A stretch of 64,000 nt of DNA, from NCBI GenBank assembly GCA_022241785.1, contig JAKOMP010000012.1, positions 1 through 64,000 on the forward strand, in the 5' to 3' direction. This document shows positions 1 through 64,000 of the stretch, in pieces. Both the position numbers and the translations under genes were made by a program. Source of the stretch: Cyanocohniella sp. LLY. GTDB taxonomy: Bacteria > Cyanobacteriota > Cyanobacteriia > Cyanobacteriales > Nostocaceae. Numbering within the stretch: the first letter of the stretch is position 1; each line of letters opens with the position of its first letter. The notes beneath the pieces were generated by a model. The model worked only from the letters and a program-made list of their open reading frames with translations, was not told where the DNA came from and ran no database searches.

Positions 1-1
1 C

Positions 2-217
2 ATTATCCATTATCTCGATAAACATCGCCAGCGCATTATCAATTACGAATACCATCAAGCTGAGGAAATTTGTTCAATTGGTTCTGGGTCGGTTGAATCT
101 GCCGTTAAACAAGTTGACCGTCGAACTAAGATTTCTGGAGCGCAATGGAAGCGCGAAAATGTGCCTCAAGTCCTTGCTCATCGTTGTGCCTACCTCAATG
201 GATTATTATCGGTTTGA
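2..217 (+). mobile_element. 3' end of an IS transposase (partial at window edge)
   Basis: An open frame enters from the left edge and stops with TGA at 215-217. Its C-terminal motifs (RIINYEYH, GSGSVESAVKQ, RRTKISGAQW, AYLNGLL) are typical of the C-terminus of an ISKra4-like cyanobacterial transposase. The sequence just after the stop (to about 243) ends in GAGATGCTCCC, which is consistent with a terminal inverted repeat. The left end lies outside the window, so IS family and completeness cannot be settled. The element abuts a decapitated kinase gene and probably caused that truncation. Confidence 0.65.
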
Positions 218-235
218 GCTACTTCAAAAAATGAG

Positions 236-1417
236 ATGCTCCCTTCAAGTTTGAGTTGGTGGGGTTTGGTACAAGATTATATTCCTGGCTTTACTTTACA
301 AGATTTGCTGGCAAAAGGCACAAAATTTAGTGAGCAGGAACTCAAAAAAATTGCCAGAGATATTTTGCAAATTTTGATTTATCTCCACCAATTGAATCCT
401 GCGGTTCTCCATCGAGATATTAAACCCAGTAACTTAATTCAGGGGGAAAATAAACAAATATATCTTGTAGATTTTGGTGCAGTACAAGACCGCATGGCTG
501 TCACTGGATTAACCTTCACTGTAGTGGGTACTATTGGCTATACTCCCATGGAACAGTTTTGGGGACGCGCTGTACCCGCCTCCGATCTTTATGGTTTGGG
601 AGCTACTTTAATTCATTTACTCACAGGTGTAGCTCCTGCTGAATTACCTCAGAATAATTTGCGAATTCAGTTTGCCAATCACGCCAGTGTCAGCGATAAT
701 TTTGTCAATTGGATTCAAAAACTAACTGAACCAGCTTTAGAACAAAGATTTTCTACTGCTCATGAGGCTCTTGCAGTCATTAACCAAGGATTAAAGTCTA
801 GTTCTAGTCAAACTTTGTTCTCTAAAAATAATCCAGTTATACATCGTGTTAGACCTTTTCTGGTAGTTACTAAAAAATCTCCAGAAGAATTAGAAATTTA
901 TAGATATAAGCAACCAGGAGAAAACAAGGCTTGGATAACATTAATAATCGGGTTTTTGGTTCTCTTTGTGGGATTACCTACTATAGTAGGAGGCTTCGGA
1001 ATTACAGTGTTAAGTGTGTTATGTTGGCTAATTTTTATGGGAAAAATACTAGACAATTCTATAAATAGAGAAGTTAATTTACTCAGACAAGAAAAATTAG
1101 AGAACGCAGTTAATTTACTAAAACAAGACAGGTATGGTGGCTATATTCGTTTTGATGCCAAAAATAAACGTTTTGTCTTTAAAAGTCGCTGGTTTGGCCT
1201 GTTTGATTCAGGCTCTGAGTTGATTGCCAATATTCGCTCTATTTATGTATGTCAACAAAGCGAAAGTCTATCTAGTGGACGCTATGGTACACGGGTTAAT
1301 GATTGGCAAGTGATTATCCGTACAGATAGAAATCGTGTGCGTTTAAATTGGCGTTTAAATGAAGAAGAATGCGCTTGGTTGGTTAATGAAATTCAGATTT
1401 GGCTGCATCAATATTAA
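236..1417 (+). pseudogene. Ser/Thr protein kinase, N-lobe removed by the adjacent IS
   Basis: The frame encodes the kinase C-lobe: catalytic loop LHRDIKPSNLI, the DFG motif in LVDFGAVQ, and the activation/APE-like region GTIGYTPMEQFWGRAVPASD. The N-lobe with the glycine-rich loop and the ATP-binding lysine is missing. The homology starts at the hinge (LVQDYIPG), a few codons after the IS end. The apparent ATG at 236 lies inside the IS terminal repeat. Downstream are two hydrophobic segments around residues 235-270 and a soluble C-terminal domain of about 110 residues. Kinase activity is unlikely; the membrane/C-terminal part could still be made. The truncation is read from the sequence and the IS as its cause is inference. 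Confidence 0.8.
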
Positions 1418-1480
1418 AGCGATCGCTCTCCAATACCAATGTAAATCAACAAGCGATCGCTAGGATTAAAATATATCTTT

Positions 1481-2275
1481 TTATCGACTTCTATTTCTAA
1501 TTTGCAGCGCTCTCTCTACCGTTCCACCCTTACGGAAACGAGACAACACAATTGCAGCTTCAGCTCTTGTGACTGGTTTTTGGGGAGCAAAAACTTGTGT
1601 CTTACCATAAACATGGGCAAAATTAAAATTACTAGCACCATTTCCTAAATCAAATGCAATCTTCAGGAGATAACGTTCGCTGATTTGATTAGCGTCGGTG
1701 AACCCTCTGGTGCGACCAATAAAATTACGCAATGATTCAGGCGATCGCGAGCTAGGGGCAACATTAGCATCTAAACTTGTTTTGAGAACAATCATCTGTT
1801 CTCTGGTCAAAGCTGCATCAGGTCTTAAGTTACCATCTTCAAAACCTGCTAAATACCCAGCATCATGAGCTGCTTGAATATAGGTAAAGTAGGAATGAGA
1901 AACTGGTACATCGGGAAAACTTGGTGTACCACCTTGAGGTAGGCGAATAGGATCTCGATGCAATTCATTGTAAGTTTTCACCAACCAAGTAATAAATTCA
2001 CCACGAGTCATGGGTGCTAATGGTTGAAACTCTCCAGAAGCGGTTTCGATAACTCCTAGTTCTGCTAATTGCTGGATTTCTGTTTCGCCATGAACACCTT
2101 CAATATCTGTGAAAGGAGTTAATAACTGGCTAATCTTAATTGGTTTGCAGCTTGCTAATTCCAGATTAGCTGGGTTGTGCAGACAAGCAAAGGCTGAATG
2201 ACCAGTTCCCAGAAACCCCAGCGTGATAACAGTAGCACCAACTATATTAGCCACAGACGTAATCTTGGGATACAT
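1481..2275 (-). CDS. Secreted S-layer homology (SLH) domain protein
   Basis: The 264-residue protein has a signal-peptide-like N-terminus (hydrophobic about residues 8-30, ending GHSAFA). It then carries SLH-type repeats: FTDIEGVHGETEIQQLAELG with PMTRGEFITWLVK, FPDVPVSHSYFTYIQAAHDAG with ALTREQMIVL, and a third with VTRAEAAIVLSRF. SLH domains anchor proteins to peptidoglycan-linked polymers, so a periplasmic or outer-wall location is expected. Three degenerate SLH units fill the mature protein and no catalytic domain is visible. It is convergent with the truncated kinase. Confidence 0.8.
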   Translation of the reverse strand: MYPKITSVANIVGATVITLGFLGTGHSAFACLHNPANLELASCKPIKISQLLTPFTDIEGVHGETEIQQLAELGVIETASGEFQPLAPMTRGEFITWLVKTYNELHRDPIRLPQGGTPSFPDVPVSHSYFTYIQAAHDAGYLAGFEDGNLRPDAALTREQMIVLKTSLDANVAPSSRSPESLRNFIGRTRGFTDANQISERYLLKIAFDLGNGASNFNFAHVYGKTQVFAPQKPVTRAEAAIVLSRFRKGGTVERALQIRNRSR

Positions 2276-2476
2276 GATGATTTTCTCCTGGAGTATGAAA
2301 AGCAGTTTATTTTACAGGCTCAAATGTATATATGTGTACGTGAACGGAAATATGCATTGCCATCAGTATATTGGGCAAAAGTTGAATTTTTCATGAAAAA
2401 ATACCCAAAAACCTTGAAGATTCTGGGTGATGAGGTCATATAACCCACCGCATAACGCCGATTTTAAGATCTTTAC

Positions 2477-3418
2477 TCAATGAATTGCGATCGCAATTTT
2501 ACCCACAGCACGTTCACTCTCACTATAAGTATGAGCAGCCGCGAGTTCAGCTAAGGGAAAACTCCGGTCAATTACGGTTCGCATTTTTCCCGCCTCTATC
2601 AATTCTTTGAGATAAACCAAGTCTGGCGCGTTGGGTTTCTCCAACACAAATTTAGCTTTCTGACCAGGAAGAAAAGCCGTTAACACAATCTGCACCAAGA
2701 CTTCTGGCGTGGGTAAGGTGGAGATATATATTCCGTGGGGTTTAAGAACTCGTTTGCAGCTAGAGAGCGATCGCTTGGCAACTGCATCAAAGATAATATC
2801 GTATTGCACATTATCTGCTGTAAAATCTTGCTGGGTATAATCAATCACTCTATCGGCACCCAAAGATTTCACAAATTCCAAGTTTTTGCTACTACAAACC
2901 CCCGTTACCTCTGTCCCTAAAGCTTTAGCAATTTGCACTGCAAACATACCTACCCCACCCGCAGCGCCATTAACTAGCACAGTTTGACCTGATGTGATAT
3001 CTCCTAAATCCCGCAAAGCTTGGAGGGAAGTCAACGCCGCTAAAGGTACAGTAGCAGCTTCCTCATAACTTAAATTCGCTGGCTTAGGAGTAATCAGATT
3101 TTCTGGAACAGCCGCAAATTCAGCATAAGCACCACCAGGGAAGCTAGTACTACCATAAACAGCATCTCCTGGCTGGAAGCGTGTCACCTGCGAACCAACT
3201 GCTACCACTTCACCCGCCACATCAAACCCCAAAATCAGGGGAAAATTATTACCTGTGAGCAAACTCAACATACCCTTGCGGGTTTTCCAGTCAATGGGAT
3301 TCACACTACTCGCATGAACTTTTACTAGCACTTGGTCTGGCTGAATTTGCGGTTGTGTCACATCTTCATACTGCAACACTTCAGCTGACCCATACCGACG
3401 AAGAACTACCGCTTTCAT
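2477..3418 (-). CDS. NADP-dependent zinc-independent alcohol dehydrogenase / quinone oxidoreductase (MDR family)
   Basis: The 313-residue protein has the full medium-chain dehydrogenase/reductase layout. The N-terminal GroES-like domain includes SSVNPIDWKTRKG and FDVAGEVVAVG. A Rossmann fold follows at about residues 140-240 with the nucleotide-binding motif NGAAGGVGMFAVQIAK. The zinc-ligand pattern of classical alcohol dehydrogenases is absent, which places it with quinone oxidoreductase-like enzymes that reduce activated carbonyls or quinones with NADPH. The substrate cannot be told from sequence. It is a single gene with no obvious operon partner. Confidence 0.85.
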   Translation of the reverse strand: MKAVVLRRYGSAEVLQYEDVTQPQIQPDQVLVKVHASSVNPIDWKTRKGMLSLLTGNNFPLILGFDVAGEVVAVGSQVTRFQPGDAVYGSTSFPGGAYAEFAAVPENLITPKPANLSYEEAATVPLAALTSLQALRDLGDITSGQTVLVNGAAGGVGMFAVQIAKALGTEVTGVCSSKNLEFVKSLGADRVIDYTQQDFTADNVQYDIIFDAVAKRSLSSCKRVLKPHGIYISTLPTPEVLVQIVLTAFLPGQKAKFVLEKPNAPDLVYLKELIEAGKMRTVIDRSFPLAELAAAHTYSESERAVGKIAIAIH

Positions 3419-3662
3419 ACACCCTTCCTACTACCTTTAGTCCAAACTTAGTTGATATTATTACCTTAAATTAGAAGGTGTGTAACAAGTATCTTGTGAC
3501 AGAAGTATCCGAATTTAATCCCAATTCTTCCTCCGCGCTCTTTGCGTCTACAGCCCTTACGGGTATCGCTGCGTGCGGGCGGTTCGTTTTTATTGTTTTT
3601 ATTGTATAGATAAATTAAGAGATACCAAAAATTAAATCAGGTATCTCTACGGGTAATAAATT

Positions 3663-4046
3663 TTATTTGCCTGTTACCTGGTCAATAATATCTGATGCTT
3701 TTTCAATAATACCTTCTTGGTTTTGTCCTTGTTCTGCTTTCAAGTTTCTTTCGTAAGCCTTTTCTAAAGTATTCAGGTTTTTTGAATCCTTGATGGCTTG
3801 TTCATAAGCTTTTTGCCGATCTTCTTCTTGAATACCCACACCTGGATCATATTCATAAGCACGATTAATTTTTTCTTCCGCAGTAGGTTTGTATTCTGGG
3901 GGTATCAGCTTTAACTCTGCCTGTGTAGTGGCATAGCTGGGCTGCTGTCCTATAAATACACTAGATATACTGATAAAAACTATAGCAAGAACAACTAAAA
4001 TACCTGTACCTAACACCTGTTTTAAAGCTAAGAAAACTTTTGTCAT
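3663..4046 (-). CDS. Small exported hypothetical protein
   Basis: The 127-residue protein begins with a positively charged segment and a long hydrophobic stretch (about residues 12-33) ending near a plausible signal-peptidase site (SYATT). The mature part is hydrophilic, rich in Glu, Lys and Gln, and probably helical (YDPGVGIQEEDRQKAYEQAIK). This resembles small low-temperature- or stress-induced periplasmic/thylakoid lumen proteins of cyanobacteria, but I do not recognise the family with certainty. A purine-rich ribosome-binding site (AGGAG) precedes the start. Confidence 0.6.
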   Translation of the reverse strand: MTKVFLALKQVLGTGILVVLAIVFISISSVFIGQQPSYATTQAELKLIPPEYKPTAEEKINRAYEYDPGVGIQEEDRQKAYEQAIKDSKNLNTLEKAYERNLKAEQGQNQEGIIEKASDIIDQVTGK

Positions 4047-4298
4047 TTCTTACTCCTTTTCTTCTTCTATTGTGTGACTGTTGTTTGTAAAATAAATAAC
4101 CAGTTGCCGACTCATGGGCATATTAAATGTTTGGGTAGATTTTTTACTTCTACCTAGAGATATATTAATTTTTCTAGGTGTGTAACAAAGTATGACGACT
4201 AAATAGCAGCAATGCTACGCGTTATAGATTATGGATTTATATATGTTGTCTAAGTTCGCAAAATTAATATTAGCTAAAAAAATAAAATAAATATAAAA

Positions 4299-4340
4299 TG
4301 CATTTTAACCGCCAAAAAAATGATATGTTAGATACAGAAT
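4299..4340 (+). repeat. 42-bp direct repeat, copy 1
   Basis: Starts TGCATTTT and ends GATACAGAAT. The last 30 bases (4311-4340) are identical to copy 2 at 4572-4613, and three differences lie in the first 12. The spacing between starts is 273 bp. It lies in the nifB upstream region. Confidence 0.85.
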
Positions 4341-4571
4341 ACAATTTGCTGAATCTCTCAATTCTGACTCTGCAAAAGCCTTATGCGTTAGCGTAGCTTA
4401 CCGCAGGTCTAGCAGCTAACAAACAAATCCATTAAGCAATAGTTCTCATTCCTCGCTTGTAGCCATAAATTCTCAATAGGTGTATGATAGATATTAATGA
4501 AAAGCCTGGTTTGATGCTGTTCAAGCGGTTTATTACACTTAATTCTCTGCAAAAATTAAAAAAAGATAAAC

Positions 4572-4613
4572 TGCATTTTTCCTGCCAAAAAAATGATATG
4601 TTAGATACAGAAT
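4572..4613 (+). repeat. 42-bp direct repeat, copy 2
   Basis: The partner of 4299-4340, sharing an identical 30-base core that begins GCCAAAAAAATGATATG. Similarity continues weakly for a few bases past the end (AATTT). Confidence 0.85.
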
Positions 4614-5171
4614 CGAATTTCGCACGTATCTGGAGTAGTGCAATATAAATCTGCTCCAGTTTTCACTCCTTAATTCCCTGAGTATTTGTCGTTTTAAAGG
4701 GGATTTAAGGCGGGTTTGAGTACATATTGATGTTACCTAAAACCCCTGTGAACTAAACTAAAACCCTGACTGAGACTGGATTTCGGCTGAGTACAAAGAA
4801 ATCCTGAACCCCTGTTCATAAATACTCGTACCCCAATTAAAAAATACTAGAACCCCTACCCGAAAAATAAATTTTTAATGCTTGTAAAGCCCACACAGTT
4901 AGGGTTTACAAATTTGAGTATAAGCGTAATAAATCCAATAAATTCTATCCTAGATCAACACGTCGACCCTATTATTCACAACTGCTATAAATCTTATATC
5001 GCCAATCACTCAACGCCCCAAGCGAAAGCAAAAGCGAAGAGTGAGTGGAGGGATGAGATAGCACCATGCCTCTGTGAATAGAAGTCGCGGCTGAACTTAC
5101 AAACTAATCCCAGCCAAAACCTAAACGTTGACACACACCAGCTATATCTCAGTCAACAGTAAACAAACTAA

Positions 5172-5199
5172 TAACTGTTAACTGATAACTGATAACTGA
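5172..5199 (+). repeat. STRR: four tandem TAACTGA-type heptamers
   Basis: The units are TAACTGT, TAACTGA, TAACTGA, TAACTGA. This is a short tandemly repeated repetitive (STRR) sequence of the kind common in Nostoc and Anabaena. It lies about 90 bp before the nifB start. Confidence 0.85.
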
Positions 5200-5289
5200 G
5201 TAAAAGACGCGACTTCACTTCCTGGGTACAGACAGTAGCAACGGCATCTCCCACTGTGGCATCCAGTCCACCGACCCTTGCGAAATTTA

Positions 5290-6741
5290 ATGACACTACC
5301 GTCTTCAGGACTCCTCACCTCCTCCAACAATCAGGAACTAGCAGTTACCCAAGCAAAATCAGGTGATTGCGGATGCGACAGCAGCACCACCGTAGAAATG
5401 GATGAAAAACTCCAAGAACGGATTGCCAAACATCCTTGCTATAGCGAAGATGCCCATCACCACTACGCCAGAATGCACGTTGCAGTTGCACCAGCTTGTA
5501 ACATTCAATGCAACTATTGCAATCGTAAATACGACTGCGCCAACGAAAGTCGTCCTGGAGTAGTTAGCGAATTGCTGACACCAGAAGAAGCAGCACACAA
5601 AGCTTTGGTGATTGCAGGCAAAATTCCCCAAATGACCGTCGTGGGAATTGCGGGACCTGGTGATCCATTGGCGAATCCTGAAAAAACTTTCCGTACTTTT
5701 GAGTTGATTGCAGACAAAGCACCAGATATCAAGCTTTGCCTCTCAACTAACGGCTTAATGCTACCCGAATACATTGATCGCATCAAACAACTAAATATAG
5801 ATCACGTTACTATCACCCTAAATACCATCGACCCAGAAATCGGCGCTCAGATTTATTCTTGGGTTCACTACAAGCGCAAACGTTATAGAGGCGTTGAAGG
5901 TGCTAAAATTCTGCTAGAAAAGCAGATGGAAGGCTTACAAGCACTCAGAGAAGCCGATATTTTGTGCAAAGTCAACTCCGTAATGATTCCCGGAATCAAT
6001 GACCAGCACCTAATCGAAGTCAATAAAATGATTCGTGAAAATGGTGCCTTCCTGCACAACATCATGCCATTGATTTCTGCACCGGAACACGGTACACACT
6101 TTGGTTTAACAGGTCAACGTGGCCCCACAGCCAAAGAAGTGAAGTCAGTGCAAGACAATTGCGCCGGCAACATGAAAATGATGCGCCACTGCCGTCAATG
6201 CCGAGCTGATGCTGTAGGATTATTAGGAGAAGACCGCAGCCAGGAATTTACCAAAGACAAATTCTTGGAAATGTCCCCAGAATATGACCTTGAGCAACGC
6301 ACCCTGGTTCACGAAGGGATTGAAAAGTTTAAAGAAGAACTACAAATAGCCAAAGATAAGGCACGTAACGGCAAGAAATTTGCCAGCAATCCCAAAATCC
6401 TCGTAGCAGTCGCTACTAAAGGTGGTGGATTAGTTAACCAACACTTCGGTCATGCGAAGGAATTCCAGATTTACGAAGTAGATGGTAATGAAGTTCGCTT
6501 TATCAGTCATCGCAAAATTGACCAATATTGCCAAGGTGGATTTAGTGAAGAAGCCACTTTCGAGCATATTATGGAAGCGATCGCAGATTGTAAAGCAGTT
6601 TTAGTCTCCAAGATTGGTAACTGTCCTCAAGAAAAACTGCAAGCAGCGGGTATCCAGACTGTTGAAGCTTACGACGTGATTGAAAAGGTTGCTTTGGAAT
6701 TTTACGAGCAATATGTCCAGGAGTTAGGGAATCAAGAGTAG
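5290..6741 (+). CDS. nifB: Nitrogenase cofactor biosynthesis radical SAM protein NifB
   Basis: NifB is the radical SAM enzyme that makes NifB-co, the Fe-S-C precursor of FeMo-co. The 483-residue product has the radical SAM cluster motif CNIQCNYC (CxxxCxxC), the GxGDPL-like SAM segment AGPGDPLAN, and conserved Cys in [12 protein letters not shown]-terminal NifX-like domain follows ([23 protein letters not shown]). A TTG at 5278 is in frame, but the ATG at 5290 gives the usual NifB N-terminus and length. It is the first gene of the nif cluster. The last codons run into an STRR-like repeat that also contains the stop codon. Confidence 0.97.
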
Positions 6742-6866
6742 GAAGTAGGGAATAGGGAGTGGGGAGTAGGGTACAGGAAATAAAACTTTGAACTTGTGCC
6801 AAAATCTTTATCCCTCATCTCCCTCATCTCCCCCCCACTCACCACTTACTATTCCCCACTCCCCCA
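6739..6866. repeat. STRR heptamer repeats between nifB and fdxN, in inverted orientation
   Basis: GGGAGTA/GGGAATA-type heptamers begin at the nifB stop codon and run to about 6773. Complementary CTCCCC/TATTCCCC-type units run from about 6820 to 6866. The two arms could pair into a long imperfect hairpin in the mRNA just ahead of the fdxN ribosome-binding site. Confidence 0.75.
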
Positions 6867-6886
6867 TTTCAACAAGGAGAATAATC

Positions 6887-7240
6887 ATGGCTTACACCAT
6901 CACTAGCCAATGTATTTCCTGCAATCTCTGTCTGTCTGCTTGTCCTACTGGTGCAGTTAAAGTAATTGACGGTAATCATTGGATTGACCCTGAACTTTGC
7001 ACAAACTGCGTTGGTAGTGTTTACTCTGTACCTCAGTGTAAAGCTGGTTGTCCCACCTGCAATGGTTGCGTTAAGCAGCTCAACGATTATTGGGAAGGCT
7101 GGTTTGCTAACTACAACCGCTCTTTGGCTAAATTAACTAACAAAAAAGATTACTGGGAGCGCTGGTTTGACTATTACTCCCAAAGATTCTCAGAACAAAT
7201 ATCTCAGCATCAGAGCGAAGTTGTAGGTTTATCAGGATGA
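6887..7240 (+). CDS. fdxN: Heterocyst/nif-associated ferredoxin FdxN (2[4Fe-4S] type)
   Basis: The 117-residue bacterial-type ferredoxin has a first cluster motif CISCNLCLSACP and a second, spaced Cys set (CTNC, CKAGCPTCNGC) typical of cyanobacterial FdxN. It may donate electrons in nitrogenase or cofactor assembly. The ATG at 6887 follows a good ribosome-binding site (AAGGAG at 6874-6879), so the longer open frame from 6788 is not used. The gene is intact here, whereas Anabaena PCC 7120 carries a 55-kb fdxN excision element. Its stop overlaps the nifS start (ATGA). Confidence 0.95.
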   Translation: MAYTITSQCISCNLCLSACPTGAVKVIDGNHWIDPELCTNCVGSVYSVPQCKAGCPTCNGCVKQLNDYWEGWFANYNRSLAKLTNKKDYWERWFDYYSQRFSEQISQHQSEVVGLSG

Positions 7241-8439
7241 GCGTAATTTATTTAGACAATAATGCCACAACTAAGGTAGACCCAGAAGTAATAGACTTGA
7301 TGTTGCCTTATTTGCGGGACTACTACGGTAATCCTTCAAGTATGCACACCTTTGGTGGACAAGTTGGCAAAGCTGTAAAAATAGCCAGACAACAATTAGC
7401 AGCCCTCATCGGTGCAGATGAATCGGAAATTGTCTACACTAGTTGCGGTACAGAGGGAGATAATGCGGCCATTCGCGCCGCCCTGTTGGCACAACCAGAA
7501 AAGCGACATATCATCACCACCCAAGTTGAACACCCAGCTGTATTGAATGTCTGCAAACAACTGGAAACCCAAGGTTACAAAGTTACCTACCTTTCGGTGA
7601 ATAGTCAGGGACAGTTAGATCTCAATGAATTAGAGGCTTCTTTGACAGGTAACACCGCCTTGGTGACGATTATGTATGCCAACAACGAAACAGGCACAAT
7701 TTTCCCCATTGAGCAAATTGGCTTACGAGTCAAAGAATATGGCGCTCTCTTTCATGTGGATGCAGTGCAAGCTGTGGGCAAAATACCCATAAACATGAAG
7801 AACAGCACCATTGATATGTTGACCTTATCTGGTCACAAAATCCATGCTCCCAAAGGAATTGGTGCTTTGTATGTGCGGCGCGGTGTGCGGTTCCGTCCCT
7901 TGTTACTTGGGGGACACCAAGAACGTGGTCGTCGGGCAGGAACAGAGAATGTTTCCAGTATAATTGCTTTGGGGAAAGCGTCAGAATTGGAACTCTTGCA
8001 TTTAGAAGAGGCTACCACAAGAGAAAGAAAATTGCGCGATCGCCTAGAGCAAACCTTACTCGCAAAAATCCCCAACTGCGAAGTTAATGGCGACCCAACG
8101 CAGAGATTACCAAACACCACCAATATTGGTTTCAAATACATTGAAGGTGAAGCAATTCTGCTTTCATTGAACAAATACGGCATCTGTGCTTCATCTGGTT
8201 CCGCTTGTACCTCCGGGTCTTTAGAACCTTCTCACGTTTTGCGGGCCATGGGTTTACCCTACACCACCTTACACGGCTCCATTCGTTTCAGTCTTTCTCG
8301 CTACACAACAGAAGCTGAAATTGACAAAGTTATAGAGGTAATGCCCGATATTGTCGAACGTTTACGCGCCATGTCCCCCTTCAAAAACGATGATGCGGGT
8401 TGGTTGCAAGAACAAGAACAAGCACTAGCTCATAGTTAG
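7237..8439 (+). CDS. nifS: Cysteine desulfurase NifS
   Basis: NifS is a PLP-dependent cysteine desulfurase supplying sulfur for nitrogenase Fe-S clusters. The 400-residue protein has the N-terminal YLDNNATTKVDPEV, the PLP-lysine region LSGHKIHAPKG, and the C-terminal active-site cysteine loop ASSGSACTSGS. The start overlaps the fdxN stop by 4 bp, so translation is probably coupled. The stop codon is the first three bases of a heptameric repeat array. Confidence 0.97.
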   Translation: MSVIYLDNNATTKVDPEVIDLMLPYLRDYYGNPSSMHTFGGQVGKAVKIARQQLAALIGADESEIVYTSCGTEGDNAAIRAALLAQPEKRHIITTQVEHPAVLNVCKQLETQGYKVTYLSVNSQGQLDLNELEASLTGNTALVTIMYANNETGTIFPIEQIGLRVKEYGALFHVDAVQAVGKIPINMKNSTIDMLTLSGHKIHAPKGIGALYVRRGVRFRPLLLGGHQERGRRAGTENVSSIIALGKASELELLHLEEATTRERKLRDRLEQTLLAKIPNCEVNGDPTQRLPNTTNIGFKYIEGEAILLSLNKYGICASSGSACTSGSLEPSHVLRAMGLPYTTLHGSIRFSLSRYTTEAEIDKVIEVMPDIVERLRAMSPFKNDDAGWLQEQEQALAHS

Positions 8440-8470
8440 GGAGTAGGGAATAGGGAGTAGGGAATAGGGA
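8437..8470 (+). repeat. STRR array starting in the nifS stop codon
   Basis: Five tandem heptamers alternate TAGGGAG and TAGGGAA. The first TAG is the nifS stop. Complementary CACTCCCC-type words occur at about 8628-8650 before nifU. The intervening sequence has GAATTGCG words and a common Nostoc palindromic repeat (TTCGCGTAGCG...CCGAAGGAA). Confidence 0.85.
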
Positions 8471-8690
8471 AAAAAATATTCACCACTCATACCATTTCAC
8501 AAAAAATCTGATACAGATGTAAACTCTGAAAGCTTTGCTGCATATCAGTTTTTTAATTGCGAATTGCGTTCGCGTAGCGTTTCCGAAGGAAATATTGCGA
8601 ATTGCGAATTGGTATCACCACTCCCCACTCACTACTCTCCACTCCCCCACTTCGCCAAAAGAACTTAGAACTCAGCACTCGGAACCTAAT

Positions 8691-9605
8691 ATGTGGGACT
8701 ACACAGATAAAGTATTAGACTTGTTTTACAATCCCAAGAACCAGGGAGCTATTGAAGAAACCGACGAACCTGGTGTAAAGCTGGCAATGGGAGAAATTGG
8801 TAGTATTGCTTGTGGTGATGCTTTAAGACTGCATTTGAAAGTTGAAGTAGAATCTGACAAGATTTTGGATGCTCGCTTTCAAACCTTTGGCTGTACCAGT
8901 GCGATCGCTTCTTCTAGTGCGTTAACCGAAATGGTCAAGGGTTTAACTTTAGATGAAGCCTTGAAAGTCTCCAATAAAGAAATTGCTGACTACCTCGGCG
9001 GATTACCTGAAGCTAAAATGCACTGCTCTGTCATGGGACAAGAAGCGCTAGAAGCTGCTATCTATAACTATCGTGGCATTCCTCTGGCTACCCATGATGA
9101 CGATGATGAAGGCGCATTAATTTGTAGCTGCTTTGGGATCACCGAATCCAAAATTCGTCGTGTGATTGTCGAAAATAACCTCACGGATGCGGAACAGGTA
9201 ACAAATTATGTAAAAGCTGGCGGCGGATGCGGTTCCTGTTTAGCAAATATTGATGATATTATAAGAAGTGTAAAGGAACAAGCCGCCGCACCTGCTCTTA
9301 ACAACCACAGCGTCGGAGTTACTACAGATATTGCTAATTCTCAGCCGCGATCAACCAAACCTCTCACCAACGTCCAAAAGATTGCATTGATTCAAAAAGT
9401 CTTAGATGAAGAAGTCAGACCCGTATTGATCGCTGACGGCGGAGATGTAGAACTTTACGACGTAGATGGCGATAGAGTCAAGGTTTTACTCCAAGGCGCT
9501 TGTGGTTCTTGTTCCAGCAGTACAGCCACCCTCAAGATTGCCATCGAAGCCAGATTACAGGATCGAGTCAGCAAAAACCTTGTAGTCGAAGCAGTCGAGC
9601 CATAA
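8691..9605 (+). CDS. nifU: Nitrogenase Fe-S scaffold protein NifU
   Basis: NifU is the modular scaffold on which Fe-S clusters for nitrogenase are built using sulfur from NifS. The 304-residue product shows the IscU-like N-terminal domain (Cys in GSIACGDALR, FGCTSAIASSS, MHCSVMG), the central [2Fe-2S] ferredoxin-like domain (ICSCFGI, GGGCGSC) and the C-terminal Nfu domain (GACGSCSSSTATLK). ATG at 8691 gives the standard MWDYTDKV start. A longer upstream frame runs through repeats and is rejected. It is in an operon-like arrangement after nifS. Confidence 0.97.
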   Translation: MWDYTDKVLDLFYNPKNQGAIEETDEPGVKLAMGEIGSIACGDALRLHLKVEVESDKILDARFQTFGCTSAIASSSALTEMVKGLTLDEALKVSNKEIADYLGGLPEAKMHCSVMGQEALEAAIYNYRGIPLATHDDDDEGALICSCFGITESKIRRVIVENNLTDAEQVTNYVKAGGGCGSCLANIDDIIRSVKEQAAAPALNNHSVGVTTDIANSQPRSTKPLTNVQKIALIQKVLDEEVRPVLIADGGDVELYDVDGDRVKVLLQGACGSCSSSTATLKIAIEARLQDRVSKNLVVEAVEP

Positions 9606-9777
9606 CTTGCAGATTTACGCACCACACAAATAGACCCTGTGATTCATTCACCAGGAACAGGAAATAGGATTTGAGTCAAATCTTCGCGCCATCAATGCTT
9701 CAGTCTTAAAGTACATAGGTGAAAGTAAACACCTAATTGCACATTTCATGATCCAACTCGCTTCAAAGGAACAGGAT

Positions 9778-10134
9778 ATGAGTACATTGTACGACAAAAT
9801 TGGTGGACAACCGACTATTGAAAAAGTGGTTGATGAGCTACACAAAAGCATCATGGCAGACAACAGTCTCAAACCCTTTTTCGCTAACACAGATATGGCC
9901 AAACAACGCGCTCATCAAGTTGCTTTCTTCTCTCTCATGTTTGAAGGGCCAAAGCAATACGGTGGTCGTTCTATGGACAAAACACACACAGGGATGAATC
10001 TCAATGACCAACACTTCGACGCTATTGTCAAGCATTTGAATGCCGCAATGGCTGCAAGTGGAGTGTCAGCAGAAGACACCAGCGCTGCCTTAACTCGCGT
10101 TTCCAGCTTAAAGGGCGCAATTCTCAACAAATAA
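9778..10134 (+). CDS. glbN: Cyanoglobin GlbN (truncated hemoglobin, group I)
   Basis: The 118-residue truncated hemoglobin begins MSTLYDKIGGQPTIEKVV. It has the TrHbI landmarks: B-helix/CD segment with FF pairs, and the proximal-His region MDKTHTGMNL. GlbN between nifU and nifH is known from Nostoc commune and Nostoc punctiforme, where the heme protein binds O2 with high affinity and is thought to scavenge or deliver O2 near nitrogenase or terminal oxidases. The start at 9778 follows a AAGGA ribosome-binding site; the in-frame ATG at 9748 is less likely. It is co-directional with the nif genes. Confidence 0.96.
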   Translation: MSTLYDKIGGQPTIEKVVDELHKSIMADNSLKPFFANTDMAKQRAHQVAFFSLMFEGPKQYGGRSMDKTHTGMNLNDQHFDAIVKHLNAAMAASGVSAEDTSAALTRVSSLKGAILNK

Positions 10135-10211
10135 GGACTTCTGCATTGATTGACGGATAACTATCTCAAGTCCTCCTTTATTTTCTCCCCATATTTGTAA
10201 AGTGTGTAATT

Positions 10212-10232
10212 CCTTTGTCATTTGCTTGACAA

Positions 10233-10242
<10 letters not shown>
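10212..10242 (+). promoter_or_regulatory. 13-bp stem-loop in the nifH leader
   Basis: The left arm CCTTTGTCATTTG pairs with the right arm CAAGTGGCAAAGG across a 5-base loop, with two G-U wobbles. No T-run follows, so it is unlikely to be a simple terminator. It could be an RNA-processing or mRNA-stabilising hairpin about 190 nt before nifH. Confidence 0.7.
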
Positions 10243-11313
<1,071 letters not shown>

Positions 11314-11396
11314 TAATACTGTACGTAGCACAAGGAAAAAGGAAGAATTTTATATTTGACCTTTGACCTTCACCAATGATCTCCCCCTAATCCTAG

Positions 11397-11415
11397 AGGG
11401 GACTCTCAGTCCCCT
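11397..11415 (+). promoter_or_regulatory. Perfect 8-bp stem-loop between nifH and nifD
   Basis: AGGGGACT and AGTCCCCT flank a CTC loop. It lies in the 135-bp nifH-nifD gap and has no T-run after it. A similar intercistronic hairpin would be expected to stabilise the upstream nifH transcript or give partial termination, which would explain excess NifH over NifD. Confidence 0.75.
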
Positions 11416-11448
11416 ATTCCCAGATCCTTACGAATTAGAGAGGCTAAA

Positions 11449-12831
11449 ATGACACCTCCAGAAAACAACAAGATTGTTGAAGAAAGAAAAGAACTCATTA
11501 AAGAAGTTCTAGACGCTTACCCAGATAAAGCTAAGAAAAAACGCGAAAAGCACTTAAACGTATTTGAAGAAGGTAAGAGCGATTGCGGCGTTAAATCTAA
11601 CGTCAAATCCCTTCCTGGTGTAATGACCTCTCGTGGTTGTGCTTATGCAGGTTCCAAGGGTGTGGTTTGGGGTCCTATTAAGGACATGATCCACATCAGT
11701 CACGGGCCTGTTGGTTGCGGTTACTGGTCTTGGTCTGGTCGTCGTAACTACTACAGTGGTACTACAGGTATTGATACCTTTGGTACTATGGACTTCACCT
11801 CTGATTTCCAAGAAAGAGACATCGTTTTTGGTGGTGACAAGAAACTACTGAAACTGATCCAAGAATTGGATGGCCTCTTCCCTCTGAACCGTGGTGTATC
11901 CATTCAATCTGAATGTCCCATCGGTCTAATTGGTGATGACATCGAAGCTGTAGCTCGCAAGGCTGCAAAAGAAATTGATAAGCCAGTTGTTCCAGTTCGT
12001 TGCGAAGGTTTCCGGGGTGTTTCCCAATCTTTGGGTCACCACATCGCTAACGACATGATTCGTGACTGGGTATTCCCCAGAGCTGATAAAGCTAAAGCTG
12101 ATGGTTCACTGAAGTTTGATTCTACTCCTTATGATGTAGCAATCATTGGCGACTACAACATTGGTGGTGATGCTTGGGCGAGCCGTATCCTTCTAGAAGA
12201 AATTGGTTTGCGTGTAGTTGCTCAGTGGTCTGGTGATGGTACTATCAACGAAATGTTGATGACCCCCAACGTGAAGATGAACCTCATCCACTGTTACCGG
12301 TCGATGAACTACATCAGTCGTCACATGGAAGAAAAATATGGTATTCCCTGGTTGGAATACAACTTCTTCGGTCCTACCAAGATTGCTGAATCCCTACGGG
12401 AAATTGCTTCTAAGTTTGACGAAAAAATCCAAGCAAACGCTGAGAAGGTAATTGCCAAGTATCAGCCGACAATGGATGCGATCGTTACCAAGTATCGCCC
12501 CCGTTTAGAGGGTAAGACTGTCGCTATGATGGTTGGTGGTCTACGTCCTCGTCACGTTGTCCCAGCTTTCCTAGACTTGGGCATGAAGATGATTGGTACT
12601 GGTTATGAGTTCGCTCATAATGACGACTACAAACGTACCACTCACTACATCGAAAACGGCACCATTGTTTATGACGATGTTACCGCTTACGAATTCGAGG
12701 AGTTTATCAAAGCCCTCAAGCCTGACCTTGTAGCTTCTGGTGTGAAAGAGAAGTACGTCTTCCAAAAAATGGGTCTACCTTTCCGTCAAATGCACTCTTG
12801 GGATTACTCCGAGCTTGATTATGGGGTTTGA
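11449..12831 (+). CDS. nifD: Nitrogenase MoFe protein alpha subunit NifD, 5' part only (interrupted)
   Basis: NifD carries FeMo-co and half of the P-cluster. P-cluster ligands Cys64, Cys90 and Cys156 and the FeMo-co ligands Cys282 (IHCYRS) and His449 (MHSWDYS) are all present. The protein is normal to Ser454, then six foreign residues (ELDYGV) and a stop replace the conserved C-terminal tail (normally GPYHG... and about 35 more residues). The break coincides with GGATTACTCCG, the recombination repeat of the nifD element of heterocystous cyanobacteria. As in vegetative cells of those strains, this gene would become functional only after excision joins it to the missing 3' part. Confidence 0.95.
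12801..12811 (+). other. nifD-element border repeat (XisA-type recombination site)
   Basis: GGATTACTCCG matches the 11-bp direct repeat known to border the Anabaena nifD element. It lies at the point where the NifD reading frame leaves the family. One copy is seen. The second copy, the recombinase gene and the 3' half of nifD were not found up to position 64000. Confidence 0.9.
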
Positions 12832-13143
12832 AAGGTAAGAGGTGTCTGCTTTTTTAGCTGTGGGAGAAAAAAAGAGTCTATTTCTAGCCTAAATGCGAGT
12901 TTTAGAATATCTAGGAACAATATATTTTTGCGTCTTGATGCAATATAACTCTTATGGGAACTGGTTTTTGGGTTTTGCTGAATTTTATTTAAATTAAAAC
13001 TGTAAATTGAAATACTTTGTTAAATGATATTTTTTAGATTAAAACAGGCGATCGCTTTCACTTAACAATATGATGATTGAGGAATGGGGGTGTGATTAGC
13101 AAAAGCAAGAATAATTCATCTGGGGTATCTCAAACCTAAATTT

Positions 13144-13224
13144 GCTTTAACGGGGCGCTTGAACTGCTGCAAACAGCCTTTACAATAGACCTTTCGGCAG
13201 TCCGCTCCAAGCGAATTGTTATAC
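13144..13224 (-). repeat. Integron attC-like site downstream of the 13245-13757 gene
   Basis: Read on the minus strand, GTATAAC (near R'' consensus RYYYAAC) begins at 13224 and GTTAAAG (near R' consensus GTTRRRY) ends at 13145. Between them, arms CGCTTG/CAAGCG and ACTGC/GCAGT are complementary, with extra unpaired bases in one arm as in real attC sites. The stretch TAACAATTCGCTTGGAGCGG resembles known cassette attC arms. The site starts 20 bp after the stop of the minus-strand gene, the normal position in a gene cassette. Each core departs from consensus at one base. Confidence 0.6.
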
Positions 13225-13244
13225 TGCGCTAACACCGAATGCCT

Positions 13245-13757
13245 TTACTTAATGCTGTTTTTGGAAGTTCTCTGTCCATACTCTTTCAAAGCAAGTTCTG
13301 CCCACTCATGCAGTGCAGATTTTTCTGAATGCGTATCAATCCACTTCTTTAGATCAAGAATCTGATCTCGAGCTTGAGAGTAATCGTAGGCAGGAATATA
13401 TTGCTTCTCAAAGCATATCAAGTACCACCAAATGAAAGTTTCACCAAATAACTCCGGAATTAACTCATTTTTAACTTGACCATACTTTATTGCAACCCAT
13501 AAGCGTTTATAAAAATTGATTACTTGCCATACATGAAATGATTCTTCAGGATATTTCTCATATATTTCATATAACATATCATTAGGGTTTTTCCTAATAA
13601 GCTGATCGGCTAGAATCCTTGATTTGTGAATGATATCACTGTTAAACTCACGATGAAAGGCAAAAGTTGCTTGCGATTTATTTTGATAGACATTTGCAAT
13701 CCAAGATATAAATCCTCCTACAATGGTTCCAAGAAGTGCAGCTAGAACCTCAGTCAT
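13245..13757 (-). CDS. Hypothetical membrane-anchored protein, possible integron cassette gene
   Basis: The 170-residue protein has one N-terminal membrane helix (about residues 4-22, LAALLGTIVGGFISWIANV) followed by a soluble, aromatic-rich helical region with no family I recognise. Its 3' end is 20 bp from an attC-like site, which suggests it arrived as a mobile cassette. It is the first gene inside the region bordered by the nifD recombination repeat. Confidence 0.6.
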   Translation of the reverse strand: MTEVLAALLGTIVGGFISWIANVYQNKSQATFAFHREFNSDIIHKSRILADQLIRKNPNDMLYEIYEKYPEESFHVWQVINFYKRLWVAIKYGQVKNELIPELFGETFIWWYLICFEKQYIPAYDYSQARDQILDLKKWIDTHSEKSALHEWAELALKEYGQRTSKNSIK

Positions 13758-13936
13758 AATGTTTAAGCCCTCAGCGAAATCAGTACTATCTACCTAATGA
13801 CCTCGAAATATTGTCTAAACTAACAGCTTCAAACCAGCTTAATAGTCTACATAGAATAATATACAGGAATTTTCCGTAACAAACTAGGCGAATATTCGAT
13901 GGGAGATGCGATCGCATTAAACTGTTAGTACCTCAA

Positions 13937-14000
13937 TTAACAATCCGGGTATTTGCTCAAATCCCAATGATTACGCGTTAACAGAACTAATTTACGAGAT
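13937..14000 (-). pseudogene. Remnant C-terminus of a PIN-domain (VapC-like) toxin
   Basis: The frame ends in RKLVLLTRNHWDLSKYPDC, which resembles the last strand and tail of VapC/PIN toxins (LLTRN.. pattern). Upstream codons lose resemblance at once, so only a fragment remains. It lies beside a complete toxin-antitoxin pair. Confidence 0.4.
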
Positions 14001-14110
14001 AGTGGGTAGGGGGAGCATCGTCGTAGACATCGCAACAACAGTCTACTTCTTTGCACCGCGATGTGAAGCTGTTCTAGACTTAGAAAGATGCTATGCAGTT
14101 TATAATTACC

Positions 14111-14362
14111 ATGAGCTATCACGATATTATTACAATTGAGCCGGACAAGCGAGGTGGTAAACCTTGTATTAGACGGATGCGAATTACCGTGTACGATGTT
14201 CTAGGGTGGTTGGCAGCTGGTATGTCTCATGAGGATATATTAGACGACTTCCCTGAATTAACAGAAGAAGACATTAGGGCAAGTCTAGAGTTTGCTGCTG
14301 ACCGTGAACATCGTTTAGTTGCCTCTCTACAAGACTCTAAGCGGACGGTAGGTGGTGTTTGA
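14111..14362 (+). CDS. DUF433 antitoxin (VapB45-like)
   Basis: The 83-residue DUF433 protein has ITIEPDKRGGKPCIRRMRITVYDVLGWLAAGMSHEDILDDFPELTEEDI, a winged helix-turn-helix typical of antitoxins paired with DUF5615 PIN-like toxins. The start is taken at ATG 14111 (MSYHD), the family norm, rather than at 14093. It overlaps the next gene by 4 bp (TTGA), so translation is coupled. Confidence 0.85.
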   Translation: MSYHDIITIEPDKRGGKPCIRRMRITVYDVLGWLAAGMSHEDILDDFPELTEEDIRASLEFAADREHRLVASLQDSKRTVGGV

Positions 14363-14691
14363 AGCTGCTTTTTGATCAAAATTTGAGTCGCAAGCTAGTA
14401 ACTCAATTAGCGGACGTTTTTCCTGATTCCAGTCACGTTCAGTTTCATGGGCTGGAAGTGAAGACTGATACCGCAATATGGGAATTTGCTAAAATCAATG
14501 ATTTTTGCATCGTCACTCAAGATGTAGACTTTGCCGAAAGAAGCCGCTTGTTAGGTTCTCCGCCTAAAGTTGTATGGCTACGTTGCGGAAATGCACCAAC
14601 AAAACAAGTTGAATCTCTACTTCGTTCTGGGGTGGAAGTAATTCAAAAGGTCTTGAATAATCCAAGTCTGCATTGTTTAGAATTGTACTAA
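14359..14691 (+). CDS. DUF5615 PIN-like toxin
   Basis: The 110-residue protein starts with TTG and has the DUF5615/Mut7-C-like PIN motif set: N-terminal LLFDQNLSRKL, central acidic TQDVDFAERS, and LRCGNAPT. Such proteins are predicted RNases acting as toxins neutralised by the upstream DUF433 partner. The overlap with that gene supports a two-gene operon. Confidence 0.85.
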   Translation: MKLLFDQNLSRKLVTQLADVFPDSSHVQFHGLEVKTDTAIWEFAKINDFCIVTQDVDFAERSRLLGSPPKVVWLRCGNAPTKQVESLLRSGVEVIQKVLNNPSLHCLELY

Positions 14692-14796
14692 AGCTTTGCA
14701 GGAGATGATCTGTGATATGGACAAGAAGTAGACCGTTGTAGCGATCGCTTGACAATAAACTAGGCGATCGCAAATTTGCTTTAAAACCCTGTCACG

Positions 14797-15213
14797 CTAG
14801 AACTCCCATACATGATCTGGATCATCGAGTGCTGCTTTCACAGTAGACAAATCAGCAAGGTTTTTGAAGGGACTGGATTTTGCCAATTCTACAATTGCAT
14901 TTAGTGCCAAGCCAAGCTGTTGATTATTACCGGAAGATACTGCTTGATCAACTACCTGAAAAAGTGAATGAAAGTTTTTAGCACGCTCATCAAAAGAATG
15001 TTCAAGATAACCAATTAATAAATCACGTTTTACATTAATTTCAGCAAGAGTAGTTTTTTCCCAAGCATCGATTTGACGGCGGTTAGTTTTCTCTTCTTCA
15101 GCTATTTGTAAGTATTCAGTCCATACCTGAACAATATCATTTAAACATTGGATAGGACTAGAGAATGCTTCAACGCCCTAGACAAAATTAATCGGTGACT
15201 TTTTACTTACCAT
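14797..15213 (-). pseudogene. Hypothetical gene with an early in-frame stop codon
   Basis: An ATG at 15213-15211 opens a frame that meets TAG at 15180-15178 (codon 12) and then stays open for 125 codons to a second stop at 14799-14797. The protein after the stop is coherent and helical (NDIVQVWTEYLQIAEEEKTNRRQ, HSLFQVVDQAVSSG, ALDDPDHVWEF). A single CAG-to-TAG change would explain the break. It starts 7 bp after the end of the gene at 15221, so the two were an operon. No function is recognised. Confidence 0.65.
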
Positions 15214-15220
15214 ATATTCT

Positions 15221-15789
15221 TTAAATGGAACGGTACTTTGCCTTTAACCCTGCTGTATTTTGATTTAGATTGCCCTCAGTATCTAGAACTGGAGTTTTCA
15301 TAATTTCGGCTAATGCCTTAATTAAAAGTGCGACTTGTTGAAATTTTACTGCATCTCGCTCACGCACAAAAGGTTTTGACTCAAGCTCTATCAAACCCTC
15401 AATCGCTTTATTATTTAAGGTTTGTACAATATCTTTTAGCTCTGTGATTCGCCGTTGTACTTGTCCAAGAAAATTCTCAAATGCATCAAGTTTTGCGATT
15501 TCAGTATTTGCTTTCGCTTCGTAATTACGCGCCTCAGTCAAAGCTTTTTCGCCTTGTCCGCCTAAAACAAAACCACCAATCATTAAGGCGGGCCCTACTG
15601 CAATTCCACCTAAGACAAGAGTCCCTAACGCCATACCACCACCACCGGCTGCTAAGGAACCACCACCTAGCCATGCAAGAGTAGCATTCCAAGCAGCAGC
15701 ACCACTAAGTCCACCAATTGCTGCTCCAGTACTCGCTGTACCAAAAAGTCCCACAAGAGCTACTGTACCTTGACCTGCTGCGTATGCTT
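15221..15789 (-). pseudogene. C-terminal remnant of a Gly-rich membrane-associated hypothetical protein
   Basis: The readable frame begins after a stop at about 15792 with SEKKAYAAGQGTVALVG. It continues through a Gly/Ala-rich hydrophobic segment (TASTGAAIGGLSGAAAWNA, LGGGSLAAGGG) into a helical C-terminal domain ending KAKYRSI. Related cyanobacterial and other bacterial proteins, as I recall them, have a longer N-terminal coiled-coil, which is missing. A GTG at 15754 would give 177 residues but removes part of the conserved block. It is therefore probably a 5'-truncated gene. Confidence 0.55.
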
Positions 15790-16036
15790 TTTTTTCAGAT
15801 ATTATTCACAACTTTGATGCATATAATAATTAAATGAAAATGAGAGCGATCGCTTGATAGAACATGAAGCATAGAGTGTGCGATCGCCCTTAAAAAATCC
15901 AAGCATTGGTTGTCTCCTAGTGCAGCACCAGATTTTGAGAGTTCATCTAAACTTCATGGGCGGGCAGTTTAATTGATCTTTTATGTTTAAACTTATGGGA
16001 ATAATAGATCAACTGGGTTGAGCAACATGGTTATCT

Positions 16037-18238
16037 ATGGATCGAACACCTCCTAATTCTAAGTCTTGTGCTTGTCGCCATGTGAAACGTTGCCGTGCTA
16101 AAGAAGCTGGCAAGCTTTTTCTCTGGTTTCCCATTCCCCATACTTTGAAAAAGGTCACTTCCTATTTGCAGCAGTTTGCCCTCAAGTATGAACTGATGCC
16201 AGATCGTCCTGGTCTCAGTTTGGATTGTAGATCTGGACAGGCCCCAGAAATTGCTCGTAACCTAGCTCGACTCCTAGCACCGAGAGAATTAAGAGAAACG
16301 CAAGTCCTTTTTCTTCGCGGCGCTATCCAGCCTCAACTTCAGGATTTTAGTGATATTACCTCATTACACCGCTTCATTAAGTTAAGCCAGTCAGATTGGC
16401 TGGTGGAAATGCTGAACAAGGAACGATTCACCAGTTACTTCCAACCAATTGTCTCAATTAAAGATACATCGCAGATATATGGCTATGAATCGCTTTTGCG
16501 GGGACTGGATGAACAAGGAAATTTAGTACCACCAGTCCCCCTATTTGAGTTAGCTACTGAGTCCGGACTTTTACCCCAACTTGACCAAATTGCCCGTCTT
16601 AGTACTATCACTCAAGTAAGCAGCCATCAATTACAGGGGCATATCTTCATTAATTTTGCACCAACGGCACTTTATGACCCGGCTTTTTGCTTACGTAGTA
16701 CAGTTGAAGCCATAGATCGCGCAGGTATTTCCCATGAAAGAATAGTCTTTGAAGTTATGGAGTCAGATAATCCCCAAGATTTGGCTCACCTTAAAGCAGT
16801 ACTGCAATACTACCGGGATAGTGGGTTCTTAGTTGCTCTTGATGATTTTGGTTCTGGCTATTCTAGCCTTAATTTGCTGCATCAGTTACGCCCAGACTTT
16901 ATTAAATTGGACATGGAATTAATTCGAGATGTGCATCAAGATTTGTACAAAGCTTCCATTACCGAAAAGATTTTAGAAATTGCTCAAAAGTTAAAAATCC
17001 AGACTGTTGCAGAAGGTATTGAGTGCATTCAAGAACTAAACTGGTTGCGAGAAAGAGGGGCTACATATGCTCAAGGTTATTTGATTGCTAAACCTAGTGC
17101 TGTACCTGTTATTGCTACTCTTAACTTTGATCAAGTTTCGTTTTCTAGTGAACCAGTTCAACAACAAGTTCAACATCAAAGCGAAGCCGAGCGCATTGTG
17201 GCTGCGGTAACTCAGCGTATCCGCCAATCGTTGGAATTAGATTATATCTTGCAAACCACAGCAGATGAGGTGCGACAACTGTTTGCTGTAGACCGAGTAG
17301 TTATCTATCAGTTTGAGCCAGATTGGAGTGGGATGGTGGCTGTCGAATCGGTAGTCACAGCGTGCATCTCTATTTTGGGATTTCATGTGATGGATACCTG
17401 CTTTCAATCCACTCGTGCAGATTACTACCAGCAAGGTAATACTAGAGCAATAGAGAACATTGAAACTGCAAATTTATCGCCTTGTCACGTTGAACTGCTG
17501 CGGAGGTTGCAAATTCGGGCTAACTTGGTTGTTCCTATCTTGCAGCAAGAACGTTTGTGGGGACTATTGATTGCTCACCAATGCAGTCATCCTAGACAAT
17601 GGCAGCAATCGGAAGTTAACTTGTTTAGCCAGTTAGCGAGTCAAGCGGCGATCGCAATTCAACAATCAGAACTTTACCATCAATTACAACAAGCAAATCA
17701 AGAATTACAACGCCTTGCAGCTTCTGATGGTTTAACTCTAGTGGCAAATCGGCGTTGCTTTGATGATACTCTGAATCTGGAATGGCAAAGATTAGCGCGA
17801 GAGCAAGCCTTTCTATCTGTGATTTTATGTGATGTTGATTATTTTAAACTTTACAACGATACACATGGGCATTTAGCAGGAGATGATGCACTACGAAATG
17901 TGGCGACAGTGATTTCTCAGACTGTGAAACGTCCTACTGATTTAGTGGCTCGATATGGTGGGGAAGAATTTGCTGTGATTTTACCAAATACTAATGCTGA
18001 AGGTGCGATCGCTGTTGCTAGAAATATTCAAACTAATATGAATGCATTATTGTTGCCTCATCCCAGTTCTCAGGTTAGTCAATTTATCACCCTCAGTCTT
18101 GGGGTTGCAACCACCATTCCCCAAAGCCAATCATCTCCTGAAACCTTAATTGCTGCTGCTGACCAGGGACTCTACCAGGCAAAAGCACAAGGCAGAAATT
18201 GTGTGGTGCAGATTAATTGCAAAGATACGGACACTTAA
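16037..18238 (+). CDS. EAL - DXCF cyanobacteriochrome GAF - GGDEF protein (bifunctional c-di-GMP enzyme)
   Basis: In order, the 733-residue protein has an undefined N-terminus, an EAL domain at about residues 125-370 (ESLLR 151-155, DDFG 269-272, AEGIE 325-329; catalytic residues present), a GAF domain at about 395-555, and a GGDEF domain at about 570-725 with intact GGEEF (641-645). The GAF domain has the canonical bilin Cys483-His484 and a DXCF motif (DTCF, Cys455), 28 residues apart, the spacing of DXCF cyanobacteriochromes such as TePixJ. It should therefore be a blue/green-type photoreceptor controlling c-di-GMP synthesis or breakdown. Photochemistry is inferred; the motifs are seen. It is monocistronic. 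Confidence 0.88.
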   Translation: MDRTPPNSKSCACRHVKRCRAKEAGKLFLWFPIPHTLKKVTSYLQQFALKYELMPDRPGLSLDCRSGQAPEIARNLARLLAPRELRETQVLFLRGAIQPQLQDFSDITSLHRFIKLSQSDWLVEMLNKERFTSYFQPIVSIKDTSQIYGYESLLRGLDEQGNLVPPVPLFELATESGLLPQLDQIARLSTITQVSSHQLQGHIFINFAPTALYDPAFCLRSTVEAIDRAGISHERIVFEVMESDNPQDLAHLKAVLQYYRDSGFLVALDDFGSGYSSLNLLHQLRPDFIKLDMELIRDVHQDLYKASITEKILEIAQKLKIQTVAEGIECIQELNWLRERGATYAQGYLIAKPSAVPVIATLNFDQVSFSSEPVQQQVQHQSEAERIVAAVTQRIRQSLELDYILQTTADEVRQLFAVDRVVIYQFEPDWSGMVAVESVVTACISILGFHVMDTCFQSTRADYYQQGNTRAIENIETANLSPCHVELLRRLQIRANLVVPILQQERLWGLLIAHQCSHPRQWQQSEVNLFSQLASQAAIAIQQSELYHQLQQANQELQRLAASDGLTLVANRRCFDDTLNLEWQRLAREQAFLSVILCDVDYFKLYNDTHGHLAGDDALRNVATVISQTVKRPTDLVARYGGEEFAVILPNTNAEGAIAVARNIQTNMNALLLPHPSSQVSQFITLSLGVATTIPQSQSSPETLIAAADQGLYQAKAQGRNCVVQINCKDTDT

Positions 18239-18461
18239 AAAGGAATTTTATTCTCTAAAAATGCTCAAGGTTTGTCATGAAATATATTTACTGATTGTAC
18301 ATTATGTTTCACAGCGATTACATTTTTATCCTCACGAAAAAGCTTTAGTCTGTTTGTGAGAATTACAAAAAAAGGTATTTGGAGATAACCTATAAATATC
18401 TGGCGCTGACATGCCAACGCTAAAAATTTTGGGTAAAATTAGCAACGTCAGATATCAGAGT

Positions 18462-19040
18462 TCAGTCGGGGAAAGCCACACCAGTCATGGGGTCACGGAT
18501 ATACAACCCTAGTGTGAGACTACGCATCACCTCATCCCAAACCGGTGTAAGTTGTTCTGCTTGATCTGCCCAATAATCAAAGGTAATCAAGCATTGAACA
18601 TTTGACCCCAAACCCACGCAAGTCCGCGAAAACGCTTCCCGTGGTTCTTCTTGAGTATCAATAAACTTAATCTCTGTCCAGACAATTTTAGCCGTTTGGC
18701 GCTTGACGCTCATAATCTCTCCCCTGGCAATGACGTTGCGCTCGTCTTCATCCATAATTTTCTTCAAAGTGGATTTTAGCGGAAAGAGGCTCCAGTCACG
18801 GGGTGGTAGAGGATTGAAAGATACTTCCAAGCAGCAATCATCTTTGGGCGGTTTTTGATCGCGGAACTTGAAAGATTTTTCTTGTGGCTCAAAAAACCAA
18901 TTATGGGGAACATTGAAGCGAACAGCCCCGCGATTGGCTACAAAAATCTTGTAGCCTGATGGAGATTCCCAGCGATGGTCAGGCTTTAGTTCAAGCGTTT
19001 CTTTAATCCACTGGAGATTGCTTTTTTTACGCTTTGCCAT
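18462..19040 (-). CDS. Conserved cyanobacterial hypothetical protein
   Basis: The 192-residue soluble protein begins with a basic segment (MAKRKKSNLQWIKE). The body is a likely alpha/beta fold with PSGYKIFVANRGAVRFNVPHNW and a C-terminal VWDEVMRSLTLGLYIRDP. The pattern FNVPHNW...LEVSFNPLP recalls proteins of the DUF1795/PsbP-like kind, but the match is weak and I do not assign it. No operon partner. Confidence 0.6.
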   Translation of the reverse strand: MAKRKKSNLQWIKETLELKPDHRWESPSGYKIFVANRGAVRFNVPHNWFFEPQEKSFKFRDQKPPKDDCCLEVSFNPLPPRDWSLFPLKSTLKKIMDEDERNVIARGEIMSVKRQTAKIVWTEIKFIDTQEEPREAFSRTCVGLGSNVQCLITFDYWADQAEQLTPVWDEVMRSLTLGLYIRDPMTGVAFPD

Positions 19041-19507
19041 AGTATTTTTACTAGTCTGCTGAAAATTGCGTAGGCGAACTTGTGGTAGACATCGCTTAAA
19101 TTGTGTTGTAGGCGATCGCCCACTTTGTCAATGGTACCAAAAAATTGCTATGAGGCTAGCTAGCCTGATGGTCAGTTCTGCGCTACGTCAATCGATTTTC
19201 TCTTGCTTGCTCTTTCTTACTCTATTAAATGTATTTTTTCAAAGACTTAATACGTTTTGTTACTTACAGATGAGTGCAATATCGATTACTAGTGAAGTCG
19301 ATTTTTTGCAATGTTATAGTGCTAATTTTTCTGGGAAAGCTAAATTTAACTTTCTGTATTTCTCATTCCCACGGCTTAATGCAAGATATCAACCTCCCAC
19401 GGGCGCAGTTTTCGTTTCCGCAAAATATCAAAACAACACATAATAATTTCCCGTTTTTTGTTTTTTTTATTTTGAAATTTTTAACCCATTTTTAGATAAG
19501 GTTTTTT
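19041..19507. other. Gene-free leader upstream of the histidine kinase
   Basis: AT-rich intergenic DNA with one HIP1 site near 19112. Overlapping frames here give Phe/Leu-rich products without family signals. It presumably carries the promoter for the kinase at 19508. Confidence 0.5.
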
Positions 19508-21463
19508 ATGTCTTTGGTTAACCTCAAAAAAATTTTTCATAAAAAAGAGTTACCCCCTATCCTGCAAGAGTTAGTCTATCAACTGAACATTGCCATTGAT
19601 GTTGAACTAGTGGACGGAACACAACTTATAACCATTGGGAAGCAAACTGCCAACAAGCGATATCCAATTGAGGTGTCAGGAGAAATTATTGGTTGGGTCA
19701 TAGGAGAAGAAAAAGTCAGCTTAGTGGCAATGTTGCTTTCCTTGTTAGTAAAACAAGAAGCCGAGAAAAAAGAACTAGCAAAAGAATTATTGGAGCGATA
19801 CCAAGAAATTGATTTGTTTGAAGATATCTCAACGCAACTGACGACAAGCTTGAATAAGCGACAGGTTGCCCAGATGGTACTCCAAGAAATGAGTCAATTA
19901 ATTGAATCTTCTGCGGGAATGATTTTACTTTTTACTGGGGATACACCTGTGTTTGAAGTCATAGCCGAATATGGACTATTGTTCGATCACAGTCAACCCC
20001 AATTAAGCAAGGGAATTATTGACAACATTATACAATCCGGTCGGGCAGAACTGATCAACGATGTGCCAGCCGATGTGCGATCGCAAGGACAGGAAAAAGT
20101 CAATGCTTTGATTTGCGTACCCATGCGATCCAAAGAACGAGTCATCGGCGCGATCGCTATTGGCACAACTAAAACCGACGCCTACAAAGCTGAACACCTC
20201 AAATTTGTGAGTATCTTTGCCTCACAAACTGCCATAGCGATGGAAAAAGCTTTGCTGTACGAACAAAGCACCCAAGCAACAGCCCAAGCCAAGGCCCAGA
20301 CAGAAAAACTTCAGCAGGCGCTGCAAGATTTGCAACTAGCACAAACCCAGCTAATCCAAAGCGAAAAAATGTCAAGTTTAGGGCAACTGATAGCCGGAGT
20401 TGCTCATGAAATCAATAACCCAGTTAACTTTATTTGCGGCAACTTGAGGTATGTTTCGGAATACGCCCAGGACTTGTTGCATCTGCTGCAAGAATATCAA
20501 AAATTCTTACCCGTAACTCCCCTAAATTTGGCATCAGAAATCGAAAATATCGATGTGGAATTTATCATGCAGGATCTTCCCAAACTGCTAGATTCCATGA
20601 AAATAGGCACAGATCGCATTACAGAAATTGTCAAATCCCTGAAAAACTTCTCCCGCCATGACGAAGCGCAATTGAAAGCTGTCAACATCCACGATGGTAT
20701 TGACGGGACACTAATGATTCTACGTCATCGCCTCAAAGCTGCTAATAACCATACAGAAATTGAAATCGTTAAACACTACGCCCAACTTCCCTTAATTGAA
20801 TGCTACCCCGGCAAGTTAAATCAGGTGTTTATGAACATCCTGGCAAATGCCATTGATGCTTTAGAAGAAGCAATGGGCAATAATGCCCTAGCCCACCCCA
20901 CTCCCCAAATCACCATTCGTACCCAAAAACTAGACAACCAATGGATTGTGATTCGCATCGCTGACAACGGCCCAGGTATGAAAGATGAAGTAATTCGCCG
21001 CATTTACGATCCATTTTTCACCACCAAAGACATTGGTAAAGGAACTGGATTAGGCATGGCCATCAGCTATCAAATTATTGTCGAAGAACACCGGGGAATT
21101 CTCAAATGCCGTTCGCAACCAAATGAAGGAACAGAATTTTGGATTCAGATTCCAGTGGATTGTGCAGTTGGTGAGGCGGTTGAATCACACAGTAGCATGA
21201 GTTCTCTCAGCAAAAGTGCAATTGCTATGCCGACTTCCACAACCGATGCTGACGGCTTTATCTCATCAACCACTCCAATATTCAAACCAACTGAACTACT
21301 ACTCCGTCACGTTCAACTGATTCGGCAACTTTCGCAGCAAAATCCAGATGTGGACACAACATCACCTGAACAAATTTACCAAATGTTCCAACGTCACCCC
21401 ATTTCCTTAAAGCTTTACGCCACCTTGTTGTCCTGGTTTTGTTGTCCTCATCCTAGCCAATAA
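19508..21463 (+). CDS. GAF-domain sensor histidine kinase
   Basis: The 651-residue protein has an N-terminal segment, a GAF domain at about residues 105-245 (SSAGMILLFTGDTP, ALICVPMRSKERVIGAIAIG), a coiled linker, an HisKA-like dimerisation helix with phospho-acceptor His300 (GVAHEINNPVNF), and a HATPase domain (NILANAIDALEEA, DNGPGM, GKGTGLGMAIS). The His-Glu-Ile-Asn-Asn-Pro box marks the cyanobacterial HPK4-like class. It lacks membrane segments, so it is cytosolic. It starts a signalling cluster with the next two genes, 65 bp ahead of the second kinase. Confidence 0.92.
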   Translation: MSLVNLKKIFHKKELPPILQELVYQLNIAIDVELVDGTQLITIGKQTANKRYPIEVSGEIIGWVIGEEKVSLVAMLLSLLVKQEAEKKELAKELLERYQEIDLFEDISTQLTTSLNKRQVAQMVLQEMSQLIESSAGMILLFTGDTPVFEVIAEYGLLFDHSQPQLSKGIIDNIIQSGRAELINDVPADVRSQGQEKVNALICVPMRSKERVIGAIAIGTTKTDAYKAEHLKFVSIFASQTAIAMEKALLYEQSTQATAQAKAQTEKLQQALQDLQLAQTQLIQSEKMSSLGQLIAGVAHEINNPVNFICGNLRYVSEYAQDLLHLLQEYQKFLPVTPLNLASEIENIDVEFIMQDLPKLLDSMKIGTDRITEIVKSLKNFSRHDEAQLKAVNIHDGIDGTLMILRHRLKAANNHTEIEIVKHYAQLPLIECYPGKLNQVFMNILANAIDALEEAMGNNALAHPTPQITIRTQKLDNQWIVIRIADNGPGMKDEVIRRIYDPFFTTKDIGKGTGLGMAISYQIIVEEHRGILKCRSQPNEGTEFWIQIPVDCAVGEAVESHSSMSSLSKSAIAMPTSTTDADGFISSTTPIFKPTELLLRHVQLIRQLSQQNPDVDTTSPEQIYQMFQRHPISLKLYATLLSWFCCPHPSQ

Positions 21464-21528
21464 ATTTTACTGAAAGCATTCTCTTGTTAACAGTCCCACT
21501 TACATCCACCACGAAGGAAACCTCAATC

Positions 21529-24500
21529 ATGCCTAGCCAACTTGAAGAATCTAGCCGTCATCTTTTAGAACAATGTCCCATTGGTCTTGTACTTTGCCAA
21601 ATAGATGGGACACTAATTGATATCAATCCCGCCTTTGCTGACATTTTGGGGCGTACTGTCCCGGAAACTCTCAACCTTAACTACTGGCAAATTACTTCTG
21701 AGAACCACATCACTACCGGGCAAGCCATACTAGAAAATCTAGAACAAACTGGTAGCTCCGGGCCTTACGAAAAAGAATACATCCACAAAGACGGACACTT
21801 GGTTCCAGCCAGAGTCTGGGGACAGATGATTGAAAAGGATGGGCAAAAACTGATTTGGTCGAGTGTAGAAGACATTAGCGACCTGAAAACAGCCCAACAG
21901 GAACACCAAAAAACTGCAAAAATCTTGAAACAGAGCGAAGCACGATACCGCTCTTTGGTGACAACTAATACACAGATTATTTGGGTTAGCACACCAGAAG
22001 GAATTTGCTTTGAACTAAAAGACTGGATTGCTTACACAGGTCAAAGCCTAGCTGAAGCTGAAAACGGAGGTTGGATTGATGCCGTTCATCCTGATGATCG
22101 TGGTTATACCGGAGAAGCTTGGGGTATTGCTGTAGCCAACCTTAGCCAATATCAAATTGAATACCGCATTCGGGGCAAAGATGGCAACTATCGCTACTTT
22201 TGGGTTTGGGGCGCTCCTGTTATCGAAGAAGATGGTAGTGTCCGCGAGTGGATTGGTACTTGTACAGATATTCACGATCGCAAGCTAGCAGAGGCTGAAA
22301 ATCAATGTCTTCAGGAACGATATTGCTCTTTAGTCACTGCCATATCCCAAATTGTGTGGGCAACAACACCAGAAGGACTGGGGATTGGGAATGAAATGCT
22401 AACTTGGGTAGCTTATACAGGTCAAACAGCAGCAGAAGTTGATGGTTGGGGCTGGTTAAATGCGGTTCACCCCGATGACCGAGCCCACTCCCAAGCTGCT
22501 TGGAATGCAGCAGTGGAGAACCAAACTATCTACCAAACTGAATACCGTCTGCGGGGGAAAGATGGCTATTATCGTTACTTTTGGGTTTGTGGCGCTCCTG
22601 TAGTCAAAGAAGATGGCAGCGTCCGCGAATGGATTGGTACTTGTACAGATATTCACGATCGCAAACTGGCAGAGGCTGAAAATCAACGTCTTCAGGAGCG
22701 ATATCGCTCCTTAGTCACAGCCACCTCCCAAATTGTGTGGGCAACAACACCAGAAGGACTGGGGATTGGGAATGAAATGCTAACTTGGGTAGCTTATACA
22801 GGTCAGACTGACGCAGAAGTTGATGGTTGGGGGTGGTTAAATGCTGTTCACCCCGATGACCAGGCCCACTCCCAAACTGCTTGGAATGCAGCAGTGGTAA
22901 ACCGAGATATCTACCAAACTGAATATCGTATTCGGGGTAAGGATGGTACCTATCGCTATTTCTCGGTTTGTGGCGCTCCCGTATTGGACGAAGATGGCAG
23001 CATTCGGGAATGGATTGGCACTTGTACCGACATTCACGATCGCAAGTTGGCAGAAGCCGAAAATCAACGGTTATTGGATATGTTAAATCATTCTAGTGAT
23101 GCCATTATTGTGCGTGACATGGCGGACAAAATTTCTTACTGGAATCAAGGTGCAGAAAGTCTTTACAGTTTGACCCGTGAGCAAGTCAAAGACCAATGTA
23201 TTCATCAATTTATCCAAAAAACCTTTCCCAAACCCAAAGCAGAAGTAATGACAGAGTTATTACAGCAAGGCAATTGGGAAGGCGAAGTGCAACACGGCAC
23301 CTGTAATGGCAAACTAATCACAGTGCAAAGCCGTTGGACATTACAACGGGATTTCGACCGCCAGCCCTGCGCCATACTGGAAATTAATACTGATATTACT
23401 GCCCGCAAACAAGCAGAAATTGCTTTACGCCAATTAAATCAAGAACTGGAAGCCAGAGTTGTAGAACGCACAGCCGCATTACAAAATACCCTCGCAGAAG
23501 CCCAAGGGTTAAATGCCATTTTAGATAACTTAGCGGATGGTTTGTTGGTAGTGGACACCACCGGACAAATTACCCACTTCAATCCTGCTTTTTTAGCCAT
23601 GCACGGATTGACAGCAACTGCCCTCAATGGACACTACCAAGAAGTCCCTATATCTGGTTTAGCAAAACTGATTGAACAAACTCAGTCCCATCCCCAAGAG
23701 GTATTTACTGCCGAAATTAGATTGGCCCAAGAACATGTTGGTCAGGCAGTAGCAACTGCCATCTTTAAGCAGACCTTAGTTAACGAACCTGCTGTGTGCT
23801 TTGGTGCGGCGTTATTGGTTCGAGATGTGACAGCAGAAAAGGAAATTGACCAGATGAAAACCGATTTTATCTCCACAGTTTCCCATGAGTTGCGGACACC
23901 ACTGACTTCGGTTCTCGGTTTTGCGTCCATTATTCAAGAAAAGTTGCAAACCGATATCTTCCCGATGTTACCTGTAGAAGACCGCAAGTTGCAAAAAACC
24001 ATCAAGCGCGTAGGTGACAATCTCAACATTATTGTCTCGGAAGCGGAACGACTGACATCTTTAATTAACGATGTGTTAGATATTGCCAAAATGGAAGCTG
24101 GTAAGGTGGAATGGCAGATGCAACCCATCGATCCGGGTGAGTTATTGGATTGGGCAACCACTGCTACAGCAGGATTATTTGAAACTAATGGCTTAAGTCT
24201 AATTACTGAGATTGAAGAGAATTTACCGCAAATAGTAGGCGATCGCAACCGTCTATTACAAGTCCTCATCAACCTGATTTCCAATGCTGTGAAATTTACC
24301 GAATACGGTTCTGTTACCTGCCGTGTTAAACAAGAAAATGACGGTATTTGCGTCAGCGTCATCGATACAGGTGTGGGCATTGCACCCGAAGACCAGCCAA
24401 AAGTATTTGAGAAATTCCGCCAAGTTGGTGATACCCTCACCGACAAACCCAAAGGCACAGGTTTAGGGCTGCCCATCTGCAAACAAATCATCGATCATCA

Positions 24501-25278
24501 CAGCGGGAGAATTTGGGTAGAAAGTGAAACTGGTCAAGGCAGTACATTTTCATTCATTGTCCCCACTTACAAAAGTGACCATACCAGCAGCAAACTAAAT
24601 CTGGATGCCCTAGTCAAACAACTAAAAGAACACGTCATCACCACAAACGCTGTACCAGACCAAAACCGCAAAACTATCTTGATTGTTGATGATGATATCA
24701 ACATTCGCGAACTGCTGCGTCAACAACTGGAAAATGAAGGCTACAATGTTCGAGAAGCTAAAAATGGCATGAATGCAATTCAACAGATTAAAATAGCCCG
24801 TCCTGATTTAATTCTTTTAGATGTGATGATGCCTCAAATCAGCGGTTTTGACGTGGCAGCCGTCCTCAAAAATGATCCTTTGACAGCCGATATTCCTATC
24901 ATTATTCTGTCAATTATTGAAAATAAAGAAAGAGGCTATCATATTGGTATTGATCGCTATCTCACCAAGCCTATCGACTCAGAGAAACTGATTAACGAAA
25001 TCGGCTTACTACTTTCCCAAGGAACTTCTAGTAAAAAGGTCTTAGTTGTTGATAAAAACGCCTCAACTTTAAAAGTTATTTCTGATGTATTACAAACTCA
25101 GGGATATAACGTAATTGAAGCCTCTAATCCCCAAGAATGTATCCATAAAGCCCTCTCAGCCAAACCTGACATGATTATCATCGATTCTATCTTCTCCCAA
25201 GAAACCGAACTGGTAAAAACCCTACGGTTTGAAAAGGAGTTGGAGAATGTATTCTTCATCATGCTTTCAGATCGTTGA
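21529..25278 (+). CDS. Multi-PAS hybrid histidine kinase with one full and one truncated receiver domain
   Basis: ATG at 21529 (MPSQLEES) is preferred to an upstream TTG. The 1249-residue protein has an N-terminal PAS, three tandem PAS-PAC units (starting about residues 139, 264 and 391; the last two are exactly 127 residues each and nearly identical), two more PAS units, HisKA with His786 (VSHELRTPL), HATPase (NLISNAVKF, DTGVGIAP, GTGLGLPI), and a receiver with Asp1098 (LLDVMMP). A second receiver-like domain has Asp1219 but ends 30 residues later, without the switch Thr and Lys. It probably signals with the neighbouring response regulator. Confidence 0.9.
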   Translation: MPSQLEESSRHLLEQCPIGLVLCQIDGTLIDINPAFADILGRTVPETLNLNYWQITSENHITTGQAILENLEQTGSSGPYEKEYIHKDGHLVPARVWGQMIEKDGQKLIWSSVEDISDLKTAQQEHQKTAKILKQSEARYRSLVTTNTQIIWVSTPEGICFELKDWIAYTGQSLAEAENGGWIDAVHPDDRGYTGEAWGIAVANLSQYQIEYRIRGKDGNYRYFWVWGAPVIEEDGSVREWIGTCTDIHDRKLAEAENQCLQERYCSLVTAISQIVWATTPEGLGIGNEMLTWVAYTGQTAAEVDGWGWLNAVHPDDRAHSQAAWNAAVENQTIYQTEYRLRGKDGYYRYFWVCGAPVVKEDGSVREWIGTCTDIHDRKLAEAENQRLQERYRSLVTATSQIVWATTPEGLGIGNEMLTWVAYTGQTDAEVDGWGWLNAVHPDDQAHSQTAWNAAVVNRDIYQTEYRIRGKDGTYRYFSVCGAPVLDEDGSIREWIGTCTDIHDRKLAEAENQRLLDMLNHSSDAIIVRDMADKISYWNQGAESLYSLTREQVKDQCIHQFIQKTFPKPKAEVMTELLQQGNWEGEVQHGTCNGKLITVQSRWTLQRDFDRQPCAILEINTDITARKQAEIALRQLNQELEARVVERTAALQNTLAEAQGLNAILDNLADGLLVVDTTGQITHFNPAFLAMHGLTATALNGHYQEVPISGLAKLIEQTQSHPQEVFTAEIRLAQEHVGQAVATAIFKQTLVNEPAVCFGAALLVRDVTAEKEIDQMKTDFISTVSHELRTPLTSVLGFASIIQEKLQTDIFPMLPVEDRKLQKTIKRVGDNLNIIVSEAERLTSLINDVLDIAKMEAGKVEWQMQPIDPGELLDWATTATAGLFETNGLSLITEIEENLPQIVGDRNRLLQVLINLISNAVKFTEYGSVTCRVKQENDGICVSVIDTGVGIAPEDQPKVFEKFRQVGDTLTDKPKGTGLGLPICKQIIDHHSGRIWVESETGQGSTFSFIVPTYKSDHTSSKLNLDALVKQLKEHVITTNAVPDQNRKTILIVDDDINIRELLRQQLENEGYNVREAKNGMNAIQQIKIARPDLILLDVMMPQISGFDVAAVLKNDPLTADIPIIILSIIENKERGYHIGIDRYLTKPIDSEKLINEIGLLLSQGTSSKKVLVVDKNASTLKVISDVLQTQGYNVIEASNPQECIHKALSAKPDMIIIDSIFSQETELVKTLRFEKELENVFFIMLSDR

Positions 25279-25389
25279 TTGCTTGGGGACTTGAAGGGGA
25301 GAAGGGGATAAGAAAAAAAATACTTCCCTTTTTCTCTCCTCCCTGCCTCTACGAGTAGTTTGTAAATCAAATAGAAAGGATTACTATAT

Positions 25390-25767
25390 ATGACTCAGAA
25401 AGTTCTGATTGTTGACGATGAACCCAACATCGTAATTTTAATGGAACAAGCCTTAGAAACTTTAGAAGACGAGGGCGTTGAACTGCTCACAGCCAGAAAC
25501 GGACAAGAAGCACTCGAAACTATTAAAATTGAAAAACCAAATTTAGTTTTCCTTGATGTGATGATGCCTAAAATGAGTGGTTTAGAAGTTTGTCAAGTTG
25601 TTAAAAAAGACTTGCAAATGACTGATATCTACATTGTGATGTTGACAGCTAAAGGACAAGAATTTGATAAACAAAAAGGAATTGATGTTGGTGCTGACCT
25701 ATATCTTACTAAACCATTTCGTCCCAAAGAAGTACTAGAAAAATCAAGACATGTCTTGGGCTTTTGA
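25390..25767 (+). CDS. CheY-like single-domain response regulator
   Basis: The 125-residue receiver domain has acidic pocket VDDEPN, phospho-acceptor Asp56 (FLDVMMP), switch region MLTAKG and Lys108 (YLTKPF). There is no output domain. It lies 111 bp downstream of the hybrid kinase in the same direction, so it is a likely phosphotransfer partner of that kinase or of the GAF kinase before it. Confidence 0.92.
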   Translation: MTQKVLIVDDEPNIVILMEQALETLEDEGVELLTARNGQEALETIKIEKPNLVFLDVMMPKMSGLEVCQVVKKDLQMTDIYIVMLTAKGQEFDKQKGIDVGADLYLTKPFRPKEVLEKSRHVLGF

Positions 25768-26121
25768 TAGTGTTAAATTCCCATGATTATCAAGATCATT
25801 GCCAGTTCTTCGCTTTGTATCCTCATTTTTTCAACTCACATATATTTGACACTTCCGGGTTAAGATTTTAAGTATTTAGAAATATCAAAGTTAAATTCTG
25901 TATATGATGGCGATCGCCTAAAGTGAATAGTAGGCAAGCTTGATTTATCCAATCCTAGCAATTTGCCGATAGGGTGTGCGATCGCCTCCGGCGCTGCGCT
26001 GAGTCTTTCAGACACGCTACGCGAACGCGCAATCGCTCAGTTGGATTTTCCATAGTAAAATATTGACATCTGTGACAAAATAGTTATGTTGTCCTACAGC
26101 TAATGTAATCGGCTAAAACCT
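25768..26121. other. Intergenic DNA with HIP1 sites and a common Nostoc palindromic repeat
   Basis: No gene is seen. HIP1-type GCGATCGC words occur at about 25911 and 25978. A GC-rich repeat lies near 25990-26030 (CGCTGCGCTGAG, then GACACGCTACGCGAACGCG), of the kind dispersed in Nostoc genomes. Confidence 0.55.
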
Positions 26122-26691
26122 ATGGTTTCTACCATCAAACGCCGCTACAGTTTAGATGAATACCGTGCGCTCGAAGAAAAAACCGAAGGACGCAACGAGT
26201 ATCGAGATGGAGAAATTGTACCTCTGCCTGGAGGACCGCTCAAGTACAGTCGGATCAGTGGAAATATTTTCGCATTTCTCAAATTTCTGCTAGGTGATAC
26301 TCAATTTGAGCCAATTAATAGTGATTTGCGGCTATGGATTCCTGAACATCAGCGCGGAGTATATCCAGACGTGATGGTTTTTGAGGGTGAACCACAACTG
26401 AATGATCATCGCTTAGATGAAGTATTGAATCCTATTTTGATTGTAGAAGTTTTATCCCCTTCCACCGCAGATTACGAGCGAAAAAGTAAATTTCGGATGT
26501 ATCGTTCAATTTTGAGTTTTAGCGAATATCTATTAGTTGAGCAAGATGAACCTTTTGTAGAACGCTACAGTAAAAAAGACCAAGGTTGGTTACTCGGTGA
26601 TTTTAACAGCTTAGAGCAATCTATTTCCTTAGATTCAGTTGGGGTAGAATTACCACTTGGGGAAATTTATCGTGGTGTTGTGTTTGAGTAA
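26122..26691 (+). CDS. Uma2 family endonuclease (DUF820, PD-(D/E)XK fold)
   Basis: The 189-residue protein is typical of the large cyanobacterial Uma2/DUF820 family. It has N-terminal YSLDEYRALEEKTEGRNEYRDGEIVPLPGG, the acidic active-site segment YPDVMVFEG, and the ExK-like strand PILIVEVLSPSTADYERKSK. These are predicted nucleases, often present in many copies in multicellular cyanobacteria; the biological substrate is unknown. It is monocistronic. Confidence 0.88.
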   Translation: MVSTIKRRYSLDEYRALEEKTEGRNEYRDGEIVPLPGGPLKYSRISGNIFAFLKFLLGDTQFEPINSDLRLWIPEHQRGVYPDVMVFEGEPQLNDHRLDEVLNPILIVEVLSPSTADYERKSKFRMYRSILSFSEYLLVEQDEPFVERYSKKDQGWLLGDFNSLEQSISLDSVGVELPLGEIYRGVVFE

Positions 26692-26898
26692 AATAGCTGG
26701 TCTAATCAGGAGTTTGGGAAGAGCGATCGCACCATGTAAACACTAAGTTGTAACTTATGTCTGTAGTATTTAGTTACATAAGCATTAGCCTTGATAAACT
26801 GCTAAAAATTCATAGATAATAGCTATTAGGCTTGTGAGATTTACTAGCAACAGAAAGTATGGCTAGGTAACATTTTTAATTAACTAGAGGTAAAAATT

Positions 26899-27165
26899 GT
26901 GAATATCCAACTGAAAGCGGAATACGAGCAATTTATACAAACTCGAATTGCTACAGGTAAATATGAAAATGCTGAAGAGGTGATTGTTAAAGCATTGAAA
27001 CTGCTGGAGGAATGGGAGAAGGGTTATCAGGAATGGGAGGAAGAAACTAAGAAAAAACTAGAGGCTGGGCTGGCTTCTATCGAACGTGGAGACGTAGTAG
27101 ATGGTGAAGTGGTAATAGCACAATTGGAGGAGAAATTACGCAAAGCGCGTGAGGCTCAAGAATGA
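26899..27165 (+). CDS. ParD-like antitoxin
   Basis: The 88-residue protein starts with GTG. Its ribbon-helix-helix N-terminus (YEQFIQTRIATGKYENAEEVIVKALKLLEE) matches ParD/CC2985-type antitoxins, and a charged C-terminal helix would wrap the toxin. It overlaps the toxin gene by 4 bp (ATGA), which is standard for type II pairs. Confidence 0.85.
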   Translation: MNIQLKAEYEQFIQTRIATGKYENAEEVIVKALKLLEEWEKGYQEWEEETKKKLEAGLASIERGDVVDGEVVIAQLEEKLRKAREAQE

Positions 27166-27569
27166 TGGAATACTTGATTTCCAAGGAAGCCAGCCAAGAT
27201 TTAGATGAAATTTTGGATTATTTTTTAGTTCGTAATATCAACGCTGGCGAAAGATTTATTCGAGAATTTAATAAGAAGTGCCAAAATATAGCTCAATTTC
27301 CAAATCTAGGGCGAAGTTACACCAAGTTTGACCCCAGACTGAGAGGTATACCATTGGATGGCTACATTATTTTTTATCGAGTTTTTGAAGACCGTGTTGT
27401 GATTGTGCGAGTAGTTAGTGGTTATCGGGACTTAGAATCTATACAGCGGTTCCCGCTATTATGCAATACAGTTTTTCTCCCGGACCCTCTCCCAGCAAAG
27501 CTTTCAGTTTTGAGGATGTACCTCATAGCTGCTGGAAGTGCTGTATTTGCAGATGTGGACGATGAGTAG
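27162..27569 (+). CDS. RelE/ParE-family toxin carrying an in-frame MITE near its C-terminus
   Basis: Residues 1-94 are a complete ParE-type fold (YLISKEASQDLDEILDYFL, FPNLGRSY, YIIFYRVFEDRVVIVRVVSGYRDLESI). The next 34 residues are encoded by a MITE, and the last residues (FADVDDE) resume ParE-like sequence. Removing the 100-bp element plus one TA joins the flanks in frame to give ...GYRDLESIFADVDDE and a 101-residue protein, the usual ParE length. Toxin activity with the 34-residue insertion is uncertain. It pairs with the upstream ParD. Confidence 0.88.
   Translation: MMEYLISKEASQDLDEILDYFLVRNINAGERFIREFNKKCQNIAQFPNLGRSYTKFDPRLRGIPLDGYIIFYRVFEDRVVIVRVVSGYRDLESIQRFPLLCNTVFLPDPLPAKLSVLRMYLIAAGSAVFADVDDE
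27444..27543 (+). mobile_element. 100-bp MITE inserted in the ParE gene
   Basis: Ends CAGCGGTTCCCG... and (reverse complement) CAGCACTTCCAGC..., flanked on both sides by TA. These ends match those of the IS630-type element at 28366-29381 (CAGCACTTTCC), which also sits between TA dinucleotides. It is therefore probably a non-autonomous derivative moved by that transposase. The insertion adds 102 bp and keeps the reading frame. Confidence 0.85.
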
Positions 27570-27804
27570 ATTGTAAGTGTTAACACAAGTTACAACTGAT
27601 ACCCGTATATATATCAACCGCGATCGCACTTTTATCAAATTTACGCGTGTGGCGATCGCCTTCTGAAGACACTCATAATTGCTCAGGTGCATTGTATAAA
27701 ACACATCCTATTTCGGAGATGCGATCGCGCTTTGATTCCTTCGATGTTAACTGTAAGTATACGTTATTATTAAGAATAACTATTTTTATTTGTTTTATTA
27801 ATAT

Positions 27805-28386
27805 ATGGGCTGGGACTTAGAAAATTTTCAAAAAATCTGTGATTCCAAGGGCTTGCCAGATTCAAGTGCTTATTGCAAAGCTTTATTTTGGAAGTATAGT
27901 AAGGCTTTATTGTTGACAGATAAATCACGGGAGACCTTGGAATTGTTTTGGAATCATTACCAAGGAATTGACAATAGTGACCCAGAATCAGTTGAAGCTT
28001 TTAGAAAAGCTCAACTAGAGGCTGAAACTTATCTAGAAGCTGCATTACAAAATTTACATTCCATAACAGATATTTTATGTCAAATTATTAATATAGTGCT
28101 TTTGCAATCTACATTACATGAAGCGAACGTCCGCGTAAAAACAGTTACTCAGGAACTGAAAAAAAGAGAGATAATCAAGGTGCAGACTGCTCTAGAAAAT
28201 CTGGAAAATTCATGTGAGTTTAAATATGTTGCTGCTTTTGTGAATACGATTAAACATCGCCGTCTTCTAGATTATGACTATCATGGAGAATTTGGTAAAA
28301 ACAAAGAAAATACTATGGATATTCGTTTTCAGGCATTTACTTATGATAAAGATAAACCAAGTATACAGCACTTTCCTAAATCATGA
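27805..28386 (+). CDS. Hypothetical protein with its extreme C-terminus altered by IS630 insertion
   Basis: The 193-residue mostly helical soluble protein contains LTDKSRETLELFWNHYQ, LHSITDILCQIINIVLL and ENTMDIRFQAFTYDKDKPSI; no family is recognised. The coding sequence enters the IS at codon ...ATA|CAG and ends in IS sequence as QHFPKS. Excising the IS with one TA gives ...DKPSIST and a stop, so only the last two residues were replaced. Function could be retained. Confidence 0.7.
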   Translation: MGWDLENFQKICDSKGLPDSSAYCKALFWKYSKALLLTDKSRETLELFWNHYQGIDNSDPESVEAFRKAQLEAETYLEAALQNLHSITDILCQIINIVLLQSTLHEANVRVKTVTQELKKREIIKVQTALENLENSCEFKYVAAFVNTIKHRRLLDYDYHGEFGKNKENTMDIRFQAFTYDKDKPSIQHFPKS

Positions 28387-28881
28387 AGTACAGTAGCAGC
28401 AGTTAGCAAACCAATTTCGCAGATGCATAGGATTGATGAGGTTTAAAGCAACTGCAATCAATACATCCACCATTTGAGTAGTTTTTGGAGAAAAAGTTTT
28501 GATAAAAGCTTTAAGCTGTGACCACCAATGTTCAATGGGATTAAAATCTGGAGAATAAGGAGATAGATTGATGACACTGGCACCAACAGATTCAATTATG
28601 GGTGTAATTTCATTGATCTTATGGGCAAAGAGATTGTCCATGATGACAACTGCACCTGCCCATAATTGAGGTACTAACAACTTTTCGATAAATACACGAA
28701 AAGCATTACTATCCATGGAATCATCTAGTGTCATTACAGCCAATACTTTATCCATACTAATGGCACCGATAACAGTGACTTTGTTACCTCGATAAAATGG
28801 TTTTAAATCATAGACTCTACTTCCTTTTTCGCTGCGAGCATGATTACGCATTAACCCAAGTAACAAGCCCATTTCATCCAA
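28381..28881 (-). CDS. IS630 transposase, DDE catalytic part (OrfB)
   Basis: This frame encodes the RNase-H-fold catalytic domain. The first Asp is in FLDEMG, whose codons start upstream of the apparent ATG in the same frame. The second Asp is in VVIMDNLFAHK, and the Glu in FNPIEHWWSQLK. It is normally translated as a fusion with the upstream OrfA through -1 frameshifting. The stop lies 16 bp from the left end of the IS. Confidence 0.92.
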   Translation of the reverse strand: MDEMGLLLGLMRNHARSEKGSRVYDLKPFYRGNKVTVIGAISMDKVLAVMTLDDSMDSNAFRVFIEKLLVPQLWAGAVVIMDNLFAHKINEITPIIESVGASVINLSPYSPDFNPIEHWWSQLKAFIKTFSPKTTQMVDVLIAVALNLINPMHLRNWFANCCYCTS

Positions 28882-28901
28882 AAATACCAGATTTTTCGGC
28901 T

Positions 28902-29327
28902 CTATATCTCTGACTTTTTCTCTGTATTCACATCTGAGTAACTGGACTCTATCGGTAGCTGCTTGACTGCTCCTAATCGTTTTTTTTTCCGAGTTAGATT
29001 TAATTTTTGCAATTCTCTACACATCATACTAGTACTTACTAATTGTCCCTGAGTTAAGAGCCAATATTCACAATATTCCGAAAGAGTTGCATCTGGATAT
29101 TTTTCTACCAATGCCACAAGTTGCGTCGCCGATTCTGCTAGTACTGCTTTTTTTCTTGTCCCTTGCTTACCAGGATTAACATGTCCTTGCTCTTGATACT
29201 GTTTCAACATTTTTTGCACAAAAGCTTTACCAACACCAAAGTTTACAGCTAACTTTCTAACTGAAATATTTCCTGAATGATAAGCATTGACTACTTTTTC
29301 TCTGAGATCGACGGAATATGGTTTCAT
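28902..29327 (-). CDS. IS630 transposase, helix-turn-helix part (OrfA)
   Basis: The 141-residue N-terminal DNA-binding half starts MKPYSVDLREKVVNAYHSGNISVRKLAVNFGVGKAFVQKML, a typical IS630/Tc1-mariner paired helix-turn-helix, followed by a second HTH. It ends just after a G AAA AAG slippery sequence where ribosomes can shift to the OrfB frame. Confidence 0.92.
   Translation of the reverse strand: MKPYSVDLREKVVNAYHSGNISVRKLAVNFGVGKAFVQKMLKQYQEQGHVNPGKQGTRKKAVLAESATQLVALVEKYPDATLSEYCEYWLLTQGQLVSTSMMCRELQKLNLTRKKKRLGAVKQLPIESSYSDVNTEKKSEI
28914..28920 (-). promoter_or_regulatory. Probable programmed -1 frameshift heptamer (G AAA AAG)
   Basis: In the OrfA frame the codons read ACA GAG AAA AAG TCA. 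Slipping back one base gives AGA GAA AAA GTC, which continues as KVRDIEPKNLVFLDEMG into OrfB. This matches the X XXY YYZ-type slippery logic used by many IS elements. Confidence 0.75.
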
Positions 29328-29493
29328 AATAATAGTTTATCTATTTTACATTATTGTACTTCACGTTACTGGAAAGTGCTGTATCTACCTAAGCTAGCTG
29401 ACAACCTACACAAGACCAATAATTGACATGAGCCTGGAGAGCTATTTTGAGTCATATGTCTGATCTGATTGACACTAACGATTCAACCCGAGC

Positions 29494-30177
29494 TTAGACC
29501 TTGCCCGCTAAATTAATCAACTGTTTGAAGTTGATGAGATCAATAATATTATTAGCGCTGTCAATTGATATCCAACCTTTTTCATGTAGTTTGTCCATGA
29601 TTTTGGTGGTGTCGTCTACACCGATTTCTGTCACTTCTGCTAAATCTTTAAAAGCAATATTGAGAATTTCTTTACCTTTGGCTGATTCCTGTCCGTAGCT
29701 TTCCCCCAAACTCACTAGAGTATGAGCAAGTTTGACAGCTGGCGGCGAAGAGCGAATTTGCAAGCGCTGGTTAATTTGCCGCAATCGTCTTACCATTAGC
29801 TGCAACATCCGGTGATGTAATTGTGGGTCTTTAAATAATATTTGAATGAAACGCTCTCTAGAAATGCTCAACAACTGCACTGGCGACAGAGCAATCACAT
29901 CGGTGGAACGGGGAGATTCATCTAAAATCGCCATTTCTCCAAAAAAATCCCCTCGGCCTAAAATTGCTAGGGCTACAGAATCATCTCCGGATGTGCGTCT
30001 TACTTTCACCCAGCCGGAAACTATGAAGTAAACTGCGTTACCCCAGGCGTCTTCCATCAACACAGCGCGCCCCACGGGATATTCATGTTCAATTGCTACA
30101 TTAAGTAACCATTCCAAAGTCTGTGGACTGGCTGTACTTAGTAAAGGGAAAAGTTGACTAAAAACCTCAGTTTGCAT
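29494..30177 (-). CDS. CRP/FNR-family transcriptional regulator
   Basis: The 227-residue protein has an N-terminal cyclic-nucleotide-binding-like beta-roll (VGRAVLMEDAWGNAVYFIVSGWVKVRR, GRGDFFGEMAILDESPRSTDVIA) and a C-terminal winged helix (NIAFKDLAEVTEIGVDDTTKIMDKLHEKGWI). The FGEMAILDESPRST segment resembles the phosphate-binding cassette, so it may bind a cyclic nucleotide. The HTH is less typical than in CRP. It is followed on the same strand by a PilB-N-like gene, and a link to motility or surface functions is possible. Confidence 0.85.
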   Translation of the reverse strand: MQTEVFSQLFPLLSTASPQTLEWLLNVAIEHEYPVGRAVLMEDAWGNAVYFIVSGWVKVRRTSGDDSVALAILGRGDFFGEMAILDESPRSTDVIALSPVQLLSISRERFIQILFKDPQLHHRMLQLMVRRLRQINQRLQIRSSPPAVKLAHTLVSLGESYGQESAKGKEILNIAFKDLAEVTEIGVDDTTKIMDKLHEKGWISIDSANNIIDLINFKQLINLAGKV

Positions 30178-30381
30178 GTAATCTCTACAATAAATGAGTT
30201 CAACTGTGGAAAATTAAATTGGCTAATATGAAAATTTCGCACCCGCAAATTAAGTATTAATACGGTATTTATTATGATAAATGAAACGTAAAATCTCCGT
30301 GAACAACTAGCCTAAGATTTCATTACAACATAACAATTGTGTATGCGATCGCAATCAGCGCTTTCACTGACACAATTGTTT

Positions 30382-31515
30382 CTAGTTGTGTTTGGGGATC
30401 TCACCAGTGTCTGTAAGTATTTTGATCTGTTTGTCTAAATTTTTGACTAGCTTATTTAAAGCCTCCACAGCCTCTAATTGCTCTGACTTGGGGCTAGGAT
30501 TGAGCAGTAGTCTTTGGTGCAGTTCTTGCAACTTCAAGCTGAGTTGTTGAGAAATTCCCAAGGCGTCACGACTGAGACGAGACAACTGTTGTTGTTGATA
30601 GAATTTTAAAGCCGCTCCTCGTAAAACCTGTAGTGTCGCCTCTTCACCGTACATTCCTGGCATTACCCGCAGGCGCAACAACAAGCGATTTTGTTGATAC
30701 AAGCATTCTTTTTCTACTTGTTTGGGTTCTGCAATTTGACTTACAGGTAGAGAAGCAAATCGCTTCAACTCATTCAGTACTCCCTGAAATACAGAGAGAG
30801 GAAGATTTTCTAAGACTGACTGCAATACTCCGTTATCACTCCAAATTATTCTTCCTTGGTAGGGTTGTCTTTCAAAATACAAGCGGCCAATACCCCCACC
30901 CAAAACTCGTCCTAGCAATTCTTTGAGTAATTTTTTGGGTGCTAGTGTTGCTAGCACTTCCACAGGAGTGAATAATTCTGGAGCTTCTACTTGCAACACA
31001 GTTAATTTACTCAGCAATTCTGCCGCAGAAGTTTCTTCGGTTTGCTTCTTATCTACAGCTGGAGACATATGGGAACTTGGAGATAAGCTAGGGAAATTCG
31101 GATCATGCTTAAAAAATTGTGGAGTTGCGGTTTTCTCGGAGGTGTTTCCCTGGGAATTCATCGGTTTGGTATCAGTGCCAGATGTATTTTTATAATTCAG
31201 GTAGGCTGACAAGATATTGCGGTGAGTCTCATAGGCAAGTTCTTCAGGCGCTATTGTGCAATTAAGATGAGACAAAATCGGATGCAGGTAATCTAACGCC
31301 CTGCTATCTTGGGGATCAACCATACCCAGTAGCAGCTTGTTGTCTGCCAATCCAAAAGGCACGATTTGGTGATATAGGCAAACTTCAAAGGACAAGAGAT
31401 TATCAATCAGCTGGAACACTTGCTCGCGTCTTTGCTCCCAATTTTTGGAAGTGCCATGTAACAATTGCTGCTCATGTGCTTTTGTATCCGTTGGTTTGCC
31501 CTCTGAAGACAACAT
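30382..31515 (-). CDS. PilB/GspE N-terminal (MshEN-like) domain protein
   Basis: The 377-residue protein has, at about residues 38-110, the pattern LIDNLLSFEVCLYHQIVPFGLADNKLLLGMVDPQDSRALDYLHPIL, seen in the N-terminal domains of type II secretion/type IV pilus ATPases, which can bind c-di-GMP. There is no ATPase domain. A central low-complexity linker (about 115-170) leads to a second alpha/beta domain with LLKELLGRVLGGGIGRLYFERQPYQGRI, and a C-terminal coiled coil. It may regulate pili or secretion; the assignment to a pathway is inference. Confidence 0.65.
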   Translation of the reverse strand: MLSSEGKPTDTKAHEQQLLHGTSKNWEQRREQVFQLIDNLLSFEVCLYHQIVPFGLADNKLLLGMVDPQDSRALDYLHPILSHLNCTIAPEELAYETHRNILSAYLNYKNTSGTDTKPMNSQGNTSEKTATPQFFKHDPNFPSLSPSSHMSPAVDKKQTEETSAAELLSKLTVLQVEAPELFTPVEVLATLAPKKLLKELLGRVLGGGIGRLYFERQPYQGRIIWSDNGVLQSVLENLPLSVFQGVLNELKRFASLPVSQIAEPKQVEKECLYQQNRLLLRLRVMPGMYGEEATLQVLRGAALKFYQQQQLSRLSRDALGISQQLSLKLQELHQRLLLNPSPKSEQLEAVEALNKLVKNLDKQIKILTDTGEIPKHN

Positions 31516-31734
31516 AAGTTTAATTACTGAGTTTTTTCGGATATTTTATGTTCCTATAAATATAACAGACAGTAAATAAAGATACTTTGTTGATTGAATG
31601 AAGTTAAATTAATTACTAATAAAATTATGTATAAATCCCAACTCTAACGTCAAAAGAACTGAGTAGTGTGTATGGTTATGTACTAGTTTCATGTGCGTAG
31701 AGGCATTTAGCCCTAAAACTCAGGAATAATTCAA

Positions 31735-32868
31735 CTATTCCTGAGTTCTTAAAGATTGGGCTGCCAGATAGACTTTAGTCCATTCGCCCATCACTTGATG
31801 AGTTTTGAGCTTTAACTGTAGGGCTATTGCTTCTATTGAGTTGCCAGCTTTTCGTAAATCGAGGATCTGCTGCCCCAGAGGAGTTAATTTTTCATGAAGT
31901 TGCTGCCACTGATTTTGAGTTAGCCCCAAATTATTTTCTTGTAGAGAAGTTGCCAGCCAGGAATCCACGAGTTCGGGTTGATTTTTAAGGGCAAAAACAC
32001 GCACTGCATGGTAGCTAATTTTTTCTCGCAGTCGATAAACTTCTTTGATGGGCTTGTGAAATTTGTTGGCGATCTCTTCTTGAGATTTACCTTGGAGATA
32101 CAGTCGCAGCCATTCTACCGCCTCGGTGCCGAGATTCTCTTGTAAATAATCGGCAAATTCCTGTTGTACTATCTGCCGCAGTACTTGTTGTTCTTCTAAT
32201 TGTTGTGTTTCCTGATATTCGGCGATCGCTTGATTATCAGCTAAGTTCACGCGATGATCACTGTCATCCGTGAGGATTTCTTCGGAAACTAGCCTGATTA
32301 AGTCATTAGTGGGTACTTGGGTTAAGCCACCACGTTGGGTGCGACGTAAGTAGTTGACAAATCTATAGACGAGTAGTGGTTGATTGCGTATTGGTCGCAT
32401 CGAATACTCTTCTATACTGGCAAATAACAAAATGTCTCGCAGCCGTTTATCGGTTGTAAACTCGGCGATACAAGCCATTTGCTGCTGCATGTACTTATCG
32501 CTTTGCAATAATTCTTGTACAACTTCTTGCAAGACATCCATCACACCGCGCTGGCGATCGCGACTTAAAGAAACCCATGTTTGAATTTTATTACGTAATG
32601 TAACTAGACTTCCCAAGCGCATAAGCAGGTTGCGATAAGCACGTTCTCGCCCAGTGCCCAAGTAGCGTTGATGTAAAATTTTCCAGCGATATTCCATTGC
32701 TTGTTTGGCAATATCGAGTTCCTTCGGGTTGAGCAAGTCGAACCGTGTGAAGTCACTGCCTAAAAGCCAGAGTACAATACTTTCTCTGGTGGCTATACTT
32801 TCATCTGGACAATCCGTAGCTAGACGATTGCCCCAATACTGCGCTAATTTTTCTGCCTCCGTTGTCAT
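31735..32868 (-). CDS. HetZ-related protein
   Basis: The C-terminal half resembles HetZ, the early heterocyst differentiation regulator: ELVDSWLATSLQENNLGLTQNQWQQL, followed by a second HTH-like unit GNSIEAIALQLKLKTHQVMGEW. A first sigma-like HTH lies at LQGKSQEEIANKFHKPIKEVYRLREKISYHAVRVF. HetZ itself has a different N-terminus, so this is called a HetZ-related protein, not hetZ. The start is taken at MTTEAEK (32868); an in-frame ATG lies at 32910. DNA binding is likely. Confidence 0.7.
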   Translation of the reverse strand: MTTEAEKLAQYWGNRLATDCPDESIATRESIVLWLLGSDFTRFDLLNPKELDIAKQAMEYRWKILHQRYLGTGRERAYRNLLMRLGSLVTLRNKIQTWVSLSRDRQRGVMDVLQEVVQELLQSDKYMQQQMACIAEFTTDKRLRDILLFASIEEYSMRPIRNQPLLVYRFVNYLRRTQRGGLTQVPTNDLIRLVSEEILTDDSDHRVNLADNQAIAEYQETQQLEEQQVLRQIVQQEFADYLQENLGTEAVEWLRLYLQGKSQEEIANKFHKPIKEVYRLREKISYHAVRVFALKNQPELVDSWLATSLQENNLGLTQNQWQQLHEKLTPLGQQILDLRKAGNSIEAIALQLKLKTHQVMGEWTKVYLAAQSLRTQE

Positions 32869-32922
32869 AGTGAGATTGCGCTCCTTGAAACCCTGTTTTA
32901 AAGTTTGCATCACAACCCCCAT

Positions 32923-33640
32923 TTATCGCCCTTAATCTATATGTTGGCAGTTACCCATGAGTCTGTCTTTTCTAAGAAGACATCTCAACTGTTCTATTGT
33001 TATTACGTTGCGAGTTACAAACTTTATGCAAAATATATGGAAAGATTTCTAAATCTTGTTATTACTGAGTTTAATTGCTACAGCGACTAAACTCAGCTAT
33101 GCCAATTTGCAATAAGAATGTACTAAAGATACAAGCAGGGGAACCAAGATGGAGTCTGACTTTCTTGATGATCTCAAACCTACTACCTAGCTACGTTAAG
33201 GCTTAGTTTTCTGTAGGCAGGGTGCCATGAAGAATTGCTATTTAGATATTCGATACTTGCTAAATTACGCAATAATCGGGGAGAAACAAGGGAGATGATG
33301 AGGTTATCCTGTAAGTATTTACACTGCTAAATCTAGATAAGTCTCAGGTCTTTAATTGCCTGATTAATTAACTTCTTTAGTGGATATTATACAAATTTTT
33401 TGCCATAGTATTATTTTCTAATATAGTTATTAATATAACTAAGCTTGTCTAAGTATTGAAAATCGTATATTTTCAGACACGTGAGATTTACTTATGATGC
33501 CTATGAGTAAATAATTAGACTTGATATATGTAAAAATACATACAATAATTATTGTTGTGAGGTGCCATAAATGATTGCGCGGAGCGCAGTAACGGAGTTA
33601 ATCGCACTTTGCTAATCACAAGTTTCATAATTGATTAACA
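32923..33640. other. 700-bp AT-rich intergenic region
   Basis: No gene is supported. A 61-codon frame at 32905-33090 has no family signal. Inverted words near 33470-33560 (TATGTAAAAATACATA) may form small hairpins. The region presumably contains promoters for the HetZ-related gene on the left and for the structured RNA on the right. Confidence 0.5.
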
Positions 33641-33649
33641 CTGGATCTT

Positions 33650-33815
33650 TCAACTTTTGACCCCGAAGTAAGGTTTTAAGCCGTACTTCGGACAAAAATT
33701 TTGGGATTACAGGGGAGGTGGCAACCCTAACATCACCTGACGCTAGTCAGCGCCAGTCGGGAAATTCACCCACCGCAGTGGTTCCCTCTTGTAAGTGGCC
33801 TGCTTTTTTTATTGT
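33650..33815 (+). ncRNA. Candidate structured non-coding RNA, family not recognised
   Basis: The sequence has compact nested pairing. CCGAAGTA/TACTTCGG (33663-33670 with 33682-33689) closes a hairpin. TTACA-GGGGA (from about 33706) pairs with TCCCTC-TGTAA (to about 33795). Inside are AGGTG/CACCT, CTGAC/GTCAG and CCAC/GTGG hairpins. It ends at GTGGCCTGCTTTTTTT, a plausible transcript end. No open frame covers it and the flanking gene is convergent, so a stand-alone small RNA is more likely than a riboswitch. It lacks the signatures I know for SRP RNA, tmRNA, RNase P RNA and common riboswitches. Confidence 0.55.
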
Positions 33816-33836
33816 CTATTGATCAACTTAACGTGA

Positions 33837-34184
33837 TTACCTGTTAGATGAGCGCACAATGGGATTGTTCACAGAATCGCGATACTGTTGTACCTGTTCT
33901 GTGTAACCTATGGGCAGAACAGCTTCGACGTTTTCATGGGGACGAGCAATAATTACCCAGGATTCTAAAGTACCGCCATGAACATTTTCTGCGGCTTCAA
34001 TGCCAGCAGCCATAGCAGTTTTTACCTCCGAAACATCTCCGCGAATATTGATTGTAAAACGAGCGCTACCCACTCTGATATAACCAACAAGGGTGACTCG
34101 ACCAGCTTTAACCATAGCGTCTGCTGCTGCTAGTACAGCAGGAAAACCTTTAGTTTCAAGTGCTCCAACGGCCTGTAATGACAT
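33837..34184 (-). CDS. ccmK4: Carboxysome shell hexamer protein CcmK4-like (BMC domain)
   Basis: The 115-residue single BMC-domain protein begins [51 protein letters not shown]. It has a C-terminal extension beyond the fold ([14 protein letters not shown]), as in CcmK4. A ribosome-binding site (AGGAG) precedes the ATG at 34184. It lies 84 bp after the other shell gene in the same direction. CcmK3 and CcmK4 are known as a paired locus separate from the main ccm operon and make minor shell hexamers that tune permeability. Confidence 0.9.
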
Positions 34185-34268
34185 TAATAATCTCCTGTAT
34201 GAAAAACGTATGTGGCGCAATCGATAAATTATACGCAGCTTTGCTACGTAGTTTAATGACGAATTTGC

Positions 34269-34580
34269 CTAGAACATACGGAATGGTTCAGATTCTTCGG
34301 TGAAGTGGATTGGTAGAATGGTCTCCACATTTTCTGGGGGATTAGGAACAATGTAGTGGGTGATTACTTGACCGCCATGAGCTTGTTCTCCGGCGGCTAT
34401 TCCTGCTGCTACTGCTGTTTTAACTTCAGCAACATGTCCCCGAACAGCGACTAACATCCGAGCGCTTTCAGCTTGACCATAATACACAATTGTGACTGCG
34501 GCAGATTTTACCATTGCATCCGCTGCTGCTAGCACAGCAGGAAAGCCTAAGGTTTCAATTACGCCAACCGCCATTGGCAT
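34269..34580 (-). CDS. ccmK3: Carboxysome shell protein CcmK3-like (BMC domain)
   Basis: The 103-residue BMC protein starts [57 protein letters not shown]. The length and the divergent pore-facing segment are as in CcmK3, and it precedes ccmK4. CcmK3 is known to need CcmK4 to form heterohexamers. The ATG at 34580 is chosen because GGAG lies 8 bases before it; the frame extends further upstream without a ribosome-binding site. Confidence 0.88.
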   Translation of the reverse strand: MPMAVGVIETLGFPAVLAAADAMVKSAAVTIVYYGQAESARMLVAVRGHVAEVKTAVAAGIAAGEQAHGGQVITHYIVPNPPENVETILPIHFTEESEPFRMF

Positions 34581-34692
34581 GGCATTAGCTCCTGAGTCGA
34601 AAAATGAAGTGATATCAATTGTACGAGGCTTTCGTACCAATTTTGACATTTGGCAAAATTTTCTGTCAGCCCCTTACTGTAAACTAAAAATT

Positions 34693-35607
34693 ATGTTTCC
34701 TAGTTTTTTACCTACCACAGTTGGGCAACTGACAGAACCAGCCTCCATCGCCTTGGCTCAAAGCATTCAAAGCCAAGAGATCGCTACCCCTTTAATTAAT
34801 CAACTCATTACCACTACCTATGTACAACAAGGTGATGGTGGTACACCTATTTTATTAATTCACGGTTTCGATGGTTCAGTGTTAGAATTTCGTCGCCTTT
34901 TGCCACTGCTGGCAGAGGATAATGAAACCTGGGCAGTAGATTTGTTGGGATTTGGGTTTACAGACAGAATCGCTGGCTTACAATTTAGCCCCATTGCCAT
35001 TAAAACTCATCTGTATCATTTCTGGAAAACCCTGATTAACCAACCTGTAATTTTGGTGGGTGCTTCAATGGGGGGTGCAGCAGCAATTGATTTCACCCTG
35101 ACTTACCCAGAAGTAGTAGAAAAACTAGTTTTAATAGACAGTGCTGGGTTGAAAGGCGGCTCACCATTAAGCAAATTGATGTTTCCGCCATTGGATGCTT
35201 TTGCAGCTAATTTTTTGCGTAATCCCCAAGTACGCGATCGCATTTCCCGCACTGCTTACAAAAATAAGCTTTTAGCATCGCTTGATTCTCAATTATGTGC
35301 TGCATTACATTTAGAAATGCCTAATTGGCGCCAAGCCTTGATTGCTTTCACCAAAAGTGGCGGGTACAGTGCTTTTAAACTGAAGCAGCTTGCAGAAATT
35401 GTGCAACCAACTTTAATTTTGTGGGGTGATACAGATCAGATTTTAGGTACAGTAGATGCCAATAAGTTTAAAAAGGCAATTCCCCATAGTAAACTCATCT
35501 GGATTCAAGACTCTGGACATGTCCCACATTTAGAACAACCACAAATAACCGCCCACCACATTTTAGAATTTCGGAAATTTGTTCGTAGTCAGGACTTTAG
35601 TCCTTAA
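34693..35607 (+). CDS. Alpha/beta hydrolase
   Basis: The 304-residue alpha/beta hydrolase has oxyanion region LIHGFDGS, nucleophile elbow GASMGGAA (Ser), acid Asp in LWGDTDQIL, and catalytic His in DSGHVPHLEQP. A short leader precedes the fold. It is divergently transcribed from ccmK3. The substrate is unknown. The ATG at 34693 is favoured, since the longer open frame overlaps ccmK3 coding sequence. Confidence 0.9.
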   Translation: MFPSFLPTTVGQLTEPASIALAQSIQSQEIATPLINQLITTTYVQQGDGGTPILLIHGFDGSVLEFRRLLPLLAEDNETWAVDLLGFGFTDRIAGLQFSPIAIKTHLYHFWKTLINQPVILVGASMGGAAAIDFTLTYPEVVEKLVLIDSAGLKGGSPLSKLMFPPLDAFAANFLRNPQVRDRISRTAYKNKLLASLDSQLCAALHLEMPNWRQALIAFTKSGGYSAFKLKQLAEIVQPTLILWGDTDQILGTVDANKFKKAIPHSKLIWIQDSGHVPHLEQPQITAHHILEFRKFVRSQDFSP

Positions 35608-35681
35608 TATTGTCAGCACTAAAGTGCTTACTACAAACCCGCGCAACTATTAATCTATAATCACCACGTAGTCCGAATTAC

Positions 35682-36308
35682 CTAGTCGTATAACCAAGTA
35701 TTAGCAGCAAAATCGTCTTCTTCTTTCTGACGTTCTAACAAATGTTCTGGTACACGATGTGATTTCCTATAGCCCATTGGGTCATATTTTTCTTTGACTT
35801 GAATTGCGGATTTATTTTCTTTTTCTTGTTGCACTTTTTCTTGTTGCAATAAATTCTTTTCTTTCTCTTGTTGCAATAATTCTTTTTCTCTTTCTTTTTC
35901 TTGTTTCAAAGAATTATTTTCTTCTATGAGTTGAGAATTAGCTTCAGCAAGGTGTATTGCTGCTTTTTTAGCTTCTTGCAGTTCTTTTGTCAGTTTTTCT
36001 GTCGAGGCTTTTTGTTCAGACACACTTGATTGCAAATCTGCAATTTGCTGCTGGAGAGATTTTTCTTTGTCTTGCTTTTTTTCTAAAGTTTCTTTTAACT
36101 CTTTGATAATAATTTCCAAATCAGCCTTAGTAGGAATGGTGCGTTTAGCAGCAGTTGGTTCTGGTGTCTGCGTTGGTGATGCTGCTGCGGCTGGAGTCTC
36201 TTGTTCAGTAACTTCTTCAGCGGTAACTTCAATCACAGAGTCATTTTCATTCGGTGTCAATTTTTGTGCTTCTTCTTGTATTAAGTCAGAAAGACGTTTC
36301 TTAACCAT
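35682..36308 (-). CDS. Coiled-coil partner of the ParA-type ATPase; McdB-like candidate
   Basis: The 208-residue protein has a charged N-terminus ([16 protein letters not shown]), a Pro/Ala/Thr-rich disordered stretch at about residues 30-70, a long coiled coil rich in Lys, Glu and Gln (about 80-180), and a short tail with a single Trp near the C-terminus (NTWLYD). Cyanobacterial McdB proteins share these traits: disordered, Gln-rich coiled coil and a C-terminal Trp. They phase-separate with McdA to space carboxysomes. The start codon overlaps the ParA stop (TAATG). The nearby ccmK3-ccmK4 genes support the idea, but sequence identity is not proven. Confidence 0.6.
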   Translation of the reverse strand: MVKKRLSDLIQEEAQKLTPNENDSVIEVTAEEVTEQETPAAAASPTQTPEPTAAKRTIPTKADLEIIIKELKETLEKKQDKEKSLQQQIADLQSSVSEQKASTEKLTKELQEAKKAAIHLAEANSQLIEENNSLKQEKEREKELLQQEKEKNLLQQEKVQQEKENKSAIQVKEKYDPMGYRKSHRVPEHLLERQKEEDDFAANTWLYD

Positions 36309-36940
36309 TATTTTCTCCAATCAAGCAGTAATTCATCAGCTACACGGCGGTAATCTAACTCCGCCTCCCGCGCATTCTTTCCTCGCCATTGAGTAATCGC
36401 TACACCCTCCAGTGCAGCCCTTTCATGAGCTTTATAAGTACGGATGAAGGCTTTACAAACCGGAATTCCCATCCGCAATAGAGTTTCTTGTGCTTCTCTG
36501 GCTTCACCCACACTTCTAGCATCAACTTTAGTTAGTAGTACCCGATGGGGAACTCCCACAGGTCTAACGGATGTCTTGACTGTCTCAACAAGAACCGCTA
36601 AATCCATAGCAGATGGTGGTGTAGGCAAAACTAGATAATCTGCGATCGCTACTACTGTCACTAATGCTTCAGAGTGCAACGCCGGGGGCGTATCCACCAC
36701 TACTAAATCGTAACCTGTTATCTTTCTTAAATCACCTAACAGTTGCGGATTACTTTCTTGGGATAGATCAAAATCCATGCCATTCTGATTACGCCCTGCC
36801 CACCAACTGGCAGAACCTTGAATATCTGCATCAATGAGAATCACCTTGCTCTTTTTCCCAAATTGTGCAGCCAAATTGACTGCGGTAGTCGTTTTACCGA
36901 CTCCTCCCTTACCGTTGAGAATAATAATGATTTTTGGCAC
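36308..36940 (-). CDS. ParA/MinD-type ATPase; McdA-like candidate
   Basis: The 210-residue deviant-Walker ATPase has N-terminal [27 protein letters not shown] at switch [12 protein letters not shown] at Walker B, and a C-terminal [10 protein letters not shown] gene for a coiled-coil protein overlaps its stop codon. ParA ATPases position plasmids, chemoreceptors or carboxysomes on the nucleoid. Because the neighbouring locus is ccmK3-ccmK4 and the partner looks like McdB, McdA (type 2, with standard Walker A lysine) is the best reading. A plasmid-partition origin is less likely in this setting. Confidence 0.85.
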
Positions 36941-37051
36941 TGCTTACTTCCGACGCTGCCTTAGATGAATATACCGCTTTGTGTGGACTCTCATCACAGA
37001 AAAACTCATAAAATATAAAAATTCAGCAGCCGTCATTCTAAACAAACTTCT

Positions 37052-37246
37052 ATGACAGCAACCTACAACTTGCCAGATGGTGACAAAATACTACACTATC
37101 TGCGGTTGATAAATTTTATCACTCTACCAGTGAAATATGTAGAAAATTTTGCCAAAGTTTATGTTCTACCTAGTTTGTTCGCGCAGCATCCGCCTGATCG
37201 CAGGGCTTTTCTGTATCACACTGAGAAACTCTATCTCCCTACCTGA
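37052..37246 (+). CDS. Possible small hypothetical protein
   Basis: A 64-codon frame gives a fairly protein-like sequence (HYLRLINFITLPVKYVENFAKVYVLPSLFAQHPPDRRAF). It overlaps the 3' end of the DAHP synthase gene by 8 bp in convergent orientation. No family or ribosome-binding site is recognised. It is kept at low confidence. Confidence 0.25.
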   Translation: MTATYNLPDGDKILHYLRLINFITLPVKYVENFAKVYVLPSLFAQHPPDRRAFLYHTEKLYLPT

Positions 37247-38282
37247 GTTTTTCGTAAGCAGCTAAAATAATTTTTTCTGTTTCATCCCAACTAATACATT
37301 TATCAGTTACAGAAACTCCATACTTTAATTCTTCTCGCTTACAATTCATAGGTTGATTACCTTCATACAAATTAGATTCCAGCATCACACCGACTATTGA
37401 AGTATTACCATCAACTACTTGTTGAATCACATTTTCCAAAACACTGGATTGTAATTTGTAGTCTTTATTAGTATTACCGTGACTACAGTCGATAACAATC
37501 CTGGGTGATAAATTTGCCGCCTTTAATTTATCTTCTACTAATTGGACATTGGCAGCATCAAAGTTGGGTTGATTACCGCCTCGTAAGATAACATGACCAT
37601 AGGGATTTCCCCTAGTTTCAAATACACTCACTTGTCCCTTGTGATTAATTCCTAGAAAATTATGTGGGCTTTTCGCTGATTGCAGAGCATTTAAGGCAAC
37701 TTGAATATTCCCATCAGTACCATTTTTAAACCCCACAGGCATAGAAAGTCCACTGGCCATTTCACGGTGCGTTTGTGATTCAGTAGTTCGAGCGCCAATA
37801 GCAGACCATGTAATTAATTCACTAATGTATTGAGGGATGATAGGATCTAATGCTTCTGTACCAGCGGGTAAATCTAATTCTGCTATCTTTAATAAGAGAC
37901 TCCGTGCAGTTAACAATCCTTTTTCTACATGAAAAGAATCATCCATATCTGGATCATTAATCAATCCTTTCCATCCTACCGTGGTTCTGGGTTTCTCAAA
38001 GTATACCCTCATAATGAGAAGTAGTTTATCTTTAACTCGTTCAGACAAATCTTTCAATTTCTGGGAATACTCAATAGCTGCTTGTGTATCATGAATCGAG
38101 CAAGGACCAACTACTACAAATTTTCGGTGATCCTGAAAATCTAATATATTTTTTATTTCCTGTCTATGTTTCAAGACAGTTTGTTCCGCTAATTTCGTTA
38201 AAGGTAATTTTGCTTTGACTTCGTTGGGTGTTAATAATACGTGAGAGTTCTTAATGTTAGTGTTAAATAATTTATTATGCAT
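37239..38282 (-). CDS. 3-deoxy-7-phosphoheptulonate (DAHP) synthase, class I
   Basis: DAHP synthase makes the first committed intermediate of the shikimate pathway from PEP and erythrose-4-phosphate. The 347-residue class I (AroFGH) enzyme has the signatures VVVGPCSIHD, MRVYFEKPRTTVGWKGLINDP, LPAGTEALDP, SAIGARTTESQTHREMASGL, GFKNGTDG and VIDCSHGNTNK. The start is set at MHNKLFN (38282); the longer frame adds 14 residues without support. It is upstream of nothing in an operon; hairpins lie in its leader. Confidence 0.95.
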   Translation of the reverse strand: MHNKLFNTNIKNSHVLLTPNEVKAKLPLTKLAEQTVLKHRQEIKNILDFQDHRKFVVVGPCSIHDTQAAIEYSQKLKDLSERVKDKLLLIMRVYFEKPRTTVGWKGLINDPDMDDSFHVEKGLLTARSLLLKIAELDLPAGTEALDPIIPQYISELITWSAIGARTTESQTHREMASGLSMPVGFKNGTDGNIQVALNALQSAKSPHNFLGINHKGQVSVFETRGNPYGHVILRGGNQPNFDAANVQLVEDKLKAANLSPRIVIDCSHGNTNKDYKLQSSVLENVIQQVVDGNTSIVGVMLESNLYEGNQPMNCKREELKYGVSVTDKCISWDETEKIILAAYEKLR

Positions 38283-38485
38283 AAAAAATTTTCGTGTAGT
38301 TGTGGCTACTATACTTGTGAGCAAAAATTGATATCCATATTTTAAATCAAAAGTACAACATCAACTTATATAAATTTAAAATAGCCAGGTTTTTTGTCTG
38401 ATCAATTTCTGATTACTTAATATTTGAGTATGTCAATAAATACTGATATGGCAATCTTTAATGTGATATGTAAAAAATTCAATAA

Positions 38486-38535
38486 GCTGGGTAAAGCCCA
38501 GCATATCTAGGTTCTGGTAGGCAAAGCCAACCTAG
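38486..38535. promoter_or_regulatory. Two adjacent stem-loops in the DAHP synthase upstream region
   Basis: GCTGGG/CCCAGC (38486-38502, loop TAAAG) and CTAGGTT/AACCTAG (38507-38535, with inner GGC-AAA-GCC) stand side by side about 200 bp before the DAHP synthase start. They could be leader hairpins or the remains of a repeat. There is no T-run. Confidence 0.5.
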
Positions 38536-38638
38536 AGGTATTTCAAAAATCAAATAGAAGTGCCATCTATCATTGTTTTCTTTTCATAACTTACAGGGGT
38601 TTTGCCCCGACAATCTGCTATTTTTGCCTGAAAATGAC

Positions 38639-38667
38639 TGAAAAAAGGGGGAAAAGACTTCCCCCTT
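38639..38667 (-). terminator. Rho-independent terminator of the amylase gene
   Basis: On the minus strand AAGGGGGAA pairs with TTCCCCCTT over a short loop, followed by a run of T. It is about 100 bp after the amylase stop codon. Confidence 0.85.
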
Positions 38668-38763
38668 GACTTGTTTATAAAAATGATCTGTTGGTGCTGG
38701 TGTATTTTATTACAGCCGCTAAGTATCTGAGGACATCCTTCCTACTCTCTATTACCCGCTATA

Positions 38764-40422
38764 TTAATGCCATACAAAAACCTTTGCTTCGTATGTCCCT
38801 AAATCTGTAATGATGCCATCATCTCCTATTTCAAGATCATAATCACCCGTCCATTCATGCCACGTACCACCACAAGGAAAATTAGGAACGTGATAACCAG
38901 CTAAAAAGCTGTCAGAGAAATTCGCCACAACCACAACACGAGATCCTTCATTGTTCCAACGACTATAAGCTAGTACCTTAGCTTCTACATTTTCGTGAAT
39001 AAATTCAATATTTTCCGTATAAAGGGCATGACTATTTTTACGTAGATGAATTAGTCCTTTATAGTAATCACACAAGCTACGATTTAAATCATTACTTGGC
39101 AGCGTCCAATCGATTTTAGATGATTCTGGTTGTTTAGGTTTATATTCACCAAATTCTTCACCCATCCAAATTAAAGGCACACCAACTGATGTCATGAGAA
39201 TAGCTGCGCCCAATTTAGCCCGATTAAAACCTGCTTCATCAAAAATATCACGATTAGCCAGTTCTACCATAGTCCGTTCATGGTCATGGTTAGTTAGGTA
39301 ATTCACCACATTGGTTGCACCCATAAAACCTTGACGTTTAGCATCGATGACGTCTTTGAGACTTTCTAAATCAAAAGTATCACCACAAATATGCGCCATA
39401 ATGGTATGACGGAAGCTATCGTGCCAACAACCATCCATCGGGCCATCTACGTTGGTGATATCAGTTGTTTCTGGTATATGTTCGGCAATATTATAAAAAG
39501 GTTTAGTACCAGCGGTTTTTTTGGCTTCTGGCACAATCCAGTGCATGAAATCATAATTGCCAATTTGCCGAGCGGCATCATAGCGAATACCATCTACATG
39601 ATATTCTTCAATCCAAAAACGGATAGTATCACCGATAATTTTCCGTGCTGGATAAATATCTAATTGTTCGTCATAGTGTTCGTAATTAAACTCAGGTCCC
39701 CAGTTATTTTCAGGATCGCGCGGAGAATGGTGATACCAATAATCATGGTCAATCTGGGTTAATGGACTTGATGCTTCTGAGTGGTTATAAATGCCATCCA
39801 TAATAACACGGATGCCTTTACCGTGACACTCGTCAATGAGGTGCTTTAATTCAGCAGTAGAACCGTAACTAGATTCAGTGGCAAAGAAATGACGCGGATT
39901 ATAGCCCCAGCTATAGTCCCCAGGATATTCTTTGATAGGCATCAACTCAATGGCGTTGATTCCTAAGTCACACAAATAATCTAATTTTTCAATTACATGT
40001 TTATATTTACCACGGGCATATGGGTCGTCTTCTCCACCCGAAAAATCTCCCACATGCAATTCATAAATTACTAATTCATGGTCAGGAGGTAAAGGTTTAT
40101 CTTCGTGTTTCCAAACATAGGTATCAACGATTCTTGCTCCATCCTTAATCCGGACAATACCGTTATCTTCACCACTCAATTCATCAATATCGGTAGCATA
40201 AGGATCTGTAACATCAACCCACTCTTCTGGTTCAAAAAACCATGAGTTTGATTGTACCCGGAATTTATATTGATAATCACCATCTTCGAGTTCCACAGTT
40301 GTCCGAAAATAGCCATCTTCACCCTTTTTCATTGGGATTTCTTGCCAATCTGAAAAACTGCCTTTTAAGGTAGCTCCTTTGTTATAAGGTGCAAATAAAT
40401 TAAACTCAATAGGCTTTGCCAT
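38764..40422 (-). CDS. GH13 alpha-amylase family glycosidase with N-terminal CBM48-like domain
   Basis: The 552-residue protein has an N-terminal glycogen-branching-type beta-sandwich (residues 1-110: FNLFAPYNKGATLKGSFSDWQEIPMKK) followed by a (beta/alpha)8 barrel. It carries the GH13 regions MDGIYNHSE, VDGIRYDAARQ (nucleophile Asp about 280), IAEHIPE (acid/base Glu about 313) and YLTNHDHERT (Asp about 377). A C-terminal beta domain ends the protein. It probably acts on alpha-glucans such as glycogen. Branching versus hydrolytic activity cannot be decided by eye, though the barrel is shorter than GlgB. Confidence 0.9.
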   Translation of the reverse strand: MAKPIEFNLFAPYNKGATLKGSFSDWQEIPMKKGEDGYFRTTVELEDGDYQYKFRVQSNSWFFEPEEWVDVTDPYATDIDELSGEDNGIVRIKDGARIVDTYVWKHEDKPLPPDHELVIYELHVGDFSGGEDDPYARGKYKHVIEKLDYLCDLGINAIELMPIKEYPGDYSWGYNPRHFFATESSYGSTAELKHLIDECHGKGIRVIMDGIYNHSEASSPLTQIDHDYWYHHSPRDPENNWGPEFNYEHYDEQLDIYPARKIIGDTIRFWIEEYHVDGIRYDAARQIGNYDFMHWIVPEAKKTAGTKPFYNIAEHIPETTDITNVDGPMDGCWHDSFRHTIMAHICGDTFDLESLKDVIDAKRQGFMGATNVVNYLTNHDHERTMVELANRDIFDEAGFNRAKLGAAILMTSVGVPLIWMGEEFGEYKPKQPESSKIDWTLPSNDLNRSLCDYYKGLIHLRKNSHALYTENIEFIHENVEAKVLAYSRWNNEGSRVVVVANFSDSFLAGYHVPNFPCGGTWHEWTGDYDLEIGDDGIITDLGTYEAKVFVWH

Positions 40423-40623
40423 AAAATTGTTTGGAATAGAAAATGTAGATATGAATATTTTCTAATCATAAAATCAATTTGCAAATCAGTCCTAAGAGAT
40501 AATTAGTAAATAGCTTCCTCTATCTGGGGTGGGATTTTGTTGTCCGGATTAGCTCTATATTTAATAAAAGCAAATATTCACTCAACAAATAATACAATTT
40601 AATCGAAATATTTGCTAATGAAA

Positions 40624-41001
40624 TTAATCATGTTCATTAATGTTATCTTGCCAATAACTTAATAACCAATTTGCTGCCGTAGCTCTGCGAGTTTGCCGCG
40701 GACCAAATTCACCAATTTTATAACCCTTGAAACCCAGCTTTTCTTTAGCAATTTGTTTGTTGGCTGGAGGAATAGAACGAGTTAATTTGACTGTTGGTGG
40801 GCGATTTTCAATAAAATCAGGTGGTTGTGGGTACTCATTTTGCCATTCTGCCGCAACTTCGCTATTGTCCCATGTATCATTTGAAGAGTCATAGCGATAG
40901 CCTAAATAATGCCATACTAATTGGTTGACTGTAGCATCATCAATTTGATCATTGAGAATTGCCCAAATGGTATCTGTGTTGAGTGGTGGCAAGTTAGACA
41001 T
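40624..41001 (-). CDS. DUF1823 family protein
   Basis: The 125-residue soluble protein, with TIWAILNDQIDDATVNQLVWHYLGYRYD and the C-terminal RQTRRATAANWLLSYW, matches the DUF1823 family of cyanobacteria and plastid-bearing organisms. Function unknown. It is separated from the amylase gene by about 200 bp. Confidence 0.85.
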   Translation of the reverse strand: MSNLPPLNTDTIWAILNDQIDDATVNQLVWHYLGYRYDSSNDTWDNSEVAAEWQNEYPQPPDFIENRPPTVKLTRSIPPANKQIAKEKLGFKGYKIGEFGPRQTRRATAANWLLSYWQDNINEHD

Positions 41002-41196
41002 AATTAACTAAAAATTGACGATTAACGTGTGCAAAAATGAGTATTTGAGCAGATATTGGAGTGACATTCGTAGACTCCCAAACACAAAAACGATTTTATC
41101 TCTATCTACGCCTGCTGAAAAATTTATCCGTGAGAAAAACTCGATAATGCATCCACAAAGCAGGTAGACTGGAAATCGTACAGCATAGACCAGTCA

Positions 41197-41499
41197 ATGC
41201 AAAATCCTACACCATTGCCAAAGATAGTCCGCGCCCATGTATTCATTTCCGGTCGAGTGCAAGGGGTGGGTTATCGCTATGCTACTGTCGATACAGCCAG
41301 TCAGTTGGGGTTAACAGGTTGGGTGCGGAATCTCCCGGAGAACCAGGTGGAGGCAGTTTTTGAAGGGGCGCAAGTGGTCGTCGAAGAAATGATTCGCTGG
41401 TGTCACGCTGGCCCACCTGCTGCGGTAGTCAAAGATGTTGGAGTTGAGTATGAACAACCTGAAGGTTTGCGGGGGTTTGAAGTCAAGCGTATTGAGTAA
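41197..41499 (+). CDS. acyP: Acylphosphatase
   Basis: The 100-residue acylphosphatase has active-site VFISGRVQGVGYRYAT (Arg in the phosphate loop) and GWVRNLPENQVEAVFEG (catalytic Asn). It hydrolyses carboxyl-phosphate bonds in small molecules or proteins. It is convergent with the downstream GNAT gene. Confidence 0.95.
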   Translation: MQNPTPLPKIVRAHVFISGRVQGVGYRYATVDTASQLGLTGWVRNLPENQVEAVFEGAQVVVEEMIRWCHAGPPAAVVKDVGVEYEQPEGLRGFEVKRIE

Positions 41500-41506
41500 A
41501 TATGTT

Positions 41507-42325
41507 TTAGTTCGAGTTGCCTGTCCACAAATAGAGACCCATTTTATAGTATTCTTGAAATCCTAGTCGGTGATATACATTTAGCCTCATTTGCGAAGCT
41601 TGCAATGTTGCTACATGGTATCCAAGGGTAAGGGCTTTCTGTAGTGCTGTTAACACCAATGCTGTGGCGAATCCTTGACCTCGCGCTTCTGGAATTGTGG
41701 CTACAACATAGATACCCGCTACTTGTGTATCTAGATACAGTGCTGAGGTTACTACAGGTAGATTTTTCCACCAGCCAATAAAACGTATATATCTAGAGGA
41801 ATCAATTCCTAAACTTAGCTCTAAGTCATAAAAGGCATGATATTCAGTCTCAGGAATTTCAAAGCCAACCATTGCAACTTGTACCCAATCCTTCAGGCTT
41901 TCGCTATTATTAACCTGGGCGATCGCTAAATCTGCTGGCGAAGACTGCTCTTCTGGTACAGTAGATAAATCAATGGCCATTAAAGATAATTGACTAACAA
42001 GATTTAATCCTTTAACTTCTAAATATTTTCCTAAATCCGGTGGTTGAGTTGCTGGGCCTGTCCACCAAAACATTGGCACCTGCCGCGAAGTAAAATAATT
42101 AAGAGTTGCGGTAATCGTATCATCCAGTTGATCTGGGTGGAGTTGGGCACGGCAGACACCGTTAAAAAACGGGAAAGAAATACCCGTGAAAAACCGGATT
42201 AAATCAGCTTCAGAATAAAGTTCTCGACCGGACGCACGACCATAGTGCGTGAACAAGCCGAACATATTATTTTCCAGCGCTGTCACTAAGCCGGGTGCTG
42301 ATAAATCCTGTAAAACTTGGTTCAC
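41507..42325 (-). CDS. GNAT family N-acetyltransferase
   Basis: In the 272-residue protein the C-terminal half is a GNAT fold. The acetyl-CoA loop is VVATIPEARGQGFATALVLTALQKAL, and the strand-helix end is LQASQMRLNVYHRLGFQEYYKMGLYLW. The N-terminal half is a family-specific domain of unknown role (FFTGISFPFFNGVCRAQL). The substrate is unknown. The stop lies 8 bp from the acylphosphatase stop (convergent). Confidence 0.9.
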   Translation of the reverse strand: MNQVLQDLSAPGLVTALENNMFGLFTHYGRASGRELYSEADLIRFFTGISFPFFNGVCRAQLHPDQLDDTITATLNYFTSRQVPMFWWTGPATQPPDLGKYLEVKGLNLVSQLSLMAIDLSTVPEEQSSPADLAIAQVNNSESLKDWVQVAMVGFEIPETEYHAFYDLELSLGIDSSRYIRFIGWWKNLPVVTSALYLDTQVAGIYVVATIPEARGQGFATALVLTALQKALTLGYHVATLQASQMRLNVYHRLGFQEYYKMGLYLWTGNSN

Positions 42326-42374
42326 TTGAAAACTCCTAGTACCTCAAGGCTGTAATAGCCTTTAGAAACTGTTC

Positions 42375-43181
42375 TTAAACACACTTATAAAGGTCTGGCA
42401 TAATTGTATCCTGAAAATTCACGCCACTGAGGTTAGCATCCTGAAGATTAGCACCCCTCAAATTAGCTCCTTGAAGATTGGCCCCTGCCAAATTTGCTCT
42501 TGAGAGGTTAGCCCATGATAAATTTGCACCTCTTAAGTCAGCTTCACTGAGGTTAGCCCTCAACAAATATGTACCACTCAGGTGAGCTTGGGTGAGATTG
42601 GCTTTGTATAGGTTAGTTTGATAAAGGTAAGTCCCCATCAGTTCTGCTGCGTGCAAAATGGCTTCACTGAGGTTAGCCGCAATTAAGTTAGCTCCCATCA
42701 AGTTGGCAAAACAAAGGTTAGTCCTCATTAACTGTGCTGTACCCAAATCAGCATCTCTTAAGTTAGCGTCTCTTAAGTCAGTACCAATTAAGTTGGCATT
42801 AAAGATGACAGCGCTTTGCAGATTTGCCTGGCTTAAGTCAGCTCCAATCAAATTAGCATGACTGAGATTGGCCTGAGTCAATATAGCGCCGCTTAAGTTA
42901 GCCACACTAAAGTTTGCTGCGCTTAAGTTAGCTTCTATGAGCTTGGCTTGATGAAGGTTTGCACCACTCAAATCAGCACTTTTAAGGTTAGCCCGCACTA
43001 ATAAAGCATGACTTAAATCTACCTTGTTCAAGTTAACTTCTTGGAGATCTGCACCTCTGAGGTTATCTCCTTTGAGGTCGGCGGTGCTTAGGTCTAATTT
43101 TATTTGAGGATTTTGCTGTCGCCACTTTACCCATGTAACTGCACCTGCTTTGAGTAAAGTCAGATGCTCTAGATTTGCCAT
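42375..43181 (-). CDS. Pentapeptide-repeat protein
   Basis: The 268-residue protein is almost entirely A(D/N)LxX pentapeptide repeats (LSGANLHQAKLIEANLSAANF), which fold into a right-handed quadrilateral beta-helix. A short N-terminal helix (LEHLTLLKAGAVTWVKWRQQNP) leads into them. The ATG at 43181 is chosen because AGGAGAG directly precedes it. It follows ccmP by about 10 bp, so the two are probably co-transcribed. The role is unknown. Confidence 0.92.
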   Translation of the reverse strand: MANLEHLTLLKAGAVTWVKWRQQNPQIKLDLSTADLKGDNLRGADLQEVNLNKVDLSHALLVRANLKSADLSGANLHQAKLIEANLSAANFSVANLSGAILTQANLSHANLIGADLSQANLQSAVIFNANLIGTDLRDANLRDADLGTAQLMRTNLCFANLMGANLIAANLSEAILHAAELMGTYLYQTNLYKANLTQAHLSGTYLLRANLSEADLRGANLSWANLSRANLAGANLQGANLRGANLQDANLSGVNFQDTIMPDLYKCV

Positions 43182-43191
43182 TTTCTCTCCT

Positions 43192-43830
43192 TTACTCATT
43201 TGCACTCTGGGGATGTACCCGACCAGCGACATTTTCTATCGCCGCTAATGCTCCCGCCGCACCCGCGAGGATATCCTGTTCTTCTCCACCTAAGTACAGT
43301 CGGCCAAAGCTGCCTACAGCTTGCACTTCTAGGATGTTAATTGCTGCGGCTTTTTCGGCTTCATTGGCAGCTAGTGCAGCGTAAGTAGCAGGCTGAACTT
43401 CTAAAACATACAGGGTTTGTCCTGCTAGTAGGAGTTGTCCTCGGCGCGTGCGATTGATTAATTGTGTTTGGTAGGCATCAATGTTGCGGATAATTTGGTT
43501 AGAAACAACACGCGGTTTGAGACATTCCTCTTTTTTAACTCCTAGTGCCGCCAAAATTGCTTGACCCGCAGCCCGTGTTTCTCCTTGGGAGCTAGAATGA
43601 ATTTCTAGTAGACCGTAGAGTCGTTCAACTACCTGTACTCCTGGGCGCACAGAGGCAGATTTTAGCGCTACATCTGTAATGCGATTGATTTCAATACCCG
43701 GAGAGACTTCAATCCATAATGATGTATCTCCTGGCAATGGCAAAAAACCTTGGGCTACTGTTCCCATATAAGCTGCATGTTGAGGTTGCAGGCTGTCGAG
43801 AAAGACGAAACTGCGTAGTTCTATTCCCAA
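43192..43830 (-). CDS. ccmP: Tandem-BMC carboxysome shell protein CcmP
   Basis: The 212-residue protein has two fused BMC domains and begins [45 protein letters not shown], with the second half [37 protein letters not shown]. It matches CcmP, the double-layered pseudohexameric trimer with a gated pore in beta-carboxysomes. It is upstream of, and probably co-transcribed with, the pentapeptide-repeat gene. Confidence 0.92.
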
Positions 43831-43919
43831 GATTATACTCTCCAGTCATGAGGATACAAGTTAACTATTGCAATGTGTGAGTGTAACCTTAAACTACCAT
43901 AAGGTTTGGTACTGTGTTA

Positions 43920-44555
43920 TTACCTATGACTGGGGTCAAGTGTTTGAATTTCTGCCTGGAGATTGGCGCGAGCCGATTGTTCGGCAACCTCGAACATCAA
44001 AGGTGTATGATAAATGCGCTGCCGCTGCAAAAAATGCTCTAAAACTTGTCTACGACCTGTAATATATTCTAATTCTGACAACCAAGCATATTCTTGGCGA
44101 ATAGCATGGGCGTATTGTCGGTACTGGGCTGGGTTAGTTGCCAAAATAGCCAAATCTGCATCGAGTAAGACTTGGCTATCATGGTCATCAGTAATGGCTT
44201 GGTGATATTTAGTATGTAAAATGAGACAAGTAATATTAGTAATATTACTCATAGAAATACCCAAATTACTCAGCATCTTACAAGCATAGTCTGAGCTTTG
44301 TTCTTCATTATCTTTTGCCTGGCTGTCATATACGACATCATGAAACCACGCTGCAAGTTTCACAGCAACTAGGTCATGAGCGTAGGCTTGCAAAATATCA
44401 ATTGTGCTGAGGACGTGTTCAATATGTTGGAGTGTGTGGTAGTGGCGATCGCCTCTAGAATAAGCTTCTACCAAATCAGTAAAGGCTTGCTCAATTGCTA
44501 CTTGATCAACTCCGAAATCTTGCAATGTATGTTGCCAGGAACAAAATAATCGCAT
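43920..44555 (-). CDS. HD-domain metal-dependent phosphohydrolase (predicted)
   Basis: The 211-residue protein has the HD-family signature HYHTLQHIEHVLSTIDILQ, the HD pair AWFHDVVYDSQAKDNEEQSS, and LILHTKYHQA with LLDADLAILA. It resembles the COG4339-type predicted phosphohydrolases. The start is set at MRLFCSWQ; an in-frame ATG lies 17 codons upstream. Nothing in the neighbourhood specifies the substrate. Confidence 0.85.
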   Translation of the reverse strand: MRLFCSWQHTLQDFGVDQVAIEQAFTDLVEAYSRGDRHYHTLQHIEHVLSTIDILQAYAHDLVAVKLAAWFHDVVYDSQAKDNEEQSSDYACKMLSNLGISMSNITNITCLILHTKYHQAITDDHDSQVLLDADLAILATNPAQYRQYAHAIRQEYAWLSELEYITGRRQVLEHFLQRQRIYHTPLMFEVAEQSARANLQAEIQTLDPSHR

Positions 44556-44606
44556 TACTAGTACTATATGGCGTAAATCCAGCCACCAATTTAAATTAGA
44601 GAACAC

Positions 44607-44923
44607 CCTATTTTATAAGTATTTTGACTGCCTCGCAGTGCTACTAGTGCAATTCGGCGTAAATAAGCAGACCAGTTGAAATCAATGAAAAGCCTACAGA
44701 ATAATCTTTTTGACTGTTGACTGTTGACTTCCGCTTGGCGGTACTAGTGGTTCATCTCATTAATATTGAAGAGTTAAATAAAATATTAATTTCTGGTAAC
44801 TACTAATATACTTTGGCGTACATTTGCTGGTCAGGGACAGTTATAGAAAAAGGAATCACCAGAGGGCGGAAGACACAGAGAAATAAGGAACAAAGAAGTT
44901 TATTGCGTTAGGTTGGCTGATGT
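44607..44923. other. Intergenic DNA with a short TGACTGT tandem repeat
   Basis: No gene is seen. A heptamer repeat TGACTGT (two and a half units, about 44710-44728) occurs. A rewritten common Nostoc repeat (GAAGACACAGAGAAATAAGGA) lies near 44870-44890. Confidence 0.5.
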
Positions 44924-45775
44924 TTATTTGTCAGTACCTAAAATCTGGGGTTCATTACTTTGATTATTTTTTAAATTCTTGAAGAGTTTATCAATAATCC
45001 AGGTCAGTAATTGTGGCGAATAACGTTTGAGAAAATGCGTATTTTTAGCTGTTGCATCGGGAAATACGTGTAGTTCGTTGTGAATAATTCCTCGAATTGT
45101 GGCACTCATTACCTTAGCAGGATCAGTTGCTAAATTTTCTGGGAAGCCATGAAAACCTTCTGCTAAAGTTCCTAAACGTTCTGATTGAAGAATTGGAGTG
45201 CGGCTAAAAGAAGGATAAACAACTGTCACCTTCACATTGTGGTCTTTGACTTCTTGGAAAAGTCCTTCACTGAATCCCCGTAGACCAAATTTGCTAGTTG
45301 CATAATGAGCCATTCCACTCGGTGCATACCAGCCCGTAACGGAAGAAATATTGACAATGTGACCTTTTTTACGGGCGATCATATCAGCAATGAAAAGCGC
45401 ACTTAATCGCATTGGGGTGAGTAAATTTATTTGCATCAGACGCTCCCATTTTTCACTAGGAATTTCGTCCATGCGGCCATAAAGTGCAATCCCAGCATTG
45501 TTAATTATAATATCAATGGGGATATTGAGTTCCTTTACTTGACGATACAAAATTTCACATCCCTCGCGGGTAGAAAGATCTACAGACATGCAAGCAAGTA
45601 CTTCGCCAATTCCGATTTCATGGTGAATTACTTCTATTTGTTCATACAGTAACTTGTCATCTACATCCGTTAAAATTAGTCGGCTACCAGCTGCTAATAA
45701 CTGTCGGGTTAGTTCCTGTCCGAAACCACCAGATGCACCAGTAATTAGCACAACAGCCTTGTTTAGCTGGGTCAT
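44924..45775 (-). CDS. Short-chain dehydrogenase/reductase (SDR)
   Basis: The 283-residue classical SDR has the nucleotide motif TGASGGFGQEL, NNAG at NNAGIALYG, the catalytic Ser in ISSVTG, and YATSK containing the Tyr and Lys. The C-terminal portion (residues 190-283) resembles the membrane-associated SDR7C-like group. Cofactor is NAD(P); the substrate is unknown. Confidence 0.9.
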   Translation of the reverse strand: MTQLNKAVVLITGASGGFGQELTRQLLAAGSRLILTDVDDKLLYEQIEVIHHEIGIGEVLACMSVDLSTREGCEILYRQVKELNIPIDIIINNAGIALYGRMDEIPSEKWERLMQINLLTPMRLSALFIADMIARKKGHIVNISSVTGWYAPSGMAHYATSKFGLRGFSEGLFQEVKDHNVKVTVVYPSFSRTPILQSERLGTLAEGFHGFPENLATDPAKVMSATIRGIIHNELHVFPDATAKNTHFLKRYSPQLLTWIIDKLFKNLKNNQSNEPQILGTDK

Positions 45776-46150
45776 ATTTTTATTGCAAGAGGTCTATTGC
45801 AAGCTATTAGTTATTGAGGCGATCGCTTAGTTTTACGCGTTTTAGGAATCAAGCAAAGCGATGACATTTAATCATTCATGAATCTTGACATAAAACAATT
45901 TTATGAAGGGATTATCAACATTTGGTAATTTTTACAGATTTTCTTTCTAATCCTAAAGTTATTCTGTGGAAATTAGATGAGCGATGGGTAATGATTGAAT
46001 TTTGCTCGTAAACAGAACATATTTTACATTTAGCGTCCTAATTTATCTGGCTGTTGCTATACAAAAATAACCAATTATTTATAGTTTGCGATCGCTTGAG
46101 GTGTACAAGATGGTTTGTTAAACTTGATACTGAAATATTGTCTTGTCCCA
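45776..46150. other. Gene-free AT-rich spacer
   Basis: Contains HIP1-type GCGATCGC words near 45820 and 46088 but no gene. It lies between the SDR gene and the broken Rpn-family gene. Confidence 0.5.
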
Positions 46151-47008
46151 ATGGCAAAATCCGCAGATGTCAGCACCAAAAGGTTAATTAGTCTCGCACC
46201 CGATAACTGGGTAAGATGGGTAACACAGCTACCTGATATTGTTGTCAGTGAAATTATCAATACAGAATTTCAGTGGATTAGCCGAGAAAGTGACGTTTTA
46301 ATCCGCGTCCAAAATCCTCAAGGCGAGGGATTTCTAGTTCTCAATGAATTACAGTTGCGCTACAGTGCCAAAATGCCGCGTCGGATGCGTGCCTATGCAG
46401 GGTTAGCAGAAGAGAAATATAATTTACCAACTTATCCCGTATTAATCAATATTCTCAAGTCTACAAATGCAGAAATTCCCACAACATACACATCAAATGT
46501 TGCGGGTTTACAAGTACGTTAAGACTACCGAGTAATTAATTTATGGGAAGTAGATGTCAATATAGCTTTTCAACAACCGTTACCTTCATTGCTTCCCTTT
46601 GTACCAATTCTCAAAGGTGGACAGGATGAATCTACAATACGAGAAGCCTTACAGATTTTACGTGCGGATGAACAATTAAACCAACTGGAGACGGTTTTAG
46701 CATTTTTTGCTACGTTTGTACTAGAGACGGCGTTAGTTCAAGAAATAATGAGGTGGGATATGGCTGTTTTACACGAGTCGCCTTGGTATCAAGAAATATT
46801 ACGCGAGGGAGAAGCACTAGGTGAAGCACGTGGACAAAGACAAGGAATAATTTCTAGCATCGAAACTAGCCTAGACGCAAAATTTGGCAGTGATGGCTTG
46901 GAATTGATGCCGCAAATTGTCCAAATATCTGAATTAGAACGATTAAAATTGATTTTACGGGATATTATCACAGCAAATACTGTGGAAGAATTGCAGCAAA
47001 TTTTGTAA
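46151..47008 (+). pseudogene. Rpn/DUF4351-type nuclease-like gene broken by one in-frame stop
   Basis: The reading frame is continuous from ATG 46151 (MAKSADVSTKRL) to 47008 except for TAA at 46520-46522. Before the stop it reads VLINILKSTNAEIPTTY...AGLQVR. Directly after it continues as DYRVINLWEVDVNIAF and ends with a C-terminal ELERLKLILRDIITANTVEELQQIL. This family (Rpn/PD-(D/E)XK-like, cyanobacterial) often ends like this. A C-to-T change (CAA to TAA) in a single codon would explain the loss. Without readthrough the gene is inactive. Confidence 0.8.
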
Positions 47009-47034
47009 CCCCAGATTTTTGAGATAATATTAAA

Positions 47035-48876
47035 TTACATACTTTCTTTGTATCTGGCTAACAATTTGGGAATGTAATCATAGCCATCTACACCAATAAT
47101 GGCAATCATTTTAGGACGGTGTTGCTGTAATAGACTTTGGAAAGCTTCTACTCCTATTTGTCCTTGTAAAATTGTGAGTAAACCTGCGGGTTGTCGCCAC
47201 TCATTAGAAGCAATTTGTTCTAGTAAATACATGCCTAAGGCACCAGTATAAATAGCTTTTTCTGAGTTTTGTAGTTGATAATAAGCTTCAGATAAATAAG
47301 CTAGATTACGTCCTTGAAGATACAAGTCGCCAGCAACTTGGGCTGTTTTAAAGGCATTTTCTAAATAGGGAATTGCGGCTGGTGCTTGACCTATAACTAG
47401 ATAAGCAATACCTAAACTACTGAAACATAAAGCTTTACTTTGAATATCGTTTAACTGTTCTGATAACTTTAAACCTTGTTCCAAATAGTTAATAGCTGTT
47501 TCGTAAATCTCTGGTTCTATTTGTTCGAGTTGTTGTGCCTGCATCACTTCGCTATAACCCAGATTTACCAGGGCGTTGGCTTCTCCGGTGCGTTCTCCAG
47601 ATTGCCGACTTAGCATTAATGCCCGCTGACTATAGTTAATCGCTTCAGGATAATTTTTCTCTTGTACATAGGTACGGCTGAGGTGGTTAAGATTGGCAAT
47701 TTCACAGGGGCGATCGCCTGCATTTCTAGAAATTTCTAGTGCTTGCTGATGAAATTGGATAGATCGCTGATATTGTCCTAGAGCACGCTGTGAATAGCCA
47801 AGGAGTGTCAAAATTCTGGCTTTTTCCTGGGTTCTGGCAACTCGTCGCAGTGGTTCATCTAAATAATCTAAGGCATCACGTAGAGAACTACCAGAGAAAG
47901 AAGCAAAAATTCCCCCATAGAGAGGAAAATATGAACGCTGGGAAAAATTGCGGAGAATTTGCAGCATCACTTGAGAACAGGCATTACTGTATGTAGCCCT
48001 ATTCTGAAAACCACTTGCCAATTGACTCCAAATTACGGCAAAGGTTAAGAACGTGGAAATCGACAACTTTGAACCGGCTTGGATATTATAGGCTTGTTGG
48101 TCAAACCAGTTGACTAAACCTAGTTGTAAATACTGCAAAATTAACGCCATCTCTACCCAGTCACCAAGGGTAAGATTGTTGTGGCGTTCGGCAAATTCAA
48201 TGGCAGATTGTTCCATTGCTAGGGTGCGAAAAAATGCTTGGGGAATATCACTTTTAACTTGTTTCGCCCAAGTTGCCCAAGGGCCACTTTCTCCAGGGAC
48301 ACCGCCAAATCCCAATTGCTGATTTTGTTCATACATCCAACTTACCAAGTCGTTTTGCAGTCGTTGCCGAGCATTTAAACCACGGGTAATTCCTTGGGTG
48401 ATTTCCTGCAAGTCCGAATCTACCTGAGCAAATTGTTGTAAGGCTTTGGATAACTGCTGTAGTTGTTGCGAATTTGGTGGCTGTTTTTGATTGGGATCGA
48501 TAACCCGTAAAAAAGTCGCCAGACGTTCATCAGTAGCAGCGGTAGTTATCTCTTTGACTGCCGAGGCGATCGCTTCTGTAGCTTTATTTTGTTCCCAATA
48601 TCGCTGCCATTGGCTTTGAATGGTCTTAATTGCCCTCAAACTCCGACTGGCTTTAGACTTCTTCAATTCATCGGTTTCATTATCTACTTGAGCTTGGATG
48701 GTGGTGAGGCGATCGCTCAAAACTAATTCAAAGACTTCTCCTGTCCCCGAAGTAATATTTTTCTGCAACATTTGATACACCATTTCCACAGAGCTAATTT
48801 TGCCCTGGAGAGTGGCTTGGACAATTTCATCAATTAAAGCGAGATATTGATCACGTAATGGCAGAGATTCTGACAC
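47035..48876 (-). CDS. Tetratricopeptide-repeat protein
   Basis: The 613-residue protein has an N-terminal helical region (about residues 1-330) with a coiled-coil stretch. A block of at least five TPRs then spans about 350-560 (GQYQRSIQFHQQALEISRN, KNYPEAINYSQRALMLSRQ, TAINYLEQGLKLSEQLND, APAAIPYLENAFKTAQVAG, QNSEKAIYTGALG). TPRs mediate protein binding. It is 236 bp downstream of the membrane ATPase gene and on the same strand, so it may belong to the conflict operon. That is a positional inference. Confidence 0.85.
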   Translation of the reverse strand: MSESLPLRDQYLALIDEIVQATLQGKISSVEMVYQMLQKNITSGTGEVFELVLSDRLTTIQAQVDNETDELKKSKASRSLRAIKTIQSQWQRYWEQNKATEAIASAVKEITTAATDERLATFLRVIDPNQKQPPNSQQLQQLSKALQQFAQVDSDLQEITQGITRGLNARQRLQNDLVSWMYEQNQQLGFGGVPGESGPWATWAKQVKSDIPQAFFRTLAMEQSAIEFAERHNNLTLGDWVEMALILQYLQLGLVNWFDQQAYNIQAGSKLSISTFLTFAVIWSQLASGFQNRATYSNACSQVMLQILRNFSQRSYFPLYGGIFASFSGSSLRDALDYLDEPLRRVARTQEKARILTLLGYSQRALGQYQRSIQFHQQALEISRNAGDRPCEIANLNHLSRTYVQEKNYPEAINYSQRALMLSRQSGERTGEANALVNLGYSEVMQAQQLEQIEPEIYETAINYLEQGLKLSEQLNDIQSKALCFSSLGIAYLVIGQAPAAIPYLENAFKTAQVAGDLYLQGRNLAYLSEAYYQLQNSEKAIYTGALGMYLLEQIASNEWRQPAGLLTILQGQIGVEAFQSLLQQHRPKMIAIIGVDGYDYIPKLLARYKESM

Positions 48877-49112
48877 TGTAGCTACTGGAAAACGTCAATT
48901 CTCATTTTAGGACATGGGGAGTGGGGTTTTGTCCAGAGCATTCCAATTCAATGGGATTTATTTCGGAATAATATTTGGTAAAAAGAAGATGTATAAATCC
49001 ATGCTCTCCGATTTATACAACAATCTCATCAGTGTCTGGCAAAATTTAAAGTTCAGTTTAGTTGGTGGCGAACTGTAAACATAAAAGCTCTGTCATTCCT
49101 GAGTTTAAATAA

Positions 49113-51572
49113 TTAGTTTCTTACTGCTCTCTCTCTCACCCATTGTTTTAAGAGAGGAACTTCAAAATCATATTTTCCATTGATTTGTTGTAGAATATGA
49201 TAACGCAACAAGCGAGTTAATACCTTTTTTTCAATTGGGGTATTAATAAAATTTAAATTATCTGTCCTGGCAATTTGTAATAATAATTCTTGACCGATTG
49301 CTATTTCTTCTGGGTTTGTGCCAGTAAATTCTGTCCAAGTATTTGTAAAATAAGGTTGCCCAGAAGTAAATGCCTCATTAATAGAATCTTGCAAGAGTTC
49401 AGGGGTAATTAAATCAGTACGGTTCAAGTTAGCTTGATTTACCATTGATGCGCCTAATAATTGCAAGCAATAAGGATGACAATTAGTAATCTTTAATAGT
49501 TCTTCTACAATACCTGGAGCGTAACGCAGTTTAAAAGCCGGATCTGGATTAAGCAGTAATTCCTCAGCTTCATTAGGTTCAAGATAAAGCATTTCTATCG
49601 GCACAACGCTGATAAAATAGCTGCTCCAATTCGGTCCTAATTCTTCTAAAGTTTGCACGCCAGAAAAGAGAAAACCAAGTTGTTCATAATGTTGAATTAG
49701 GTGGCGTAATTGGTCTAATAAACGTGAAGTTATTTGTCCTGTTTCGATAGCAGTACCAATTTTTTCAAATTCATCAAGATTGAGAAGAATGCGCCGTTCT
49801 CCGATTTCGTCAAGTGCTTCATCTAACCAATCTTCTAAGGTTGTATAGGGACTATCTTGAAATTCGTTGCGTTTGGGGACATTTGGTAATTTAACGCCTT
49901 GACTTTTGCAGTCTTTATGAATTGCACGGACTAGTCCAAAACAAAAATCAGATTCTTTGTTAGTAATGGCAGAACTTTGCATATCCACAAACACGGGGAG
50001 GATATCACTGGGAAGCAGACGAGGTAAGTTATACAAAAAGGAAGTTTTGCCACAGCGACGAGGACCATGTAAAACGAGGGTTGGTCGGTCACGGTTTAAA
50101 ATTTTACGGACAATTTCATCGGCGAATTGCTGACGACCTTTAAACAAATCTTTTTGGTGAAGACGCACCGGATTTCCATATTGGAACGGGTTGATTAGTT
50201 CGCCTTGAGAGCGTTGGCGTTGTTGATTTTGTTCTAGTTGAATAACCCTTTCCCAATGTTCCAGTACAGGTGTCCAGCGTTTGAGGGCTTCTTTGTTAAG
50301 TCCAAGTGATGGTAATTGAAGTTTTAACAAAGCCAGATTATTATTAATCCTTTCTAATCCTCGTTCTCGCAGGGCTATATTTTGGTTTTCTAGTGCAGAT
50401 TGAATATCTCTAACAATAGTTTGCAAGCGAGGAAGCAGGATAGAAAGTTCGGGTTTAACCTTTGGTAAGGGGGTGTCTGGAGTGGGAGTGTCGCTGTCAT
50501 CATCGAGGTGATAGAAGGGGGAAATCAGGAAAGGTAAGATGGGATGGTCTGAGTTGGTAGTAAAGATTAGCTCTGGAATAGTTTTAATTTTATGGAGTTG
50601 GTCAGCAATAATTTGAGGTAAGGCATTTTGCAGGGTTATTTGTAATCCTGGTAAGGAAAAACTTTGGGTATATTGAAAGATTTTTAAAGCTTGTTGAGGA
50701 TTCCTACGAAAAGCAGATATGAAAAGCTGCTCATGATTAGGTAAAGGTAGCGAAATGAGTTCGCTGGTATAGGGAGGTAAGCTATAAAGTAACTGCAATG
50801 GTTGAGGGCGGAGACGATTAATAATTGATAAAAAAAAACTCCAAGGCACAAATAAAAGACAGTCAAGAAATCGGTAATAGCTGACTAAGGTTACAGGGAT
50901 AACTAATGCTGAAAGCCGTCCTAAATTTTGGGCAGAAATAGCAGCTATTAGATTGACAAAAAGCCAGATGTTTTTTGCTGGTGCAAGAGCAAAGCCTATT
51001 AACCCTACATAAATCAAAAACCAAGGAAGGGCTAAATCAATACTTTTATTTTCCCCCACTACGAACAACAGTCCGGATACCACGACTCCCGCCAGTCCTC
51101 TCGCCACGACTCCCGCCAGTCCGACCGCCACTCCGAGCGCTACGATGACCACCAGTCCGACCGCTACGATGACCGCCACTCCGACCACCAGTATGATCTC
51201 CATTCCGAAAACATCAGAATTTTTTAATACAACTATTAACCACAAAAAAGGGATAACCATTCCTAAAGGTAAAAATAAAACAGCTATTCCATAGGCAATT
51301 AAAATTACACAAGGGAATTGTAGCCAATCTAATAATTGATTGCTTGTAATTAGTCTTAAAATAAGAGGAATATTAAAAATGAATAAAAGTAGTAAATACT
51401 GACTAATAAATCGTAATTTTCCGAACAATAAAATATTGTGAAATTCTGTGTCTGGTCTGCGCCCATCTTTTTCTGCTTGAGGCAACCATTCATTCATGCG
51501 TTGCTGAAGCCTAGAAGGACAAAACATTGCCCACCAAAATAATTCCCACGTTTCCCGTAAAAACAGTAACAT
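49113..51572 (-). CDS. Membrane-anchored STAND/AAA-type ATPase, third gene of a conflict cluster
   Basis: The 819-residue protein has an N-terminal membrane half: several hydrophobic segments between about residues 40 and 260, including a repeat-derived run of Val/Gly/Ala at about 122-174. A coiled region leads to a P-loop ATPase from about 465, with motif NPFQYGNPVRLHQKDLFKGR, Walker A GPRRCGKTS near 500, Walker B RRILLNLDEFEK near 596, and a winged-helix-like C-terminus. The NPFxYGxPV...F.GR motif recurs in the preceding trypsin-ATPase, so the two ATPase modules are related. It is predicted to sense and respond at the membrane; mechanism is inference. Confidence 0.8.
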   Translation of the reverse strand: MLLFLRETWELFWWAMFCPSRLQQRMNEWLPQAEKDGRRPDTEFHNILLFGKLRFISQYLLLLFIFNIPLILRLITSNQLLDWLQFPCVILIAYGIAVLFLPLGMVIPFLWLIVVLKNSDVFGMEIILVVGVAVIVAVGLVVIVALGVAVGLAGVVARGLAGVVVSGLLFVVGENKSIDLALPWFLIYVGLIGFALAPAKNIWLFVNLIAAISAQNLGRLSALVIPVTLVSYYRFLDCLLFVPWSFFLSIINRLRPQPLQLLYSLPPYTSELISLPLPNHEQLFISAFRRNPQQALKIFQYTQSFSLPGLQITLQNALPQIIADQLHKIKTIPELIFTTNSDHPILPFLISPFYHLDDDSDTPTPDTPLPKVKPELSILLPRLQTIVRDIQSALENQNIALRERGLERINNNLALLKLQLPSLGLNKEALKRWTPVLEHWERVIQLEQNQQRQRSQGELINPFQYGNPVRLHQKDLFKGRQQFADEIVRKILNRDRPTLVLHGPRRCGKTSFLYNLPRLLPSDILPVFVDMQSSAITNKESDFCFGLVRAIHKDCKSQGVKLPNVPKRNEFQDSPYTTLEDWLDEALDEIGERRILLNLDEFEKIGTAIETGQITSRLLDQLRHLIQHYEQLGFLFSGVQTLEELGPNWSSYFISVVPIEMLYLEPNEAEELLLNPDPAFKLRYAPGIVEELLKITNCHPYCLQLLGASMVNQANLNRTDLITPELLQDSINEAFTSGQPYFTNTWTEFTGTNPEEIAIGQELLLQIARTDNLNFINTPIEKKVLTRLLRYHILQQINGKYDFEVPLLKQWVRERAVRN
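51082..51189. repeat. GC-rich 24-bp tandem repeat (VNTR) inside the membrane ATPase gene
   Basis: Units ACGACTCCCGCCAGTCC..., a 12-bp half unit at 51130-51141, and ACGATGACC.CCAGTCCGACC.. repeat with 24-bp spacing at 51082, 51106, 51142 and 51166. On the minus strand they encode repeating Gly/Val/Ala/Leu residues of a membrane segment. All lengths are multiples of 12, so copy-number change keeps the frame. Confidence 0.8.
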
Positions 51573-51612
51573 TTTATTTTAAATTGAATGATTAAATCTT
51601 TGACTTCTGGCT

Positions 51613-53187
51613 TTATTTTTGACCTTTCACAAATTCTGCAAACACACTGCTGAATAAATGCCCATCCTTTCGTAATAACCCATGACGCTGAAGGCTATCT
51701 ACAATTGCAAAATCAGGACTAGGTAAATTACTTTCTCCCAACTGATAACGTAATGTTAAACGTTCAACTTCGGTTAAATCTTTCCAAAGTTCCTGAAAAC
51801 GAGGACGGGATTGAAAATTAAACTCTTCTTTAGCTTTTTCTTGATTCTCCTTTTGCCACAACATCGCCCCTGCCATCTGCACATAATAGGGCAACCCTCC
51901 TGCTAACTCATCTACCCATTCCCATAACCCAGAATTAGGCGTAAATCCTTTAGAAATAATGCTTTGCCATGCTTCCTCCTCTAACGCTCCTAAAATAGTT
52001 GTACTGAAAATATTGGCGAAAGGAGAACCCAAACTCAAGGTTTCGTAAACTTCATTAAGAGGGCGTTTGCTGGCAATGACCATTGTTAATAACCCAGCAG
52101 AAGCCTTAGAACGCCAATCTTCTCCCCAATCCTGAAATAATTCTAATCTTTCTTTTTTACTAGCAATGGCTTCAAATTCATCCAATAAAATAATTAAACG
52201 ATACCCTTCATCTACTAAATCCTGTAAGCCATCTTCTACTGCAAAGCCATCTTGATTATCTTCCTTTGACCAAGGATAATTCCCCGTTAGTCTGTGAATC
52301 CCTCTTCTTAATCCTTCAATAATCCCCTCTGGAGTATGAAAATTCCTACTGCTTAGATCCAAATCAATAACTAAAGGCTTTTGTTTATCAGCACAAAATT
52401 CGGTGATTCTTTTTTTGATATATTGCAGTAGAGAGCTTTTTCCATTGCGTCGCAATCCTACTATATTGATACATTGAGGGCTAATTGCACCAATCCGATT
52501 TTTAATCTCTAAAATCTCTCTCTTCCGTCCGTAAAAACGTTCTGGAGGAACGGGAGAACCATATTCAAAAGGATTATGACCTTTGGGCTTTTGTTGATGA
52601 AATTCTTGATTCTGTCTGAAAATATCTGGAAATTTTTCTTGAATAACTTGAGCCGAAACAGCCCGCCCCCCTAAATCGCTACTTTCATCACGAGAAAGAT
52701 GTACAATGCCACAAACTTTTCCTGTTTGTAAATTTAGTAAAGGCGAACCACTAAAGCCTGAGTTAACTTGCCCTTGCTTTAACTTATAGAGCTTAATATC
52801 CTCTTTCCAACTGATTCCTTCATATCTAAAGCTAGCTGAATCTCCCTGAGAATAATCATTTCCCCTACTTTTGGGATAACCGAAAGTATAGCAATTATCG
52901 TTGGTATTGGGTTCTGTACTATCCAATTCAACACAGGGATGAGACAAACAATTTCCCTGTAATTTCAGCAAAGCTAAATCAATAGGAGCTTCGTATAATT
53001 GCGTAACTGTAGCTGTGTAATTCTGGTTTTCTGTCTTCCAGAATACCTCAACAGGGTTATCTTTGGCCGATTGAACTACATGGGCGCAGGTGAGAATCCA
53101 ATTCGGTGCAACAAAAAAACCTGTTCCCTGACTACTGGCAAAGTTCAACCGCACCGTACAGCGTTGTAAATCATATTCTTTAGTCAT
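51613..53187 (-). CDS. Trypsin-like protease fused to STAND/AAA ATPase (conflict-system effector)
   Basis: The 524-residue protein has residues 1-200 as a trypsin-fold serine protease with the triad His36 (LTCAHVV), Asp70 (IDLALLKL) and Ser146 (GFSGSP). A linker NPFEYGSPVPPERFYGR leads into a P-loop ATPase (GLRRNGKSS, LIILLDEFEAIASK) and a winged-helix-like end. Such trypsin-NTPase fusions are known predicted effectors of NTP-dependent conflict/defence systems, where nucleotide-controlled oligomerisation would switch on proteolysis. It follows the Trypco1 gene by 60 bp and precedes the membrane ATPase by 40 bp. Confidence 0.9.
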   Translation of the reverse strand: MTKEYDLQRCTVRLNFASSQGTGFFVAPNWILTCAHVVQSAKDNPVEVFWKTENQNYTATVTQLYEAPIDLALLKLQGNCLSHPCVELDSTEPNTNDNCYTFGYPKSRGNDYSQGDSASFRYEGISWKEDIKLYKLKQGQVNSGFSGSPLLNLQTGKVCGIVHLSRDESSDLGGRAVSAQVIQEKFPDIFRQNQEFHQQKPKGHNPFEYGSPVPPERFYGRKREILEIKNRIGAISPQCINIVGLRRNGKSSLLQYIKKRITEFCADKQKPLVIDLDLSSRNFHTPEGIIEGLRRGIHRLTGNYPWSKEDNQDGFAVEDGLQDLVDEGYRLIILLDEFEAIASKKERLELFQDWGEDWRSKASAGLLTMVIASKRPLNEVYETLSLGSPFANIFSTTILGALEEEAWQSIISKGFTPNSGLWEWVDELAGGLPYYVQMAGAMLWQKENQEKAKEEFNFQSRPRFQELWKDLTEVERLTLRYQLGESNLPSPDFAIVDSLQRHGLLRKDGHLFSSVFAEFVKGQK

Positions 53188-53247
53188 TAATTGCCCTCAC
53201 ACAGCATCTTGATGAAAAGATCATACTAGACGTGAGGAAATTAACTC

Positions 53248-53559
53248 TTATTTACCCCATTCCATCGTAATTTCCAGGTTAGCTGTGCCTGTACCTTTAA
53301 CAATTAAAGCGGTTAGTTCTCCTGATTCAACTCCTATTTGTAAACCTAGTTTGACGCTAAATTTATCTGGTTTAACTGTCTCGCTAATATCTTTTAATGT
53401 ACCTGCGACATCTTCAGCAATGGATTTAATAATTCCGGTCGCTTGTTGAAAGACTCTGGTTTCAGCCGAAACAGGTTGTTCTCCTATAGGCGTAACTTCT
53501 ACTTCAACTATTTTGCCGTCAGAAAGTTTAAAGGGAATAATTATGGTATTATTTGCCAT
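53248..53559 (-). CDS. Trypsin-co-occurring domain protein (Trypco1 / CU044_2847 family)
   Basis: The 103-residue protein IIIPFKLSDGKIVEVEVTP...VKLGLQIGVESGELTALIVKGTGTANLEITMEW matches the Trypco1 family, small beta-rich proteins found beside trypsin-type proteases in bacterial conflict systems. It lies 60 bp upstream of the trypsin-STAND gene on the same strand. Its role is probably a regulator, substrate or sensor adaptor of the protease; the family function is not experimentally known to me. Confidence 0.85.
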   Translation of the reverse strand: MANNTIIIPFKLSDGKIVEVEVTPIGEQPVSAETRVFQQATGIIKSIAEDVAGTLKDISETVKPDKFSVKLGLQIGVESGELTALIVKGTGTANLEITMEWGK

Positions 53560-53761
53560 ACTTTATTTTTTCCTGTTAATTTTTTGTGCAAGGGTCTTCG
53601 TGAATAACGAAAATGATATACATGTTAGTACGTTTTGTAATATAAATTTGAGTCTGTCAAAAATTCATAAATAATTCCACCCTTCCGCTTACGTATGTCA
53701 TTATGTCTGGTTTGTCTAGATTTATAGGTTTTGGCTGAGTTTTTCAAAGCGGTGTCCTCAC

Positions 53762-53909
53762 CCTGACTTTTCACGTCATGTGGAAAAGGTAACGCAAAAC
53801 CTAACCCCCCACCCCCCTTCCCTACGAGGGAATGGGGAGAAGTCAAAGTCTCTCTCCTCGCAGGAGAGAGATTTAGAGAGAGGTTTTCCAGATACCGTGA
53901 AAAGTTAGG
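53762..53909. mobile_element. 148-bp MITE with 14-bp inverted repeats and 7-bp target duplication
   Basis: The left end CCTGACTTTTCACG and right end (reverse complement CCTAACTTTTCACG) match at 13 of 14 bases. Flanking TCCTCAC is perfectly duplicated at 53755-53761 and 53910-53916. The interior has a C-rich run, and CTCTCTCCTCGCAGGAGAGAG forms an internal hairpin. There is no transposase, so it is non-autonomous. The right duplication carries the fetB stop codon. Confidence 0.9.
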
Positions 53910-53912
53910 TCC

Positions 53913-54689
53913 TCACCTCACCAACTGATCGGCAGAATTAAAGAACTGATGAAATAAGCCTTTGGTGACTAAAATTGTGGTCAATAAATTAGCGATCGCC
54001 ACCATGAAAATAATTAAAATTTCGTAGGAGACGGCATCTAGAGGTCTAATTCCTGCTAGTAACTGTCCGGTGGTGATGCCGGGGATGGCTACCATACCTA
54101 TGAGCATCATTTGATTGAGAGTGGGCAGAAACGCGGCTCTAATGGCTTCTTTGCGGTACTGGCTGACTGCTTGCTGGGGAGTTGCACCTAAGCTGAGGTG
54201 AGTTTCTATTTCCAAAGGTTGAGCGTTCATAGTGCTAACCAAGCGTTCCCCTGAGATGGCGGCGGCATTCATGGCGTTACCTAAAATGATTCCTGCTAAG
54301 GGAATTATGTATCGCGGTTCGTACCATTTATCTGGTTGAATAATTAAGAAGTTGGTGTAAAGCACTGTCAAGGCGGTACTGATTAAAATTGCTCCCCAAA
54401 CCAAAGGCAAAACAGAGGGAATTTTTTGGCTGATGCGGTTTCGTGCGACAATCGCCGTAATTGTCAAAATTACTGCTAAAATCGCCAAAACTGCCCAAGG
54501 GTTGTCTAAAGCAAAAATGAAATCTAAAACGTATCCTAATACGAGTAGTTGGAGGATAGTTCTGCCGGTCACAATGGCTAAGTTTAACTCTAGTCCGAGT
54601 TTTTCCCAGGCAGATAAACCAATGGCGATAGCCATCAATCCGACAGCCAGTCCTAAATCCACCAAATCGAGCCTGATCAAATCCGTCAT
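53913..54689 (-). CDS. fetB: ABC transporter permease FetB (UPF0014)
   Basis: The 258-residue integral membrane protein has at least six hydrophobic segments and matches the FetB/YbbM permease family (ELNLAIVTGRTILQLLVLGYVL, IIPLAGIILGNAMNAAAISGERL, AIPGITTGQLLAGIRPLDAVSYEILIIFMV). FetAB is a putative iron exporter in E. coli. No FetA ATPase is next to it here, so the ATPase must be elsewhere. A MITE has inserted right at its stop codon without changing it. Confidence 0.9.
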   Translation of the reverse strand: MTDLIRLDLVDLGLAVGLMAIAIGLSAWEKLGLELNLAIVTGRTILQLLVLGYVLDFIFALDNPWAVLAILAVILTITAIVARNRISQKIPSVLPLVWGAILISTALTVLYTNFLIIQPDKWYEPRYIIPLAGIILGNAMNAAAISGERLVSTMNAQPLEIETHLSLGATPQQAVSQYRKEAIRAAFLPTLNQMMLIGMVAIPGITTGQLLAGIRPLDAVSYEILIIFMVAIANLLTTILVTKGLFHQFFNSADQLVR

Positions 54690-54931
54690 GGGTTTTCTCC
54701 CTCCTAAGCCGATATACTTGGAACTTTAATTCCAGGTGTTGGATCTTGGTTGATATGTATCACCTTTTTTACCAACCAATGGTATCCTTAACCATAAAAT
54801 AAATTCAGTAATATCCCGCTTTGATGCGTATCCGGGGCGACAGTCTTTCCAAGGCTTTTTGATAAACATCTCAATCAGCAAAAATTGGCCGTCGAAGTGC
54901 ATCCTTTGTATCTTCAAATTAATGAAAACTC

Positions 54932-56080
54932 ATGATCCAAAGCGTAAATTCTATCCCTGCCTTTGATATTAAACAACAATACAGCACTATTGAAGCAGAA
55001 GTGAGTGCAGCTGTTCTAGAGGTTTTGGCTTCTGGGCGTTACATTGGCGGCCCCATTGTTGAAGGCTTTGAGCAACAATTTGCAGCCTATCATCAAGTAA
55101 GTCGTTGTATAGCTTGCAACTCTGGCACTGATGCACTCTACTTAGCATTACGCGCTCTAGAAATTAGTGCAGGTGATGAAATAATTACTACACCCTTTAC
55201 CTTTGTGGCGACAGCTGAAGTAATTAGTGCTGTAGGTGCCAAGCCAATTTTTGTTGATATAGACACTACTACTTTTAATCTTGATTTACAGCAGGTGACT
55301 GCGGCGATTACTCCTCAAACTAAAGCCATTATCCCAGTGCATTTATTTGGGCAACCTGTGGATATGACAGCACTGATGGCCATCGCTCAGTCTCACAATT
55401 TAGCAGTTATTGAAGATTGCGCTCAATCTACAGGTGCCAGTTGGAATAATCAAAAAGTCGGCAGTATTGGACATATTGGTTGCTTTAGTTTCTACCCTAC
55501 CAAGAACTTAGGTGGTTGCGGCGATGGTGGAGCCATTACTACTAATGATCCTGAATTGGCTACCAAGCTGCGGGTACTCAAGGAACATGGACAAACAAAG
55601 CAGTATTATTACGAGGAAGTTGGTGTAAATAGCCGCTTAGATGCCATTCAAGCGACAATTCTGCAAATTAAACTCCGACACCTCGATACTTGGAATCAGA
55701 AAAGGCAGGCGATCGCAGCTTACTACCAAAAATTTCTCAGTCAAGTTCCCGGCATTGTGACACCCCAAGAATTACCTGGTGGTGTTGGTGTCTGGAATCA
55801 ATACACTATTCGCATCTCCACTGAAGGGCGAAATGGTTCTACAGCTACCTATCGAGACTCGGTGCGTAGTCAATTACAAGAACGGGGAGTAAGTTCAATG
55901 GTTTATTATCCCCACCCCTTACATTTACAGCCCGTGTATCAACATCTAGGTTATCAGCCAGGACAATTACCTGTGACAGAGTTAGCTTGTCAAGAGGTGC
56001 TATCTTTGCCCATGTTCCCAGAATTGACACAGGAACAGCAAGACCAGGTGATTTATGCGTTGAAAGATTGTTTAAGTTAA
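54932..56080 (+). CDS. DegT/DnrJ/EryC1/StrS-family aminotransferase
   Basis: The 382-residue PLP enzyme has PAFDIKQQY at the start, NSGTDALYLALRA, the PLP-binding VIEDCAQSTGASW and the internal-aldimine Lys in SFYPTKNLGGCGDGGAI. The C-terminal part has GVSSMVYYPHPLHLQPVYQHLGY. Family members add an amino group to sugar nucleotides for polysaccharide, LPS or glycoside synthesis. No other sugar-biosynthesis genes are adjacent, so the sugar is unknown. Confidence 0.93.
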   Translation: MIQSVNSIPAFDIKQQYSTIEAEVSAAVLEVLASGRYIGGPIVEGFEQQFAAYHQVSRCIACNSGTDALYLALRALEISAGDEIITTPFTFVATAEVISAVGAKPIFVDIDTTTFNLDLQQVTAAITPQTKAIIPVHLFGQPVDMTALMAIAQSHNLAVIEDCAQSTGASWNNQKVGSIGHIGCFSFYPTKNLGGCGDGGAITTNDPELATKLRVLKEHGQTKQYYYEEVGVNSRLDAIQATILQIKLRHLDTWNQKRQAIAAYYQKFLSQVPGIVTPQELPGGVGVWNQYTIRISTEGRNGSTATYRDSVRSQLQERGVSSMVYYPHPLHLQPVYQHLGYQPGQLPVTELACQEVLSLPMFPELTQEQQDQVIYALKDCLS

Positions 56081-56081
56081 A

Positions 56082-56256
56082 GAGTAGGGAGTAGGGAGTA
56101 GGGAGTAGGGAGTAGGGGGAAAAGAGGCAGGGTGCAGGCTTCGCCGTGATCAGCCGTTAGCGTAGCTTCCCGAAGGGTACGGGGGCAGGGGAAAAGAGGC
56201 AGGGGAAAAGAGGCAGGGGTGCAGGGTGCAGGGTGCAGGGGGCAGGGGGCAGGGGG
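56082..56256. repeat. STRR array: GAGTAGG heptamers followed by GGCAGGG-type units
   Basis: Five exact GAGTAGG units (56082-56116) start right after the aminotransferase stop. AAAAGAGGCAGGG repeats then alternate with GTGCAGG/GGGCAGG runs to about 56256. A common Nostoc element, CCGTTAGCGTAGCTTCCCG (56153-56171), is embedded. It is non-coding. Confidence 0.85.
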
Positions 56257-56300
56257 GAAATTTCTTCGTTACTCCCCACTCCCTAACTAAACGGTAAGAG

Positions 56301-57047
56301 CTATGCCGTCAAGCTTATCGCCTGATTAGCTATGGCTTCAACTAAGCCGCGCACAGCAGCAATCATGGCTACTTCGCTATTGAGTTGGTTAATGGCGGAA
56401 CCTACACCAACGCCTGCGGCACCGGAGGCGATCGCTAGAGGTGCGGTAACGTTAGAAATGCCGGAAGCACACAGTACGGGTACTGATACCACACGGGAAA
56501 TTTCATAAGCGGCTGCCAAAGTGGGGGCGGCTTTTTCAATTAATCCCAAGGTTCCGGGGTGTGCTGGCTGGCTGCTGGTACCGCCTTCGGTTTGAATAAT
56601 ATCAGCGCCGGCTTTGACTAGTTCTTCTGCAAGTTGGACTTGTTGATCTAGTTCCAGGATGTGGGGAACGGTGACAGATAAGGTGATTTCTGGCAACAGG
56701 GCGCGGGTTTGGTGAGTTAGTGCTAAAACTTCCTCTGCTTCAAATCTGCGTCCTTGGGCGTAAAAACTATCAAAGTTGCCAATTTCAATTAAATCTGCAC
56801 CAGCAGCTACAGCTTGAACGAATTTTTCTGGTTCTACTGCTGATACACAAACTGGTAAATTAATCAAGTTTTTTGCTAACTCAACTAATGCAGGATCAGC
56901 TGCAATATCGACAAAAGTCGCACCACCGAGTTCAGCAGCTTTAATTATGGCAGCAACGCGATCGCGATCAAAATTATTCAAACCACTGATCACTTTCAAA
57001 ACGCTGCGGTTGGTAAATGCACGTTGGAGAGTAGAATGCATTGTCAT
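56301..57047 (-). CDS. ycf23: Ycf23 family protein (DUF561)
   Basis: The 248-residue protein is a TIM-barrel-like fold: ISGLNNFDRDRVAAIIKAAELGGATFVDIAADPALV, VSAVEPEKFVQAVAAGADLIEIGNF, TEGGTSSQPAHPGTLGLIEKAAPTL, and VLCASGISNVTAPLAIASGAAGVGVGSAIN. This is the DUF561/Ycf23 family, conserved in cyanobacteria and algal plastids. The enzymatic function is unknown. It is followed by an STRR-rich spacer. Confidence 0.88.
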   Translation of the reverse strand: MTMHSTLQRAFTNRSVLKVISGLNNFDRDRVAAIIKAAELGGATFVDIAADPALVELAKNLINLPVCVSAVEPEKFVQAVAAGADLIEIGNFDSFYAQGRRFEAEEVLALTHQTRALLPEITLSVTVPHILELDQQVQLAEELVKAGADIIQTEGGTSSQPAHPGTLGLIEKAAPTLAAAYEISRVVSVPVLCASGISNVTAPLAIASGAAGVGVGSAINQLNSEVAMIAAVRGLVEAIANQAISLTA

Positions 57048-57124
57048 AGTTCTTCTTTTGAGGCTACGAAAATAAGGCCTATTCTACCGTTCCTCTGTCA
57101 GCAGAGTAGAAAAGCTGCAAAAAT

Positions 57125-59101
57125 CTATGGTAGTTGCCATATCTTAATACTCTGATCTTTACTCCCGCTAATGAGGGTTTTGCCATCTGGACTAAAAGCC
57201 ACAGCAAAAACTTCGGCTGTATGCTCTTGGAAATTATGTATCACTTGTCCTGTGCTGAGGTTCCATACTTTCACTGTTTTGTCATCACTCCCAGTAGCTA
57301 TAGATACACCATCCGGGCTAAAGGCGATCGCATTGACATCAGCTTCATGTCCCACAAAGGTGCGTATTTCTTTACCAGTATTGAAATTCCATAGTTTAAT
57401 AGTTTTATCATCGCTGGCACTAACCATTAAATTACCGTCTGGACTAATAGCTAAGGCGTTGACATCAGCTGAATGTCCTGTCAAATTAAATATTTTTTCT
57501 CCTGTGTTTAAATTCCAAATTTTAATGGTATCGTCAGTACTACCACTGATAAAAGTTTGATTATCGGGATGAATAGCTACAAATAAAACTTCTCCTAAAT
57601 GACCCCTGATAGTGCGGATTTCTTCTCCAGTATTGAGATTCCACACTTTAATCAGCGAGTCATAACCACCACTTACCAAAATTTGATTATCCGGGCTAAC
57701 GGCGACTGAATGAACATAACTTTTATGTCCTTTTAGGGTGCGAATTTTTTCTCCTGTATGCAGATTCCACACTTTGATGGTGTTATCTTTACTACCACTG
57801 ACAAGAGTTTTCCCATCCTGGCTGATATTAACAGCATAAACCCAATCTGAATGTCCTTCAAAAGTGCGGATTTTCTGTTTTTTTTCCAAATGCCAAAGTT
57901 TAATAGTGGTGTCATCACTACCACTAGCAAAAATTGTCTTCCCAGAAGCAGCATTTTGTAGCTGAGGTTGGAAGGCTAGGGAATTAACATCAGCGAAATG
58001 TCCAATCAAAGATAAATTTTGCCAATTGTACAGAAATCCCCCAAAACCCAACAGCAAAATCACACCAGCACCAGCAATGAGGCGTTGATGGCGCAATCCA
58101 ATTTGCGGTTGAATTACAGTCTTAGGAAAAACTGATGATTGCAAGTGAATCTTCAACGGTAAAGGCTGTATGGGACTTACTGCCTGTTTTCGCTGTGTTG
58201 GTATATCTTGTAGCACTTCATCGGCTGACTGGTAACGATGTGCCAAATCTTTTTGTAACAGCTTATCTAAAACCTGTTGCAATTTTGTTGATACAGGAGA
58301 CTGCAAATTTTGCCGCCAACCTGACACCCAGCTATAACCCTGTTCCATATACAAATGATATGGATGAATAGCCGTTAACAGATAAAAGCAAGTTGCACCT
58401 AAACTAAATAAATCACTAGCTGGATATGCCAAACCATTTTTCATCTGTTCCATTGGTGCATAGCCATAGGAACCGATACTAGTACCTGTATGTTCCATAG
58501 AAGTTGCCGTTACTTGCTTGGCAACTCCAAAATCAATCAAGACTAAATTACTGGCAGAAAAAGAATTAGTATCTTGAGAACAGCGACGAATTATATTGTC
58601 GGGTTTTAAATCGCGGTGGATGACTTGATACTCATGAATAAACTTGAGAACTGGTAATAATTCCCTGAGAATTTGCCAAATTTGCTCCTCACTGAAAGTT
58701 CCCTGCTGTTTCAACTCCTGGCGTAAAGTTTGTCCGGGGATTAACTGTTGTACTAAGTATAAATAATGATCCTGCTGAAAATAAGCATACAAAGTAGGAA
58801 TCTGGGGATGTTCTCCTAACTGTTGCAAACGCCGCGCTTCTTCGTGAAACAATTCAGTAGCCTTATGTAAAGCGGTAGTACCTGAAACTCGCGGTGCTAA
58901 CTGCTTAACAACACAATGTTCTTTCAGCTTATCTTCATCTTCTGCCAAAAAAGTTCTGCCAAAGCCCCCACCGCCAAGTGGCTGGATAATGCGATAGCGG
59001 TTTCGCAGTAGTGGTATTATTCTTGTCCCACAACTCTGGCATAATTCTGTACCATCAGCATTGTGGGGGTTATCACAACTGGGATTGAGGCAGTAGCTCA
59101 T
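57125..59101 (-). CDS. Ser/Thr protein kinase with C-terminal WD40 propeller
   Basis: The 658-residue protein has an N-terminal zinc ribbon (CLNPSCDN...CQSCG) and a kinase domain at about residues 35-300: GGGGFGRTFLAED, Lys in HCVVKQLAP, IHRDLKPDNII, LIDFGVAK, and SYGYAPMEQ. A transmembrane segment lies at about 340-358. A C-terminal WD40 propeller of seven repeats follows (GHFADVNSLAF, GHSDWVYAVN, GHKSYVHSVA, GHLGEVLFVA, GHSADVNALA, GHEADVNAIA, EHTAEVFAVA). Common in filamentous cyanobacteria. All catalytic motifs are present. Confidence 0.95.
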   Translation of the reverse strand: MSYCLNPSCDNPHNADGTELCQSCGTRIIPLLRNRYRIIQPLGGGGFGRTFLAEDEDKLKEHCVVKQLAPRVSGTTALHKATELFHEEARRLQQLGEHPQIPTLYAYFQQDHYLYLVQQLIPGQTLRQELKQQGTFSEEQIWQILRELLPVLKFIHEYQVIHRDLKPDNIIRRCSQDTNSFSASNLVLIDFGVAKQVTATSMEHTGTSIGSYGYAPMEQMKNGLAYPASDLFSLGATCFYLLTAIHPYHLYMEQGYSWVSGWRQNLQSPVSTKLQQVLDKLLQKDLAHRYQSADEVLQDIPTQRKQAVSPIQPLPLKIHLQSSVFPKTVIQPQIGLRHQRLIAGAGVILLLGFGGFLYNWQNLSLIGHFADVNSLAFQPQLQNAASGKTIFASGSDDTTIKLWHLEKKQKIRTFEGHSDWVYAVNISQDGKTLVSGSKDNTIKVWNLHTGEKIRTLKGHKSYVHSVAVSPDNQILVSGGYDSLIKVWNLNTGEEIRTIRGHLGEVLFVAIHPDNQTFISGSTDDTIKIWNLNTGEKIFNLTGHSADVNALAISPDGNLMVSASDDKTIKLWNFNTGKEIRTFVGHEADVNAIAFSPDGVSIATGSDDKTVKVWNLSTGQVIHNFQEHTAEVFAVAFSPDGKTLISGSKDQSIKIWQLP

Positions 59102-59293
59102 ATTTAGTTATTTATCAGCCGTTGTGAATTATATCCATATTTTCACCTACATTGTTCATATTTGCGATCGCTAACTGGAAAATAGGCGCGAGGAAGTTTC
59201 CCCCCTGCTTCTTCAATCTCCTCATCTTGCCATTCCCTCTTATGATGATAAATATCAGAAAAATATGAAGTCGCCACAATTCCACGGCAAAAC

Positions 59294-60157
59294 ATGGGTA
59301 GTATTTGGGAAATCGATTTTTACTCTCGTCCTATTTTGGACGCCAATCAGAAAAAAGTTTGGGAAGTTTTAGTTTGCGAAAGTCCTGGGGATATCAGTAC
59401 ACAGCCCGATTCTTTATTTCGTTACGCACAATATTGTTCTAGTACGCAGGTAAATTCGGGTTGGTTACGGACAGCATTGCAAGAAGCCATTGACAAAGCC
59501 GGAGAACCACCTATCAAAATCCGCTTTTTCCGTCGCCAAATGAACAATATGATTACTAAAGCTTGTCAGGATGTGGGTATTCCCGCCCAGGCTAGCCGTC
59601 GTACTTTAGCTCTCAATCAATGGCTGAAACAGCGCATGGAGGAAGTTTATCCCCAAGAAGAAGGTTATCAAAAAGGGACTAATCCTTCAGTACGTTTGGA
59701 AAGTCCTTTACCTCAAAGGTTACCCGATGCTTTAGAAGGCAAACAATGGGCATTTGTCAGCTTACAAGCTGCGGATTTTGCGGAAATGCCAGAGTGGGAA
59801 ATTGGTTTTGGTGAAGCTTTTCCCCTAGAATTGGCTAATCTATCGCCAGAAACCCGGATTCCTGGGGTATTAATTTTCTCACCGAGAGCATTACCCATAG
59901 CCGGTTGGATGTCCGGCTTGGAGTTGGCTTTCTTGAAGTTTGATCCCAAGCAACAAGGAAGATTAGTTTTAGAAACTGGTGCTACTGAAAGTTGGATTTT
60001 GGCTAATATCACAAATCCCCAACTTTTAGCAGAAGCTGAAGGTTTTGAAAAAGCCAAACAAAAAGCTAATGGAGTGCATTTTATCGGTGTACAATCTGAT
60101 CCACAAACCGAATCTTTTGCTGGATTTTGGCTTTTACAAGAGATCAATCTAGCTTAG
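59294..60157 (+). CDS. Tab2/Atab2-family RNA-binding protein (DUF1092)
   Basis: The 287-residue protein starts MGSIWEIDFYSRPILDANQKKVWEVLVCE and has conserved GDISTQPDSLFRYAQYCSSTQVNS and RFFRRQMNNMI, typical of Tab2/Atab2. In algae and plants these proteins bind psaB-related RNA and are needed for photosystem I translation. The cyanobacterial homologue's target is uncertain. It is monocistronic, divergent from the kinase-WD40 gene. Confidence 0.92.
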   Translation: MGSIWEIDFYSRPILDANQKKVWEVLVCESPGDISTQPDSLFRYAQYCSSTQVNSGWLRTALQEAIDKAGEPPIKIRFFRRQMNNMITKACQDVGIPAQASRRTLALNQWLKQRMEEVYPQEEGYQKGTNPSVRLESPLPQRLPDALEGKQWAFVSLQAADFAEMPEWEIGFGEAFPLELANLSPETRIPGVLIFSPRALPIAGWMSGLELAFLKFDPKQQGRLVLETGATESWILANITNPQLLAEAEGFEKAKQKANGVHFIGVQSDPQTESFAGFWLLQEINLA

Positions 60158-60293
60158 ATTTTATGTGAGTTAGACGGATTTTAAAAACCCCTCTCCAAAC
60201 CTCTCCCCTAAAAGGAGAGAGGCTTTAAAGACTCATGTTAAATTTTGTTTTTTTGAATATCCAAAACTTAATTGAACTCACACCAGTAAACAC

Positions 60294-60548
60294 ATGAAGC
60301 TACCCGAACTAGATTCTACAACCATAGATCGCATAATAGAAATGGCCTGGGAAGATAGAACACCTTTTGAGGCTATTGAAATTCAATTTGGCTTATCCGA
60401 AAAAGACGTAATTAAACTCATGCGACGAGAAATGAAAGAATCTAGTTTTCGGATGTGGCGAGAGCGAGTCACCAAGCGCAAAACAAAACACCTAAATCAG
60501 CGGAGTTTTATTGCTGGTAAATTTAAGTCAGATAATCAAAAAACCTAA
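60294..60548 (+). CDS. TIGR03643/DUF2805 family protein
   Basis: The 84-residue basic protein with TIDRIIEMAWEDRTPFEAIEIQFGLSEKDVIKLMRREMKESSFRMWRERVTKRKTKH is the TIGR03643 (DUF2805) family. These short proteins, often with an HTH-like central helix pair, are frequently found next to photolyase-related genes, as here. Function unknown. Confidence 0.85.
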   Translation: MKLPELDSTTIDRIIEMAWEDRTPFEAIEIQFGLSEKDVIKLMRREMKESSFRMWRERVTKRKTKHLNQRSFIAGKFKSDNQKT

Positions 60549-60579
60549 AAGTTTAATTTTTAAACATAAATTATTGTAC

Positions 60580-60719
60580 TAAGGAACATGAATTAAATAA
60601 CATGCAAGTCTCGTTTTTTACCTCACCCCGCCTTTGACTTGCGTCAAAGTCTCCCTTCTCCTTACCAAGGAGAGGGGTTGGGGGTGAGGTTCTGTATTTT
60701 ATTAAATCCACATTCCTAA
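60580..60719. mobile_element. 140-bp MITE-like element just upstream of the photolyase gene
   Basis: The left end TAAGGAACATGAATTAAATAA and the reverse complement of the right end, TTAGGAATGTGGATTTAATAA, are similar (20 of 27 over the whole ends). The interior has CACCCCGCC...TTGGGGGTGAGG-type inverted sequence. It ends 6 bp before the photolyase ATG, so it carries or displaces the native 5' UTR. No clear target duplication was found. Confidence 0.6.
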
Positions 60720-60725
60720 TGACTT

Positions 60726-62234
60726 ATGAATATTGGTATTTGGGTATTAGGTGACCAGCTTTGGGAACAACAAGCTGCATTACAAAGTTGTTCTCATCAA
60801 GAGAATGTACCTGTAATTTTTATTGAATCCCTACAACATATTCAAGTACGTCCTTATCACCAGCAAAAATTAGTTTTAGTATGGTCAGGAATGCGACATT
60901 TTGCTGAAGAATTACTTCATCAAGCATATGCTGTTACCTACAAAATAGCCGATGATTTCATCACACCCTTGAAAGCATGGATTCAAGACAATCACATTAC
61001 AGAATTGCGGGTGATGACACCAAATGACCGCCCATTTACCCAATTCATTCAAAGTTTAGATTTGTCTTGTAAAATTACCCTAGTTCCTAACAATCATTTT
61101 TTGTGGAGTACAGAAGAATTTAATCATTGGGCTAAAAATCGTAAGCGCTTATTAATGGAAGATTTCTATCGAGAAGGTAGACGGCGTTTTCAGATTTTGA
61201 TGGAGGAAAATCAACCAATTGGCGGTACTTGGAACTTAGATAAAGAAAATCGCCAACCACCCAAAGGTAATTTAAATACACCGCTTACACAGTGGTTTGA
61301 ACCTGATGAGATTACTCAGGATGTCATCACCAAAGTTAAATCACTTACTATTCCCACTTATGGAGATTTAGAACCGTTTCGTTGGGGAGTAAATCGCCCC
61401 CAAGCCCTACAAGTTTTAAATTGGTTTATTCAACATAGATTATCTAATTTTGGCACTTACCAAGATGCCATGATAACAGGAGAAGAAACCATGTGGCACG
61501 CCTTAATTTCTCCTTACTTAAATCTGGGGTTACTCCAACCATTAGAAGTTATTCAAGCAGCCGAACAAGCTTATCAAAAGCAGCAAATTCCCTTAAATAG
61601 TGTAGAAGGTTTTATTCGTCAGGTTTTAGGTTGGCGTGAATATATGCGGGGAATTTACCATTTTGTAGATGCAGATTACCCTGATGAAAATTGGTTTGAT
61701 TACACCCAACCATTACCAGAATTATTTTGGACTGGTGAAACTAAAATGAATTGTTTACACCAAATTATTACTCAAGTGCAACGCACAGGATACGCTCATC
61801 ATATCCAGCGATTAATGATACTCAGTAACTTTGCTCTCATTGCGGGAATTTCACCCCAAGCAGTAGAAAATTGGTTTCACGCTGTATTTATTGATGCTTA
61901 TGATTGGGTGATGCAAACAAATGTTATTGGTATGGGTTTATTCGCAGATGGGGGAAGATTAGCATCAAAACCTTATGCTGCATCTGCCAATTACATCAAT
62001 AAGATGAGTGACTATTGTAAAAGTTGCGTTTATAACCATAAAGAACGAATTGGGGAAAATGCTTGTCCGTTTAATTTCTTTTATTGGAACTTTCTCGACA
62101 AACATCGTGATAAACTACAGACTCAAGGGCGGATGAGTTTTATTTTAAAAAACTTAGATAAAATGTCTGCTGAAGAAATACAGTCAATCCGTCAACAATC
62201 ACAAAAATGGTGGGCTGATATCACTGTGTATTGA
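60726..62234 (+). CDS. Cryptochrome/photolyase-related protein (FeS-BCP / PhrB-like)
   Basis: The 502-residue protein starts MNIGIWVLGDQLWEQQAAL, matching the deoxyribodipyrimidine photolyase-related (FeS-BCP) class. The C-terminal half has the photolyase core VEGFIRQVLGWREYMRGIYHF, MNCLHQIITQVQRTGYAHHIQRLM and NVIGMGLFADGG. Cys residues in CKSC, ENACPF and elsewhere suggest a [4Fe-4S] cluster. It probably repairs UV photoproducts, (6-4) type in related proteins, or senses light. It is preceded by TIGR03643. Confidence 0.92.
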   Translation: MNIGIWVLGDQLWEQQAALQSCSHQENVPVIFIESLQHIQVRPYHQQKLVLVWSGMRHFAEELLHQAYAVTYKIADDFITPLKAWIQDNHITELRVMTPNDRPFTQFIQSLDLSCKITLVPNNHFLWSTEEFNHWAKNRKRLLMEDFYREGRRRFQILMEENQPIGGTWNLDKENRQPPKGNLNTPLTQWFEPDEITQDVITKVKSLTIPTYGDLEPFRWGVNRPQALQVLNWFIQHRLSNFGTYQDAMITGEETMWHALISPYLNLGLLQPLEVIQAAEQAYQKQQIPLNSVEGFIRQVLGWREYMRGIYHFVDADYPDENWFDYTQPLPELFWTGETKMNCLHQIITQVQRTGYAHHIQRLMILSNFALIAGISPQAVENWFHAVFIDAYDWVMQTNVIGMGLFADGGRLASKPYAASANYINKMSDYCKSCVYNHKERIGENACPFNFFYWNFLDKHRDKLQTQGRMSFILKNLDKMSAEEIQSIRQQSQKWWADITVY

Positions 62235-62252
62235 AAATTAATTCCCTCAGCG

Positions 62253-62690
62253 TCACTCGGCGTTAAAAAAAACCACACCACTCATCTTTTCCTCCAACAA
62301 ATCCAACAACGCATCAACATCCTTTCCCACCTCCTCAAAACAAACAGGCGGCGGTGGTTCCGGTGCAAACTGAATCAACTTAATTTCACCCTTCCCAATA
62401 CCAATCATCACCACTTCCACTTCAGGTTGATGATTATCCACAATTCCCAAAATTTCCTGAAGCCGATTTTCCACCTTATCGTTTAAATTTTCTATCGCCC
62501 CTTGAGGACAATAAACAAAATGCGGCCTTGGCTGCAAATCAATCCCCACAGTACCCTGACTGTTACCATTTGCTAACCACAAACCCCAAAATAGCGCCGC
62601 CAAATCCCGCTGATTTTCCTTAACAAACTTATCTAACTGACGACGCCACTTGCTATCCCCAGTTTCCGACTGACTACTACCAAAAATCAT
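62253..62690 (-). CDS. ccmS: Probable beta-carboxysome assembly chaperone CcmS
   Basis: The 145-residue protein starts MIFGSSQSETGDSKWRRQLDKFVKENQRDLAALFWGLWLANGNSQGTVGIDLQPRPHFVYC, ends with VCFEEVGKDVDALLDLLEEKM, and has a Pro-rich stretch before that (APEPPPPVC). This pattern agrees with the Nostoc CcmS chaperone, which binds the CcmK1 tail in carboxysome assembly. The assignment is from memory of the family. If wrong, it is a conserved cyanobacterial hypothetical protein. It is co-directional with the ABC transporter at 63 kb. Confidence 0.5.
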   Translation of the reverse strand: MIFGSSQSETGDSKWRRQLDKFVKENQRDLAALFWGLWLANGNSQGTVGIDLQPRPHFVYCPQGAIENLNDKVENRLQEILGIVDNHQPEVEVVMIGIGKGEIKLIQFAPEPPPPVCFEEVGKDVDALLDLLEEKMSGVVFFNAE

Positions 62691-62721
62691 AAATAATTCG
62701 TAATTCGTAATTCGTAATTGA

Positions 62722-64000
62722 TTATCTTAAACCACTTTGTACGCGCCAGAGACTTGCATATACACCGTTCTTCTCTAGCAGTTGTTCATGGGTTCCTGAT
62801 TCGATTAATTTGCCGTGTTCCATCACATAAATACAGTCAGCATTGCGAATAGTAGAAAGACGATGAGCGATCGCAATGGTAGTTCTATCTACTGTAATCC
62901 GTTCAAGCGATCGCTGGATAGCCGCTTCGGTTTCATTGTCCACCGCCGAGGTAGCCTCATCTAAAACCAAAATTGGCGGATCTTTGAGTACTGCACGAGC
63001 GATGGCAATTCTTTGTCGTTGTCCACCAGATAATTTCTGACCACGCTCCCCAACAATTGTCTCATAACCTTGGGGCAGTTGCATAATAAAGTCATGGGCT
63101 TCAGCCACCTTAGCAGCTGTAATTATCTCTGATTCTGTAGCATCAAAGCTGCCATAAGCAATATTCTCGGCTACCGTACCATGAAATAAAAATACATCTT
63201 GACTCACCAAGCCAATACAGCGCCGCAAGTCCCGCAAGTTTAAATTCTGTAATTCAATGCCATCTAGGGTAATTTTCCCAGATTTCACCTCATATAACCG
63301 CAATAGCAGTTTCACTAAAGTACTTTTCCCCGAACCCGTCGAACCCACAATAGCAATGGTTTTTCCTGCGGGGACTCGCAAAGACAGATTTTTAATTATT
63401 GGTAATCTATCTTTGTAAGCAAAATTCACATGATGAAATTCCACCTCACCGCGCACCGTATCCACAGGTAAATTGACATTTCCCGGATGAATCGCCAAAG
63501 GAGTATCCAACAAATCCATCACGCGATTAGTAGAAGCCATTGCCCGTTGATATAAATCAAAGGTATCGCCTAACCTAGTTAAAGGCCAAAGTAAACGCTG
63601 GACTAAAAAGATTAATACACTGTAAGCACCTACAGACATTCTCCCAGCTACTGCTTCCATCCCACCAAACAGTAACAAGGCTGTAAAACTAATTAAAATC
63701 AACATCCGAATCAACGGAATAAAAGCAGCAGACAGAGCGATCGCTTTGGAGTTACTTTGTCTATAAGCTATACTTTCTATTTCTAAACGTCCGGCTTCAT
63801 ATTCCTCAGCCGTGAAACTCTTAATCGTAGTAATACCACTCAAATTATTGGATAAACGTCCATTGAGTAAACCTACCTTTTCCCGCACATCAGCGTAACG
63901 TGGTGCTAATAAGTTCTGAAAAGCTACCGAACCCCAAAGAATAAATGGCATGGGCAAAATTGCCATCCAAGCTATACTAGGAGCCAATACAAAAAATGCC
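62722..64000 (-). CDS. ABC exporter (membrane domain fused to ATPase), partial at window edge
   Basis: The 3' 426 codons are visible and the frame is open to the right edge, so the N-terminus is outside. The visible part has the last membrane helices ([18 protein letters not shown]) and an ATPase domain: Walker [12 protein letters not shown]-loop [18 protein letters not shown], signature LSGGQRQR, Walker [14 protein letters not shown]-loop AHRL. It is a half-transporter like MsbA/HlyB-type multidrug or lipid exporters; the substrate is not evident. The downstream end is followed by the CcmS-like gene. Confidence 0.93.

Follow-up and report, generated by a model that had tools for sequence, protein, structure and literature searches.

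A 733-residue protein encoded in the window (the whole stretch of DNA that was analysed, 64,000 nucleotides) is, with a probability of roughly 0.7, a soluble light-controlled c-di-GMP switch that joins a GAF domain of the DXCF cyanobacteriochrome (CBCR) type to a cyclase and a phosphodiesterase, and whose gene is cargo of a nifD excision element. The protein is real and conserved, and it is probably a functional light-to-c-di-GMP enzyme. Bilin binding, the colours sensed, dimer formation, both enzyme activities and the direction of control are predicted properties of this switch.

Table 1. Features of the photoreceptor gene, its product and the surrounding nifD interruption (positions in the window).
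Feature	Position	Strand	Basis
nifD, 5′ part, truncated close to the 3′ end of the gene	11449–12831	+	ORF, PF00148
GGATTACTCCG at the nifD break, nifD position 1353	12801–12811	+	sequence comparison
Left part of the nifD interruption, holding the photoreceptor gene	12812–28362	.	comparison with G010
110-residue element gene, 99% identical to a gene in the G010 nifD element	14359–14691	+	comparison with G010
Whole gene NT-EAL-GAF(DXCF)-GGDEF, 733 residues from ATG	16037–18238	+	ORF, Pfam, alignment
CxCx5C motif (Cys11, Cys13, Cys19)	16067–16093	+	invariant in 17 fusions
N-terminal (NT) domain, about 110 residues, predicted beta-alpha-beta-beta-alpha-beta (ferredoxin-like) fold	16106–16381	+	AlphaFold2
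EAL domain, residues 121–353, catalytic residues kept	16397–17095	+	Pfam, alignments, structure match
Low-confidence EAL-GAF linker, residues 367–382	17135–17182	+	AlphaFold2
GAF domain, residues 401–541, DXCF cyanobacteriochrome type	17237–17659	+	Pfam, TePixJ match, 38 fusion GAFs
DTCF motif; Cys455 = second Cys (TePixJ Cys494)	17393–17404	+	alignments
Cys483-His484, canonical bilin-binding pair (predicted)	17483–17488	+	alignments
Continuous predicted helix, residues 524–561, GAF to GGDEF	17606–17719	+	AlphaFold2
GGDEF domain, residues 561–721; GGEEF 641–645; RPTD (I-site type) 632–635	17717–18199	+	Pfam, alignment
192-residue element gene, 98% identical to a gene in the G010 nifD element	18462–19040	-	comparison with G010
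Repeated insertion sequence (IS), IS630-like by eye	28363–29386	-	copies on other contigs

Domain architecture and the photosensor

Pfam recovers the order EAL-GAF-GGDEF in the reading frame, with all three matches above the cut-off (E 1.8e-57, 7.3e-24 and 7.6e-51, respectively). This is the order given by the first-pass annotation, and alignment finds every motif at the residue that it named: E151, D269-D270-F271-G272 and E326 in the EAL domain, D453-T454-C455-F456 and C483-H484, spaced by 28, in the GAF domain, and GGEEF in the GGDEF domain. Its reading of a DXCF-type GAF placed between two enzyme domains that both keep their catalytic residues agrees with the sequence. Two further statements hold in part. 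The EAL domain precedes GAF and GGDEF, but a conserved N-terminal domain stands ahead of it. The order does depart from the usual GGDEF-before-EAL, yet it was already known from the C-terminal half of Synechocystis Cph2. Overall, the annotation's interpretation of the protein is partly supported.

Across 25 aligned full-length loci, this one included, E151, E239, D269, D270, E326, Q346, C455, C483, H484 and the GGEEF signature (25/25) are invariant, and the motifs are therefore not due to chance. The full-length AlphaFold2 model has a mean pLDDT of 83.0 and a pTM of 0.50. With the whole model as query, the top six rows in Foldseek are chains of an Idiomarina phytochrome-activated cyclase, at poor overall superposition (TM 0.21–0.26). 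The EAL domain holds all eight residues of what we take to be the metal and catalytic set (E151, N206, E239, D269, D270, K290, E326 and Q346); N206 and K290 are invariant across 17 aligned sequences. Its model matches solved phosphodiesterases such as MorA 4rni (VIA: Z 28.8, 246 residues aligned, 2.4 Å). The motif that reads DDFG here is DDLG in 24 of 25 aligned loci. The GGDEF model is placed on WspR by Foldseek and also by VIA (3i5b, Z 28.7, 168 aligned, 1.5 Å). The presence of an RxxD motif of I-site type (R632...D635), whose Arg is found in no more than 16 of the 25 loci, suggests that the cyclase may be subject to product inhibition.

The GAF domain is, by comparison of sequences, a probable DXCF cyanobacteriochrome and blue/green sensor. 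It matches TePixJ 3vv4 (E 2.7e-33) in an ungapped alignment with the same cysteine spacing, and Foldseek lays the model on TePixJ 4fof (TMt 0.85, 39% identity). A passage of PMC11284453 describes typical DXCF domains as PVB-binding and as switching between blue and green. A gene of the bilin reductase family PF05996 is present in the genome. Among 38 distinct fusion GAFs (one of them from the truncated L045), position 483 is Cys in all, position 455 is Cys in 37, L089 having Gly instead, and position 484 is His in 36 and Tyr in two; Asp453, Phe456, Trp508, His514, Arg520 and Trp522 are kept throughout.

This retention of Cys483 in every member and of Cys455 in all but one speaks against a GAF that binds no bilin. 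A protein that is a light-blind c-di-GMP enzyme is accordingly an unlikely reading, for which the exception of L089 and family-specific changes at two positions can be cited. In a comparison with 52 other DXCF GAFs bearing the canonical Cys, position 443 is Cys in 34 of the 38 fusions and Trp in 35 of the 52, and position 468 is Asn in 35 of the 38 and Arg in 44 of the 52. The residue equivalent to 468 in TePixJ, R507, contacts in the crystal the chromophore of a symmetry-related molecule, and the part of PMC6955287 that describes it gives no sign that R507 is needed in its own pocket; since this Arg reaches a neighbour's chromophore, a change at 468 need not harm. The same part states that TePixJ H498 and W499 bind the B-ring propionate. 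These residues correspond to Thr459 and Arg460 in the 733-residue protein, so that the propionate contacts probably differ from those in TePixJ. A GAF tree (16 of the 38 distinct fusions, with weak GAFs left out except in three loci) unites the fusion GAFs in one clade (100), next to weakly supported neighbours, some of them not of the DXCF type. These neighbours among the CBCRs, the differences at 443, 468, 459 and 460 and the missing DXCF Cys of L089 are the sequence features that may be counted against a light switch.

Cys443 was considered as a candidate third pocket cysteine, but 6oap, with Tyr at the DXCF position, also has Cys here. Four of the 38 fusions carry Ser, Tyr or Trp at 443.

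Lineages of the two halves

No Pfam family above the cut-off covers the N-terminal domain, either in the 733-residue protein or in five relatives. The AlphaFold2 model gives block pLDDT values of 83–94 from residue 21 and values below 50 before it. Searched in isolation, the domain resembles widespread ferredoxin-like folds only moderately (Foldseek best E 0.026; VIA best Z 7.9, 68 aligned, 2.1 Å), and on the model it may be called ferredoxin-like; the claim goes no further. Other assignments were tried and rejected. A degenerate GGDEF domain is not supported by profile comparison, which scored 13.1 against 15 GGDEFs that precede an EAL and 12.9 against 65 further GGDEFs; among 30 column-shuffled controls the top scores were higher (18.6 and 19.5), and reversed controls gave 12.3 and 12.5. 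Tandem GGDEF-EAL structures (5m3c, 4rnh, 4rnf, 5xgb and 9cmf) align in VIA from about model residue 23 to 356–365. For BLUF, no entry stands among the best 50 matches of the isolated domain in either structure search, and with the full model as query BlrP1 aligns over residues 125–367 only (VIA). PII-like matches reach Z 7.7, an arrangement that VIA terms common.

The NT-EAL half also occurs as free proteins of about 380–400 residues. Identity to it is 50–54% in 10 cyanobacterial loci and, for the best segment among the matches listed, 35–44% in Rubrobacter, Gemmatimonadetes, Deltaproteobacteria, Aquisalimonas and others. The domain ahead of the EAL is thereby shared with bacteria of several other groups. 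The free-standing proteins of cyanobacteria and other bacteria share the NT domain and EAL with the 733-residue protein but lack a CBCR and a GGDEF domain, and their cysteine motif is mostly CxxC, not CxCx5C (CxxC in 21 of 32 other NT-EAL rows, CxCx5C in 40 of 41 fusion rows; some rows come from one and the same genome).

In the EAL tree, a branch with support 100 separates a group of 11 fusions and 20 free NT-EAL proteins from the remainder. A clade of fusion EALs with those of Cph2 is rejected, both with seven strict Cph2 EALs (p-AU 0.00086, a repeat test on stricter sets) and with a looser Cph2-like set (p-AU 3.5e-24), in which the ‘CPH2like’ group included two deltaproteobacterial proteins and the free group included L020 and a second L145 frame, neither of them NT-EAL. 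On these sequence grounds, the EAL of the 733-residue protein belongs to the free-standing EAL family, not to the Cph2 lineage. Descent of the whole protein from Cph2, through loss of the N-terminal phytochrome part, is very unlikely. The order EAL-CBCR-GGDEF is common to both, and the GAF and GGDEF domains are 47–57% identical to those of six Cph2-like proteins; but the EAL is only 26–32% identical to the same six, the NT domain is common to the free EAL proteins instead, and for the EAL such descent is contradicted by both tests. A single clade of fusion and Cph2 GAF-GGDEF is not rejected (p-AU 0.618), so that this half may or may not share a Cph2 origin. The GAF-GGDEF and EAL topology tests each had 11 of the 38 distinct fusions in the tree.

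A free NT-EAL gene stands just upstream of a GAF-GAF-GGDEF gene in L073 and L107, two of the 17 free NT-EAL loci examined (L105 and L169 probably come from a single genome, L100 ends soon past the gene and L147 is split). The GAFs of this pair lack the DXCF Cys and have Cys-Leu in place of the Cys-His of CBCRs, for which reason the two loci do not clearly represent a pre-fusion photoreceptor.

The gene within the nifD interruption

The genes nifH (at 10432) and nifD (at 11449) precede the photoreceptor gene; both were named by eye, and nifD is backed by PF00148. The 5′ part of nifD ends after 460 residues, and the photoreceptor gene starts 3.2 kb into the DNA that interrupts it. The repeat at the break has a copy at the nifD tail on contig C60, which reads GAACTACTCCG. 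C60 carries the nifD tail, nifK and a 472-residue XisA-like recombinase (named by eye). The latter is 92% identical to that of the nifD element in G010, which is the best locus match among 20 relatives searched (90–96% DNA identity). The survey in PMC4874684 describes a variant of the nifD element that interrupts the gene at position 1355 ± 2 bp. This variant is matched here by the break at 1353, the XisA-like recombinase and the nifD tail beside nifK.

In G010 the element is complete, with the nifD 5′ part, 8.2 kb, the XisA-like gene and the nifD tail. The left end of the interruption is common to both genomes. Homologues of both genes flanking the photoreceptor gene are present in the G010 element and the photoreceptor gene is absent between them; it has therefore either entered here or been lost from G010. 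Compared with the G010 element, the one here holds an extra light-type c-di-GMP enzyme and a histidine-kinase cluster.

The left end of the element lies on contig C221 and the right end, with the XisA-like gene, on C60, and both touch copies of one IS. C60 begins inside an IS identical over 194 bp to the copy in the window. This suggests that C221 and C60 together hold one element of about 18.7 kb, with 15.5 kb on the left, 1.0 kb of IS and 2.2 kb on the right. As assembled, C221 continues beyond the IS into chromosomal genes (ccmK-like, valS-like and purM-like, by eye), so the element ends may have become separated by rearrangement, or they may be misjoined. The gene cluster found after the IS also occurs in Chlorogloeopsis fritschii PCC 6912 (L101), about 3 kb from the fusion gene and in the same order and orientation, and this arrangement favours C221 as assembled across the IS. 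The join may reflect either a real rearrangement via the IS or an error of assembly. Around 27.44–27.55 kb there is a short repeat, about 105 bp long.

An artefact in the stronger sense, with ordinary chromosomal photoreceptor DNA misjoined to nifD and the nif context spurious, is quite unlikely. The doubtful join, at 28.4 kb, is to the right of the photoreceptor gene; homologues of G010 cargo (99% and 98%) stand on both sides of the gene, beyond the left end shared with G010; and from 12832 to the gene start there is no match elsewhere in the genome among the best 40 of 163 candidates (52 matches). Such a misjoin could draw on the C. fritschii neighbourhood, which looks like an older chromosomal place, and on the doubtful joins themselves, seven contigs among the matches listed starting at base 1 within a 100% identical copy of the IS. 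On the left side, the place of the photoreceptor gene within the nifD interruption is established, and we infer that the element runs on to the right end. Should heterocysts excise the element, their chromosome would lose the gene.

Full-length matches to the protein occur in at least 25 of 145 genomes of the same family and at least 11 of 386 genomes drawn from the phylum, the own genome counted in both; these are lower bounds, with seven (family) and two (phylum) candidates scored per genome. A named scan, whose loci partly overlap the genomes of the family set, gives at least 14 loci that encode the full fusion. They are from Nostoc, Mojavia, Dendronalium, Tolypothrix, C. fritschii PCC 6912 and Nodosilinea, and also from a Leptolyngbya, a Halomicronema and filamentous cyanobacterium CCP3. 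Among 24 loci compared, no neighbour genes are conserved beyond groups of three to four close relatives, and only L101 has other genes of the window near the fusion gene. Neither nif genes, xisA nor neighbouring element genes occur at 22 other fusion loci (truncated L085 included), over about 0.4 to 8 kb per side. In plasmid records, no place covers 80% of the protein, and one record has an NT-EAL-like stretch.

Proposed mechanism and known systems

In the proposed switch, Cys483 would hold the bilin, PCB probably isomerized to PVB, and Cys455 would add reversibly to bilin C10, so that the dark state would absorb blue light and the photoproduct green light. The change of photostate would travel along the helix from GAF to GGDEF and alter GGDEF pairing within a dimer, and blue light would raise cyclase activity. 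The EAL phosphodiesterase would lower c-di-GMP, either turned the opposite way or acting as a steady brake, and might also be governed by its own N-terminal domain. Activation of the cyclase by blue light is the likeliest of these steps because of the continuous helix and two precedents: in excerpts of published work, the CBCR of Cph2 activates its own GGDEF under blue light, and the cyclase activity of SesA goes up in blue light. The cyclase would be under direct CBCR control, and the phosphodiesterase perhaps. Light control of the EAL is doubtful because the EAL-GAF linker is predicted to be disordered (blocks of pLDDT 57, 34 and 56). Control of both activities by light is presumed.

An alternative with a sizeable, though less than even, chance is that light controls the cyclase only, and that the EAL and its N-terminal domain answer redox, metal or a ligand, so that two inputs are integrated. 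Such a division fits an EAL that comes from a free-standing family with its own conserved N-terminal domain and no CBCR, the common CxC/CxxC motif, and the low linker values, whereas GAF and GGDEF are joined by one helix. Retention of the full-length fusion in at least 25 of the 145 family genomes speaks against this division, as does SesC, in which one CBCR governs both activities.

More tentatively, a colour-sensing c-di-GMP switch may have been recruited onto the nifD element, where it would be kept by vegetative cells and lost from heterocysts by programmed excision; its CBCR-cyclase and its EAL of other lineage, with a Cys-bearing N-terminal domain, may integrate light and a second, possibly redox or metal, signal. 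If this is true, a DNA rearrangement during cell differentiation removes light-to-c-di-GMP signalling. An excerpt of PMC8682488 states that c-di-GMP homeostasis affects heterocyst development. Excision of the element would delete a c-di-GMP enzyme in exactly these cells, and the location bears on whether the cargo of interruption elements matters. In the open-access library searched, no paper joined ‘nifD element’ with ‘c-di-GMP’, and none contained four of five terms for excision and photoreceptors. The location in the nifD element is less expected than the domain order and adds more interest to the fusion gene.

The order EAL-CBCR-GGDEF is not new, since Synechocystis Cph2 ends in this way; the string itself stands in an excerpt of PMC5812497, and three other exact strings for the order were not found in the open-access library searched. 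Cph2 shares with the 733-residue protein a dual-Cys CBCR preceding an active GGDEF domain, and a Cph2-type protein of Synechocystis salina (L102) has DPCF and CH in its CBCR. The protein described here lacks the N-terminal GAF-GAF-GGDEF of Cph2 and starts with the NT domain and EAL. Its EAL is of another lineage, its NT domain is extra and its length is 733 against about 1290 residues. The SesC and SesA proteins of Thermosynechococcus exert CBCR control of c-di-GMP, as proposed for the 733-residue protein. SesA has one CBCR-GAF and GGDEF only. In SesC, GGDEF precedes EAL. A table in PMC8846402, as excerpted, lists SesC as bifunctional, with opposite colour effects on its two activities. The novelty lies in a compact form that combines another EAL lineage with an uncharacterised N-terminal domain. 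Occurrence of the EAL-CBCR-GGDEF order with two EAL lineages suggests a workable design for light-controlled c-di-GMP, and the 733-residue protein is a compact object for studying this layout.

The nifD element and its probable cargo

The source genome holds nifD on two contigs. One of these, C60, carries the nifD tail, nifK and a gene for an XisA-like recombinase. Contig joins across the repeated insertion sequence (IS) in the window are doubtful, because among the matches listed seven contigs have their first base inside an identical copy. The kinase cluster is predicted, from sequence comparison, to be a second insertion into the same nifD element as the photoreceptor gene. It is absent from the nifD element of relative G010, and its counterpart in relative G006 lies far from nif, with 76–80% DNA identity.

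Features compared
Feature	Location	Remark
Split nifD	window 11449-12831; locus L210 817-2476	two contigs, one genome
Histidine kinase/multi-PAS hybrid kinase/receiver cluster	window 19508-25767	named by eye
Repeated IS	window 28363-29386	
Fusion ortholog L089	8001-10211	Nostoc, Peltigera membranacea cyanobiont 210A
Fusion ortholog L085	5467-6792	442-aa frame only: part of EAL, GAF, part of GGDEF
NT-EAL frame L153	7536-9590	non-cyanobacterial

Natural variants of the fusion protein

In ortholog L089, the DXCF cysteine is naturally replaced by glycine (MDTGF), and this protein is a single-Cys variant supplied by nature and usable for spectroscopy. Ortholog L085 looks broken or misassembled. Three NT-EAL proteins (L081, L082 and L100), placed within the fusion clade by the EAL tree, lack GAF and GGDEF; their C-terminal half was probably lost secondarily. 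Outside cyanobacteria, NT-EAL frames adjoin or overlap GGDEF-bearing frames (L153, L138, L140 and L143).

Long Cph2-like proteins

Among 145 family genomes (seven candidates scored in each), a full-length fusion match is absent from all four with ORFs of 1590–1603 aa. The two types possibly exclude each other across genomes. L071 and L106, at about 1590 aa, are Cph2-like proteins whose additional length lies between EAL and the last GAF.
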